Shown here in pieces: positions 1-64,000 of a DNA stretch of 64,000 bases. The position numbers and the translations under genes are program-made. Position 1 is the stretch's first letter. Each line of letters starts with the position of its first letter. The stretch is from Isoetes taiwanensis (lineage: Eukaryota > Streptophyta > Lycopodiopsida > Isoetales > Isoetaceae): NCBI GenBank assembly GCA_021234155.1, contig JAJEKV010000064.1, positions 5,456,001-5,520,000 on the forward strand, written 5' to 3'. Under the pieces are notes generated by a model. It was not told where the DNA came from, did not search any database, and saw nothing but the letters and a program-made list of their open reading frames with translations.

Positions 1-1890
1 CGCTTGTTCCTGATTCAATGTAGGTATGCCTTTTATCACCATTTCAAAAATGAAAATCACGGAAAATATGACCTTACCTACTTCCTAAGTTTTAAAGTAT
101 ACTGACGGACATATGAGACTTTAGAAAGTTACTGGACATTACTAGACAGCATGTGAGCAACAGTTTTTAACAGTATTTGTCATGTATAATATCAATTTGC
201 TTTCTCCTCTGCGTACTACAATACTTTATGGAAGGATACTGTAAGATGATAAATTTACAACAAACCAGGTTCTAGAAGTCATTTAGAGAACGTAGAAGAT
301 GATTTGCAGTGCAGCTTACAAAAGAAACATGTTCCTGCCAGAACCGCCAAATTATTCTCCTGAGCTCCATTTGCACGCATTCTTACTCCGCCCTAGTTGG
401 CCATTTCCATTATTCTTTAGTCTGGTTAAAAGGATCGGCAAAAAATATACAGAGAGCTTTCAGACAGAAGGCTGATTTCATATCTCTGGTTGATTGCTTG
501 TTCAATAAACAGAGCCTGTGGCTGCTTCACCCATTCAAGGTGTTGATGGAAATTCCTCTTTGCATGACTATTTGAGAGCAAACATCAAAGCATTTCGCCC
601 TTCGAGGACCAGTTCTGAGGTGTGCAGACAGTTGGGTTTGTGGCATATTCCGTACCTAAGGAGGAATACGATGGTCTGCAGCAGAATTGGCTCCGTTTGT
701 ATCTCTGAATACATTATTTTGTATACAACGCGACCCACAAACCAAGGAGATATTGTATAAAGGACATGGAAGGAGCTGGAAGGAAAATGCCTAATGTGCG
801 AGGAAAATGTCTGAGGAACCAAACTCCAACAGAAAAGAAACTTGAAGCCCAGCTCTGGACCCAAATCACTTGCAACAGTGCTGGAATTAACTGCTCTGAT
901 CATTCTCGAACAGAGTTTGGGTGTTCCAAACAAAATTAAGTTAGGAATTAACAACAGCCTTTATTTGGTCAAGTTTATACAGAGCCTTGAAGTAGAAGCT
1001 TACCCAGCAAAGCCTATGGTCGAATGCATGCATCAGCTCTTTATACTACTCTGCTGGGTCGATAATAATAGAGGGTTGGTTCGTGGTTAGTATTTACATC
1101 GCAGAAGTTCTTGTTACTAAGCTATACACTTGCTGCTTCTACTCAGCACATTGATAAACAGAGCATGAAAATAACATGCATCCAAAAGGTATGCATACAA
1201 ACAATATTTAGACACGTGAAGTAAAAGAAGCTGATACTGTTTCCTGATGATGAAATCCTTTAGGAATGTTACAGAGACAAATTGCCAAAATAGATTATGT
1301 CATGAGAAAGGTGATGTAAATACCTTATCTTCTTCAAGGTAGTTTGGTTTGTTGCACTTTGACTCTAGAATGGACCTCTGCAGACCACACATGATATTAG
1401 CCAATAAGGGGAAAGGGATGCATTTTGAATTTAAAATTGAAGGAACGTAGAGAAATTGCTCAAGGATTCATAAAACGGATGTACATCCCATGAAGCTATT
1501 TATGGCAGTAATGTCACTACAAAGATATTATCAAGCTAGAAATCAAAAAATTCTTGTACCTCAAGTTTAATTGCACAAATCGACTTACCTTGTTTAATGT
1601 CAGATTGTTTTCCAAGTCGGCATATATAAGAGCATCAAAACCTTGCTTTGGTTGCTAATATTATCGATGGATATTACAACTGCGCCGGATCTTGATACCT
1701 TTTTTTCAACTAAATGCAATAGCCCAGAACCTTTTTTCATTGTTGCAAATATTGCAGCAGGTATCAAAATAACGAAGACTATTTTTGAAAATGAATGCGG
1801 AACGAGCTAATTTTGATCAAAAACCGGCAGCTAATTTCTCATGTACGTCCTTTTTTTTGTCCCTTTTTTCGATCTGGCCGTTGCCTTGCC
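1..1890. other. Upstream non-coding region, no gene recognised
   Basis: AT-rich sequence with several short open frames on both strands (the longest 128 codons, on the minus strand near 568-954). None shows a domain, a consistent splice structure or a family resemblance that I recognise. It probably includes the promoter of the glucanase gene to its right. I see no convincing transposon terminus here. Confidence 0.5.
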
Positions 1891-1895
1891 ATTCC

Positions 1896-1902
1896 TATAA
1901 AT
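1896..1902 (+). promoter_or_regulatory. TATA box of the GH17 gene
   Basis: A TATAAAT motif lies 49 bases before the ATG at 1951. A start site about 30 bases downstream would leave a leader of roughly 20 bases. It also argues that the upstream in-frame ATG at 1795 is not used, since that lies before the TATA box. Confidence 0.6.
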
Positions 1903-1950
1903 CTTCCTCAGATATCAAGCACCAACTTATTCCAGCAGCATCGAGCAACA

Positions 1951-2985
1951 ATGGCAAAGCTGCTTGCTTTGGCTCTATTTGGCGCCCTATTTGTGTTGAA
2001 TTTGGAGGTGGGGTTTAGTCGGAAGGAAACTTTTGGTGTGGATTATGGACAAATTGCCAACAACTTGCCCCCACCTAGCCATGTTGTGAACTTACTCAAG
2101 TCTATGCACGTTGATATGGCTAGGATTTTCAACTCCAATGCCTCCACAATTCGTGCCTTCCAAAATAGTGGCATCCCATTATGGATCTCTGCTGCTGACC
2201 GCGAGATTTATCCCCTCGCTCAAGTTGACTGGTATGCAGATCAATGGGTCTTGCACAACATTGCCCCATATTATCCCGCCGCACATATTCAAGCTGTGCT
2301 AGTTGGGAACGAAGTCCTTGGTTCTTGGAACCAGGGTGAAGACCAAAATGACCTTGTTCCAGCTATGAGAAATTTGAGGGCTGCCTTGAACAGACATGGT
2401 TACCATCATATAATGGTGTCCACTCCCCTTGCCGGAGATGCCTTGGAGGCCTCTAGCCCTCCTTCACGTGGCACTTTCAGGAGAGACCAAGCACATATTA
2501 TAACTCCGCTAGTCAAATTCATACATGAGACCAATTCTGTCTTCTGTATCAACATTTATCCTTATTATGCTTATAGCTCAAATCCTCAACAAATCCCTCT
2601 AGAGTTTGCTCTTTTGAAAAACCCACACCCAATGATTCATGATGGTAAGTATTCTTACCACAGTATCTTAGATGCCATGATTGATTCTTTTCATGCTGCT
2701 CTTGAGAAACTAGGCTATAGTGATGTGAAAATTGTGGTCACAGAGACTGGTTGGCCCTCAGCTGGTAGCATATATGCTACAAAGGAAAATGCAGAGATTT
2801 ATAATCAAAGGCTAATTCATAAATTGCGCAAAGGTCAAGGTACTCCTAGAAAACCCCACTATGCAGTGCCAATGTTCATTTTTTCCTTGTTCAACGAGAA
2901 CTTGAAGGGTGGGCAACCAATAGAGAAGTATTGGGGATTGTTACACCCTAACGGCGAGCCTGTTTATAATATCCACTATACTTGA
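1951..2985 (+). CDS. Glucan endo-1,3-beta-glucosidase (GH17), secreted
   Basis: This 344-residue protein belongs to glycoside hydrolase family 17, which hydrolyses internal 1,3-beta-glucan bonds (callose, fungal walls). Residues 1-23 form a hydrophobic signal peptide, so it should act in the apoplast or vacuole. The mature part begins at FGVDYGQ. The family's proton donor sits in VGNEV (Glu121) and its nucleophile in VTETGWPS (Glu265). The closing FSLFNENLKGG and the KYWGLLHPNG segment are also family hallmarks. There is no C-terminal X8/CBM43 domain or GPI signal, so it is the short, PR-2-like architecture. The frame is open from 1795, but the ATG at 1951 is preferred because it follows the TATA box and starts the signal peptide. 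The gene has no intron, whereas many angiosperm relatives have one within the signal-peptide coding region. Nothing suggests inactivation. Confidence 0.95.
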   Translation: MAKLLALALFGALFVLNLEVGFSRKETFGVDYGQIANNLPPPSHVVNLLKSMHVDMARIFNSNASTIRAFQNSGIPLWISAADREIYPLAQVDWYADQWVLHNIAPYYPAAHIQAVLVGNEVLGSWNQGEDQNDLVPAMRNLRAALNRHGYHHIMVSTPLAGDALEASSPPSRGTFRRDQAHIITPLVKFIHETNSVFCINIYPYYAYSSNPQQIPLEFALLKNPHPMIHDGKYSYHSILDAMIDSFHAALEKLGYSDVKIVVTETGWPSAGSIYATKENAEIYNQRLIHKLRKGQGTPRKPHYAVPMFIFSLFNENLKGGQPIEKYWGLLHPNGEPVYNIHYT

Positions 2986-5900
2986 TGCTATTACCTGTTT
3001 TCAGAAAGAAAAACAGTTAGATTTCTTATTTAATGTTCTATTTTACTTATATGATTGCCTCATTTTTGGAATTCTGAGAAATTTGTATCCAGAAGCTTTC
3101 TTTCAATATATGATATCATTATTCCTCTAAGATGTACCTTGTAATATATATGAAAGGAAAGAAAAATTTCATGAATTCTCATTCAATGTAATGTGCGGAG
3201 GACGCAACAAAGCATTGTTAGTATGTTGTGTGTGTGTCATATGTCCAATCAGATGATATCAATGTGGCATGATGTATAAATTTCTTCATCTTCTACTACT
3301 ATCACCATGATATATTTATTAATTACTATAATAATATTAGTATATATAATAAAGCATACATACAAACAATATGCATGTATATTTTGGATAAATATTAAGA
3401 GTATACACGATGGATGGATGGACTTGAAATCATGTTTTGTACATTGCAATAACCAAAAGAACAAAAGTAAAGTCTGGTACTGGAAACAGCTAGATCAATC
3501 TTTGAGGACATCAGTTGTATAGTAAAAAGAAAGGATTTAATTGATAATCTGGTAAATCTATTTGTTGATATTATACACTTGCAAAAACCAAGCCCAAGCC
3601 ATGATAAATCTATTTGTTGAAAGATAAGAACCAAGCCAGTTCTAGATTGAGGTGCAAAGCAATCATAACACCTAAACTCCGGAACAAGTCAAAATAGAAG
3701 TACGTAAACTCTAGGCACATTATATTGCAATTATATATATATTATTAGTATTGATATTATTGTTTCCGTTAGGGACATTATACTGCTATCAATCTTGTTA
3801 ATAATTTGGGTTTTTTCGGTATGGAGAAAAACCTTTTTGGAATTTTTTTTCAGATGGTGGCCCTAAGGTTTTTGGATATCCCGGTCCTAAAAAGTTTTCA
3901 GATTGTCCGAAAATGTGTGTTGTGCTCGAAATGTTTTAAATATCTAAAAATTTGTCCATCGCATGGAGGACGTGTGGCTCTGAGTGCATTTTATGCCAGA
4001 TGGAAGGAGATTTGCATACAGCGAAATGGATTCTTCCAAGACTGTGCAGCCAATGCACGTTATTCATTTTTTGAGATGTCTGAAACCAGATGCAGCTTAG
4101 CCTATTCATATGAATCGATGTGTGTAAGTATAAGCGGCAATATTTTCTCTGTTTCGAGGGAGGCATTCAGAGGCAAGAGTCATCAGAAGGTGGATAATTT
4201 TTCATTTTGTTGGGTTTTATTGAGAGAAGTCGTCAGAAGGTAGACAATCTTACATTTTCTCTTCCTTTTGTTGCCTGATTTTTTGGTCTAACCATGTGCC
4301 TAGAATGTGAATACATGTTTGCAATGTTGATCAACGTAGAGATGAATGAAAGAAATACATTTGGTTGGGAACCTAGAAGCATTCGAGTCATCATTATAGG
4401 TCCTGTTTCATGGCAAATTTCTAACGACTACTCAGTATTGTGATTAGAATAGGTTTCTTATTCATTTTGGCAATTGCCTGAATTGATTTGTCAAATCCTC
4501 CGTCTCCTGTTTTATTTTCTTGAATTTGAGTTCAATAAATAAAATGTTTCATTGCGGGATTGAAGCAACACGAGTTTGGAACCCTCATATTTAAAGCAAT
4601 TAAGAACCTTCGGGCTGATCTTCATGTTCAAAAGCTCTTATATCTCAAAAAAATTCAAAAGCTTTAACATACCATTATAGTACTTTTCCAGGCTTTTTAA
4701 CTTCTGCTTTCTTCACATTTCTCTACTTTTCTAAGGAAACCTTCTTTTTGTAGCGCTATATCAGAGCTTTAGGTAGCTAAGTTCCCGTTACATTGGTAAC
4801 AGAGGCAACAGACTAAGTATGCAAGTTAATAATTGTGTAGAAAAGCAGAATATCTGGGCTTTCTTGGGCTTCCAAAATCCATTGTCTATGATATTTGGTG
4901 AGTTTTAATGTGGTTGCTTTAAAATTGGTTATTTCTAAAATGTATATGTAAATATAAACCCTATTTGCAGCTTGCTTACATGTTTTGCCATTGCGAACTT
5001 ATCGGTTGATTATCTAGCCATTTCAGTAACAAGCACAGGCAAGCAATTTTGTTGCTATATCTTTTCTTTGTCCTTTAAAAACCAACAAATATCAAGCATT
5101 CCTCATGATGTTTGAAGTTAGTTAATACTGACATCTTCATCATGCTTCTTTTTCCTTAATGCATTTGCTTAAATCACAATTTACTCCATTAGCATGTGGT
5201 CGAATTGCTTTTGAATGTTTATCTCCTGTTTGAGCAGAATTCTTAGGTAAATGTATCTTTTCAGATAGTTGTAGCTTTAATGATTTTGTCATTACTTACA
5301 ACTGTACTATATCAAACTCATGCCAATGTAGGCATTCGGGTTCTATTTCTCTACTAGACATGTAAACTATTCCATGAAATGCCCAATTAAGAATTTAGTT
5401 TTCTTGAGTATCATAATAGCAGTTAACATTCAACAGAGATAACAAGGCACACCTATGGACAAAAGTCAGAGCCAGACAATCATTTGAAATCTGAAATAAG
5501 ATGTCACAACAGCATAATGCATCTGGCATTGTTGGCTCTATCTGATTTTTATATTTTCTTTGTAACACAGGGAGTTTGGAGCTGAAGCAATCACTAGAGT
5601 GCCGAGTTGGAGCTGATGCAGTGTGCATGTTTGTGAATCATACTGTAAATCTTTCTGTGTTCTGTGTCTCTTGCTCCATCTCTACGTTATCTCTGCATTT
5701 CTTGCTAATGAGTAGGAGCACGCGGCTGTAAAAGAAACACATCTCTGGGTATCTCTTTTTGTCGTAGCTCTGCGTTTCTTGCTGGAGTGCATTATCTCTT
5801 TTTATACTGATCTCTACTTTTTCTGTGCCATCTACATTTTGACGAGAGCAAAAATCAGCTTATTAGAGGATTAAAAATCAGCTTATACATTCTCAGATAG

Positions 5901-6979
5901 ATCCTTATTGTTTATATCGTTGAAGTGGAGGAGAATGCATTTTAGCTATGCAGGTAAAACCATACATAGAAGCTGTTTAGTTGGTATTCTGTAGTAGAGG
6001 GACGGGACTTGGAATATCATATCAGGCTGCAAAGAGTAGTCATTCCTTGGTTGTTAATTTGAGAATTTGAATTGAATCCATATAGCTAATGCAACCGTTC
6101 TCATCAAAGTAGTGGAGAGATGGATTTCAGTTGGCATGTCTTGAAAAACAGCATGGAAATAATGCTTTCCCCCCTATACATTATGCTGGAAAATAGGCCC
6201 TTTAATGTGCAATTGAACACAATTTCAATTTCAAATGGACTGCATAATTATTCGTACTTACAAAACTTTTGTACTTTTGAAGGTCCTCTGGCTATGGAAT
6301 AGCATTAACTATATTCTTTTTCGGGTGGGTGATTTGGAGCTACAAATTGATTTCTTTGAGGTTGTAGTCATGATAGTAGTCCATCCCAAACTCTCTCAAG
6401 TACAGTACAATGGTATGTTCTTTGCTTGGAAGAAGTTCCACATCTTTGTTGTACAACTGTACTGGATTTTCTGGTTACATGTATTTGATTATGGTAACAG
6501 GCATGTGGGGGTCTTTGTGATCTTTGACATTCACAAAGCTACTGATAACAGGTTTGCTAATTTTTGTGCTAGTTTTTGGTCCATATCACATTGTCAGTTC
6601 TGCAATTACATGTAAATGCATTGCCACTGGAGCTCAAGCAAAATTTTGCAAGAAGATATGATGTGAAAGATCTACAAGGCATCAAGTCTTTCATCGAGAC
6701 TAAAATGGTTAATAGGGGTATAGATCAGAACAATAATCTGATACTTCAACGATCTACATGTACGTCCTTTGTAGTCCCTTTTTATTCATGGGAGAAGCAT
6801 GGTTGAAAAAAGGTTGCTTGATTGCAGAATGTTATATTTTCGATCAAAGCGTTCCTTAGCAATGCAAAGGCTTTGAATTTGTACAAGTGTTGTGCATTAA
6901 TCACTGGCTTTTTCTTCTTTACATAGTATGAAGAATGCACAAGCATTCCCAACATACTTTTGGCAGATACAAGTACGTT
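2986..6979. other. Long non-coding stretch, no gene recognised
   Basis: About 4 kb of AT-rich sequence. Open frames of up to 145 codons occur (for example 3806-4243, plus strand) but show no domain or coding signature I recognise. The first few hundred bases should contain the glucanase 3' untranslated region. A short SINE-like fragment lies near 3235. The right end runs into a decayed LINE. Confidence 0.5.
3235..3275 (+). repeat. SINE 3'-end fragment (possible)
   Basis: The words TCATATGTCC and CAATGTGGCATGA occur in the same order and spacing as in the 3' half of the tRNA-derived SINE at 39860-39992. No tRNA-like head is visible here, so this is at most a 5'-truncated copy. Confidence 0.4.
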
Positions 6980-8468
6980 GGATTCCTGTTCATTCATTCA
7001 AAGTTTAGGAACCTTATGATCTTCCTGTACACGAGCCAGAATGCACACGGGAAGAGTATGGTGGACTATGTGATAATGAATGACACTGCAGCAGAGATAG
7101 TATCGGGATTCATGCTCCTAGAATGGCCGATCGGGAAAAGGGAGAGCCACAGACCCATACAGTTGACACTTACAGGGGACGAATACACCTCGAATGACAG
7201 GCAACAAGAAACAGAGGAAATTAACGGGAAACTAAAAATACAGTTTCAAGAGAAGCACGTAGATGTATTTGTGCAGTACGTCAAAGAAGAAATGGGAAAA
7301 TGGAATTGGGGGGCACATAGGGCAGACGATAATGGAAACAGGCTTAATGATATAACAGTGAAAGTAGCAACGGAAGTTTTCGGAAAGAGAAGAAGAAAAA
7401 GGGGGAAGGATGCGTTCAAGGCATCGAGTTGGTATGACGACGAAAAGCGCAGGGAAACGTAAAAGAAAGGTCAGAGAACAGAGAGGAAGGGAGACATATC
7501 AAACTGAGAAAAAGGTATATCTAAAGATGTTGAAGGCAAAGAGAAATAAAAACTTGGTACATCATCAATGGGGACTGGCCAAACTCTTGAAAAAGCAACC
7601 CCGAAAATTCCGGAAAGGATTTAAAGGGAAAGGACAAGGGAATCAGAAAAATGGTAACACGCAAGAAGATATTGGGGCAGACGGGTGGGAGAGATACCTG
7701 GAGAAATTGTATAAGACCGGAGCATCTCCAACGACCAATACCGAATTACAAGGGATGGACAAGCCGTGTTTTAGCATACGTGAAGTGATGATGGCACTAA
7801 ATAGAATGGACAAGAACAAAGCCCCGACCTATACCGGGTTAACAAAGGAATTATTAAAATGCGCAGATACAAAGAATAGGGAAACAGTGACGATATTTTC
7901 AACCAGATCATACACACAGGACTCCCAGCTAGATGGGCGTATAACAGAGTGATACCCCTACACAAGGGAGGGAGGAGACAGGAACCTGGGAATTACAGAA
8001 CCATAATGGTGAGTTCCATTTTCGCAAAATGGTTTGGAAAAGTTTTAGACAACAAGCTAAAGCAATGGGCAGAGGGTGGGAACCGGAGAGCACAGGGACA
8101 GGCAGGGTTCAGGCCAGAACACTCAACTACGGATCACTTAGTGACCCTCAGGATATTGGTAGAACAGAATAGAAACCAGGGGAAGAAAATAATATGCTGC
8201 TTTGTGGACTTTAAGAAAGCTTTTGACACAGTCCCGAGGGAAAAACTAATACAAAGGCTTATAGATATGCAGGCACCAAAGAATATGGTGGGGGCAATTG
8301 CAAGACTGATGTATATGCGAAAATGGAAGAAGAAGGGAAAGGGATAGATTGCGATACGGGAGTCAAACAAGGATGCCCATTATCCCCCACACTGTTTGGA
8401 ATATACATAGATGCATTACAGGATTTTATAGCAGAACAGCAAGGGGACACAGACTCCAAACCGTGGTA
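6980..8468 (+). pseudogene. Degenerate LINE ORF2 (endonuclease end plus reverse transcriptase)
   Basis: Remains of a non-LTR retrotransposon ORF2. The left part (from about 7030) carries the end of an apurinic-type endonuclease: a SMVDYVIM segment and SHRPI, the latter replacing the usual SDHRP. From about 7990 it reads as reverse transcriptase: GFRPEHSTTDHL, then CCFVDFKKAFDTVPRE with the first catalytic Asp, then GVKQGCPLSPTLFG near 8360. Three changes of frame, near 7430, 7950 and 8320, break the reading. The sequence stops at about 8468, before the FADD-type catalytic motif and the C-terminal zinc-knuckle region. The C-terminal region of a possibly related LINE is present in the copies at 40657, 42788 and 44336, so the pieces may be of one family, though they do not overlap. 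Not functional. Confidence 0.85.
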
Positions 8469-8950
8469 GAATTTGCTTGAAAAAGTAACCCTCTAACAGC
8501 AAAATATTGATCTGTTCCTGTAAAAACGATTAGTAATCATACAATCCCAGAGAAGACGCTTGAATGAAAGAAATATAATCTATAATTGCAGCCCGCCTGG
8601 TAAGCAAAGTCTGAAGCTCCAGAAGCCGACCTGGTAACAAAAGTCGAAGATCCAGAAGCCCTAAACCTTTGAAAGAATGGTGGCTTGTCTGCAAACAAAG
8701 AAGCAAATGAAATAGATTCAATCTTTGCCAAAAGAACATGCACCAAAGAAGGGCCTTATATTCTGAGAACGAACCTTAATTTGAGAGCAGCTCTGGAACT
8801 GACCTGGTAAGCAAGAATCGAAGCACTTAAAGGAAAATATCTGAATCTTATAAGCTTTACCTGGCCGATTCTTTTCATAGTCGAATACTCTACCCAGAGG
8901 AAAAGGAAAAAAAAAAAAAAAACTAGCAAAAAGGCGCAACAGGAGGCTTG
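8469..8950. repeat. Degenerate short repeats left of the LTR element
   Basis: About 480 bases between the broken LINE and the LTR element. A CCTGGTAA-containing word followed by GAAG and CCAGAAGCC recurs three to four times with drift (8610-8870). An A-run of about 18 lies near 8906. Joined across the LTR insertion, this segment continues directly into 20952, so it may be the far side of the Helitron. I find no Helitron 3' hairpin in it. Confidence 0.45.
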
Positions 8951-8955
8951 GGCAG
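8951..8955. other. Left target-site duplication GGCAG
   Basis: GGCAG directly precedes the TG of the left LTR and is repeated directly after the CA of the right LTR at 20947-20951. This is the 5-bp duplication expected from an LTR-element integrase. Confidence 0.9.
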
Positions 8956-10562
8956 TGTGACGTTCCAGCACAGTATACGGTCTCAGGACGTATACTGTAC
9001 TGTCTCGTCACGCGTACACGCCACTCCAACTGACGTGTACGCCGAGGTGTGGCCAGGTGAGTAGCCCTAGGGGGCAACTTGCTAGGTATGTGCATTTCTT
9101 ATTAATGTGCACATGCACATTTATTAAGGTGCACACATTTCCATGTGGGCACATTTAGGTGCACACATTTCCATGTAGGCACATTTGGCCACCTAGCCAT
9201 TAAAGGCAAGTGGGCCCATTTCCAATTATCCCACATGCCTAAAGGGATAATTGGAAACCCTAAGCCCCAACCCTTGCCTATTTAAGTAGAAGAACCCTAA
9301 CTTGCCCATTTTCGTTCCTAGGGTTTTAGAGCTCTGTTTTGGCTGCTCTAGGAGTCAAAACCGCCTCCCGCACTGGCCCGAGAGAATGGCACCATTAGTT
9401 TCCCTTGATTCGAAAGCAGTTCAAGAGGGATGGTCGAACTCGGTCGAGGAGCAACTCTTGGATCAGGTATGTAGTCGATTTAATGGTCTAAACCGTTTTT
9501 CCACCATTGTATCGAGGGTTTAGCCTATTAAATCGCCTTTAGCAGCTATCTAGATCTCTAGATGAGTAGATACCGACTCTAACTAAAGAACCTAACTCTA
9601 TGATATAGATTAGATCTATGTTCTTTAGTTCTTCTGTGATGTATATGGATGATGTATCTCTGTGAACTCCTTGTATTGGGAAGGGGGGTAGAGACTTCAA
9701 GCTTGGTAGTAGATGCTCCTAGATTAGCCTCTCTAGCACACCATAGATTCGGCCTGTGCACAAGAGCCACACCCGGTGGGTGAAGGGGCCGACCGGCTTA
9801 TAAGGAGGTTCGTGTTCGACTCTTGAACCATCCCTATGGTGTGTTAGTGCTACCGGGATCATTGTGACTAGGTCCAATGGCTTGCCACTGCGTGTGGGCA
9901 AGGCATGGGCTCGACACTCGTGAGGTGGTGGATATGACCTTCCATTGAGTTCAAGTCGAATACGGGCAAAGGGCCCTCTAGTCACCTTGAGTCAGCATGT
10001 AGATCTCGGAGGGAGTGATCCCTACCGCCCCCCATCGGAACCGGGAGATGAAACCCGTGAATAGCCCTTTGGCTATGCATCCCATGCTGGCTCTGATCCA
10101 GTCCCAACACTTTTCAGCCTACTCGCAAAGTGTGCACGTGAGGGGCGGATGGAGTGGACAACCCTATGCCATGTTCTTATGCCAGCCAAATCCATTGCCA
10201 TGAATTACATGCCCGCAATGAACTCGAGACCCAAGCCGCCGGGCCATCCCTTTGAGTCCGAGCCTTGGGTAGGATTCCCTATGTGATGTGCTGATCTTTG
10301 TCTATGCAGATATGTGGAGGACCATCCTTCGTGATGGTCATATGATGTTGATGTATGTACTAATCGACATGTATGTTCACGCCCGCAGCCTAGGTAGGCC
10401 CCGAGGGAGACAGGGGTAAAGGACCCTTCATTCTTCCCACTCGAACTCTTCAAGGTTGCAGTGATACGTGGAGGGCCCCTATATTAGCATGGAGCCGGTA
10501 TGGGGAATGAACTCTCTGTTTGTATACGGTGAGTGCAAAGTATATGAGTAGGGGACGCCACA
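8956..10562 (+). repeat. 5' LTR
   Basis: Starts TGTGACGTTCCA and ends GACGCCACA. It contains a TATTTAAG box at 9279-9286, a likely promoter. It also contains a roughly 30-base internal duplication of GTGCACACATTTCCATGT near 9130-9180. No protein is encoded; open frames on the minus strand (for example near 9719-9985) are repeated in the other LTR and have no recognisable content. Confidence 0.9.
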
Positions 10563-10565
10563 AAG

Positions 10566-10577
10566 TGGTATCGAAAG
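10566..10577 (+). other. Primer-binding site (initiator-Met tRNA type)
   Basis: TGGTATCGAAAG lies three bases after the left LTR. It starts with the TGGTATC typical of plant elements primed by the initiator methionine tRNA and then departs from the usual CAGAGC. Confidence 0.75.
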
Positions 10578-10729
10578 CAATGTTCTTGGAGACCAAGAGC
10601 AAAGCACCGCCATGCTCCCAAAGTACTAACTTGATAGGATTCTCGAACCTCGAAAGTGGGAAATTTTTTCTCATTTTGTAGTTTATGCTAAGCTAGTAAC
10701 AGTTAAGTGGATTGGAATTTAATATTAGC

Positions 10730-11400
10730 ACAGTTAGGTGAATTGGAACTTAATAAAACTAAAAAGAATGAGCCAGGTAAGGTGTGAGATAGGTGAATTG
10801 GAACTTAATAAAACTAAAAAGAATGAGCCAGGTAAGGTGGTCTCACAGCTCGCGCCTGGTTCAATAACTAAACTTTAAACTAAAAAGAATGAGCCAGGTA
10901 AGGTGGTCTCACAGCTCGCGCCTGGTTCAATAACTAAACTTTAGTACTAAACTTTAGTTTTGCGACGAGGCTCGCGCCTGGTTCAATAACTAAACTTTAA
11001 ACTAAAAAGAATGAGCCAGGTAAGGTGGTCTCACAGCTCGCGCCTGGTTCAATAACTAAACTTTAGTTTTGCGACAAGGCGCAAGCTGTGAGACTGGTTC
11101 AATAACTAAACTTTAGTTTTGCGACAAAGGCGCAAAAGCCGTCTCAAGCCGTGAGATCGGTGCGACGAGGCTCATACCGTTCAATAACTAAACTTTAAAC
11201 TAAAAAGAATGAGCCAGGTAAGGTGGTCTCACAGCTCGCGCCTGGTTCAATAACTAAACTTTAGTTTTGCGACAAGGCGCAAGCTGTGAGACTGGTTCAA
11301 TAACTAAACTTTAGTTTTGCGACAAGGCGCAAGCTGTGTCTCAAGCTGTGAGACTGGTTCAATAACTAAACTTTAGTTAGGCGCAAGCTGTAAGACATTG
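10730..11400 (+). repeat. Tandem array of hairpin-forming repeats
   Basis: A scrambled tandem array in which GGTTCAATAACTAAACTTTA recurs about nine times. The arms GTCTCACAGCTCGCGCC and GGCGCAAGCTGTGAGAC are near-perfect reverse complements, so each full unit folds into a hairpin with an inner AAACTTTAGTTT palindrome. Units are truncated and joined in different registers. It lies just inside the 5' LTR, where retrotransposon packaging or dimerisation signals are usually found. No function is shown. Confidence 0.85.
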
Positions 11401-11507
11401 ATGAAAACAGCTTGAAAAGTTATAGAATTTAAAAAAGTAACTTGGTAATTCGTTGATGAAAACAGCTTGAAAAGTTATAGAATTTAAAAAAGTAACTTGG
11501 TAATTCG
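11398..11507 (+). repeat. 55-bp tandem duplication
   Basis: Two adjacent copies with a period of 55 bases, each beginning TTGATGAAAACAGC and ending near GGTAATTC, apparently identical. It immediately follows the hairpin array. Confidence 0.9.
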
Positions 11508-12191
11508 AATCTTAGCCTAGGATCTAGCTAGATTAGTCTAGTTTTTCAATCTCTTTGAACCTCATCTTAAAAGGATTCCCGCAGTGGCGAATTGAACCTC
11601 CCACCCACGTGGTTGAACCCCCAAACCCCCGTACAACCAATCGAGGGCGGGCATCGTTTACGTTTGAATTATAATTCTTAATTAGATTTAAGCTTTAATA
11701 ATGTTAGATAATATTAATGGCTAAGCCTTAGATTTAGAACCAAGGCCCTTAAGCTAGATAGAGACAAAGATCTCGATAGACACCAGGACTCTGGACGACA
11801 TGATGCGCACTAAAAAACGCATCACTCGACTTTCTCGACAAGGCTAAAACAGCCGAGGCCAAGGAGGCCGAAGGAAACAAGAAGAGGAGAGGACGAACGA
11901 GAGCGGAGGCCAAGGCTCAAAAAGCGGCAGAGCGTAAGCCGGTCCAACATTTTGAAGACTCAACACTGCTACTGCTCATGCTGGCGAGTAACCCTCATGA
12001 GGGAAGGCATGTAATTAGCTAGTTTAATTAAGGGAGATCCCCAGTAGATATGTTGTAAATAATCAATAATTTTGTTAATACATGATAATTTTGAGTAGTT
12101 TATGTGTCAAATCTTGCTTAATTAGGACGAGTTAGCAAGTAGTAGTTTTTATTTTAGTAAAATAGGATACTCTCAGACCAAAAAGTGTGAT

Positions 12192-12258
12192 GTCTCACAG
12201 CTCGCGCCTTGTCAAGAAAATAAAGTTTAGTTTTTGAACGAGGCGCAACCTGTGAGAC
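12192..12258 (+). repeat. Isolated hairpin module
   Basis: GTCTCACAGCTCGCGCCT and AGGCGCAACCTGTGAGAC enclose a 31-base loop containing AAAGTTTAGTTTTT. It has the same arms as the array at 10730-11400 but stands alone about 0.8 kb downstream. Confidence 0.8.
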
Positions 12259-12405
12259 CTTCATACTTAGACCATGTCCAAACTAGACCAAAACACCTCC
12301 AAATTGACCAAGTAAGGGGTCCATTCTGCCTAACTCGATGAGACTAGCATGATTTGACCCTTAGATCACCCAAATTGGACACGTTTAACCCAATTTACAG
12401 CCAAT

Positions 12406-12472
12406 GTCTCACAGCTCGCGCCTGGTCAAAGAACTAAACTTTAGTTTTTGAGCAGGGCGCAACCTGTGAGAC
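12406..12472 (+). repeat. Isolated hairpin module, second copy
   Basis: Same arms and the same 67-base length as the module at 12192, with ACTAAACTTTAGTTTT in the loop. The sequence between the two modules is unrelated. Confidence 0.8.
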
Positions 12473-15400
12473 CTCCAAACTTTGAACCTCCATAACTTGA
12501 GCTACAGAGCTCCAAATCGTCTGAAAATTGTTGCAATAGGACCATTAGATAGCCTAGAATCCATTTATGACCTCAAATTAGGCTAGAAATGTCAAACCCT
12601 AGCTCAAATTAACCAAAATTGCCCAAACCCTTGAATTGTTCTTCCAAACTGTAGTTTGTTTGTAGATAGAAGCCTACCCCATTAGTAGCTCGCAAGTATT
12701 GCTCTCGGCTCGAAGCTGATACCTTACTCCTAGATAGAAGTGCCCAAGAACACCCCTTTGTTATAGTCATCTAGACCTCAAAGATAGCAACCCAAGTCCA
12801 ACTCAGGTTGCAGACATCACCTCTGCTCATGCCAAAGGCATAAACCTTGACCTAATTCTGTGTCCTTCTAATAGAGTTTGACTTATATAGCCGCCACATT
12901 GACACTCCCTATTGCCAGGGTACCTAGAAAGGAGCTAGAGTCTAGAACTGCCCAAGCCGCTCCATGTGTAGAGATTGGACTCCCCCCAAACCAACTTTGT
13001 TAGGACCTTAGGGTATGCCTCAAACATCATGGAGGTTTTGCAAAACAACCCTCATTTCATGCCATACCACACGTCCTAATATCCATAGACTTGTAGATTA
13101 TAGATATGTCTCCAAATCTTGCCGCCGAGCCACCTTGCTTGCTTATAGAGCCCGTATCGTTGTAGGAGAGCCCTTCAAGTAGACCTTAGACTCTAGGAAA
13201 TACGAAGTTGCTTTGCAGGCACGGGCCGAGCCACGTAAGAGCTTGAGGCGCAACTCCTTGAAGACATCAAGGTCCCAACGATGTACGCATGCATAAGGAG
13301 AGGAGACCGAAAAAGGCGCACCCAAGAGAGGGAAGCACAACGACAAACACCTCAACCGACAAACGAGTAGAACAGACACCACCGGCCTATCATCAATCTT
13401 CATCAAATGGGAAGAATAATTGGTAACCAACGGCATCAAGAATTTTCTAGGTGTCAACCTCCCGGCTACCACGACGAGGTCACATCGGAAGAGGATCTCG
13501 ACGCCACCAACTCGACGCCCACGAAGTTTCAAATGGAAGAATGCAAGGCAGCAAAATACAAAAGCGTGAACACGTTAGACATCGATGCCGCGTTAGCATC
13601 ACGAGCTAGGGTCAGAAGGCATAATCTTCCGCCGAGGGAGAAGTCATGGCAACACAGAGCGTATAAAAACCGGAGGGAAGACAACCACGACATTGCAGCC
13701 CAAAGAGCTCAAGCGAATGTCATGCAACGCCAACGAAAAGGAGTAACCAAGCTAGGCAACCACAAAGCACCTAGTAAGGCTGACCAAGATGAGCTTCTAG
13801 CTCCCTTTGCACCAGCAGGAGACCACGAGGGAGGAGACGATATCGGGAACATCTCCAACTTGAAGGCCTATATCAGCATTAGGGGCAAGATCAAGGAGGA
13901 GAATATTCGTCTTGAACAAAGAATTCGGGACCCGTAAACACCTAGAAACCAAAGGAAGGACGACCTTACTACGCCAGCCAAGGAGTGCGAGATTCGAATG
14001 GATAGGACCCAAAGGACCGGAGGAGACGACCTAGCCAGCAGATACAAATCATGCAAAGGCAACCGTAAGGAGCCATGGTAGGGACAATAGAAATGACCAC
14101 ACTTCCGTACATGTGAGAGAGGCACCTCCTAATGAAGCAAAGCCCAAGCAACAGAGTCGACTCGTAAATTCAACTCCGGAGGAATGCCAATGCCCGCCTA
14201 CGACCATGATCTCGAGAGCTTCAAGACATCCAAGAATGCCCAACCGCAACAGCCTAGGTGATCCTACTCAAGCGACCAATGGCACCAAGACATCCAAGAA
14301 CCCCGCAATGACACACCGCATGTAGGGACGCTGAGCGGTCACCGCATTCCTCACGACGAATATACATATTAAGGAGGAGCATCTTTCTCAAGGGATCACA
14401 TCGACAAACACTCTTCAAGAATCGGGCGGACGAGCTCCCGGATCAGACATGAAGCTCAACAATAGTAGCAAAGATCTCAAAGGAATCCCCGGAGTCAACC
14501 CGAACAAAGAAGATGCAAAGAAACCAAAGGGTCAAACGCGATAGGAGGAGGGGAAACCCTAAAGGAGTATAAACATTTAAGTAGATCTTCGTAGTTGTTT
14601 TGAAAAAAGTGGATGAATTAAAATCCCAATGTAAATGCGTATATGTCTATTGTATATCTCGGTGCTCACAGATACGGAGTGGAAAACATGAGTTTAGAGT
14701 CATGTTTTACTGGATTTAGCGCTTAGATCAGAAGCTCCTTCACTTCGACTACCAAAAGAGGAAGCATAGAAGCACAACTATAGCCCAAGATCAAAATGGA
14801 AGAGCAAGTACGAGGGAGAAACGACCGGGAGGCCAAGCAAACCTTCGACTCCAAACACTTCCTAGTGGCCCGGCGTAGAAGACAACTCGGCCCACCCAAT
14901 GTCGAGAATAAGAGATAATACCGGCCATGTCAAGATCATCACACCAGACGGGACATCGTCCAGACGCAACACTACATCTTGTGGCAGCAGAACACTTGAC
15001 TAACTTATGACACGAAAGGGCCTCAACAATAGAAGGAGGAACGCCTCACATCAACGAGCCAACTAAGAAGACAACATCTCGACGACCATAATTCCACCTT
15101 TGTGGTAATATAGGGGAATGCGCTTATGACACGGGGATTAGATGGAGATGCACTTACGAAAGGCACCGCGATGAGGAGATATGCCTTCAAGAACTAGGTG
15201 ATGGCTTCGCCGTACTCCTACCAAGAATTAGAAGAGAAGAAGCCGATCATATCTCCGACATGTGGCACGCCAAACGCCCAAGGTAGAAGCATTCGACACC
15301 TTAACGACAAGGATAGCAACTAAAGCACCTTCGGCAAAAAGAGAGTTCAAGATAATAGCCGCTATTCAACGACAAGAGCATATCTAAGGCGTGTACTTCT

Positions 15401-17940
15401 TCAACTCAAGGATCAAGCCGCTAGAGATATAAGGATCCATCATCCCGACAACATCGCCAAAGGAGAAGAGCCATGAAGCTTTACTTGCTAGAGAGGCCGA
15501 CATGCATAGAGAGACAAAGGTCGAACTGAAAGTCGGAGAAGTGCTAGCAACCGACTTCTTCCACGAAGCTCCCTAGAGGCAAATGAGGATCAAAACCGAC
15601 GAAAGCACAATCAAAGTCACCCGAGGGTACCTCAAGACAAGAAGACGCATAGCATGGCGGAACGTGACAATGTCCAAGCCATGTGATCGAGGGGAGCAAA
15701 CAAGGAAGATTAGAAGCTCGATGGAGAAGCATCTAGGCGAGGGCGAGCCGATGACTTGCACACGGACTTGCATGCAACTTGGTGAACCAAGGATGGACGA
15801 TTCAAAGAACAACCAAGTAGAAGAGAACAACCCGTGAGGAGTATAGCCAAAGGAATCGCAAGACACGACCTCAAGAGACGCCTCCAAATAGTTTCAAGTA
15901 TCAAAGGGAGGAACAATTACCGCCCAAAAACAGATCGTGAAGCGGGCAAACGTCGAAGCATCAACGACCACCACACACCTTTAATTAGAAAGTGATGCAA
16001 AGCGTGTTGTGCCATAGCCGACAAACATCTGAGGGCCCGGACATATCAACAAATTACCCCCTGAGTACGAAAGCCAACGTACAAATAGGAGGATATAGAT
16101 CGTCAACACCATTGCACCCGGAGGAACACCGATGACATCACCAAGGAGTAGGTGTGCAACTTGAAGGGAGGCACAAGGGAGACCTAATGGCTCTAGTGGT
16201 AATTGTAATTAGGTAAGCTATATGTTTTGCATGTATAGTTCCCTTTGTTATTCCTTCCTTCCCATAGCGCAATGCATCAAAGGAAGAGATGTCGGCAATT
16301 GCGGGGCGACAAAGAGGACTCAACGTATGAGACATCGATGGAGTCAAGAAACAATATCGGATCTGAGAGTCGCCCTTTAGCTGCCAAGACAAAGAGTTCA
16401 AGATGAAAGATCTTTTTCAACTACCCATCTTCGTGCTTTTGAAAAGCGGCATGGAAGATTCAAGTGATCAACTACACCATCAGGCCACCAAAGAATGAGA
16501 GCCTTCTAACGAACAAAGTCAACCTCTACATCAAAGAGGAGCCACCGTCAAGGAGACCAAGTATCGAAATTACTCGGAAGAACGCTACCTTGCTACTTCA
16601 AGCAGTAACGAAGTGGATGAGCTTCTAGCAAGCTCAAGGATCTAAGGCCATGGGGCCTAGTAGGTTAATGTATGGACTAACATCCATATTGGGATTAAAA
16701 GGCATTTCCGTGATATTCCGCTAAAGGATTGCCCCAATATTGAGCTAAGCGTCAAGGATTGGGAAGGAAATGCATAGGAGTAACTATAATTATACACGAT
16801 TGTTAACGCACATCCAACGTATTGAAACCACTTGGTGAGATTGATCTCCTCGCTAAGAAGGAATCATTACTAGGATAATTGTTAACCATGTATAAATCTA
16901 GTACCTCCAAGAATAATCCAACCGAAAAGAAAAGAAGTAATCTAACAAGTCCGCCAACTTGTTACGATGACATCAATTCGATTGGTAGGAATATTCCAAG
17001 AGCTAAATAACTAAGAAAGGGGAATCTCTAGAATATAAAAGAATAATACATGCAAGGTACATCTAAAATAAGAATTATAGTAATCAAATAGTCTTTTTGA
17101 GACAAAAGGAATTGTCATGATGACAAAACCTTGTGGTTTAGAATCGCTTCTAACTAAGTAAGTAACCCATAGCTATATTGAAATAAATGATAACATAATA
17201 TGTGCATCCATCTTAGATGGTTATATATGTTAGCTAAGGCTAGTAAATTAATGTGCTAAGTAAGAAGCATATAACCTCTTAAGGGAGAGAATAGATATGA
17301 TGTTGTGTACAACGCATTGAAGGGGTGCGGAGACCATTTTCTTTTTGAAGAAAGTGGGAGGGCTCAATCTTATGATTGAACGTGCTTGCATCGAATTGAT
17401 TGACCCAGAATAGAGTTCACTCCGCAAATGGCGGCTTAATAGAGCGCAAGATAGATAGATAGATAGCTCGAGGGTCTTCAACGTGCGAGACTGACGCAGT
17501 AGCTATCTACACCAATGAAGTGGAGCAAAAACTATGGGAGCAATGCAACGACCAAGTCATCTCCAAATTACTCGACGCCGGCTCAATGGGTGGATGCATT
17601 CTAGCCTAGGTAAGGCGTACGCATGCATTATAAGCTTTAATGTGTCTTATAAATAAGTTAAATATAGATCCTAATAATTGCATGGAATTACTGTACGTAT
17701 ATGTATCATACGGAAATAAGTTAAATAACAACGATAATGTGAGGTAGCATGTTAATTAATCCTTCGCAAGGATGCAATTCCTTCCAAGGATAGCCATATG
17801 ACCTTGGGGTCCTTATAAATATAGATAGAAAATAGAATTCAAATATACTTAAGTGCATCTTAGGGATATACTTCCAAGGGTAATGCAGGACCCAAGGAAG
17901 AGAATAAGAAGCACATCTAATTCTTGTGTATGATAATTAA
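12473..17940. other. Interior of the LARD, no recognisable protein
   Basis: About 5.5 kb without a gag, protease, reverse transcriptase or integrase motif. The longest plus frame (13407-13937, 176 codons) is rich in Lys, Arg, Glu and Asp and could be a relic of a gag-like protein, but I see no zinc knuckle or conserved block. Overlapping frames on the other strand are equally long. A short GATA run lies at about 17450. Confidence 0.6.
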
Positions 17941-17949
17941 AACCTTGTC

Positions 17950-19230
17950 TATGTAACAATAGGTCTAAAATCGGGGTTATTGTTCAAATAATCGCGATCT
18001 AAAAGTCGTTAAATATTGCAAAGCTTAGAGTAAATATAATTGTACCATCTAAGTAATGTATCCTGGTGTACTATGATAATGTTAATTCATAAATATTACC
18101 TTAGGGTAATTATGTTAATCACATGCATTAAAGGAGCCAAAGAAAAATCGGCTCGGGCATGTCGCTTTGTGTGTAGATTAAATGCTTGTATAGTTAAGAT
18201 TAATCTACGCATGCAACCTATGCTAGGTAGGGGTTGCATGCGTTGTTACCGATGATGAGACCACTACAGTGATCTCTAGGGCGTGGTGTAATGTCAATGT
18301 AGGCATGACCGCGTTTCCGCTTGGACGAGTGGAAGGTAGATTAGAAAGTCTACTGGTCCCACCCGCGAGTAGACGACCTCGAGAGAAAGGAGGTCATTCA
18401 GAATGCATTGATAGGAAAGGCACCTTTAGCCCCATATATGCTTTGATAGGAGGAAGCTATCCTTCACGCCCCACGCCGAAGGATATCCTCCACGCCGGGC
18501 AACTAGAGGTGTAGGCATGAGCGCATATAGGCATATAGGCCGCCTCCACGCCATAATGGAAGATTCACCCTCTTCCTAACGGAGATTTAGCCATGCATCC
18601 ATGTAGATAGGTGGGGTGGTCACCATATAACCAAAATTTTATTAATAATTAAAATAGTAATAACGTGGGTCGACCTGCAGGCCAAAAGAGCTCCGAGGGC
18701 AAGGAGGTCGAAGACGAAAACTTGCAAACACAAATTTAGTCATAATGTGTTGCAAGGGATGAAGAGTACCTTAGAAGTGTAAATTTTGTATGAAATTGAT
18801 AAACTTTGATAAACTTAAATGTTGTGTTAAGTAAGGTTAATAATTACCTTGCGTAGATTAAGTTATGAAGTGATAAGTTAATTGGGTAATGAAATAGTAC
18901 AAAGAATGTCTTAAACATTACCTTAGAGTAATTCTAATAATTAAGATAGTAAGTATGTAATTATAGATATTGTAAAATTAATGCAGGATTTTAAGGTGCG
19001 AGGACTTGCAACACAAATTTTGTTTGAATGTGTTGCAAGGAATGAAGAGTACCTTAAATAATAATTGTATATGAAAGTGTTAAATTGTGATAAACTAAAT
19101 GTTATAATAACGAGGACTAATAAGTACCCCGCTTAATAGAAGTTACTTAATTGACAAGTTATTTGATAATGTAATGGCGTAATAATAATTTAAAAATATT
19201 ACCTTAAGGTAATCTTAATAAATGTGTAAG
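17950..19230 (+). repeat. Degenerate repeat units, about 285 bp
   Basis: Two diverged copies (about 18715-18970 and 19003-19230) share, in order, a CTTGCAA-CACAAATTT segment, GTGTTGCAAGG-ATGAAGAGTACCTTA, a GATAAACT-AAATGTT segment, and ATTACCTTA-GGTAAT. A third partial copy, with the ATTACCTTAGGGTAAT end, lies near 18090-18110. This is an old tandem expansion in the 3' half of the LARD. Confidence 0.65.
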
Positions 19231-19323
19231 TATAATAGTAGTATATCGTATGCATCGTGGTTGATTGCGGGTTAGGAAGATTCCAAGGTGGGGACCCCCG
19301 ATGTCGCTGACAAAGATCATTTC

Positions 19324-19334
19324 AAGGTGGAGAA
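19324..19334 (+). other. Polypurine tract
   Basis: AAGGTGGAGAA, all purine except one T, lies directly against the TG of the right LTR. This is the position of the plus-strand primer of LTR elements. Confidence 0.7.
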
Positions 19335-20946
19335 TGTGGCGTTCCAAACACGAAGATACGGTCTCGGGACGATAATCGTCTTGTCTTAATCGCCGCATTA
19401 CCCACCCAACCGACGCGGTAATCTGCGCCGACGTGTAGCCAGTGAGTAGCCCTAGGGGCAACTTGCTAGGTATGTGCATTTCTTATTAATGTGCACATGC
19501 ACATTTATTAAGGTGCACACATTTCCATGTGGGCACATTTAGGTGCACACATTTCCATGTAGGCACATTTGGCCACCTAGCCATTAAAGGCAAGTGGGCC
19601 CATTTCCAATTATCCCACATGCCTAAAGGGATAATTGGAAACCCTAAGCCCCAACCCTTGCCTATTTAAGTAGAAGAACCCTAACTTGCCCATTTTCGTT
19701 CCTAGGGTTTTAGAGCTCGCTTTGGCTGCTCTAGGAGTCAAAACCGCCTCCCGGACTGCCCCAGAGAATGGCACCATTAGTTTCCCTTGATTCGAAAGCA
19801 GTTCAAGGGATGGTCGAACTCGGTCCGAGGAGCAACTCTTGGATCAGGTATGTAGTCGATTTAATGGTCTAAACCGTTTTCCAGTCATTGTATCAGTAGG
19901 TTTAGCCTATTAAATCGCCTTTAGCAGCTATCTAGATCTCTAGATGAGTAGATACTAGACTCTAACTAAAGAACCTAACTCTATGATATAGATTAGATCT
20001 ATGTTCTTTAGTTCTTCTGTGATGTATATGGATGATGTATCTCTGTGAACTCCTTGTATTGGGAAGGGGGGTAGAGACTTCAAGCTTGGTAGTAGATGCT
20101 CCTAGATTAGCCTCTCTAGCACACCATAGATTCGCCTTTAGGCACAAGAGCCACACACGGTTGTGGGTGAAGGGGCCGACCGGGCTTATAAGGAGGTTCG
20201 TGTTCTGACTCTTGAACGATCCCTATGGTGTGTTAGTGCTACCGGGGATCATTGTGACTAGGTCCAATGGCTTGCCACTGCGTGTGGGCAAGGCATGGGC
20301 TCGACACTCGTGAGGTGGTGGATATGACCTTCCATTGAGTTCAAGTCGAATACGGGCAGTGGCCCTCTAGTCACCTTGAGTCAGCATGTAGATCTGAGGG
20401 AGTGATCCCTACCGCCCCATCGAACCGGGGAGATGAAACCCGTGAATAGCCCTTTTGGCTATGCATCCCATGGGCTACTGCCGAGTCCCAACACTTTTCA
20501 GCCTACTCGCAAAAGTGTGCACGGGAGGGGCGGATGGAGTGGACAACCCTATGCCATGTTCTTATGCCGCCCAAATCCATTGCCATGAATTCTGCGCCCA
20601 ATGAACTCAACGGAGACCCAAGCCGTCAGTCATCCCTTTGAGTCTGAGCCTTGGGTAGGATTCCCTATGTGATGTGCTGATCTTTGTCTATGCAGATATG
20701 TGGAGGACCATCCTTCGTGATGGTCATATGATGTTGATGTATGTACTACTGACATGTATGTTCACGCTTCCGCAGCTAGGTAGGCCCTGAGGGAGACAGG
20801 GTAAAGGACCCCTTCATTCTTCCCACTGGAACTCTTCAAGGTTGCAGTGATACGTGGAGGGCCCTATATTAGCATGGAGCTGGTATGGGGGATGAACTCC
20901 TGTTTGTATACGGTGAGTGCACCGTATATGAGTAGGGGACGTCACA
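19335..20946 (+). repeat. 3' LTR
   Basis: Starts TGTGGCGTTCCA and ends GACGTCACA. It has the same TATTTAAG box, at 19663-19670. It matches the 5' LTR throughout, with scattered substitutions and single-base indels. It is followed by GGCAG, the right copy of the target duplication. Confidence 0.9.
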
Positions 20947-21139
20947 GGCAGTATTAGGCTTGGATTCAATTTCCAATTAGAAAAGCATGTACTGGACAAA
21001 ATATTAGTCGAAGTTATATTCAATACAATATAATAACAAATGAAATTTGAGTTGGTTATATTCGAGAAGTTAATAATAATATTGTTTAGCAAGTTGCAAA
21101 TGATGTGTTTGTTTATGAGTGGTTTTGCTTTCTACATTG

Positions 21140-22449
21140 TTAGATTTTGTTTCTCTTTTTGAGAAACCAATACTTTTTTGTTTTGGATGGGTTGGCTAGT
21201 AAATTGTTGTAGCCCGTAGTGGTGGTTTCTTGTTGTTGGATTATTTCTTTTTCTAATTGGTTTGCTTTTTGTTTGTTGGTGGTTGTGTGAAGGAGTTGAA
21301 TCTCGAAATGATCATGGAATGGTTTGTAGGTGGCAATATCTTGGGACATCTTTTTGTTCGGCGTTGTTTGATGACGACGTAATCGTGCCTTGACGTTTGT
21401 AGTTTGGCCTATATAGGTTTTGTCGTTTTGTTTGCACCGGATCGAGTATATCGTTATTAACTTGCCTGTTCTCGAGAAAGAAACATTTCAATGATTTGAT
21501 GTTTCTAATAATTGTTTATTGTAATAGCACTTGCTTTTAATTGTTTATTTCAAATATTGTTATTGTTTTTGTTGTTGATTGTCAAAATTGTTTTCCGTTC
21601 ATGATATAAAACTCAAACTTGTCAAAAGTTTAGGAAAAATAAGAAAGTGATGATGTTTATTTACTTTTTATTGGCGGGTCCGGATAAAAATCTATATTTC
21701 CAAAGAGCTCGACCGCCAGGGTTTTGTCAATTGTGTAAGTTACTTTTTCAATCGTTAGTGGATGACTGTCTGATGAATGGGTGTGGTCGTATAGGGACAT
21801 CAGTTTTTGCATCATGGTCTGTGCCGTTTTCTTGGATAGAGATGTTAGAGCATCAATGGAGACGTTGTATCCGTAGTGTAATATGCTCGCCTGGTATGGA
21901 TTTATTGATGTGGAGGTGGTTGAGTTGCAGGCTGTCGCTAGCGCCAGTGCGCCTTGTGATTTGGTAAGGGTCGAGTAGTCAAGGTCGGCGTTTCTTTGGC
22001 GAAGTATATGCTTGAGTAGACCTGCACGAGTTATAGATCCTGGTTAGTTCAATATTACACACGTGGAAGTTAAGTTGTTTGAGTGCAAAAAACCTTCAGC
22101 AGGGGGTTCTTTGTGTTGCTCCTCGAACTTGATTTTTTCATCTTTTGCCTTGTTTCTAAATTCGTCTAGTTCCTCCTGTGTTTGCCATCCGTGAACGTAA
22201 TCTCGCGGTTCTACTCCGCATAGGTTCATGTATCTCATCGTTGAACTCGTCAAGGTCAAGGTTGTTGATTTTGACGTGGATGATTTCTTTTTTTTGGCGA
22301 CTTCTTCTTTCTTGATTTCGTCAAAAAAAACTTTCCAGACCTGCGCAAGAGGAGTTGTTATTGTCTTGAATGATTGTTGGTGTATTGGGGTTATGTTGGC
22401 TTACCTCGCTTGTTTGTGCTCGCTTCTTGTTTCTAGTTTGGTGATCCAT
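21140..22449 (-). CDS. Four-exon gene with C-terminal GIY-YIG nuclease domain
   Basis: I assembled this model by hand. The exons are 22449-22405, 22340-22094, 22021-21665 and 21465-21140, all with GT-AG introns. Donors are GTAAGC, GTTTTT and GTAAAT; intron phases are 0, 1 and 1, and every junction keeps the frame. The protein is 324 residues and starts MDHQTRNKKRAQTSE. A Lys-rich stretch follows at about 22-40. Residues 98-216 are an unrecognised domain. Residues 217-324 are GIY-YIG-like: TIY (221-223, in place of GIY), TYIGQT (233-238), Arg244 and His248 in RLRRH, Glu288 in LEKEII, and a later GYN. This fold makes nicks or double-strand breaks in group I intron endonucleases, UvrC, SLX1 and Penelope-like retroelements. 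The gene lies 82 bases downstream of the Helitron helicase stop, same strand. It could be Helitron cargo, a resident accessory gene, or an unrelated neighbour. Confidence 0.8.
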
Positions 22450-22491
22450 GTTGATGCTGTCACCTGCATGCATATTGTTAGACAATTGAAG

Positions 22492-22498
22492 TTTTATA
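22492..22498 (-). promoter_or_regulatory. TATA box of the GIY-YIG gene
   Basis: Reading the minus strand, CACTATAAAACTTC places a TATAAAA 43 bases before the ATG at 22449. It lies just after the stop of the Helitron helicase frame, so the nuclease gene seems able to make its own transcript. Confidence 0.5.
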
Positions 22499-22530
22499 GT
22501 GTGCTGCAACTTTTTTTGTTGTTTTGATTA

Positions 22531-23955
22531 CTATATCAGTGTCTTGTTGGGTTGGAAGTCATGTATAGTGATGGGTTTGACTATTCTCAGTTGAGAACGC
22601 TTCTTGACTCTTGATAGCATGACGTAGAGAAGGCCTGGTGAGAAGGCTTTTCTCACTACAATTATAGCATTGCCATCTATTGTGCCACCTTGTGACTTGT
22701 GGGCAGTCATCGCGTAACACAAGGCCAATGGGAAGGTTTTTTTGTAATAATATTGTCCATTGTGGTACTTGTGTTCAACCTTTGTCCTCCTTAGTTCGAC
22801 GTATTGCAAGCTATCATTGACATGGCATATTATTGATTTAACTTTGCTTGTGTTTGCGTGGACGTCGATGTATGCAACTATGCCAGTTGTTCCATTTGCT
22901 AGTGACGATGAAATGTCAATGTTTGATGTTATCATCACCTTGCAACCCACTGCAATGCAAGGTAGTTCTTGGAATGTTGGTTCTGCAAGCCATGCTTCCA
23001 ACCCATTGATTCCTGTTGCATTTGTTTCTATCTCAACTGGAATGATTTGAATTGGTTGAAATAATTTGTGCATGGTGTAGTTGTTGAAGAAGTTGACATC
23101 TTCATGGTGGGTACATAGGACAATGGTGTTTTGGTCGATGCATGTTAGAGCAGCATTTTGTTCAACAATTGTGTCTTTTAGGGTGTCGAGGAGTTCTTTC
23201 TCGGTTGGATGTCTGAATCTTATGATGTTTAAAAATTCAGAATATTCGATGTCATTTGAGTGCCGTATTGATGTTTGGAGATGGTATTTCTTTGCTTGTT
23301 GGAAGTGTAAGGAGTTTGACAATGGGCAAGTAGCACAAGTAGAATTCTTTTGTTTTTTATGACGACAAATTGGTGGCAATTGGGCGTGGTCTCCAACTAG
23401 TATGATGCACCTGGTAGCAATTATTTCTTGTATGGGGGTGCGTGTAACCTCAGAGACTTGTCGAAGTATCATGTTTAATGTAATGGTGGTTAGCATGGAC
23501 ATTTCATCAACTATTAGTGCATCAAAAGTGTTTATTTGTTGGTATCTTATGTCTGTTCTTTGTATGGTGTGGGGCCACTGGTTCCTTGTGGGGATTGCGA
23601 ATTGATGATGTACTGTCACTGCCTGTCTTGATATTCTGCAGGCTGCTATGCCAGTAGTTGCAGTGACAATGGGTCGTTTCCCTATTTGAATGTAGTGTCG
23701 TAGCAAGTGTTTGATCAAAAATGTTTTGCCTGAGCCTGGTGCTCCTGATAGAACGTGGATGCCTGTAGGAACATTGCATAATACTGAGAACACGATTTCT
23801 TGTTCGGATGTTAATGTGCTGTTATGTATCTCTGAGAAGTTGTCTTTGAAGTAAGTTTGAGGTAAGTTGTCTTGTTCTTCTATGTTGGGTGACGTCGTTG
23901 TGTGGTCTAGCAATGGATTTAGCCTTTGCAAGATGCCATTCAAAATCTGTGTTTG
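22531..23955 (-). CDS. Helitron Pif1-type helicase part
   Basis: This is the C-terminal half of the Helitron transposase, a superfamily 1 DNA helicase of the Pif1 group that unwinds the donor strand during rolling-circle transposition. In order: Walker A GAPGSGKT, Walker B LIVDEMSM, GDHAQLPPI (motif III), TAHKSQGGT (motif V), and YVMLSRV (motif VI) before the C-terminus. All key residues are present. It is in the same frame as the Rep part and separated from it only by a TAG at 23958-23956. No ATG lies at its beginning, so on its own it would need read-through, or it is dead downstream of the stop. Confidence 0.9.
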   Translation of the reverse strand, partial: QTQILNGILQRLNPLLDHTTTSPNIEEQDNLPQTYFKDNFSEIHNSTLTSEQEIVFSVLCNVPTGIHVLSGAPGSGKTFLIKHLLRHYIQIGKRPIVTATTGIAACRISRQAVTVHHQFAIPTRNQWPHTIQRTDIRYQQINTFDALIVDEMSMLTTITLNMILRQVSEVTRTPIQEIIATRCIILVGDHAQLPPICRHKKQKNSTCATCPLSNSLHFQQAKKYHLQTSIRHSNDIEYSEFLNIIRFRHPTEKELLDTLKDTIVEQNAALTCIDQNTIVLCTHHEDVNFFNNYTMHKLFQPIQIIPVEIETNATGINGLEAWLAEPTFQELPCIAVGCKVMITSNIDISSSLANGTTGIVAYIDVHANTSKVKSIICHVNDSLQYVELRRTKVEHKYHNGQYYYKKTFPLALCYAMTAHKSQGGTIDGNAIIVVRKAFSPGLLYVMLSRVKKRSQLRIVKPITIHDFQPNKTLI

Positions 23956-26535
23956 CTACTCGCTTTGTAGTAGGTGGTATTCGGTGTACTTCTGGATGTA
24001 TTGCAGGATGTCGTCATCGTTGTTTATAAGCCCGCGGATTTGGCATTCTATAAAATAGCATGATTTGGAATTTTGGCTTGATATCAGATGATTTTCTTGG
24101 GTAAATGGCACTTCTGCTAATAGAATGTTATAGAAGAACCCCTCAAAGTGATGCAATGGATGGTAGTCTGTAAAGCGAACTATATTTTTTGATGGTATAA
24201 TTTTATTGCCATAGTTGTCGATGCCAATGGCATCTAGTCTGTAGCTTTTCGGCGCAAGTTGGTATTTTTTCCAATATTCTTTGAATGTTATTTGTTGAAA
24301 GCTTTGAGGTCTAGCACAATAGAGGTCAACAGGATGTAAAGTTGCTGTAGATCCTTTTGACACAATTCTTTGTCGTGATGATGGAGGTGATGTGTCTATA
24401 TATTGTACTTTTTCTGATCTTTGTATGGATGGGATCTGTAGGCATGTTAGTGTTGCTTCTGTAGCCGAGATTGGCTTTGTCAGTAGCATAGCAGAGATAA
24501 TTTTGCACTTTGTGTCATCAAGGTTGGTTATGCCTAGTTTTCTTATATCGTCAATGTTCAAGACGAGGTTGCCGTACGGTTCACACTTCATGGCATACTT
24601 TAGCAAGTAGTAGGACCAGCATCCATCTGTTACTCTTTGAATATTCATGTGTGCTCCCCATAAAGACAATATAGTGGGATGGTATGGCACAATGCGCTCA
24701 TGTTGGATCCCAGGTCTATGGTATATCCAACGTTGGTTTTGTTGGTCAAGTTCAGCTGTAGCAGAGTAATGTGGAGGGAAAGGAAATCCATACTTGCATT
24801 GCTTTACATGAGAGTACTTGTAACATGATGGTCTACATGTATGGATTTGTTTTTGCAACACAAGGCCTTGCAATCTCTGTGAAAAGTAATCAGTACTTGC
24901 ATTTGGAATGACGGCATCTATCTCATTCGTTACTCTATCAATATCTTGACATGATACCCAGAGGACAATATGGGCATGCAATGAATGCCTATTTTGAACT
25001 TCGTATCTCAAAACATAATGGAGAACATTGCCAATTATTCCGTTTTCACAAAGTATGTAATTTTTTAGGAACATTTGCATCCTAACATGGAACAACACTG
25101 CGCATTCAACTGGGCAATCTGCCCAGGTTAATGTTTCATCAATCTCTTTAATGATTTTTTCAATATCAGATATCTCCGTCCACCTTGTGCTGCTCACCTC
25201 GTCTGCAGTTAGTGTGAGGAAGAATGATGGAATTCCCCAGTATTCTACCATAGCTAACATGTCTTTAAGGTGCTTTCTATGCCATGACGGTGAGTTTGGG
25301 ATTGTTTTTGGCACTATGAATTTAAGCACATGACGTAGACAATCTTCTTCACTGGAGGCTGGGTGTGTCCTCCTATATTCTATCATGTCCTTTTCCAAAC
25401 AACATCTATTTAGTGACCTTGCTATAAGAGAAGCTTGTCTGACCTGGTACATCATTAGGAGATATGGTTTGTACAAAGTGTATACTGAGAACATACAGCT
25501 GATTCTTTGCTTTAAGTATTCAAATATGCCTTCCTTCTCATCATAGCTTCCAGTACCATGTGGAAATAAAAAAGGGAACATGCACATCTCTAATGTCAAT
25601 GGCAAGTCAGATACTCTGTTGTCTATTGTTGTACCAGTCAATGTCATATATCTCGCGACTTGTGTTAGATTGCCCCCATCTCTCTTTGACAATGTCGGGA
25701 GCTCGTACATCTCATGTTTTGAGAAAGTGTCTGATGACCCATTTTGTGTTACATCTTCCAATATTGAAAATCCCCTTGTGTTTGCTGTCTCCATTGCAAT
25801 GTATGGTCTTGTAACAGCATATTGGTCAGCAATTTTTTGTATTACATTGACAGACATGATACTTATTCCGGTTGTTGGATTTGGTCTTTCATACAGTGTT
25901 AGGAATTTTTTCACAAAAGGATTGTGCACCAATAGGTATCCCAATAAAGATCGTATGCTCGCTTCATGGTTGGCATCCATTGGAAGATCAATCATGTCAC
26001 CCCATGCCATGAGTGGGTTTTCTAGCAATGATCTGTTGCAATGAGTTCCAAATGCAATGCTATTATATTTCTTCACTACAATGGATACATCGACGAGCGA
26101 CAACATTTGTGTGTAAAAGATGGGAAGCATCAAGAGTTGACGGATGTACGCTGGACTAAACGATGAGTTGCGGTTGGATCGCCTTGGATTTTTATTGCAA
26201 CTTGAGCATACTTTGCAGCAGAGCCCATTTCTTATCAAGTAATGGTAAAGGAAAGGATTGCATATGCTGAGGGCAGGCACATCGTCAGTTAGGGGTTCCC
26301 ATGGATCTGGTTCAAATACCCATGCGTTGTAATATGAAGTATTGCTGCATATGCCACAAACGTGGAGTGAATGCACTGTTTTTGTGGTGATTCCACTCCA
26401 ACTTTCATGGTATTTGGTTATTTCTAGCCATGAGTCTGCGCTTGGTTGTAGATGTATCTTTCTAAGTTTTCGTCTGTTTTCTTTTGCATTAAGACACTTG
26501 CGTTTCATGGCTATTTTTTTGGAACTAGTGGCCAT
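23956..26535 (-). CDS. Helitron Rep (HUH) part
   Basis: This is the N-terminal half of the Helitron RepHel protein, 859 residues from the ATG at 26535 (MATSSKK) to a TAG at 23956. Upstream in-frame codons exist but no earlier ATG. The N-terminus holds cysteine pairs (HVCGIC, CCKVCSSC), as in the zinc-finger-like region of plant Helitrons. The nicking centre is visible: FFLTLTADEV, then the HUH motif in HSLHAHIVLW (about 24959-24988), then the tyrosine region YYLLKYAMKCEPYG (about 24567-24615), which bonds to the DNA 5' end. If the TAG were absent or read through, the whole RepHel would be 1334 residues, a normal size. I see no frameshift in either half. Confidence 0.92.
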   Translation of the reverse strand: MATSSKKIAMKRKCLNAKENRRKLRKIHLQPSADSWLEITKYHESWSGITTKTVHSLHVCGICSNTSYYNAWVFEPDPWEPLTDDVPALSICNPFLYHYLIRNGLCCKVCSSCNKNPRRSNRNSSFSPAYIRQLLMLPIFYTQMLSLVDVSIVVKKYNSIAFGTHCNRSLLENPLMAWGDMIDLPMDANHEASIRSLLGYLLVHNPFVKKFLTLYERPNPTTGISIMSVNVIQKIADQYAVTRPYIAMETANTRGFSILEDVTQNGSSDTFSKHEMYELPTLSKRDGGNLTQVARYMTLTGTTIDNRVSDLPLTLEMCMFPFLFPHGTGSYDEKEGIFEYLKQRISCMFSVYTLYKPYLLMMYQVRQASLIARSLNRCCLEKDMIEYRRTHPASSEEDCLRHVLKFIVPKTIPNSPSWHRKHLKDMLAMVEYWGIPSFFLTLTADEVSSTRWTEISDIEKIIKEIDETLTWADCPVECAVLFHVRMQMFLKNYILCENGIIGNVLHYVLRYEVQNRHSLHAHIVLWVSCQDIDRVTNEIDAVIPNASTDYFSQRLQGLVLQKQIHTCRPSCYKYSHVKQCKYGFPFPPHYSATAELDQQNQRWIYHRPGIQHERIVPYHPTILSLWGAHMNIQRVTDGCWSYYLLKYAMKCEPYGNLVLNIDDIRKLGITNLDDTKCKIISAMLLTKPISATEATLTCLQIPSIQRSEKVQYIDTSPPSSRQRIVSKGSTATLHPVDLYCARPQSFQQITFKEYWKKYQLAPKSYRLDAIGIDNYGNKIIPSKNIVRFTDYHPLHHFEGFFYNILLAEVPFTQENHLISSQNSKSCYFIECQIRGLINNDDDILQYIQKYTEYHLLQSE

Positions 26536-26879
26536 TGTCTGCAATGAACTATGGAATCTATTATTTTTTATTTATTTTTTTAACTATATACATATAATGA
26601 CATTATTATGTTTAGGAAGGAAGGTTTCTTCTTTTCACAACATACCTTGAACGCTTCAAGTCCAATGAAGACAATAGGTATAGAATCTGAAAAATTACAT
26701 TTACGTTTGCAATTACAAAAATGTTTAATACTATTACTCATATATTACTCGTTGATCTCTCATTCTCATTCTCATTCTCATTCTTAAAATTCTAAATATG
26801 ATGTTCATTAAGGTTGATGATTATATTCATGTGAATTTAGTTAAGGTTCATTGAAATTCTAAAAGTCCAATATGAAAAT

Positions 26880-26928
26880 ATGTATTTTAAAAAAAACATC
26901 TTGCGAGTACAATGAAACTAGCATTTTT
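26880..26928. repeat. 49-bp direct repeat, inner copy
   Basis: Runs from ATGTATTTT, through eight A residues and CATCTTGCGAG, to CTAGCATTTTT. It is identical to 27073-27121. The 144 bases between the copies hold the Helitron 5'-terminal sequence. Confidence 0.9.
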
Positions 26929-27073
26929 CAAAGCCATTAACAAGAGGCGTGCCAAAAATGCTATGTTGGTGACACAAAACTGTAAATCGAACGAAGCAAA
27001 ATAAAAGAAAAAAATCGACGGCTAAAATCGCGCACAGACTATCACAAAACGGCTTTATTATTATATATATAGA
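26929..27073 (-). other. Helitron 5' terminal region
   Basis: Read on the minus strand it opens TCTATATATATAATAATAAA, then GCCGTTTTGTGATAGTC and a T-rich stretch, preceded by A at 27074. This is the typical A|TC 5' boundary of plant Helitrons. It is bounded on both sides by the 49-bp direct repeat. Confidence 0.7.
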
Positions 27074-27121
27074 TGTATTTTAAAAAAAACATCTTGCGAG
27101 TACAATGAAACTAGCATTTTT
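27073..27121. repeat. 49-bp direct repeat, outer copy
   Basis: Identical to 26880-26928. It begins at the proposed Helitron 5' end, so it is host flank by this model, yet the same flank sequence recurs inside the element. Confidence 0.9.
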
Positions 27122-28084
27122 TGTACAGTAAAACAAAAGGAGGAATTTTGAGCTGAAGCTTATCCATAACACCAGCAACCACAAAATATGTGTGAAACTT
27201 TGAATATTAGAGAACAATTAAGAATGATATGCCATCCATGAAAAAACATAAAAGTACACCATGAAGTGTCACCTTCTTATCCTTTCTTGATATCACATTG
27301 TTCAACTCAATGAAAGAAGGCATGCTTATTATAGAGGAAGTTGATTGTAAGCAAAACCAACTAACAATTATAAGCTGTTGATTTAAAAAGTTGTCATTGA
27401 GCTGGGACATTGATGAACCCCGCACTCTGAATGGGCAACTTCTTAGAGAACAATAAACTTATGAGCTACATGATGTGGCACATTGTCAATTGGGTGTAGT
27501 AAAAACTTCTCTTCAATCTGCAGAGAGATTTTCTACTTTGACTTTGATACCTTTAAAGTTCCATTCAGAAAGATGGAAAATCCATTTCATGTGCACTACA
27601 GCTCTTCAATGACAGTATGCAATTACAGCGAGAAGAGTGGACATGCATGCAACAGCAGGGGCAAAGACCTTAGTGAAGTTGACTTCCTATATGAGCACAC
27701 CTTTTGCAACAAGCCAATTGTTACACTTCCTAAATATAACAGCAAAATGGCGCTCGTTCTGAAGGACATTTAATACCCACAACATTTATATGATCATGGC
27801 TAGTCATCATGAGTGTAATAATGGTTGCTGAAGATCACCACACTCTGCTCCAAATAGAAAACGAAACTTTCTCTCACTCAGCACTTTATACAATGAAATT
27901 CTCTTACACCCACTTTATACGGTGAAATTCTAGGTGGATGGCTATGTCAATTTTTACAAATCTGCATCTAGATTATATTAATTTGACAGCTGAGTTGGGT
28001 GTTTGTTCTGCTCTGCCATATTGAAACAGAAAGATAACCGCTTATCTGGTAACCAAGTTGATTGTTATAAAACTGCTCTACCTT
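27122..28084. other. Non-coding, no gene recognised
   Basis: AT-rich sequence. A plus frame at 27483-27773 (96 codons) and a minus frame at 27207-27425 show no domain I recognise. No repeats or termini stand out, apart from the Helitron flank at the left. Confidence 0.4.
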
Positions 28085-28860
28085 TATTTAACAGACAGCG
28101 TCCTTGACAAGCTGGGTAATTGTTCAACCTTAACAGACCTGCACAGAGTTACATTTGTGGACTTTGTGATTTATGTGCCAAAATATCTGCAAATAGGGAA
28201 GGGAGGCCTTCTCGGCTTTTTGAAGACCATAAAATAGATGGTCAGTCTGTTTTAACAGTTTGACAGACAGCGTCCTTGTCAATTCCAATAGCTTTACAGG
28301 CAGCATTTTTGAATGCCTCATACCTCAGTTCCAATAATTTTACAGGCAGCATTTCTGAAGGGCAGTAACTAGGCATATTTATACCTCAGTTCCAGTAACT
28401 TTACAGCCATTGGATATGCAGTTCCTGATGAGCTATACAAACGAAAGCTTAGGAGTTGGCATGGGAACAAGGCTTCCTCCAGGTCATGCAGCAGGGAGGC
28501 AAAAAACATGATTGCATCTAGATTATATTGTTCTAAAACTGCTCTACTCTTGTACGCCTATACCTTTATACTAACAGTTTGACAGACAGCGTCCTTGACA
28601 AGATGGGCAATTGTTCTGCTCTCACAGTTTTGTGCCTCAATTCCAATAACTTTACAGGCAGCATTCCTGAAGGGCTGTAACTAGGCATACTTATGCTTCA
28701 GTTCCACCAACTTTACAGACATATTTAGACCTCACTTCGAATAACTTTCTGGCAGCATTCCTAAAGAGCTGGGTAATTGTTCTGCTCTTGATTGGTTAGA
28801 CCTCAGTTACGCTGAATTCAATAAACTAGAAACTTAGGAAGTGTTAGCACTATAAACCAC
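28085..28860 (+). pseudogene. Decayed leucine-rich-repeat receptor-kinase fragments
   Basis: Several pieces translate as plant LRRs: NSLTDSVLDKMGNCSALTV followed by CLNSNNFTGSIPEGL and a stop (28578-28682), with degenerate copies near 28088, 28255, 28330, 28640 and 28745. The LGNCS and NNFTGSIPE words are typical of the ectodomain of LRR receptor kinases that bind peptides or steroids. Only repeats are visible. No signal peptide, membrane segment or kinase domain is found, and stops and frame changes are frequent. Confidence 0.75.
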
Positions 28861-28967
28861 TAGGCATGTAGCAATGTTTTTTTCCTTGAAATGCGTCGAG
28901 AAATACATTTAAAAATTGCACAGGATGGATTGGAGGCTGACATCTCTACAGCAAACAGCTTAATTCA

Positions 28968-29240
28968 CATATGACTTAGGGGGATAACTGGAGATGCCAT
29001 TACTGTGGTTTATATTAACAGCTTAATTCACATGTATGTGAATTGTGGCTCTCTTGCAGAGGAACAAGAAGTTTTCAACAAGCTCAGTATTCCAATGTCG
29101 AATGTGGGCTTTGTTGGAAAGCATTAAAATGTTATGAACAGATGGAACTTAGGGGGATAACTGGAGATGCCATTACTGTGGTTTATGTTTTGAACAGATG
29201 GAACTTAGGGGGATAACTGGAGATGCCATTACTGTGCTAA
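28968..29240 (+). pseudogene. Decayed PPR protein fragment with local triplication
   Basis: NSLIHMYVNCGSLAEEQEVF (about 29017-29076) matches the plant pentatricopeptide consensus for an organellar RNA-binding protein. A second stretch, CYEQMELRGITGDAITV, starts near 29130. The word ACTTAGGGGGATAACTGG and its continuation occur three times (about 28975, 29149 and 29198), so a small duplication has scrambled the remnant. No complete PPR gene is present. Confidence 0.7.
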
Positions 29241-31384
29241 TATCAAGTTATGCAGTACTTCTGAAATTTCCTTCAACTGGAGAAACCCAAGAATACTGAA
29301 GCGGATTCCAGAAGTGAGTGGATTTCAAGTACATGAATATAATAACTAATTTCAATCTTTCAAGCTTTGTGGTCATAGAAGTACAGCATCATAATTTGGG
29401 AGGGATATCATGCTGAAATCAATAAGCTAGAAACGTAGGAAGTGTTAGCACTATAAACCACTATTGATTGGAACGGCTTCACACATGCTGTTTCATCGAT
29501 TTAGCATGTTGGTGTGGTGATTTATGCCCATGGAACTGTATTAGTAGCAAAACTCATTTTATAAATGGAATGATCCCATTTGAAATTGAGAAAAACATTT
29601 CTCTCTATTCTTTACCTAAAAAAGGCACTTACCAATATAAGGATCAGGATGTATCTTTTTCGCTAATTCTGCCTCCCCTGATAGTACAATCCTCCCTATT
29701 GTTCTCAAATCATTCTAGAACAAGTTGAAGGAAATTTTATAAGAATAACCGAATGGCAAAAGAAACAGGTTAAATCAAAGGCATCTTAAAGCAAATACAG
29801 AATGGCAAAAGAAACAGGTTAAACCAAAGGGCCGATTAAGTCATAAATTTGCTCAAACGAACAAGAGAGGAAAGAACAAAACAATCATGGTCTGAAGGCG
29901 ACAAGGGATATAGATTCCAAACAAATAGAATCAGATTGATGATGAAGAAGTATAAAGCGGGGGTTTTCGGCTTCGCTTCTGGGGAGGGAATCATAATCTA
30001 AAATGTAAATGAGAAGGCATTAAATGCTCTGAGAAACAAGCAGCTATGGTGAACAAAACGGATTAGCCCAAGGTCTCAGTCTTACTAGTAAGGATCGGAT
30101 TCAAAGAATGCTAATTGACGAATGCTAACAAAACAGTTCAGAGGACGAATTGTCAGATTTAAAGGGAAAACTTATCATGGAATTGTACCTCCAACTCTAG
30201 ACGAAGAACGAAAATGCCAGACGACCGACTACCTTCCTTCAAATCAAGGCGACGGTTCCCTATAGCAATAAGAAAGCTAATTTCGCTGGCCCTTCGTTTT
30301 ATTAGATCAACATCGAATGGTTTAAAATAGGTCCAGCTCATTTTTCATGACACGTGGATAGGCTAAGGTTCGAGATAATGTGTCGCCCGAGGTTAGGCTG
30401 TTGCGCTAAAAAAAAAGAGAGAGAGAGATGGTTACTGACGGAAACATGGATGGATTTAAACTCCAAACCCTTAATCATGGATGGGGAGGAATTTCCCAGA
30501 GGGCCGTAAAGATTATTGTTCTTGTATGTGCTGCAAGAACTATTATTAGTTCTTATTTTGCTGGAGCATGGCAACGGAAGGAAGAGGAGATTATCATTTT
30601 GGAGATCACAAGAAGATATTTGGATTATCCTAATGGAGTAAAGGCCTTTATACATGAAGGGAAATCATATGATTTCAATATTAGAGCAGTTAATGGAACT
30701 GAGATGGATTTGGTGACTATTGTTGCAAGCGAATCTGAAGCATCAGTAGCAGAGAAAACTCGGTGCTTTTGTGGAGAATGCTCGAAGTATATGGACCGAC
30801 TTGTTGTGAACGAGTTCGGATTATTGGGGAAACTTCTATGATCCTTTGGGGATTATGGAATAATAAGGGTGACTGCTAGGTTGTCGTGGAAAAGCTTGTC
30901 ATGGAGACAAATAGCTTGTCATGGAGACAAGTAAACCACTGTTGCAAAACATTGAGCTCTGCTTTGTCATAATAGCCAAACTACCCGCCATAACCTCTTG
31001 CCATCTCTAGAAGTTCATCTTGGTCATTTGAGCCTGCGTAAATTCCAACTTTTAAGCCTGAGTATGGAGAACTGCAAAAGCATCCCGCTTGGGATTGCGG
31101 AGTCAGATCGTGGTGATCTGAGAGACTAATTCGTCATGGCGGTCATCTATATAAATATTTGACTTGGGAAGTCATCTATATTAACACTTGAACTTATTTG
31201 CAGGTTTGCTTAGTGTTAAGCATTGGGGAGGACACTTTACGTAAAAGCTGTCAAGGATGTGGACGCAAAATTTGGATGCGGAATCTCAAATTGTTTCCTA
31301 TGGGACAGGCTTATGGGTAAAGTTCCTAAGTTGAATTTCTTTATTTGGAATAAAGGATAGATACTTTTGTGTATACCCATGGTA
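29241..31384. other. Non-coding or unrecognised, one open frame of interest
   Basis: No recognised gene. The plus frame 30428-30841 (137 codons, starting MVTDGN) is the most coding-like. It has an FNIRAVNGTEMDLV stretch and a CFCGECSKYMD cluster of cysteines but no family I know. An overlapping minus frame at 30338-30655 makes its coding status uncertain. A short AG run precedes it at 30413. Confidence 0.4.
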
Positions 31385-32619
31385 GATTAGTGACTATGAT
31401 TGCAACGTAGCCGGCTTGAACATGGTATACTAGATAGGGAATGCCTCTTGGTAGACTAGTGATTGTGTCTGCAGCACAATCGGCTTGAACAAGAGAGCAT
31501 AAGATGTATACTTTTGAAGACTAGTAATTGTGATTGCAACACAATTGGCTTGACAAAAGTTGCATCTGTATCTTGGAGATACACTGTATCGTGGTGGCGA
31601 TACAATCAAGTAGTACCGCGGAGGTACGAAAGATAATAACGTACCATGGAGGTACAAGGGATATATCGTACTGTGGAAGTACGTGGATATCCGTAACTAC
31701 TTCTGGAGTTTTGCAGGGATTATAAAACTTTCAGACTGGTGATGACCATGGAAGATCCATCTTGAGAAGGGATGGATTGAAATGGAGCGTATCTTGGATG
31801 ATCATGGGGTGAACCTTCTTGAGAAGGGATGGACTGAAATTGAGCGTATCTTGGACGATCGCGGACGATCTATCTTGAGAAGGGATGGATTGATATGGAG
31901 CAAGCACGTGGGAGTGGTCCATGGCGAATGGGTTATTGGAATTATGGCAAATACTACGCAAATATTATTCCTAAGGTCACCTAATTAAATAAAGGGGCAT
32001 AGGATAACATAGCATTTGGATGTGAAGAACCATTGGTTGAGGCACTATCATTGGGATGATTATTAGTTGAGAAAAAGGCCTTAGATAATGTCCCATATGA
32101 TAAGTCATATAATCTAATTAAAGGCAAGGAGATATTTTGAGAAAAAAGGCAAGTGCCTGCTAAAAAAGGCTAAAGTCGCAAGAGAGATCTATAAATAGAA
32201 CCGAAACTTCAGTTGGACATATCTCCACAACCAGAACTCCGATTGAAGCGACCTTTAGCTCTCTGAACCGGCTCGGAGTCTAGTTTCCGAATTGGGATGG
32301 CACATTCCGTAGTTCATCCGAAGGAGAGAGTAATGGCCGAAAATGTGACAAGGGGTCACAGATCACTGACATAGCGCCACCACATATCTGCAATTGTTTT
32401 TATGATGTGTGGCTACTTGGAGTAGCTAGATTAGTCTGGAAGGCCAATAAGCCAAATGCCAGAGTTTTGTATTTGCCATAGAGCACTTGTGTTTTGCCAT
32501 AACCCAGTGGATCCGGTTGGGTGGTTAATGGTGCTGCCATATCATTTGTGCATGAATAAAGTTTCTTTAGTCTGGTGTTCTATTATTTCATTACGGTTCT
32601 ATGATTCTGTATTGCTACA
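31385..32619 (+). mobile_element. LTR-like segment with three tandem-repeat blocks
   Basis: No protein. From left to right: three diverged copies of a roughly 60-base unit with GACTAGTGATTGTG and ACAATCGGCTTGA (31385-31560); short units of the form GTACCNNGGAGGTAC (31605-31690); three copies of a roughly 60-base unit with CTTGAGAAGGGATGGATTG (31755-31900). A strong TATAAATAG box follows near 32192, an AATAAA near 32552, and the segment ends GCTACA at 32619. Promoter, poly-A signal and a CA end are the layout of an LTR, so it may be a solo LTR. I cannot fix its left end. A related stretch occurs at about 39840-40070. Confidence 0.45.
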
Positions 32620-33228
32620 ACTTCCCAAATATACATGAATCGTATCAGGAATGACCATCCCAGTGCTCTTCTGATACTTCTTAATCTCGCGAAGCGCTTT
32701 AATGCCAGGCTTCGTCTTCCGCTTCCGGCCACTACCCTCACCCACCCCAGCATTTGCAGGTTGTTGCTCGGCCGACTCTTCCGGCCGTCTCCTCACCCCA
32801 GCATTTGCAGGTTGTTGCTCGGCCGACTCTTCCGGCCGTCTCCTCACATTTCTGGTCGCCTTTCCCTTTCTGGCGTTGAGCCTCCTCCTTTGATTTGAAG
32901 GTCCTGGCGCATCCACAGGAGGAGCAGGAAGAGCAAGAAGAGGCGGTTGCCCAATAATTAATCCGGCGTCATATTCTGCTCGGCGATCTCTCACATTTTC
33001 ATCCTCTATCTCCGAACCGGAGTGCACCTCCCTACTTACTGCCGAGCTGCTTCTCCCACCGTCTGTCATGCGGATTTCTTTTCCGGATCTTCTGTTAGGC
33101 ATGGTCGGAGGAGGAGAATCTCTATCAGAGACTTCAGATTCAGATGTGGATGAAGGAGGCGGACTAATATAATCACCTGGCCTTACACCACCTGGATGGA
33201 TCCTTGCGGTTTGCTTAGTTCTTGCCAT
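32599..33228 (-). CDS. Histone H3 variant-like (CENH3-like) protein, 3' end truncated or in missing exons
   Basis: Starts at a good ATG (33228, context GCCATGG). Residues 2-9 are ARTKQTAR, exactly the start of histone H3 including the Lys4 site. The next 170 or so residues are unlike canonical H3: acidic, Ser/Pro and Arg rich, with RRPEESAEQQPANAGV repeated twice in tandem. Near the end it reads KPGIKALREIKKYQKST then GMVIP, matching the H3 alpha-N helix region. The Pro of VIP is as in plant CENH3 rather than the LLIR of canonical H3. Then homology stops. The frame runs from 32620 into the LTR-like segment and ends at 32599. The histone fold is absent. Either further exons lie elsewhere, or the LTR insertion cut the gene. 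I found no fold exon on the minus strand down to about 30000. Confidence 0.7.
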   Translation of the reverse strand: MARTKQTARIHPGGVRPGDYISPPPSSTSESEVSDRDSPPPTMPNRRSGKEIRMTDGGRSSSAVSREVHSGSEIEDENVRDRRAEYDAGLIIGQPPLLALPAPPVDAPGPSNQRRRLNARKGKATRNVRRRPEESAEQQPANAGVRRRPEESAEQQPANAGVGEGSGRKRKTKPGIKALREIKKYQKSTGMVIPDTIHVYLGSCSNTES

Positions 33229-33425
33229 GGCTTCTCAGCGGATGGCGCTTTATACTACGAACACTGACAAAAATAGACAACTGGCAAGAGATGAATAATA
33301 AAAATAGAAGTTAAAGTAAAATATGATGGCAACTTTTTTAAATAATTGTACGGAATCCTAAAAAAATATCAGACAAAATACGGCTAAAAAAAAATCGGAT
33401 AAAAACACAAATAAAAAACCGAGAT

Positions 33426-34606
33426 TCAAAGCGCTAGGCGATAGACAATTTCTTGTTGATCGCTGAACTCACTAAACTTTACATTTCCCTCTTGCCTGTA
33501 GCCAACCCTAATGCCATCAATGAAATAATGGAAGTCGTTAGCAATCTCCTCTGTCTCCATTAGCACTCTTAGCTCTGATAATGGCCATTCGATTTCCATG
33601 ATGGCTGTAAAAATGACTTCCTCCCCTCGCCATACTCGAATATCTACCGCATCGGAGCGTCTGTTATGGTCCTCAAACGACTACGAAAAAGTTGTGCAGC
33701 CTCTCTTTTTCTGTTTCCTTCGTTCTAGTTGACAATTAATGTATAAATATTGTTTTGCAAGAAAGTATCTGAACTTAAAGGAGGACTTAACTACGCGACA
33801 CTCTGTTAGTTGACCGGATGATTCGCAGAATCGAACATTCCAGGTCGGAACCAAAAATAAGCCATCGACAAAATCGGCAGGGGGGAGAAAGCACATATAT
33901 GTCTTCGGAGCTTTTCGAACTTCCTGCGCCATCTGGAATATGTTAGCAAATACCTCAAACGGTGTGAAGATTTTGAAACTCATCCTCACGCCTTCGTTTT
34001 CAGACATTCCTGCTTGCACCTCGTCAGCCAGGCATTTCTTCATTGCAATTACATTATTCTCATTAGTCTGTGGCTTACAAAGTTCACTTAAAGGGGGCAA
34101 TTCAACCGGCCTCAAGCTCGGTTTCATGACCTTTACGTTGTAATCATGTCCGTAAAACCAGATGCCTATATCCCGCAAGGTCACGGCATCTATACCTTGG
34201 AAAATGACAATTCCGATGTCTATGTGATACACGACAAGGACACTACTAATGCTTTCGGCCGGAACAACATCAACGACGTCTGATAAACATAAACCTGCAC
34301 AATAAATTTGTTTGTAAACACGTGTCAATGAAAGAAATGAAAAGATAAGGAGATCACACGAAGCGAAACTGTCTCTAGGCAGTTAAGTAGCTGACAGACA
34401 GCTTCGCGTCGTGTGATCCAATTAAGGTGGTTACCATTTGCGGGCAATTTTGGGAAGCTATTTTTGGTGGAGATTAGCTCTTTGGCCATATCAGAAGGGG
34501 TATATGCATGTCGTATTGTTATACTTTCCACTTTCCGGCCGCTAGAATTCAACTTGAACTCTTTTATCCTACCTATCCAATGTGTCCGCACGTCTGATCG
34601 CCTTTG
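33426..34606 (-). CDS. Unrecognised multi-exon gene
   Basis: Three coding blocks on the minus strand can be linked. The last exon is 33680-33426 (85 codons with stop); it follows an acceptor TTTTTCGTAG and ends in EIVYRLAL. The middle exon is 34294-33795, from acceptor TTTATTGTGCAG to a GTAGTT donor, and the 114-base intron joins in phase 0. An upstream block, from about 34606 to 34380, encodes WIGRIKEFKLNSSGRKVES and may be an earlier exon; its donor is unclear and its first ATG is not found. The last exon, with VWRGEEVIFTAIMEIEWPLS and DFHYFIDGIRVG, resembles a compact beta-rich domain but I cannot name it. It lies about 200 bases upstream of the H3-like gene, same strand. No function is proposed. 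Confidence 0.6.
34352..34420. repeat. Imperfect 23-bp inverted repeat
   Basis: GATCACACGAAGCGAAACTGT and its near reverse complement, ending CGTCGTGTGATC, face each other across about 23 bases, with two mismatches. It sits at the 3' edge of the first visible block of the unrecognised gene, where the splice donor should be. It could be a hairpin or a tiny foldback element. Confidence 0.75.
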
Positions 34607-35134
34607 TCACTTAACTCTATGCTTGCTCCTCGTTGATGGCAGCATACCCACCCACGAACCTATTGAGACGAAACCTCCCACTTCTTCACCTTGGGAGTTC
34701 TGTAAATGAGGCAAGAAGACAGAAATTATAGGAGACATGGATTGCAAATGAGGAGTGAAGACGGAGAGGATGCACGTAGAGGCGCCGGAGTGACAGTATA
34801 GAAGTTTGGCACCAAAATTTGACAAGGGAGTTAATGACGCTGACAATAGGCGGTTAAAGTCACCATTATTTTGGGCGGCGAAGTGACTCCCAAAAAATAC
34901 GGGCCATTAAAATGGTTGCAACAAAAGCGCAGGCATCCCCTATGAAAATACGCCATGTGGATGCCAAGTAAGCCTGCTCATCCTTCTACCTGCCAACTAA
35001 TACTGACTTTCGTAAAAAAGGCGCAAACCTGATTGGTCGTGGCGAATCTGACGTGGAAATCTTTAACCCAAGATATGCGCCATTTTGAGACCTCAAATCC
35101 GCCCTAATGGAAGCAACCACTACTGGATGTTACT
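34607..35134. other. Spacer between the minus-strand gene and the MSH2 fragment
   Basis: No gene recognised. The minus frame 34607-34846 might hold the 5' end of the unrecognised gene, but I see no supporting motif. Confidence 0.35.
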
Positions 35135-35660
35135 AAAATCCAATGCAGACACGACATTGTACAAGCTTTTGTAGAGAATGCTGACCTCAGTGAGAATGTT
35201 CGTCAACAATTGAAAAGAATTTCTGACATTGAACGTTTAAGTCGTAAAGTTGAAACACACAAAACGTCTTCACAAGATATTGTGAAACTTTATCCGGCAA
35301 TGCTCTTACCTGTTTTCTCACTTTTTATATCAACAATACTAAACATGTAATGTTAATTTAAATTTACTTCTACTTTGCCTCTCTATATCTTGGGCTTAAT
35401 GTTTGGTAATGGAAGGCCACTGCAAGATTACCCCTCATTCGAGATATTTTTCAGCAATACGAGGGGGGCTTCTCATCACTGTTTACTGAGAGGTAGACCT
35501 TCTTTTTAAAAGAATGGACTAGTGCTCAACACCTTGGAAAATATGATAACCTCGTGGAGGCAGCTGTCGACTTGAACCAAAATCAGAGATTATTACTGCT
35601 GATTATGACCCAAGTTTGTAAGGCTTGAAGGAAGAGCTTGAAGGAAGGCTTTATCGGCAT
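35135..35660 (+). pseudogene. MSH2 mismatch-repair gene fragment
   Basis: The first block (35150-35345) reads DIVQAFVENADL, KRISDIERLSRK and SSQDIVKLYPA, the MutS core/lever region typical of plant MSH2. The second (about 35515-35640) reads SAQHLGKYDNLVEAAVDLNQ, then after a frame change ITADYDPSL and LKEELEG, the next part of the same protein in the right order. Spacing between the blocks is compatible with an intron. Stops and frameshifts are present, and neither the mismatch-binding domain nor the ATPase domain is found. A fragment, not a working gene. Confidence 0.8.
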
Positions 35661-35859
35661 ACTTCAAAGTATCGCATCGACAATAGTTGCACCTTCACTA
35701 AGGTATAGCATGTTGTTTTGACTTGCATCTTCAATGGATATGTGGCATTAAATGTGCTTATGGACCGTGTGGAGACTTAAAAGTTAGTGGTATCATGTAT
35801 TTAACACAAGTTGCATGTCTTAAGGAGCACTTACCATAAATCTATTTTATCTAAAACAG

Positions 35860-38630
35860 GTACCTGACATCCAAGCTGGCTCTGGGATGGGGAAATCGAT
35901 TAACGGAACATCTCTCTAAGCTGTACTTTAGAAACAATGCTTTTTACAAGGTTATCATTACTCTGGTTCTATTTTGGCATATTGCTACAATACTTGTTCT
36001 GCAATATGCCATTATGATCTTTTGCTCTTGTTTCTTTAATGCCACTTAAGTATTGTTTGTCTCAAAGGACAGAAATTCATATCCGTTGGTGTTTGCATTT
36101 CCCTTTGAATATCTGAAGTGTGTTTTACTTAAGGGGTTACTTTGTGGGTGCATTGGTGGTGGTGTTTGCTCAGATTCCATTTCCATTTGCCTTGCATTTT
36201 TGCTTAAGTTGATTTTTTCGGCAACGTCCTTCTCATTTTCATGTGGATGTGTAGGCTGTACATCTTTCTGGCGGCATAGATGTTGATCAGCGCATTACAC
36301 AAGATGTAGAAAAGATCTGTGGTGATATTTCTAGACTTGTTACAGGCATGGTGAAGCCTTTGGTGGACATTGTATGGTGATACTAGATGCTTGTCAAATA
36401 AAGCCTTATATGACATTTTTTTTGGTTGGTCTGTCCTTATGCTTGAATTCAAGCAACAGAGTACCTTCATTTTTTCTTAAGAGTTCACGTCAGCATTAAA
36501 CAAGCAAGCCCAATTTTCAATTCTGTGTAAATTAATTTGTAAGCTGTTATTGATCAAAAATTACATTAATCTCATCAAGAGGTCAGAAGTCAGAGTAAGG
36601 CAGAATTGTTAGGATTAACTAGAATTCAAGGTTAACCAATAGTTGGGCCGACCCACCGACCTAGCCGACTTGCCGACCTAGGTGGGAGAAGGCCGACTTA
36701 GGTGGGGATTTTTCGCTGACCTACCGACCTATTTCGCCAAAATTCAACTTTCTCTTTTCCTGCAGATAATGCATAAATAACATGCAATACATCTCTACTT
36801 CTAAATAGATAGTGAATAGACAAGTTTACACCAACTACTGCAACAATCCCAGCATATCATGTTTTATGGTGCACTTTGGAAACTCGTGAACCAATATGCA
36901 AGCTGTGCATAACTCGAATTGTACTCGTCATGACGTTTTTGCTGATGCCTATTCTAGATGTAGAATATTCTACATCTGATCTATGTAAAGGTAAGCTTTG
37001 GAGCTCACTCATGTTCAAATGTGAAGACTAAGGTATATATCTAAGTAAGAGAGACATATCAATTTGTACCTAAGACTACAGTAATTAATTTGTTTACATC
37101 TAGAATTGTGAATAGCTAGTGGAGAGGAAATGGCCACAAAGAGAGGATAATATTTTCTAGATCATAGCAATAGCTTAATTTTGAGCTTGATTTTGCTGGA
37201 CTATCTCATCATGCATATAGAGGCCTTAACAACAAGATGATGTGACTATGTTCAGCCAGTTTTCTGGTTACTTAAAGGCGTTAACAAGACATTATGTGGA
37301 TTTCAATATGTTCATCCAAATTTCTGGTTACTACATCTTACAGAATGCCATTCATGGGAAGCATGATTATATTGAGTTATTGGCCAAAAAGCTCAATGGC
37401 TGCCTTAGTTTGATCGAACTGGACATCCAAATGACAGGGATGAGTTGTTTCAACACTTCAAAAAGCAATCTACAGAGTATTCCTTGCTCATTAAGACCCC
37501 TTTTGGGCATTGCAGCAGCATTTGGCTAGGATAACATTGGTAACGACAATAATACAATAGAATAGTGCAAGACTAACCTGGAAATCGACTATTTTAGCTG
37601 AGAACTAAGATCCAATGCTGCACCTAACTTGCCAAACAAGCATTTGAGATTAATCTCCCAGCCTGGAGGTGGAAAAAAATGTGGAACAAGTTTACCTGGA
37701 GCTCGATTTGGCGATGTCTTGGCCTTTCATTGATCGAAGCAGAGAGTAGAAGGATTCAGGAATGGATTTGGATGGTCGAATGTGCTCCAAAATGCTCTGT
37801 TCCGGCTGTTTTAGGGCCTACAAGATGCAACACAGAAAGTGGGGGATTTTTTTTTTGCCTTTAAGACCCATCCAACCGTGGGTCGGATTAGGCCGACTCC
37901 GATCTAGGTCGGAAACGCTCGGATATTAGGGCCGACCTAGGTCGGCCCCAACCATATAATTGTTCACAATACCAACATTTTTTGGTAGATGGAAGAGTGT
38001 TCAAAGTGTCATCATATGCATATGAAGATTAAAAAATTTGAACTTTATGATTTACGGGCTTCTTGCTGTGTTCCGTGGCATTAAAGATTTGGAAAATTTG
38101 AACTTCATGATTATGGACTCCATATTTCCATATTTGTTTCAGGTTTACATTGCGCATCAAGACTCTTACTGGAAAACGAGGAGTAGCCTTTTTATATGCT
38201 TACATGCTTCTGGGTTACGAGACAATAACCATTGCTTCCTTTTGACATTCTGTTTCTCTATGTATTTAATGTCAACTCATAGGATGGATGACAGATGTCA
38301 AGCATGTATCAAAATCCAGTCCAGTCGATCCTTTGAAGTTAATAGACAAAAGAAGGCAAACATTTGGGTCGCTCATGGCAGAAGACACTAATGGCATTGT
38401 GTTTTCTGGTGTGGATATTGTGACTCCTTCTCAGAAGCTCCTAGCTAGAAAGCTCACATTTAAGATTTCAGTTGGGCAAAGTATGCTTGTTAGAGGTAAT
38501 TTCTTTTGCTTATATTGTCTCCAGTGGACTTCTTACATGTAAACAGGTCCGGATATTGATATTATCTAGTTTCCAGATCCAAATGGCAGTGGAAAAAGCT
38601 CTCTATTCAGGGTGCTTGGTGGTTTAGAAT
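35860..38630 (+). pseudogene. Peroxisomal ABC transporter (ABCD/PXA1-like) fragment
   Basis: Five exon-like blocks run in order. 35860-35950: YLTSKLALGWGNRLTEHLSK and YFRNNAFYK. 36255-36376: GGIDVDQRITQDVEKICGDI and VTGMVKPLVDIV. 38143-38215: FTLRIKTLTGKRGVAFLYAY. About 38290-38495: VDIVTPSQKLLARKLTF. 38576-38628: the Walker A DPNGSGKSSLFRVLGGL. They match the second half of plant ABCD1 (PXA1/COMATOSE), which imports fatty acyl-CoAs into peroxisomes. The junction 36376/38143 still splices in frame to W-F-T. Coding sequence between the membrane region and the nucleotide-binding domain is missing, and everything after Walker A (signature, Walker B) is absent. Gene fragment; it directly follows the MSH2 fragment, same strand. 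Confidence 0.85.
36641..37953. mobile_element. Possible DNA transposon with GGCCGACC-rich ends
   Basis: Left end GTTGGGCCGACCCACCGACC and right end, read on the other strand, GGTTGGGGCCGACCTAGG are similar and rich in CCGACCTA words, like subterminal repeats. The AT-rich interior has no transposase motif. It sits inside the intron between two ABCD exons that otherwise splice cleanly, which supports insertion. The target duplication is unclear (perhaps ATA). Confidence 0.45.
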
Positions 38631-39846
38631 GACATAATCTTTGTAAGTTGATATAACAAATTTTCTATTTTCATAATGGCAAATAACTTATGTTTCCTTG
38701 TGAACATTTTGATTTACGTAGTACATTCATTAAAGTTTGCTCATAACCCTCATTATCAAGGTCTTTATATCAACACGAGGGAATGCATTTTATCTACGAG
38801 ATTCATGATAAACTCAGGCCATCAAAACAATGTAATACTGACTCAAGCCATCAAAACAATGTAATACTGACCCGCATCTACCAAGCCATCATAGATACAT
38901 GTTGCCAAGGGAGATTCCTGCATTTCTTTGGCTTTTTTCCCTGTCGTTATATAATTTACCCTGAAATCAATGCACAGGCATTCTATGTAAATAGTTCTAA
39001 CTTTTAGCGCGCACACATTTATTTTCAGATAAATATTATAGACTATATTAGAGAAAATATCCTAGATTGTATTGCAAATAGTTATTCATCCACTCCGTTA
39101 ATATATGGAATTATGTTAGGAACAAAGCCATGCTTTTCCATGCTCCAAAAGATGGATCTCCACAGACATAAGCTCATATAATCAAAAATTAAATTTAGCA
39201 TTATTTTGTAGACACCCTGCTGTGCCATTCAAATGATTTTTCTTTTCGATCAAAAATTTGTAAAGGTATAAAAAACAATGATTCATAATACCTATAACCT
39301 AAACCTCAAGGCTAAGAAAAAGCGCTTGCATGTGGAGATTCATACAACATAAGACATGGGCATAAGGACACATAGACGCGATTTGATGAGAACTTGATGT
39401 GAACAATCTAAGCCCAACTTGTTCTCTTGAATACATCCAGACATGCCCCTATGTGCAACATCGACTATCAAACTTAGAACTTCGCAAGCAGGAACACTTT
39501 CATCTATCTATGCAAAACAAAACCATGCTTATTCAAATGAAATACAAAGGAAAAGAATTAGCTACCAATAGCAGTCTAGTGACACCAAGCCTAAATAAAA
39601 ATCTAGCAAGTCTTACCTTGTTAAAGCCTTCTGGTGTGCTTTTTGCTAATTATTTTTTATTTTTTTATTTTTGAAATCAAAATAACAACATCTCTTATAA
39701 ACAACCACAATTAAAGAATTCAAATACTCTAAAGAACAAGCTTGAGAAGTTACACCAAACTCCTCTCATCAGAAGTAGCCTTTAAGACATACAAACCTTT
39801 TCCAAGGGTCATGAATAATATTTTACAAGATAAGCCAAGTATTCTA
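38631..39846. other. Non-coding, no gene recognised
   Basis: AT-rich. It contains a 26-base tandem duplication of CATCAAAACAATGTAATACTG at about 38819-38870. Nothing resembling the missing ABCD exons was found. Confidence 0.4.
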
Positions 39847-39859
39847 ATTAAAGGCAAGG

Positions 39860-39992
39860 AGTTACCTTATAGTGGCTAGTCCATTGGGTTAGCAATTAAG
39901 AGATCTTGTGTTCGAGTCTTTGGGTCCGTCATATGTCCTCATGGATGTTGCCAATGTGGCATGACATAAAAGTACAATCTATCTATCTATCT
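39860..39992 (+). mobile_element. tRNA-derived SINE
   Basis: The head has an A box (TGGCTAGTCCATTGG, 39873) and a B box (GTGTTCGAGTC, 39908) at tRNA spacing. A body follows, and the tail is (ATCT)n at 39980-39992. ATTAAAGGCAAGG before it and ATTAAAAGGCAAGG after it look like a target duplication. However, a related locus at about 32117-32150 that lacks the SINE also has two AAGGCAAG words, so the duplication may be older than the insertion. Confidence 0.7.
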
Positions 39993-40089
39993 ATTAAAAG
40001 GCAAGGGCTTGCTAAAGAAGGTTAAAAGTCATGAATACATCTGTGAATAGAAGTTGAAACTTCAATTGGACCATCATATCTTGGAGCAA

Positions 40090-41366
40090 GTTTAGCACAT
40101 TTTCCAATTCTAAGTTGATTTTTTTTTGGCTTCACATGGAGATATACGAATTCTCCAACCTTGAATTCTCCATGTATTCTATGCTTATCTGCAAGTTACT
40201 TCTGTCTATGTTATGCCCCTGTTAGCCTACTTCTTATAAGTTGCACCTTATCTGCATATTCTTCCAACATCTGCCTAGAAATTTCAGATTTAACCATAGG
40301 ATCATACCAACTTATTGGAGCATAACAAACATGTCCGTAAAGTGCTTCAAAGGGTGTCATCCCTACAGATTCTTGTTTAGAATTATTGTATGCAAACTCT
40401 GCTAAGGGTAGCAAACCTTCCTATTTCCTTGGATTGTCTTGACAATACATCCGCAACATATCCTCAAAGACCCTGTTTACTCTTTCTGTTTGCCCATCGG
40501 TTTCTGGATGATAGGATGTGCTCATCTGCAATTGAGTTCCAACTCCCTTGAAAAGTGAAGTTTAAAAGTTACTAATAATCCTTGGATCCTTACCAGAAAC
40601 AATATTTGTAGGAATGCTATGTAGACGAAAGATGTCATGAATAAAGATATTAGCACTGCGTTCTCAGTTGCCCATGAAGAAGCGCAGGATCATCGCGTCC
40701 ATTCGAACAGGGGCCCACCATCTTCGGCTTGAGACGGGTCGGTGGGTTGGAGAGCCGCGCCAGGACAAGCTTTGTCAGTGTTTCCCGCTGGGGGTTGTTG
40801 ATGAAAGACATGCCTATAGTCAGATTCAGGCTCGCTACATTCTCTTGGTGCGACCTGGTCTGCCCCTGCACGAGCTACTCAGTACGCCGTCAGTTCGATC
40901 CCTTGGCTCCTACCTCCAGGAGGTTTTGGATCTGCGGACTCACCTCTGCCCCCGGGCGCCTACCTGAGATGCCGGAAATTCATGTGTATATGTATATTTG
41001 TACAGCTGCCAGCAGGCTTGTTACTGCGACGGTTTTCCCTCCTAAGGGAGGGTTTTTTAATCCGGGTAGCAACGGGCTTGCTGCACCCATGTAATTTGGG
41101 TCCCAATCCCATAGGCCGATTGGCCTCCACGGACGATAAAAGAACCTTCCTTCCTTCCTTCCTTCCTTCATTGTTATTGTTTTCCTAACTGAAAAGAAAT
41201 GAACATATTTAGTTAATCTATCAATCACCACAAGAATAGCATATTTTTTTGTTTGGGTCCTTGGCAATCCCATGCTAATAGATTCCCATTTTCTTTCTGG
41301 AATAGACAATGGCTGCATAAGATCAGGTGCCCTAATCTGTTGTGCCTTAAGATGAGAACATATCAC
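40090..41366 (-). pseudogene. Ty3/gypsy integrase, split by a LINE
   Basis: The C-terminal part reads GEFVYLHVKPKKNQLRIGKC (near 40100-40160) and LPLAEFAYNNSKQESVGMTP before it. The core has [20 protein letters not shown] with stops nearby. After the LINE copy at 40657-41169 the N-terminal side resumes as WESISMGLPRTQTKK and VVIDRLTKYVHF. The normal DFITG residues are missing between SM and LP, a small deletion. Not functional. Confidence 0.88.
40657..41169 (+). mobile_element. LINE copy A, 5'-truncated, (CTTC)n tail
   Basis: Begins inside ORF2 with RSQLPMKKRRIIASIRTGAH, GRWVGEPR and a cysteine pair, the C-terminal region of plant LINE ORF2. The shared 3' untranslated words TACCTCCAGGAGGTT and CATAGGCCGATTGGCCTCC follow, with a CTTC-repeat tail to 41169. 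It interrupts the gypsy integrase. Confidence 0.85.
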
Positions 41367-41484
41367 ACAATTTTGGATATATTTACGAACATAATCTTTT
41401 AGTCCTGGCCAAAAGAAACTTCTCTTTACCTTGTGATATGTCTTATGGAACCCTGGATGACCTATTATTACTGCATCATGATAT

Positions 41485-42835
41485 TCATTTAGTATTTTTC
41501 TTCTTAATGTGATCTATTGCAGGAATACAAACTCTTGACTTGTATCTCAATATTCCCTGTTCAAAACTATAGTTATCTTTTATCTCCAGATTCTCTTTTT
41601 GTACTTCCGTCAATTTCGGTCCAAAATAATTGTCTGTAGCAATAGTATTTTTCACCGCATCCAACCAATCTGTTGTAATCATAGTTATTACATAGCAAGC
41701 TGGAAGTCTAGACGAAGCGTCTGCAACAACATTTGTACTGCCCATTTTATAATTAATCTGAAAGTCATACTCTTGAAGAAATTCCATCCATCTACATTCC
41801 TCAAATTCAAATTGGTTTGTTTCATAAAGTATGCAAGACTAGCGTGGTCAGTATGCACTTCAAAATGATTCCCTAAAAGATAATGTCTCCAAGCTCTAAG
41901 TGCATGTGCTTATGAGAAATATATGCACACACATGCTTGTCTTGTATCAATACAGCTCCTGTCCTTTCTCCACTAGCATCTGTCATAACCTGATACTTCT
42001 TACTTGGGTCTGCCACTTCTAAAACATGAGCATTTATCAACTTCTCCTTTAAATTTTTGAAAGCTCTCTTACATTTCCCATCTCATTGAAAAGCTATATT
42101 TGATTTTGTAAGCGTTGTCAAAGGACTTGCGATTGTAACTTTTTATTATAAATTTCCTATAGAATCCTGTAAGTTCTAAGAATGAATGCACCTGTTTTGG
42201 ATTTTTAAGAACTGGCCATTCCCTCACTGCATCAACCTTTTTGGGGTCAGGTTTGATTCCATCCGCTGAAACTATATGACCTAGATAATACATTTCTGTG
42301 CTACAAAATAAGCATTTGACTTTCTTAGCATACAATTTTTCTCTTTTCAAATTACTCAAAACAGTTCTTAGATATTCTCTATGCTCTTCCAAATTCTTTG
42401 AATAAATAAGTCTATTATCAAAGAATAAAAGGACGAAATTATCAAGGTATTCACAGAAAAGATCGTTCATTAAATGCTAAAAGTTGATGGTGCGTTAGTT
42501 AAACCAAAGGGCATAACCACAAATTCAAAATGTCCATATCTTATAGGAAAAGCTGTTTTGGGTATGCCACCATCCTTAATTCTTATTTGGTGATATCCAG
42601 ATCTAAGATCTATCTTCAAAAACAATGTAGCTCCTTGAAGTTGATCAAACAAGTCATCTATTCTAGGCAATGGATATTTATTTTTAATTGTGATCTCATT
42701 TAATTGCCTATAATCAAAACACATACGCATAGAACCATCTTTCTTCTTAACAAATAAAATTGGAGCACCAAAAGGTGAAATGCTAGGTTGTACCTCCAGG
42801 AGGTTATGGATGTATTGAACTGTCCTATTATACAA
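41485..42835 (-). pseudogene. Ty3/gypsy reverse transcriptase and RNase H
   Basis: Reads [19 protein letters not shown], then [15 protein letters not shown] with the first catalytic Asp, then [12 protein letters not shown]. After a frame change the YLDD box is degenerate (LLFFDNRLIYSKN). YYLGHIVSADGIKPDPKKV and LELTGFYRKFI follow. The RNase H end is MEFLQEYDFQINYKMGSTN and VVADASSRLP. Several frames, so inactive. Confidence 0.9.
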
Positions 42836-43073
42836 CGTGCCAGCATACTTATTACTGCTAAGGTTTTTCCCTCGAAAAATCTTCGGGGCAGGGGTTTTTT
42901 AATCCTGTCAGTAATATGCTTGCTGCTCTCTTTTTGTTTGGGTCCCATAGGCCAATCGGTCTCCGTGGACGCTAAAAAATCTATTCTATTCTATTCTATT
43001 CTATTCTATTCTATTCTATTCTATTCTATTCTATTCTATTCTATTCTATTCTATTCTATTCTATTCTATTCTT
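42788..43073 (+). mobile_element. LINE copy B, 3' end only, (TTCTA)n tail
   Basis: Starts at TACCTCCAGGAGGTTATGGA and contains the 3' words TTTTTTAATCCTGTCAGTAA and CATAGGCCAATCGGTCTCCG. It ends in a TTCTA microsatellite from about 42978 to 43073 (some 18 units). It interrupts the start of the gypsy reverse transcriptase. Confidence 0.88.
42978..43073 (+). repeat. (TTCTA)n microsatellite
   Basis: An essentially perfect pentanucleotide run serving as the 3' tail of LINE copy B. Confidence 0.95.
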
Positions 43074-43074
43074 G

Positions 43075-43885
43075 ATCTAAAAGTACTTTCAAATGTTTTT
43101 TTTGTAATTTCTCCAATTCTGACAAAGCAAATCTATATGGAGCTTTTGATGGAGAAGAAGCTCCTGGAACCAAATCAATTGCATGATCAACATATCTTTG
43201 ATGAGGAACTCCATTAACTCTTCCAGAAACACTTCCTCGAACTCCTCGACGTTGTCTTGCACATCATTCATGATTACTTGATTAATTTCTTTGGATCCTT
43301 TGAATACAACCAATCCCAACATTTCATGCTTCCTAATTGACCTTTTGACTTGCTTGCGACTAATAGGCTTAGGAGTAAAATACTGCTTATTCAATCCTTC
43401 CAGTGTATATAATTGTTGATCTTCCTTAGATTTTACTCTTTTAACTCTTTCATGACAATCTACAATAGCAGGCACCTTGCTAAGCCATTCCATGCCTAAA
43501 ATCATCTCATGTGGGCTTAGCTATAGCACATGGAAATTTGCAATTGTATGCATATCTTGCACTTTCAAATTTAACTCAGGCACATACTCACTAGTGGTTT
43601 TTCGCTTATCATCAGCCATTTTCACCATTCTTAAGGCTTGTTGGTTAATATTCAACCTAAACAACTTAACAAGCCTTGGAGAAATAAAATTGTGCGTAGC
43701 TCTATCCCTTGATCAACTGCTGCACAGACTTGCATATCCTCTTCTGAACCCATAAGGCTTGCTTGATGAGCTTTCATTGCTCCTACATTTTGAGTTCCTT
43801 GAACCTTGGAATTTGAATTATTCTTCTTAAAAAGTGCCCTATGCCTTTTTTTCTTACAGTAAAAACATAATTTTTCTTCATGCAC
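43075..43885 (-). pseudogene. Ty3/gypsy zinc knuckle, protease and start of RT
   Basis: CFYCKKKRHRALF is a damaged CCHC knuckle. MILGMEWLSKVPAIVDCH marks the protease end. Next to the LINE copy at 42788 the frame reads VPGASSPSKAPYRFALSELE, the usual lead-in to gypsy reverse transcriptase, which resumes at PFGAPILF on the other side of the LINE. Confidence 0.85.
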
Positions 43886-43894
43886 TTATTATAT

Positions 43895-45624
43895 TCAACT
43901 TTCTTCTTTTTTTTCATCCATCTGTGGCATTGCATTCAAAGGCAACTTAGAAGTATTATGAGAGGTTTGATGGACCTGAGAGTTTGACTTGTCTCTATAG
44001 TTCTTCTGATAATTTTCTCTCTCCTCCATAAGGATACTCTCAAAGTATCGAGCCTTGTGCTCTGCTTCCTCCAAGGTGAGATGATCACATCCAACCAATT
44101 TCTTAAGTTTCACATCTAGTCCTTGCACAAAACGACTAGCTAACTTTTGCAATTAAATACTATTTATTTTTATAATACTTCTTTTAAAAGAATGATACTT
44201 GCTTAATGGAAATAATTCTTGCCTTTGAATCCAACTTTGGACAATGTTGTTCCAAGGTGGCGAATTCTTGTATATAGTTGTCCAATTATTGGCCTTTCTG
44301 TTTACACTCCATGAATTTATTCATCTGTATGATGTGGAAGGAAGGAAGGAAGGAAGGTCACGGAGACCAATCGGTCTATGGGACCCAATACAAAAACGCA
44401 GCAAGCGGATTACTGCCCGGATTAAAAAACCCCCGCCCCGAAGGGTTTTCGAGGGAAAAATCGTGGCAGCAATCAGCCTGCTGACAAACTGTCCTAACAT
44501 ATAAAATGCAGAAACACCCAAATATATACAGTCATGCACCACACCCGTAGTGCCTAATCAGCGGGCAGCCAGGCGGGGGCAAAGGTGACCTCGCAGGTCC
44601 AGTACCTCCTGAATGTACGACCCCAGGGCACATACTGATGGTGTGTTCATCAGCAAATGCAAGGGCAAGTCCGGCCGTACTAAGGGGAGCGTGATCGCCC
44701 CGGATCCGATCAACGCCGGGCAACTCGGAAAGTGTGAGACTCATCCTCAATGGCACCCGTTTGACAAAGACTGACAGAGCTGTCTGGCGGGGCTCCCCAA
44801 TCCACCTGCCTGCGCCTCGATCGCGAAGATGGTGGGCACCTGTGCGAATGGAGGCAATGAGTCTGCGCTTTTTCAGGGGCAGCTGGGAACGCAGGTAGAG
44901 CTGTGGGCCCCGGGCTAACACGGGGTTGATGTGCTCCTTGTAATGGGCCATTTTGACCTGCTCTAGAGCGCCGGGGTCCCAGAGCTTGCCAAGGAAACAA
45001 GCGTCTAGGTACTCCCCGCCAGTCGCCACGATCGGGCGGCATTGCCCACCTCGCACGACGATTGTGCTCTGCCACGTTCCATCTGGCGAACCACTGATCT
45101 CTCTTACCCCTCCAACAGGCCCTAAGCCGCTGCGGACCCATGGCCACAGTGTAAGCCAGGTGCGGGAGCCGAGCATCACCCATAGTAACCACTTTCTGAA
45201 AATAGACGATGTGTCTATCAAGGGCTGCCCGCTGAAACGAAAAGTTCCTTGAAAGTTTTCTAAGTTACTTCCTTATCAATCACCTTATATGCTTCCACCA
45301 CATTAGAGCATTTCTAGTCAAACTCGGTGCAACTACACACACCTTCTCTTCTTCAGGAACAACAAAATAATTCTCAGCTTTTTGAATCCAAGCTTCTGTC
45401 AAAACTCCATCCTTGTGGAAACCATCAAATAGCTCCAGCTTGTATTTCTTGGCAATCTCTTTTAAAGCAAATGACTTCTTTTGCGTTTGAGAACTTTCCC
45501 CTCCTTGTCTCATAGCAGTGAATGATGTTGTATCATCTTCCTTGTTTCTTTTCCTTCGCCTAGAGTGGGAGCTTAGGATCTTAAAGGATTCTTGTTGATG
45601 ACTTCTCCTTCTATCTCCTCTCAT
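43895..45624 (-). pseudogene. Ty3/gypsy gag, split by a LINE
   Basis: The N-terminal side (45624-45250) contains KLELFDGFHKDGVLTEAWIQ and LTRNALMWWKHIR, the gag capsid-like region. LINE copy C interrupts it. The rest (44335-43895) resumes with LDNYIQEFATLEQHCPK and SRFVQGLDVKLKKLVG, again capsid, ending before the knuckle. In-frame stops occur. Confidence 0.85.
44336..45245 (-). mobile_element. LINE copy C, 5'-truncated, (CTTC)n tail
   Basis: Inverted relative to copies A and B. Its minus frame reads MGDARLPHLAYTVAMG, then NGPLQGAHQPRV in one frame and LPLKKRRLIASIRTGAHHLR in another, so ORF2 is frameshifted. The 3' words CCGATTGGTCTCCGTG and the CTTC tail (GGAA on the plus strand) lie at 44336-44360. 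It splits the gypsy gag. It is longer than copy A and extends further into ORF2. Confidence 0.85.
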
Positions 45625-47620
45625 GGTTTGTGGACTTCTCCTCTACCTCCGTGTTTATTCAATCAAGATTAAGAAAAATTTTCCCGTATGTAATCTCAAA
45701 TTCATGATCTCTAACTTGTCTTTGTCCTTATCATAATGTCTCAATTTGCATTTGAAGGTTTTTCATTTGCTCTGCGCTAGCTCGATTCAAATCAGTAAGT
45801 TGACTCTTTATACTTGTTTGAAAGCTTAAGAAAGCTTGCATCATTGAGGATTCTAGGGTTTTCTTATTGCATCAAAACTGCTCTCCTCTCGATTAGCATT
45901 ACTAGCATTATGATGGGGACTGGATATATGCTCTCTAGGAGGTAGTTCCATTTGAAGATTACATAAAATCTATTTATTCAATGAATTCTTTATGCCTGTC
46001 AAAATAATATCACACTATCTGAACTTCAAAAATAGATTCTCATCACATTTTTGCTTCCATGATTATGATAGATGGCCATGACATAATCACTTCATTCCTT
46101 AACCATTACTTAGGCTATTCACTGCATTTATTAATTTATATCCATTAAACAATTATCATCATCCTCATGCAATCATATAATGGTCTAGGTTAAAGGATTA
46201 ATAGCAAGTACAAGACTATTAATATTAGCAACCAGTAAGGCAATTTGCAAACGCAAGACTTTAACATTAACAGCACCAGTTGTCTATTCTATTCTCACAC
46301 TTGTAAGATCAGCCTCTACGTCTTGAGGTTCCTCAAGCTCGAAGGGGAAACAGCTCTTTACATAACCATATGCTACCCACTGGTGATCCCCCACAACTAT
46401 AGCTTTGCTATTTCGGGTTCCACAGGTGCCACATATGCGTCCAGTATGTCATGTGTGTCCAGCGTTTCGCTCTACTGTAATTGTGTCAGATCCACATAGG
46501 CATGTCCTATGTGTTTACAATGCTTACTGTTAATGACAGTCATCCTATGGTATTTAAATGTCAGCTATAATTTGTCCTTTACATCCCAACATTGCAAGTC
46601 CATAGACATACAAACATTAACCCCAAGTTAATTACAAAGGGGAAATTAGAGATTATGTCATGATTCTCCATCATGGTCTGGAAGCAATCATTATGAGCAT
46701 AACATTGGTATAGGAATGGTTTTAGTAGTGAATATTGTGGCGTGTACACATCCTAACATAAGGTAGTTTATTGCCTTGCTTAACCATTATTCATTAAGCA
46801 AACTGACACTGTCTATTTCATCACTTCTAAACTATTGTAAATAATAGAAAAATAGTGGATTGTTATATTCTATGTGACAAGAGTTGCAACTGAGAGTTCC
46901 AACTCTCAGTTGCATTGTGAGTTCCTCCAGGAGGTGACAAAGTACTAGATGTCAAAAGAAAATGGATAAAGACCCTAAAAACAAGCAATAACGACACGAG
47001 CTCTACCTATACTAGGTGATAAAATAACCTAGAGCTATTCTTTAACATGTTACTATTCTTTGCTATTCGATGCTTTGTCTCGTGATTCATGATGCAAACG
47101 TAACTCCAATATAATCTCATTTGTTGAGTTAGGAATAACCATTATGCTTTATGAATTATACCTACCTATACTAGATTATAGGATACTCCAATACTATGAT
47201 CAAACATGTTACTATTGTGTATCTCTATCTCAAGTTATATAATAAAAAATCCCGGGGGATTCGCCTTTCATCAGCGTATAACCCATGAGAGCTCAACGGA
47301 GGGGTGTTTTTTGGACCATTTGCGTACGTATACTTAGGGGTTAGGGGTGTTTTTAGGCACTGATCTAGAGCAATATCAATACACATAGGGGTCAAATTGC
47401 CTTTTAAAAATGTGTATACAAGGAGGGTTTTTTGCTACCCTCAGAACGCAGATGCCATACCCCCTTATGTATAAGTGCATCCCCCGGCAAAAAGTGCTCC
47501 ATTTACGAAAGAAGAAATAGCTTTTATACCTTAGAAATAGTGTATTGGCATTGAAAGTCATTTTGTGGTGACTTATACCATAAAATCATCGTAGATAAGA
47601 AATGCTTTGAGTTCAACTTG
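45625..47620. other. Gypsy leader region, non-coding
   Basis: About 2 kb between the primer-binding site and gag, with no coding sequence recognised. It contains a perfect hairpin at 46885-46914. Long leaders are common in plant Ty3/gypsy elements, though part of this may be an additional unrecognised insertion. Confidence 0.5.
46885..46914. repeat. Perfect 14-bp-stem palindrome
   Basis: TGCAACTGAGAGTT and AACTCTCAGTTGCA face each other across two bases. It lies within the gypsy leader. Confidence 0.9.
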
Positions 47621-47625
47621 TGATT

Positions 47626-47638
47626 GGCTCTGATACCA
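47626..47638 (-). other. Primer-binding site of the gypsy element
   Basis: On the minus strand TGGTATCAGAGCC, an exact match to the complement of the plant initiator-Met tRNA 3' end used by many plant LTR elements. It fixes the orientation of the element and places its 5' LTR at higher coordinates. Confidence 0.9.
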
Positions 47639-47642
47639 AATT

Positions 47643-48012
47643 TGTGCCAGTCCTACGATCAACACCGGTTAATACTTAAATACATAACACAAATACCCCA
47701 GAATCCATGGGTGCATAACCCACGTATCGATCCAAAACTCAAAATAGCATGTTGCGACATCTCTGAACTACTGGTCTCTAGCTTAATGAGATAACCTTCA
47801 TCTAGATGCAACTTGACATGGCCAATGTCAAATCCTCACTAGCGAGCTTCATCAGTGCCCATTCGCTAGTGTTGAGTGATTAGCACTCATGGCCTCAATT
47901 TCTGCTTCTTCTCCCCGGAGAGCTGTGCAAGGTGCAACTAGGCTAGCAACATGACAAAAGATCAAATAATTTAGTCCTCTTGCCAAAATATCTTATAGCC
48001 TACTTAATCAAT
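47643..48012 (-). repeat. 5' LTR (partial) of the gypsy element
   Basis: On the plus strand this begins TGTGCCAGTCC, so in the element's sense the LTR ends in CA, four bases before the primer site. No second copy is found at the other end, so its length is unknown. A Helitron terminus lies at 48014. Confidence 0.55.
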
Positions 48013-48013
48013 A

Positions 48014-48297
48014 CTAGTTATGGTGCCCGGCGTTGCCGGGCGTAAATACAATTTTATTATACAATCATATGAATAAGATGTAGGATTTAGTAACATATGT
48101 AGGGTTGTCAATCACGCTCTTTCTAAAGTATTGTCTAAGTTGGACGTTCATTACATGATGATAGTTGTTCATTTGTGTACTATTTTTGTATTAGATATGT
48201 GGAAATTACTATTTGTTTGTACAGTCTCGTGCGTACATGAACCTATCTGCGTACATGAACCTATCATTCTCATTCTCATTCTCATTCTTCTTCTAGA
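48014..48297 (-). mobile_element. Small Helitron (3' end firm, 5' end tentative)
   Basis: Read on the minus strand, the 3' end has the hairpin GCCCGGC-AAC-GCCGGGC (48041-48025), then ACCATAA, then CTAG at 48017-48014, followed by T: the CTRR|T terminus of Helitrons. The proposed 5' end, TCTAGAAGAAGAATGAG after an A, is at 48297. If right, the element is 284 bp and non-autonomous. The 5' end is inferred only from the A|TC rule. Confidence 0.6.
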
Positions 48298-50140
48298 TAA
48301 TTTCGCGTGCTTTCTAGTTCTTGGCCAAATAGTTAAAGATCCAACATTTTCGTGCATTGCTTTTGGCCACATAGCAACATAATAAAAGGCAACAACTTGG
48401 TCATGAGGAATGCCCTTAGTCGTGTTACAATTTTTATGTTTTGTTTTTGCTTAGGGAAGGGGTATTTTTGCTTCATAATGGGGCATCATTTTACGTTAGT
48501 GTGTTTTGTGCTTAGAAAAGGGTGTCTTATTTTTGCTTAAGGTGGGAGGGTGGCTTTAAATTTATTTGGAATAGGAGGGTGAGAATGTTCACTTATATGC
48601 GGAATAGGAGGGAGAGAATGTAAAGTGAACATTTTTATGTTGAATAGTAATGTAAAGGAATGCTTTTAAGTGGTATAGTAACGGTGCTCAACATTCTTTG
48701 GGCATAATTTGGGATTTTGGAAACTTGTGCATTTGCATAGAGTGACTTCTGGGCCCTTGGATCATTTTCAGAACTTGTAGAGTAACTTCTGGGTTGTTGA
48801 CCATTTTAGGAACTTTTAGAATGCAAGTGGCCATGTCTATGAGTTGTTGAGGTTGTTTACCGAATTTCATGGATACACCATCTCTTGCTGCTTTATTATG
48901 AATGTGGATGTGTTGTGGCTATGAATGTGTTGTGAATAACACCATGTAAACTTTGAAGGCATTGCATTGATTGCATTATTTAGTGTGTATTGCATCTTTA
49001 TCTACAAAGATCTTGGCTTATTTTCTACCACATCCAAAGTTAATATTGTAATGGGAATGTATTGTCGCGCACAAGACACATAAGTGAATGTGTATGTCAT
49101 TTGGTAGAAAGGGAATTGGACACCGAACACATGATGGGATGCATTTCCAACTTCAAGATGTTAAAAAACATGATGGAGTATACTTCCAACTTGAACATTT
49201 TCATGTCCTTCAGATGTTCATGTTGTTCCACGTGGAACTACATCAATGTCTTTCTTAAAATGCATTGTCACAACTTCCCATACATTACAAAATTGTCATG
49301 GAAGGCTTAGATTTTCTTTTAAAACTCCTTACAACTAAGGGACACATTTCATACATCAAAGTGCATTGTTTTGAAAATATCTTGAGAATGGCACAAATGA
49401 TTTTCTTTGAAATATATTTTTCATGCTTGCTGCAATGAATGCATTCTGAACTTTAATCCACATTCACATCATCGTAATAATGCATTATGACCATCTGTCT
49501 TATTGCCCATAGTTTGCAAAGCACCTACTTCTGCAATAGTGAGTTTTAACATTGAAATGGACTTTACTCGATCTGTGAACTACCAACTATACCACAACAT
49601 TGAAATGTAAACCTCCCCCAAAAAAAATCTAAACACATAGTAAATCCTGATATTAGGCTTACTGAATTCCACTGTAGAAATACAAACTAATGTAGAAAAG
49701 ATCAGCGGATATAATGAGCTCTCAACTGCACTTCCTTAAGCTCTGTCATGGCATTCTCACAGCTGCTTCAGTTGTTAAGCATAACAAAAGGGTGTCTTTG
49801 AAGATAACATGAAAATGAAGTTCTTCCATGACAGAATGGGTAAATAATCATAAAGCTGGGCACATAAATACCGATGCTTCGTTGCTGCAACACTTTCATT
49901 TTGTCAACCCTGCATTTGTCTCATATATAGCTCTGCTTGCCCTAGCTCCCTGTGAAATAAACACTGTATTAGAAACCAAAATGGAATAAAGAAACCAAAA
50001 TGGAATGAAGAAGCATCTCACTACAACTGTACCATGCATTGACTAATGTAGGCTGATGAAGAAGTAGACTCGAAAGAATTAATAGCTCTGCTTTCCCTGC
50101 TTGCCCTTTATCCCTTTAAAACCCCTATATATGTGTTTTC
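48298..50140. other. Non-coding, no gene recognised
   Basis: AT-rich sequence with no frame over 82 codons and no motif. I see nothing further in it. Confidence 0.45.
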
Positions 50141-50212
50141 AAAGCCCCTATGGCAGAATGTGCCTATTCTGTATTTAAAGCCCCTATGGCAGAGTTTGCC
50201 TATTCTGTATTT
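50141..50212. repeat. 36-bp tandem duplication
   Basis: Two adjacent copies of a unit beginning AAAGCCCCTATGGCAGA and ending CTGTATTT, differing by two bases. A third, shorter AAACCCCTATA precedes them. Confidence 0.85.
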
Positions 50213-50989
50213 AGAAGATTGTAAATTGTGCATTTCAATCCAATGTATTACAAAAGCACAAAGAGAAACAAAAGAATTTATTAAAGAGAAGGAATTTTCC
50301 AATTGCTGTGTTGTAAACACCTATTTCTTTGCTACATTCTGAGAACATGCAAACCGACATGTGAAGATATAGAACATGATATAGTGTTGTAGATGAACTT
50401 GTTTGGCATATATGAGATGCTATAGCAGCACAAAAAGCACAAAAGGATCTAATAAAGAGAAGGAATTTACCTCCAACTATATTGTTTAGCTTCAATATGC
50501 TTGCTGCCTTGGAGTGCTCCGCGGAGTGTCTAAATCACTGTACTCCACAGAGGGCAATGATGCAGGGCTGATGCCTAGATTAGCAAACTCTGCAAAAGAA
50601 AGACCAAAATATTTAGATCCAAAAGCTACTCAGGCATGTTCTTCATTTGTTTAGAGAGCTTCCATATCTTAAAACAGAAAAGCTCGGTTAAGCCCATTCC
50701 TTTCCTTAATATCAGCTGGTCCTGCTAAGACCACTCTTTAAAATGATCGAGCTCTACTAAAAACCATCGTTTCCACAAAAGCTCTCCTTGCGAAGATCTG
50801 GATCATGAAACATGATCTACAATCCCAAAATCATCTTGTGGCGTATATAGAAACAAATGCGAGCAATAACATCAGTATCCACAAAATAAAGATATGAATG
50901 CATGAGCCACCCATAAAAATAGAGATCGTCACGGGGAGCCAGGGCCCAATGTAGAACCCATCCGACTATTTTTTCCATTTTGCAAGAGC
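50213..50989. other. Non-coding, diverged direct repeat
   Basis: The word AAAGAGAAGGAATTT and its left neighbourhood of AAAAGCACAAA occur twice (about 50250-50300 and 50425-50470). No gene recognised. Confidence 0.4.
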
Positions 50990-51296
50990 TCTAGAAAGCG
51001 ACCACCTTTGTTATGACATTGCATCGATTCAAGACAAAGCACGCATTCCATGATGTGATATCCCTCTCGGGCATCTGTTCAAACAAGCGAGATGCTTCAT
51101 TGAGGCAAATCCACATATCATCAATAAGCGAAAAGCACTGAATAAAGCATGGCAGTCCAGGAAACTTGATCCGAAGCAAATTTATTGGAGTAGCCGGAAC
51201 TGTATGACCGGCATCTATGCATTCCTTGCGCCCCCAACCAATATCCAGCAAAAAATACTGGTTATCTGAGATCCGTGGCATCATGCGAGCTGGCAT
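50990..51296 (-). pseudogene. PPR fragment (possible)
   Basis: The minus frame contains NEASRLFEQMPERDITSWNA (about 51042-51102), a good match to the plant-type PPR repeat end (A-LF--MPERD--SWNA). The remaining 80 or so residues of the frame show no PPR repeat. Only one repeat unit is recognisable. Confidence 0.55.
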
Positions 51297-51745
51297 CGCC
51301 TACCGAATAGATCTGCGGAGATAGTCTTGAAAGAATACGTGTCTTCCAGGCCGCCACTTCCCCAGAATCTGATGATCCGCGTTTCACCACTCTGTTTTTT
51401 CAAAGGTTACCTCCCCTTTCGAAATCATACGAAGCCAACTTTCTGATTTTAGGATTACCGGAAATATTTCAGGCAGCTAAACTACCTCATAATCTTAGGA
51501 AATCACTAAAAAAAAATTCCAAAAACATTTTCTGCCAGGCCGGATAATCCCAAATTAACAAAGTAGATTTAAGATGGAAATCAATCTTGCAAAAGATAAA
51601 ACCCTAAGTCAATAACTAGGATGCTTAAATTGATCTTGCACAAAAAACTATCTAGCAAAACTAGAATGATCCTCCATGAACAATTATTGGAGTTTAAGCC
51701 AAGCCAAAACAAATTCTAAAAATAGTTAAGTGTTCCTACTTTATC
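51297..51745. other. Non-coding
   Basis: No coding or repeat feature recognised. Confidence 0.35.
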
Positions 51746-51749
51746 TAGA

Positions 51750-51815
51750 ATGAGAATTGAACACAAGTTGCTGGCTTGAAAGGCAAAGGCTTTAACCAAT
51801 AGACCACCAATACAA
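51750..51815 (-). mobile_element. tRNA-like SINE head
   Basis: On the minus strand an A box (TGGTCTATTGGTTAAAG, 51806-51790) is followed about 26 bases later by a B box (GTGTTCAATTC, 51764-51754), the internal promoter of RNA polymerase III. The tRNA fold is degraded. The tail is not clear. Confidence 0.55.
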
Positions 51816-52079
51816 TGGTTAATATAAATTTCATTTAATCTTACATAATGGATCAAATAAACTTGATAATTAGAAATGGAGATTGTCAAATAAATAAACT
51901 TGATTATTATTATTAAATTTTGGCTTGAAGCTATTAATTGTTAAGTTCCTGAATTGTGGTGTGAGGATATTGTTGGTTATGGAAGTCTGCAAGGTCCAAG
52001 ACGTAAGGCTCCATAAAAAATGGGCAGTATATCGAGGAGGCATGGCATTAATTCTTGACCAGTGGCCTCTAGACCCCTT

Positions 52080-52264
52080 GTTTCCCATGTTCTAGGTGTT
52101 CTGATTTGCTTGATTGTTCCTGTTCTTGTTATTTCTCCAAATTTATGTCATGTCTTGTGATGGAGCATAGTCCTTGAGTTTCATTTGGGCTTAGGCCCTT
52201 TGCTCTGTACTATCTCACGCTCCAATCGGATCTTTGTGGACATTAAAATTTTATCTTTATCTTA
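52080..52264 (+). mobile_element. LINE 3' tail fragment
   Basis: The pattern GGGCTTAGGCCC, then CCAATCGGATCTTTGTGGAC, then ATTAAAA and a TTTATC run resembles the 3' ends of LINE copies A-C (ATAGGCCAATCGGTCTCCGTGGAC, then GCTAAAA plus a simple repeat). It looks like a related LINE truncated to its 3' untranslated part. Confidence 0.5.
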
Positions 52265-52942
52265 TTCGTAATGGTTAACATTTTTTTCCATTTCTTTTGA
52301 AGGATAGGAGTTGTATTTAAGGGTGGACATGCCATGAAAGTTGATCATTGCATTAGATGTACACAGAGAAGACTCTGTATATACAAGAATCCTGACCAAT
52401 TTTTGCAAATATATGTTCTCTAAGAGTATCAATAGATGTATACATAAGAGACTTGGTGTATACAAGAACGTTGGCCAAATTTTAGCAAATTTTCTTGCTA
52501 TTATATTGCCATAGTAGAATAGTTATGACAAGTAATGCCTCAAGGGCAATGCGAAAAGGAAAAAAAAAATAATCTTTCTATGGTATATATAATGGTATAA
52601 GGTATATATATTTTCGGAGAAAACGAATATTTTTAATGCAATTTCGTTGGGCTGATTCCATGGTTGCATCCATGGGATGCCAACATGTCAAAGAAGATTT
52701 CTATCTGGTCGATTTTGGCTATATAACTTATGTTTCCACAGTACTCCTGCTAGCAAATGCGAGAATCACTTTCTTGGCATGGAACAAAATTGAAGGTGAA
52801 TAGAGGAGACTTTGGCGTGCTATGCAGAGAACATTGCAAAAGGAAGATTATGAAATGGAAAAGAAAACAATGAGAACTTATCTTCCTGTGCAGTTCTTGG
52901 GTACTTTACTGGTGGCTATTTAAATTTTTCTCGGTTCCGTGT
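52265..52942. other. Non-coding upstream of the DUF4283-like ORF
   Basis: Contains two diverged copies of TGTATATACAAGAA-type sequence (52375 and 52455). No gene recognised. Confidence 0.35.
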
Positions 52943-54013
52943 TTGGTTATTTCGACTTTTGAAACGCGTCAATTTCCTCCTTTTCAGTCCATCAAGTTGC
53001 TGGCAAAAAACTTTGTTCTTATTATGTTTGAAAGTAGTGATGTAGTGGACTCTTTGGTATCAAGAGGGATTGATCCACTTGGTGGGGAATATACAATGTA
53101 CCAGTATTATTCTCCTGGCTTTACACCAGATATGGTTCGTGCATTAAAGATGCCTTGCTGGTTCTCGTTACCTAACCTTCCTCCTGATCTAATGGATCAT
53201 CAATTTCTAGTTGCAATTGCAACGGGGCTTGGGGTTCATATCTCACACTCCATCATGAATGGTCCAAGAATTTGTGTTTCTATGCCAGTGGGCTCGCCTT
53301 TACCAGATTGTATAGTTGTGAAGAGCGGGCCTTGGTATAAAGGCTGGATCTTAAGCTTCTGAATGGTCCAGAATTAGCCCGTCAGTTTCCTGATAAGGAG
53401 GCTTTTGTTAGTTTTCGTCGAGGTACTCGTGCGTCTCAGGCATCTGTTCAACATTCTTCCCAGGTCCAAGCTCCCATTGTTACTTCTTCATGTATTCATG
53501 ATCAACCTTTGCCGGTTGCTTTGCATTCCTCGTCTATGGAAGATGCTCTACATACAGTTCCGGTGGTGTCACCCTTAGCACCATCAGCTGCAACTATAGT
53601 TCCTACTACTCTCCACGATGTTGCTTTTGCCTCTCATGCTTCTGAGATTGTTATGGCTGATGATCCTAATCTTCAGTGCGCTAAAGAGTCATGGCAACAG
53701 GTCAATTGGAAGAAGGCAGCGAGGAAGAAGTCTGTTATGTCATCTTACGAGGCTATCATGCCTCGTACTATTCAATGGCATGATAACTTGATGTCTGTTG
53801 ATGATCATCTCGATGATGCAGAACATGATGATTGTGATGAAGCTATTAAACGCCTCAAGGTGGCATAAGGAGGATGATTATATTCTGTGTATAGATGGTT
53901 TTGCTTATTGGACTATTTCGTCCTCTAAGTCTTAAGTCCCATGTCACAGATCCCTTGTATGTATCTTGATTTTCCTTGATAATAGATTGTCGTCCTTCAA
54001 AAAAAAAAAGAAA
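52943..54013 (+). pseudogene. DUF4283-like (LINE ORF1-type) protein with poly-A end
   Basis: The first frame (139 codons) has KNFVLIMFESSDVVDSLVS, then MPCWFSLPNLPPDLMDHQF, ATGLGVHIS and GPRICVSMPVG, in the order of the DUF4283 domain found in plant L1-type LINE ORF1 and retrotransposon-derived proteins. A frameshift near 53350 leads into a second frame that runs, low-complexity and Ser/His rich, to 53868. No zinc knuckle is seen. An A-run ends at about 54011, suggesting a retroposed copy. No ORF2 follows. Confidence 0.6.
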
Positions 54014-57000
54014 GATTGAGAGCAACGAAAGGAACTATAGGAACAATCATATAGAAATTAGAAACGCTCATGTGTTAGGCCACAGTGCAAGGCAACTCTT
54101 CAAACTTGGAAATCCTTAAGGGAGACTAGGAATCAAGCAGTAAATCATATGCTAGAGTTGGCAAAAAGAAAGAGCAGATTCAATACAGAGGATACCAAAT
54201 GGTAGTGCATGGAGTCCCTTTGGAAGCTGAATAAGAAGAACCTGAATCTTCTTTTTTATTTTGGGATGGGGTTGGGTACCCTGCCCTGGAACGCCGCATG
54301 TTACGTCGCATGCGGCGTTCCCCTTCCCGCTTGCGGGACGTGCGCTGGCAGCTTTCATCGGGGTTTTGAACTGGCGGATGTCTTTGAAAGTTTTGAATTG
54401 GCCGAGGTCTTTTAAATGCTGCCGCATCTCATTGCAACCTCACTCCCTACTCCCTGGCTCTTCTACGATTTTGGAGCTCACGTTTTTTCTTTCTTTGGTC
54501 TTCTGCGACGATTTTTATTGTGGTCTCTATGACTTTGGCTGTTATAATTTCTCAAGTTGGTTCGTGTATTGAATAGGAAATTGCATTTTGTTTCGTGTGA
54601 GTACCGAAATCTAAGCTCGATTCTTGCTGCTAAACTTGAAGGTTTTCTTTCTTCACCGATACTCAGAAACCCTCAAGCATACAGAGCAGGTAAACGCAGT
54701 AGGTAGAGCGCCTGTTTCTTTCTATATTTGCCGCCGGCCTGTAAAATGCTTAAGCTCTCTTGCTGCATCTAGGAACAAGTAATTGAAGAGGAATGTGGTT
54801 GCATTTTATTTGATGCAATGGTTGGATGGATGCAGGATGTCGCCAGCAAATTTTAACATTCTAGAGACTGGATCCCTTTTGCTCCAACTTATATGCAGAT
54901 CTAAGTTTCCCTTGATGCACATGGTTATTTACAACTGCATATTTGCTTTTTTTTTTTTCTAGCTATTTGCCTTTCTATTGCTCTTCATTTATTTTGTACT
55001 TTTGTAACAGATGGAAGAAACGTTTTTGGGCTAATCGTGTATCCTATCTCAAATGCAGACGTCATGTTTCGGATTTCGGAGCTACATTCCAGTTGCTATG
55101 TGGTAAGCCACGTTTTTTTAGACGCTAATACCTTTCGGATTTCGGAGCTACATTCCAGTTGCTATGTGGTAAGCCACGTTTTTTTAGACGCTAATACCTG
55201 GAGATATCAGGTTTTCCTGAGCCATTCTAAATCCATGGATCAAGAGCATTTCTTAAACCATTTAATGAGATCTGATGATGTGGTACAGATCCACACATGA
55301 TCCACACTTATGAAGTCCCCATAATTTCTTCTTCAGCCAGCAAAAGCAGATTTGGTTTGTAAGCTTTGGCCAAAGATACCATATAGATTTATGCATGAAT
55401 TGTGTTCAATCCGACCTCTTTGTCCATATGCTTTTTTGTTGCTGCATGAGGCATTCCATAAATGCGAATGCGTGTCAGCCTGAATAAACTTTTTAGAATC
55501 ATGCCAGTTTTCAGCTATTGTAACAAGAACCAAGAATCATTAACAACATTTTCAAATCTGTGTATATGTTTATGTGAAGATACAGATCTTAAGACTAGAG
55601 TTTTGTTTCATGTATCATTGTATGGATTAGCAACAAAATTTATGAAACTGTAAAATGAGCAGAGGTAATAAGCTACTTCTCACCTCTATTTTGTTCCCTA
55701 TCTTCTATTTCTGCTATTCCTCAGGATTTTAATTTGATTTGCAGTTTGCTCAAGATAGGAAATGGTTAGATATTCATGAAATTCTTCTTGCTCATCAGTT
55801 ATTGTTCTTGATCTGCAGAGGAGAAACTTGAATGTAGCGCAATGGTTGGATCAAGTAGCTTGGACCGAGTATTACGGCTTCATTATTTAGGTGTCAGGAT
55901 GCATTGGATAAAGATACTAGATTGAGTTGGTACATTTTCTTGCTCTGGGTTTATTTTTAGATTTTGCAATGTCAAGGCAATTAAGCAGATGACTGTTTAA
56001 AAAGCACTATAATTGGCTCATCTCCCATCAGTTTTGGTTCATCTTCTAGCACTACAGGCTATCATTTTTTAGAGTTTTTTTTTCCCCTATTGTTAAAGGA
56101 CGGGGCATGGATGGGATGTTTGCCAGTCTCCTGCTCAATTTTGAGCAGTCATGTATAATATTTCATATTTTCTCTTTTAACACATGACGTTCAAATGACA
56201 TTGCTGGAGAGAGACCAAAATCTACGCAGCATTTGAAATGATCACAGAGAACTTTTTTTCCTTCAATGCAGAGGACCATTCCAGGACCATAGACCATTCC
56301 AGAACATTCCAGGTATGGTAATCATTATGCGATAGACAGTGCTAAGCTAAAGATAAAGGTTTCCATGAACTTCTGTAGTTAGGAGCATCCTACAAATACA
56401 GAGTGAGTAAAATGTCAAGCTAACGTTCAGTAAGAATTAGCTTAACGAGTCAGAGTACCATCATATGAGTTTGTAAGATCTGTGTCAAACTCGCTTTGAT
56501 TCGTACACGTGGTTCCAAGAATAACTTAGTTGTGGTACAGTTGATGCCTTATGAATTTGAATGTGAAGGATTCATCGCAATGTATTACCTATCTGAAGTT
56601 ATGCAACATATAATCTGGCAGTTCACTGCACATAATGATAACATGAAAACATTTACAATAATGCAGTAATGGAAGATGTGACTTGGTGATCAGGGTATGA
56701 ACGTGTCTTCATATTACAATTATGAGCCTGTGATGCTGAAGTTTGTTAAATGAAAAAACATTTGTAGCAGATTATGGTAAGGCAAGATTATGGTAAGGCA
56801 AGGTCTGGCATTTCTCAAACATTTATAGGTAACTTATGTTGTGGATAAGATTTGAACTTTTGTATCTAGAAATGTAGCATGCTGTTGTAATTCTATGACT
56901 GACATCATTTGATATTCCTAAAAGGTAAAGACATAAATGGTCAGGCAGATCAACATGGAACCTTTCTATATACATAGCCTACATTTTTTGCAGATCTACT

Positions 57001-57984
57001 TACCTTCCGGGGATAGTCTTTACGACCACGGCTGCTTGAAAGCATCAGCCACATAGCTAAGATGTTCGTACAGGAGGGCCAAAATTTTCCAAGTTGGATA
57101 ACACATGCGAGCAATTTATTTCTGTTGAGTACGGAACTAGACAACACAGGTCTATTCCATTGAGGAGATTACTGTTCATAGAGTATTTCTCTAAGGTTGA
57201 AAGGCATTTATTTCTGATGTCAGCTGGGATGCAACTACTAATATAACCATTTGCATTTGTGGGCTTAAGTTTATATGTTTCTTGGCTAGGTATATTTTAA
57301 TTTGGCATGCAAAAGTAAGTACTATGTCCCGAAAACTTTTATCTTTTGAATTGTCTCTCTCTCTCTTAAATATCCAAGGGTATCTCTTTTTTAATAGTAA
57401 AAAATATCTAGATTTTGCACTGAAGTTGCCGCCTTCACTACTTGCTTCGTTATGGAGAAAGCAACTAACTGTGCAACATGGACGCTCTATGTATTTTTAT
57501 CACAACTTTGTTTTACCCTAGACACTTTTATTAGAATGTTAATTCCTTGCAATATTATTGGGTCAATTAATTACTACCTAAGAGTTTTGTTGGTTAGCTT
57601 TCTTATGTCTATTCATGGGAATGTTCAAAACCAATGTTAGTGTTAAGAGTACCTAATGTTCAAAACCATGTATTATTATTATTGATCCGAAATCTCTTTA
57701 AATAATTACGATTTAAAAGGGAATATATGCTATGCTATGGGGATGGACAATTGAGTTAGAAAATTAATGAGAAATTATTTAACATGACTACATATGTCAA
57801 CATGCTATTAATCATTCATCCACAATGGACTATGTTTTGAATGTTAATGGAAGTGGCAACTTGAAAGACCTTGGTTTATCTATTTTCTAGATTACATGTC
57901 AAATGTATTTGATCCCACATTTAAGGTTGTGGGTAGCCCTTAAATTTTAGAATTTATAGGTTTAGGTTACGAGGATTTATTTTA
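54014..57984. other. Long non-coding stretch
   Basis: About 4 kb with no gene recognised. It may include the body of the Helitron whose 3' end is at 58814. A 66-bp tandem duplication is listed separately. Small duplications of GACCATTCCAG (56273-56313) and ATTATGGTAAGGCAAG (56770-56805) occur. Confidence 0.45.
55067..55198. repeat. 66-bp tandem duplication
   Basis: Two adjacent copies of a unit beginning TTTCGGATTTCGGAGC and ending GACGCTAATACC, apparently identical, hence recent. Confidence 0.92.
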
Positions 57985-58780
57985 TCATGAATTCTATAGA
58001 ACTTAGAGGATGTAACATATCATCACACTAGGGTTAAGCCTTAGGGGCTTTGGTTTTTTGTTCGGGTTTAGTGTTTGTGTCTTCAGATAGAATATCAGAA
58101 CTCGAGAGAGTCCTAAGATATAAAACACCAAGGGATGCTCTTATATGAATGGGGAGGTATTTCAATTTCTAAACAACTAGCATCTTCACTTTGGGGGTCC
58201 ATACATATGTAGGGCCGTCGCTGCGATCACAGGTGAGTGAAAGACGTCTTTAGAGGATATGGAAGGTATGTTTTGTTTCTTCGCAGATTTCGCTACACAT
58301 TGGGTATTTCATCCCGTTTGATTATTTTAGATACACCACTTGATCTACTTAAAAATAAATCTGCATCATCAGACAATCACACATCTATGATCACGAATTC
58401 TATAGAACTTAGAGGATGCAACATATCATCACACTATAGATCTAGGGTTAAGCCTTAGGGGCTTTGGTTTTGGTTCGGTTTAGTGTTTGTGTCTCTAGAT
58501 AGAATATCATAACTCGAGAGAATCCTAAGATATAAAACACCAAGGGATGCTCTGACATGAATGGGGAGGTATTTCAGTTCCCAAATTGAGGGAGGTCCAT
58601 ACATATGTAGGGCCATCGATGGGATCACAGGTGAGTGAAAGAGGTCTATAGAGGATATGGAAGGTAGGTTTTGCAAACTTCGCTAAGCATTGAGTATTTC
58701 ACCCCGTTTGATTATTTTAGATACACCACTTGATCTACTTAAAGATAAATCTGCATCATTAGACTATCACACATCTATGA
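57985..58780 (+). repeat. About 400-bp tandem duplication in a Helitron 3' region
   Basis: Copy 1 (57985-58390) and copy 2 (58391-58780), period 406, both run from GAATTCTATAGAACTTAGAG to CACACATCTATGA, with small indels. Copy 2 abuts the terminal hairpin of a Helitron. Confidence 0.88.
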
Positions 58781-58784
58781 CTAA

Positions 58785-58814
58785 TGCCCGGCATCGCCGG
58801 GCACACGTTTCTAG
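58785..58814 (+). mobile_element. Helitron 3' terminus
   Basis: The hairpin TGCCCGGC-ATC-GCCGGGCA (58785-58803) is followed seven bases later by CTAG (58811-58814) and a T, the CTRR|T end of a Helitron on the plus strand. The stem matches the one at 48025-48041. The 5' end of this element was not located. Confidence 0.8.
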
Positions 58815-59886
58815 TGTGTATGTATGATAAGAAAATACTCAGGTGAGAATCATAACGGGAAGAGCATACCTGCAAGCAAGTCACATCTCAAAATCCATCA
58901 TATACTGTCTAAGTGCCCTTTGATCCTTGGTTTTGATTTGAAGCAAAAAGAACAACTTACATTGACAAAACATTTGAAATGCATTATGATTTGAGACATC
59001 TAGTCATATGCATCTTGTCAGACTCGCATCACATTATTAACAATACAACAAAGAATAAACAAAGAATCGAATACCTAGATTTCGTAAATGGAAGACTTTT
59101 GAGCTTTATGTGGCCATGTATTAAATCCAATTTTTTTGCATCTTTTCTTTAAAAGGGTTAATCCAAACTTTGGATTCCTTTGATTTACTTTTGCAACAGA
59201 GTTTTCTCCTTCAGACAATCAACGAACTTCTTGAACAATCTGAAAAAGACATGCAAGCAAGTCAGTTACACTCGTTACAACAACGACACAATGACAGAAG
59301 CATCCAGGCAGCCTTTATAAGCCAAGAATATTTTATTCAATTTTTGGCAAGGAGCTTAAGTAGTTATTACCATCTTCATTCTAAATTCACAGCACAACGA
59401 TACCTGTGGAAAGAAATGATAATATGGGCATGCTTAATGCATCAATGCTTTTACATAGTAAGGCCTTGTAAGAAATACCTTCCAAATACCAACAGACAAC
59501 TTTTGCCCGCCTACATTTGCTGTAGCCAGCTATCAAATGAGTATTTTTGGAAATTTTGAGAGGGACGATCTGCAAGGCATAACATACAATCATTCCACTA
59601 TCTCAAACACAAAGAGAGCTAAGGTGTTAGGAATTTACACTGTGCATGTGCATCCTTTCTCAAGATGGTTTTGCATAGCTCTGTTAAAACACATTGAACA
59701 CACATTAGATGTCATCTAAAGCACATATCACCAAACCATCATAATCATTTCTCTCTCTGTCATATATCTTCTAGTTTCAAAATGCAAGATGGCAACGCAA
59801 AGGTCTTACAAAATGATACCCAGCTTTTTAATCTTATGCACTGCTTTTGGAGCAAGTTGCAAACAATTAATGCAGAATGGCCTTGA
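58815..59886. other. Non-coding, no gene recognised
   Basis: The plus frame 59170-59559 (129 codons) has no recognisable domain. Nothing else stands out. Confidence 0.4.
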
Positions 59887-60560
59887 TCAATGTATCACGC
59901 CATGAAATTTAGCCCACTTTGTGGCTCGAATCAAGTTACATGAACCAAGTGGGTTCGCCGGGCGTTTCCGGAGAAAATTAAGCAGGCGAACCCACGCAGT
60001 TGAGGGCGATGGCGTGGGCGTGGGGAGGCTGGCGGATCGTGTCTCCCGGGTTAAGCGACGCAACTTGAGTTGGTGCGAGGCTTGGCGAGCCTCGGCGGCT
60101 CTGGCCCGATTCTGGCCAGGACGGCTACGAGGCCGCTGGGCGAACCGAGGGCTGGCGATGCAGCAGCGCCCGGTACGAGGGGAGTGCGGCTCCAGGAGTG
60201 AGTTCTGATTACGCTGCCGGAGGTTCGGCAGAAGCGCCCGGTCTTGAGTCTGACACGTCTGGTGCAGAAGTGGCAGAGGCCCGGACATTTTGTCGGCGTC
60301 ACCGGGTTCGTGAGCGTGAGCATATCGGGCCCATGGAATCGTGCCACTGCGGGATTATAACAATGGAAGCAAAATTTTTTTCTAGAGAATTTTTTGCGCT
60401 CGGCTCGGGCGCTCCTTGTGCGGTACGTAGAACGAGCTCCCCGGCAAGAAGAAGCTCCGAAGCAACTCCGTTGGATCGATTGAAGCGTGGCCATTTTGTT
60501 GGCTCCTTTGTTGGATCGATTGAGAACGTGGCTCCTTAGCCTGTTAAAACAAGTATTTCG
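59887..60560. other. GC-rich island, unidentified
   Basis: Markedly more GC and CpG rich than its AT-rich left neighbour. Overlapping frames on both strands (up to 147 codons) contain no domain I know. GTTGGATCGATTGA is repeated at about 60469 and 60509. It could be a 5' region of an element or gene. Confidence 0.4.
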
Positions 60561-60739
60561 CCTTCCTTTTTTCTTTGTTTGGAACGATTTTGAGTTGCAT
60601 TGAAGCGATTTTGAGTCTTGTTTTGAGCTCCATTGACAAAATTATAAGTGTGCTTTCGTACAAGTGCATCTAGGTTCCCTATTGCCATCCCTATTGCTAC
60701 TCTGCTTGGTGAGAGTTGCCCATCATAATAAAGTTTGTT

Positions 60740-60830
60740 TCCTTAAGTGGGCGCTTATTTATATTTGTTGAAGCTTATTTGTATTTGTTGAGCGTTGAAC
60801 TTATTTTTATTTGTTGAAGCTTTCTTTTTT
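60740..60830 (+). repeat. Short tandem repeats
   Basis: Three imperfect copies of a roughly 25-base unit with CTTATTT-TATTTGTTGA. Confidence 0.75.
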
Positions 60831-61299
60831 ATTTATTTTTTAAAAGCTTCTCTTAGTCGACTCATAATCACCTGGAATTCAGATATCTATTTCAGAGCAA
60901 TCTACATTTATCCGCCAAAGACCATGTCTCAGCCAGAGGCAGTTCCCGCAGTCGGCATGGATGAGCGTCCCTTGCCATTTGGCCTGCAGAGCGGCCATGT
61001 CCCCCCGCGCGACGGTAGCATTGTTGAATGGTACCCCAACCGCACAATCGTCTTATCCCGCTAGGTATGTTTTGTGTGCTTGTTAACCGTATTTGTTTTG
61101 TGACAGGGAATACCATGGCATTTGGTGCCTGGTGCGCAGGGTCACGTCTGTTGAGAGCGGTCGGGCCCACACCGTTGCCCAGCGGTGGATTTGCACAGCA
61201 CCTGGGTGTACACACTTTGTGGATAGAAGTCGCCGCGACCGGATTTCCGGGATTGACCCGCGATGGGGCTTTGGGGCACCATCGAGCCACCATGCAGGA

Positions 61300-64000
61300 T
61301 CAATGGTGGCCCACGCATTTTATTCCGGCCAAGGGGGTGCAACCCGCCAATGTGCGCGAGAGAGTGGTGTCCGAAGCGGGAGGGGCTGCAAAACGTCGAG
61401 AAGCTCCTGCAAAAGCTGCACGTATGATGGAGGCCGCGGCGAGACATAGAGAGGCGAGGAGACAAGGAGCAACAACGATGCGCCTACAGCATGTCCTTAC
61501 CCCTGAGGCGGCCCTAGATGCCTTCCCTGAGGGGCCGGACGCTATGAGATGTTTGCACACAGCATGAGGGCATGGGCAGTCGCAATATCGCATCCTCATA
61601 TGCTGAGTGTATCTCAGTCCCTCCGCTTGATCGGCTAGCCATAGATAACCGACGTCTGCGGCATCTTCCAACCCGGATGGCGTTGGGGTTATCGTGCAAT
61701 GATTGGATAATGGAGTGAGCACCAAAGATGTCTCTTTGGATATGAGCGTGCTATAAGCGTCCCAAACTTCGGCTGCATGGAAAAAGAGAGGTTACGGCCA
61801 ACACACGAGAGAGAGTTACACCCTTTTGTACTTACCAAGACTCCATCTTTCTTCGCACCGAGTTAGGATTGTGCCTCCGGCTGGCATCGTCCCGTCCGGA
61901 AAACCAATGAGATGAGACACTAGTGTGTACATCCTTATATTGACTTTGCACTGCAAGGTTTGAGTCTTCAAAACTTTCGAGTGTGACTCCAATGTAGTTT
62001 GTTGTGTCGACGTTGGCATGGTTGAACGGCCGTTTGTGTCTCTGCGCCATTTACCATCCCACGTCGCCCCATTCAACCGGGGCCAGTGATTCAAGTACCC
62101 TTGGATGATGTGGTTTTGTCCATAGAGAAGCTGAAATTGTGCCAGCTGGGCATTGTAGGCGTTGGCATTTGGCTCTGTCATCAACCGACGGCCGCAAAGG
62201 CCACGTCTTTCCTTAGCATCTCCCGGCCCGGCGGAAATGGATATTTTGCCGCGACGCCTTGGCGTGGAACCAACATGCAAGAACATTGCACGCAACCTTT
62301 TGCAAAACCGGGCTATTGTTACGAATGTGTTGATACAATCAATGCACGGTCAGCAGCATACCGCCATCTTCCCAACAATGTTAGCCTTCCCGACACAACC
62401 TCGGTGATAGCCCGTCTCTCTCACACCGTCCATGTCAATGGTGATTGACCTCGATCCGATTGTGCCCATTCGCCGAAGACAAGGCGTAGCGCTATCTTCA
62501 GGGCATGTCGTTGGTGCCCCTCGTCGGCCTCCACGCTGCATAGCATGTAAAACACTGGGTACCCCACACCCCCGGCAATCGGTACAACCGCTCCGTACAG
62601 GGGAAACTTCCACAGATTTGTACAGAAGGTTGAATCCATGGCCCAACCACCGCCAGCGCTCCATCTCACAGCAGCCTCCAACATCCTGTCATCTTGGATG
62701 ACTAGGATCCATGGTCGGTCCAACGGCTCGGCAGCATGCGGATTCCAAGGCTGGTGAAAAATCACCTTCCCGGAGGCTTTCCAATCGTCAATCCCGCTCT
62801 CGAGGCTTTCCCAGTCCGTACCCAAACTCCCGCCTACGATGCATAAAATGATAAAATATTTACTTCAAATTCATTACTATTCGCAGCGAACTAATCATTC
62901 TCATAAATCTACAACAACGTCACTGTTCCATAGTAAAAGATTTATCAGTGGAGCTTACCGAGTATTCTCTGCCGGTAGGCCAATTGCCACACATCCTCCT
63001 GCGCCATCGTGAAGCGGTATGTGACTCTCTCAACTGGGCTCACCGTCGTACGTATTTGTGGTCCCCGTGCTCTTGCGATGTCCCACGCAGCACGGGTCAT
63101 TCCAATACTTCTAAGCTCTAGTGCGACAGCCGCAAGGAGTTCAGGATGCACGGGCATGGACCAATCTTCCGCATTGGTGAAAGGATCATGGCCAGTGTGT
63201 TCGGTGCTAACGTATATCCGTGCACCATTTCCATTATCTTTCACTGTCCGCAAACGAAACAAGCAACCTCTGCGGTGGGACCGTCTGATTTGCCTATCCC
63301 CCCGGGTCCCTCTCCTGCGTGGTTGCCTCCATCGGTGGCAGGCATAGTCATCCACAATCTCGCCCGTCGCCCGCCGACGCGTTGATGTCCATGGACCAAA
63401 CGGACACGATGAGTGGTTTGAAGCTCAATCACCCTTTGCTCGAGGAGGTCCACGGTGGTCTCCTCCGCGTAGTTGAAGTCGCTGTCCTTCATGGTGCGAC
63501 CACTTTTGCACGTGCACACTTCCATGCATGCAGTTATGTATTCCTGTGGGATGCCATGGCGCCGCAGACCAATTTCCCATTCCTCTGAAATCTTTTCAAA
63601 CGTGGCAGAGGGGGACCGATGGGTGCTTCCATTCAAGTGGCCCATGGCAACCAACTGGCTCCAAAACTCCACGTAAGGGACTAACTTATGAGGCCCAGTT
63701 GCGCGCCGGTACAACCAGCCGTTGGAGTCATCGTCAACTGCAAACTCCTCACAATATGCAGCCCATCGGTACATCAACCTGACATGGTGCTTTCGATGGG
63801 TGGCCTCCCCTTCTCTGCCGAGACCGGGGCAAGAGGGGATCAGCAACACTTATTTCGGCCGGGTGGGGAACATAGTGTTCCTCAGGGCACGCGACCTCAT
63901 CAACCCATACACGGACTCGTTGAGGGCATAACCACCACGGGGGCAACGGAGCCATTGAACCGGGTCCGGTAGACACCGCCACTTCATGTACAAGCGGTTC
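61300..64000 (-). pseudogene. MULE-type transposase with SWIM zinc finger, partial
   Basis: A Mutator-like (DDE, RNase H fold) transposase entering from beyond the right edge on the minus strand. In order: GARIYVSTEHTGHDPF (near 63200); a donor G|GTAAGC after 62959 spliced to 62833; then GGGWAMDSTFCTNLWKFPLY with a catalytic Asp and VFYMLCSVEADEGHQ; ITIDMDGVRET, where the second Asp is expected, after a frame change near 62450; STQQTTLESHSKVLK with the late Glu; a donor G|GTAAGT at 61836 spliced to 61772; and the SWIM finger YCDCPCPHAVCKHL (CxC-x6-CxH). Splice phases agree at both introns. Frame changes near 63300 and 62450 suggest a mutated copy, unless they are hidden introns. No terminal inverted repeat was found. 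Confidence 0.85.

Follow-up and report, generated by a model that had tools for sequence, protein, structure and literature searches.

The window analysed here is a stretch of 64,000 nucleotides from Isoetes taiwanensis. It contains a Helitron-type element whose Rep-helicase is followed, 81 bases beyond the helicase stop (22531), by the start of a spliced gene for a GIY-YIG nuclease. An LTR retrotransposon is nested in the element. The main features are as follows, with coordinates in the window.

30396 to 30413, minus strand: element 5' terminus, a T-run then AGCGCAACAGCC; core GCGCAACAG one base past the T-run
26536 to 30395, minus strand: 5' region ahead of Rep; fragments in it are common to copies C1078 and C1079, partly reordered (blastn)
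23956 to 26535, minus strand: Rep (HUH) part of the Rep-helicase (PF14214 Helitron_like_N, 3.9e-24), ending at the stop 23956-23958
22531 to 23955, minus strand: Pif1-type helicase part of the Rep-helicase (PF05970 PIF1, 3.5e-21)
22405 to 22449, minus strand: GIY-YIG gene exon 1, from the splice model and comparison with other families
22094 to 22340, minus strand: GIY-YIG gene exon 2, from the splice model and comparison with other families
21665 to 22021, minus strand: GIY-YIG gene exon 3, a conserved domain without Pfam match (YQASILH.GYN ... LA.ELFGN.DF)
21140 to 21465, minus strand: GIY-YIG gene exon 4, nuclease domain and stop (PF01541, I-TevI profile match, fold match)
8956 to 20946, plus strand: LTR retrotransposon nested in the Helitron, about 12 kb, target duplication GGCAG
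8923 to 8955, minus strand: element 3' terminus, CTCCTGTTGCGCCTTTTTGCTAG to 8923, then a T-run at 8922-8907; inverted-repeat core CTGTTGCGC

The GIY-YIG gene and its product

The Rep (HUH) domain and the Pif1-type helicase, both identified by the Pfam matches listed above, place the element in the Helitron superfamily. An earlier picture of the Rep-helicase as one frame does not hold for the window copy, which is broken by a single stop at 23956-23958 into 871 and 474 codons, counted stop to stop. Copy C1079 does not have this stop; its Rep-helicase contains two other stops and 13 inserted columns. No AP-endonuclease family is found among the Pfam matches listed for the two Rep-helicase frames (2/2 and 25/27).

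When the window sequence is spliced, the four exons of the GIY-YIG gene have GT-AG borders and form an open frame of 324 codons. The original prediction of this gene structure proved real, and the intron places are kept in other families. Introns 2 and 3 of the window copy contain in-frame stops when the frame is carried on from the preceding exon, and so must be removed to make the 324-codon protein. Judged by the conservation of introns and frame and by dN/dS, the frame is far beyond chance, and a chance frame was ruled out.

Exon 4 matches the GIY-YIG family PF01541 with an E-value of 8.6e-13 and 48.8 bits, above the curated cut-off of 22.6. It contains the TIY and YIG motifs, R27, H31, E71 and N86 (numbering of the 107-residue domain). 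Among 21 domain sequences, Y17, G19, R27, H31 and N86 are invariant, and Y6 and E71 are present in at least 90%. When a profile built from them was compared with the PDB, I-TevI matched at 1.3e-4. The tyrosines including Y6, the YxG, H31 and the N of GYN are aligned in both I-TevI rows, and R27 and E75 are aligned, each in the row where I-TevI is unmutated at that place. In I-TevI the residues so aligned make up the active site. The nuclease domain was modelled with AlphaFold (pLDDT 76). In a Foldseek search of the PDB with this model, I-TevI is the top match (prob 0.98-0.99, TM 0.57-0.62) and UvrC is next; SLX1-SLX4 and UvrC are among the weaker matches, and no fold match reaches E 0.001. By its score and its active-site Y, YxG, R, E and N, exon 4 is recognized as a GIY-YIG domain with the active-site residues kept, as had been predicted for the last exon.

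Exon 3 is different. It had been noted that residues 98-216 match nothing, and our searches agree: the window exon has no Pfam match at E 1, and the exon-3 profile has no PDB match at E 5. Exon 3 of other members gives scattered weak Pfam matches, one member each. It encodes a conserved domain that is apparently all-helical, judged by a model of the N-terminal part that is of low confidence (pLDDT 57). No relative of the nuclease or the N-terminal domain was found in viral contigs at the search sensitivity used.

Termini and families of the element

The genome of Isoetes taiwanensis (1,658,258,908 bases, 1110 contigs) was searched for further copies. A DNA search with the GIY-YIG gene gave 51 matches, the window's own included; four others are 90-96% identical over at least 93% of the gene. 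Family 1 is defined as the window copy (W) and 12 copies read with their flanks (n=13), and includes C22 and C917, which are only about 75% identical. The homology of these copies to the window breaks off at common points (blastn). The ends derived from them are a T-run and AGCGCAACAG at the 5' end, and CTGTTGCGCCTTTTTGCTAG and T at the 3' end.

The 5' start is common to W and five other family-1 copies, and their upstream flanks differ. The T-run is followed by AGCGCAACAGCCTAACC in W, C1079, C1078, C1030a and C1045, and by the same sequence with one letter changed in C930. The start of C1030b, which lies 60 kb away from C1030a, is decayed; the flank resembles that of C1030a, so the two may be one insertion. 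The same 3' end is also found with differing flanks in other copies. W, C1079 and C1078 end in CTGTTGCGCCTTTTTGCTAG then T, and C1034 and C917 carry changed versions of it. The last letters are changed in C930 and C1030a, and the 3' end of C22 is shortened.

The gene lies between both termini in 5/13 family-1 copies (W, C1078, C1079, C930, C1030a). In the remaining copies one end is decayed, absent or outside the fetched stretch. The 3' end is found beyond the gene in 8/13 copies, three of these ends being altered or shortened. Most copies read are decayed, and the gene is fully open in W and C1078 only. Other copies might have ended before the gene, which would have placed it outside the element. 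This did not come true: the ends are found outside the gene, and an element ending before it was ruled out. In independent insertions the gene is enclosed by the element's own termini.

Between the gene and the 3' end sits the nested LTR retrotransposon, which explains the location of the element's 3' end at 8923. Its LTRs are about 1.6 kb long and about 92-95% identical, and the GGCAG duplication is found at 8951-8955 and 20947-20951. Without it the element measures about 9.5 kb. On the other side of the 3' end, LINE-like sequence extends from about 6900 to 8922 (limits set by eye) and includes a reverse transcriptase frame at 7883-8344 on the plus strand. Its poly-A abuts the Helitron 3' end, which suggests that the Helitron may have inserted in an A-run. 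A target duplication of the LINE was sought next to the 3' end and not found. Farther out, an open frame of glycosyl hydrolase family 17 at 1798-2982 is probably an ordinary plant gene. Among 22 of the 24 window ORFs of at least 150 aa, the only reverse transcriptase match is the one at 7883-8344, outside the termini. A Penelope origin was ruled out, as no reverse transcriptase is seen inside the element among the frames scanned.

In the 5' part of the element, repeats at 28000-29460, which by eye resemble decayed leucine-rich-repeat coding sequence, are partly common to C1078 and C1079 and rearranged; they are possibly captured gene fragments inside the element. A 59-base direct repeat at 26870-27121 surrounds a stretch starting TCTATATATATAATAATAAAGCC, which is similar to the 5' terminus of canonical plant Helitrons. 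A canonical 5' start near 27073, picked by eye, was rejected, as the shared start is at about 30408.

Two further families were identified by a protein search of the genome with the nuclease domain, in which 150 of 677 candidate places were scored and 30 loci taken. Two groups account for 19 of the 30, with 52-57% (12 loci) and 47-50% (7 loci) domain identity to the window. Their N-terminal exon pieces are 33-60% identical to the window's, mostly 41-52%. L035 and L049 are examples of the two families, each with three introns at the same places as in the window. Introns 1-3 are at these places with GT-AG borders in L035, L043, L044, L049 and L054, while L053 has lost one acceptor; intron lengths differ from the window's. 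The four-exon frames are fully open in L035, L049 and L054. The helicase C-terminus is located directly upstream, with 68-75% identity, at 7/19 loci (L035, L036, L040, L044, L049, L053, L054). Other helicase parts are upstream in L043, L051 and L058 (3/19), and no helicase is found within the 1.5 kb read upstream in 9/19. Across the three families, the helicase end is just upstream of the gene wherever it is readable intact.

Behind the gene, 16/19 family 2-3 loci have a 3' end that reads TTGCTAG, with TT following; in the other three, similarity stops before this end. The end sequences are CTTCTGGTGTGCCTCTTGCTAG, in changed form in L058, and CCTCTGGCGTGCCTTTTTGCTAG. Each of the 16 flanks starts with TT followed by T-rich sequence. 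Beyond this the flanks differ, except in L042 and L051, where the T-rich stretch behind the 3' end is followed by the 5' end of another such element, head to tail. The family-2-type inverted repeats are GCACACCAG, from these 5' ends, and CTGGTGTGC. The pairs GCGCAACAG/CTGTTGCGC and GCACACCAG/CTGGTGTGC change together between families, as expected of paired ends. A fourth domain type, 39.5% identical and with a similar C-terminal tail, is present at L059; neither N-terminal exons nor a clear helicase was found in the 1.4 kb upstream of it.

The ends also bear on classification. Canonical Helitrons (Helitron1) have a 5' TC and insert between A and T; here a T-run then AGCGC is found in 6 copies. 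The CTRR 3' end of Helitron1 is present as CTAG in the 16/19 family 2-3 loci and in W, C1079, C1078, C1034, C917 and C22, and is altered in C930 and C1030a. The 3' flank begins with T in 22/22 CTAG ends read. Judged from the flanks, insertion is at T-runs: TT is found in 16/16 in families 2-3 and in 4/6 family-1 CTAG ends, the other two having TG. Asymmetric terminal inverted repeats, typical of Helitron2 and Helentrons, are present in family 1 and in the family-2-type ends. Helitron2 is reported to have such repeats, hairpins, and insertion between TTTT and T or C (PMC5148889). Five end sequences (61-73 bases) were folded; no terminal hairpin was found, and in general they fold no better than shuffled sequences (z -0.36 to 1.77). 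The element appears Helitron2-like by its ends and target. We do not file it as a proven member of Helitron2, because hairpins were not found and the assignment is based on ends and target, not on Rep phylogeny.

Selection and association with the helicase

Selection on the gene was estimated as dN/dS from Nei-Gojobori counts, given as point values. The family-1 set contains 12 copies and 66 pairs; C907 was excluded, its gene being broken up across more than 3 kb. The GIY-YIG gene gives 0.090 for W-C1078 and 0.134 for W-C1079, and 0.13-0.15 for W to C22 and C917. Values are at or below 0.52 in 64/66 pairs. The exceptions, C1044-C1030b (0.69) and C1030a-C1044 (1.08), are all decayed copies. For C1078 and C1079, no exon taken by itself reaches 0.4, and the shifted frames lie between 1.8 and 7.1. 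Across all 8 copies compared, shifted frames span 0.79 to 7.1. Within families 2 and 3, six pairs have values of 0.09-0.32. The Rep-helicase gives 0.18 for W-C1079, with 1.05 and 1.53 in shifted frames. These values indicate that the gene is under purifying selection and is constrained like the Rep-helicase.

The association of the two genes extends over the genome. With the helicase part as query and 90 of 1641 candidates scored, 103 matches were obtained, which merged to 79 loci. A GIY-YIG match is located within 12 kb at 37/79 of these, against about 0.17 expected from random placement. The nuclease is downstream on the same strand at 28 loci, upstream on the other strand at 7 and convergent at 2. 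The seven with the nuclease upstream (C1018:33534362, C1025:1125626, C1039:7335777, C1053:5933199, C68:210300, C907:10112102, C957:685495) are perhaps families with another gene order. At the other 42/79 helicase loci, none of the listed nuclease matches falls within 12 kb; the nuclease and helicase counts are lower bounds, so these loci are partly sampling gaps. Long open helicase frames are found among them (C974:8799216, C995:677851), and some such loci may truly be without the nuclease gene. GIY-YIG and helicase distances rise together over 10 loci, with an r of 0.97 that mostly reflects the three families. By these distances, the divergence of the gene among the three families parallels that of the helicase.

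Role of the nuclease and related systems

The comparisons above indicate that several Helitron families of this plant carry their own conserved GIY-YIG gene beside the Rep-helicase. The gene is very probably an old resident second gene of a Helitron2-like lineage; its product would be a nickase or double-strand cutter acting with the Rep-helicase. The original prediction had left room for either a nuclease cargo or a resident accessory gene. The resident part is supported by the shared termini, the occurrence in three families and the purifying selection; the cargo part is not. Cargo would mean a captured host gene carried passively, like the gene fragments of plant Helitrons. Helitrons often capture gene pieces (PMC6431247), and shuffled fragments are present in the 5' part of this element. 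However, the same intron plan and frame are kept in three families about 50% diverged, and the same slot before the 3' end in 16/19 family 2-3 loci. Passive cargo would decay and be family-specific. It is already contradicted by the purifying selection within each family and the divergence parallel to the helicase, and we regard it as highly improbable.

Alternatively, the gene could encode a selfish endonuclease of the homing type, a parasite that passes from copy to copy of the transposon without helping it to move. The nearest solved fold is that of the homing endonuclease I-TevI, and spread in the form of a free-standing homing gene is common among GIY-YIG genes. Such spread does not fit the divergence parallel to the helicase over 10 loci, nor the slot beside the helicase, which is kept where the helicase end is readable (7/19 loci). 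This origin is improbable, although, given the seven loci with the nuclease upstream on the other strand, exchange may have occurred over longer times. A role like that of SLX1 is harder to set aside. The protein would then be a structure-selective nuclease that resolves branched or circular rolling-circle intermediates and has no part in target choice. The weaker fold matches include SLX1-SLX4 and UvrC, and T-run insertion is reported for Helitron2 without a nuclease (PMC5148889, PMC4067079). The best matches, however, are to I-TevI and not to SLX1, and we consider this role rather unlikely.

In the reading we favor, the transposon itself encodes a nickase (or an enzyme that cuts both strands) as a partner of the Rep-helicase. 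Its likeliest step would be to nick the DNA at the T-rich flank or the target, with the N-terminal helical domain supplying DNA or Rep binding. The next likeliest step would be the clearing of branched rolling-circle intermediates, as by SLX1. Nicking at the T-rich flank or target is proposed tentatively, by analogy with the Helentron AP-endonuclease, which is fused to the Rep-helicase and was proposed to nick poly-T (PMC4067079). The main argument against it is the T-run insertion of Helitron2, described as a Rep-helicase without endonuclease (PMC4067079); a nuclease is thus not needed for T-run targeting.

The finding bears on target cutting by eukaryotic rolling-circle transposons and on the reason for the extra endonuclease that some of them bear. 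Selection has kept a nuclease of a second, unrelated kind in such elements, which argues for the extra cut as a real need of Helitron2-like transposition. The lineage may have recruited this nuclease independently of Helentrons, for nicking at its T-rich donor flank or target. Helitron2-like elements would then evolve repeatedly towards the use of two nucleases, and the N-terminal domain would serve as a new module for DNA or Rep binding; we hold this possibility at somewhat less than even. The compact GIY-YIG protein offers a means to test the need for the extra cut, and exon 3 offers a new conserved domain.

The catalytic domain resembles that of I-TevI and other GIY-YIG homing endonucleases in its nearest solved fold and in the order of active-site residues. 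In I-TevI the nuclease domain comes first and the DNA-binding part behind. Here, by contrast, the nuclease domain is C-terminal, follows a new helical domain and is encoded inside a transposon. The element itself is similar to Helitron2 of Chlamydomonas and Fusarium (PMC5148889, PMC4067079) in its Rep-helicase, asymmetric inverted repeats and T-run insertion. It differs in the separate, spliced GIY-YIG gene behind the Rep-helicase, and in the hairpins, which are reported for Helitron2 and were not found in the five ends folded here. With Helentrons it shares rolling-circle transposition, an added nuclease, T-rich sites and a variable number of flanking Ts (PMC4067079). Unlike the Helentron enzyme, a fused CR1-type AP-endonuclease, the nuclease here is of the GIY-YIG type and is encoded by a separate gene with introns.

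A literature search that covered few subscription papers found no GIY-YIG gene described in a Helitron or Helentron, which is not proof of absence. The added Helitron domains named in one review are RPA, OTU protease and AP-endonuclease, and GIY-YIG is assigned there to Penelope-like elements and Terminons (PMC6431247). These are likewise eukaryotic transposons with a GIY-YIG endonuclease, but they are described as retroelements with reverse transcriptase, and none belonging to our element is seen. One mariner, PGv-1, is a DNA transposon with a separate GIY-YIG gene, similar to our element in this respect; it is described as virus-integrated, with a mariner transposase and without a Rep-helicase (PMC3627910). 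With the present element, Rep-helicase DNA transposons join the few kinds of eukaryotic element that have a GIY-YIG enzyme.
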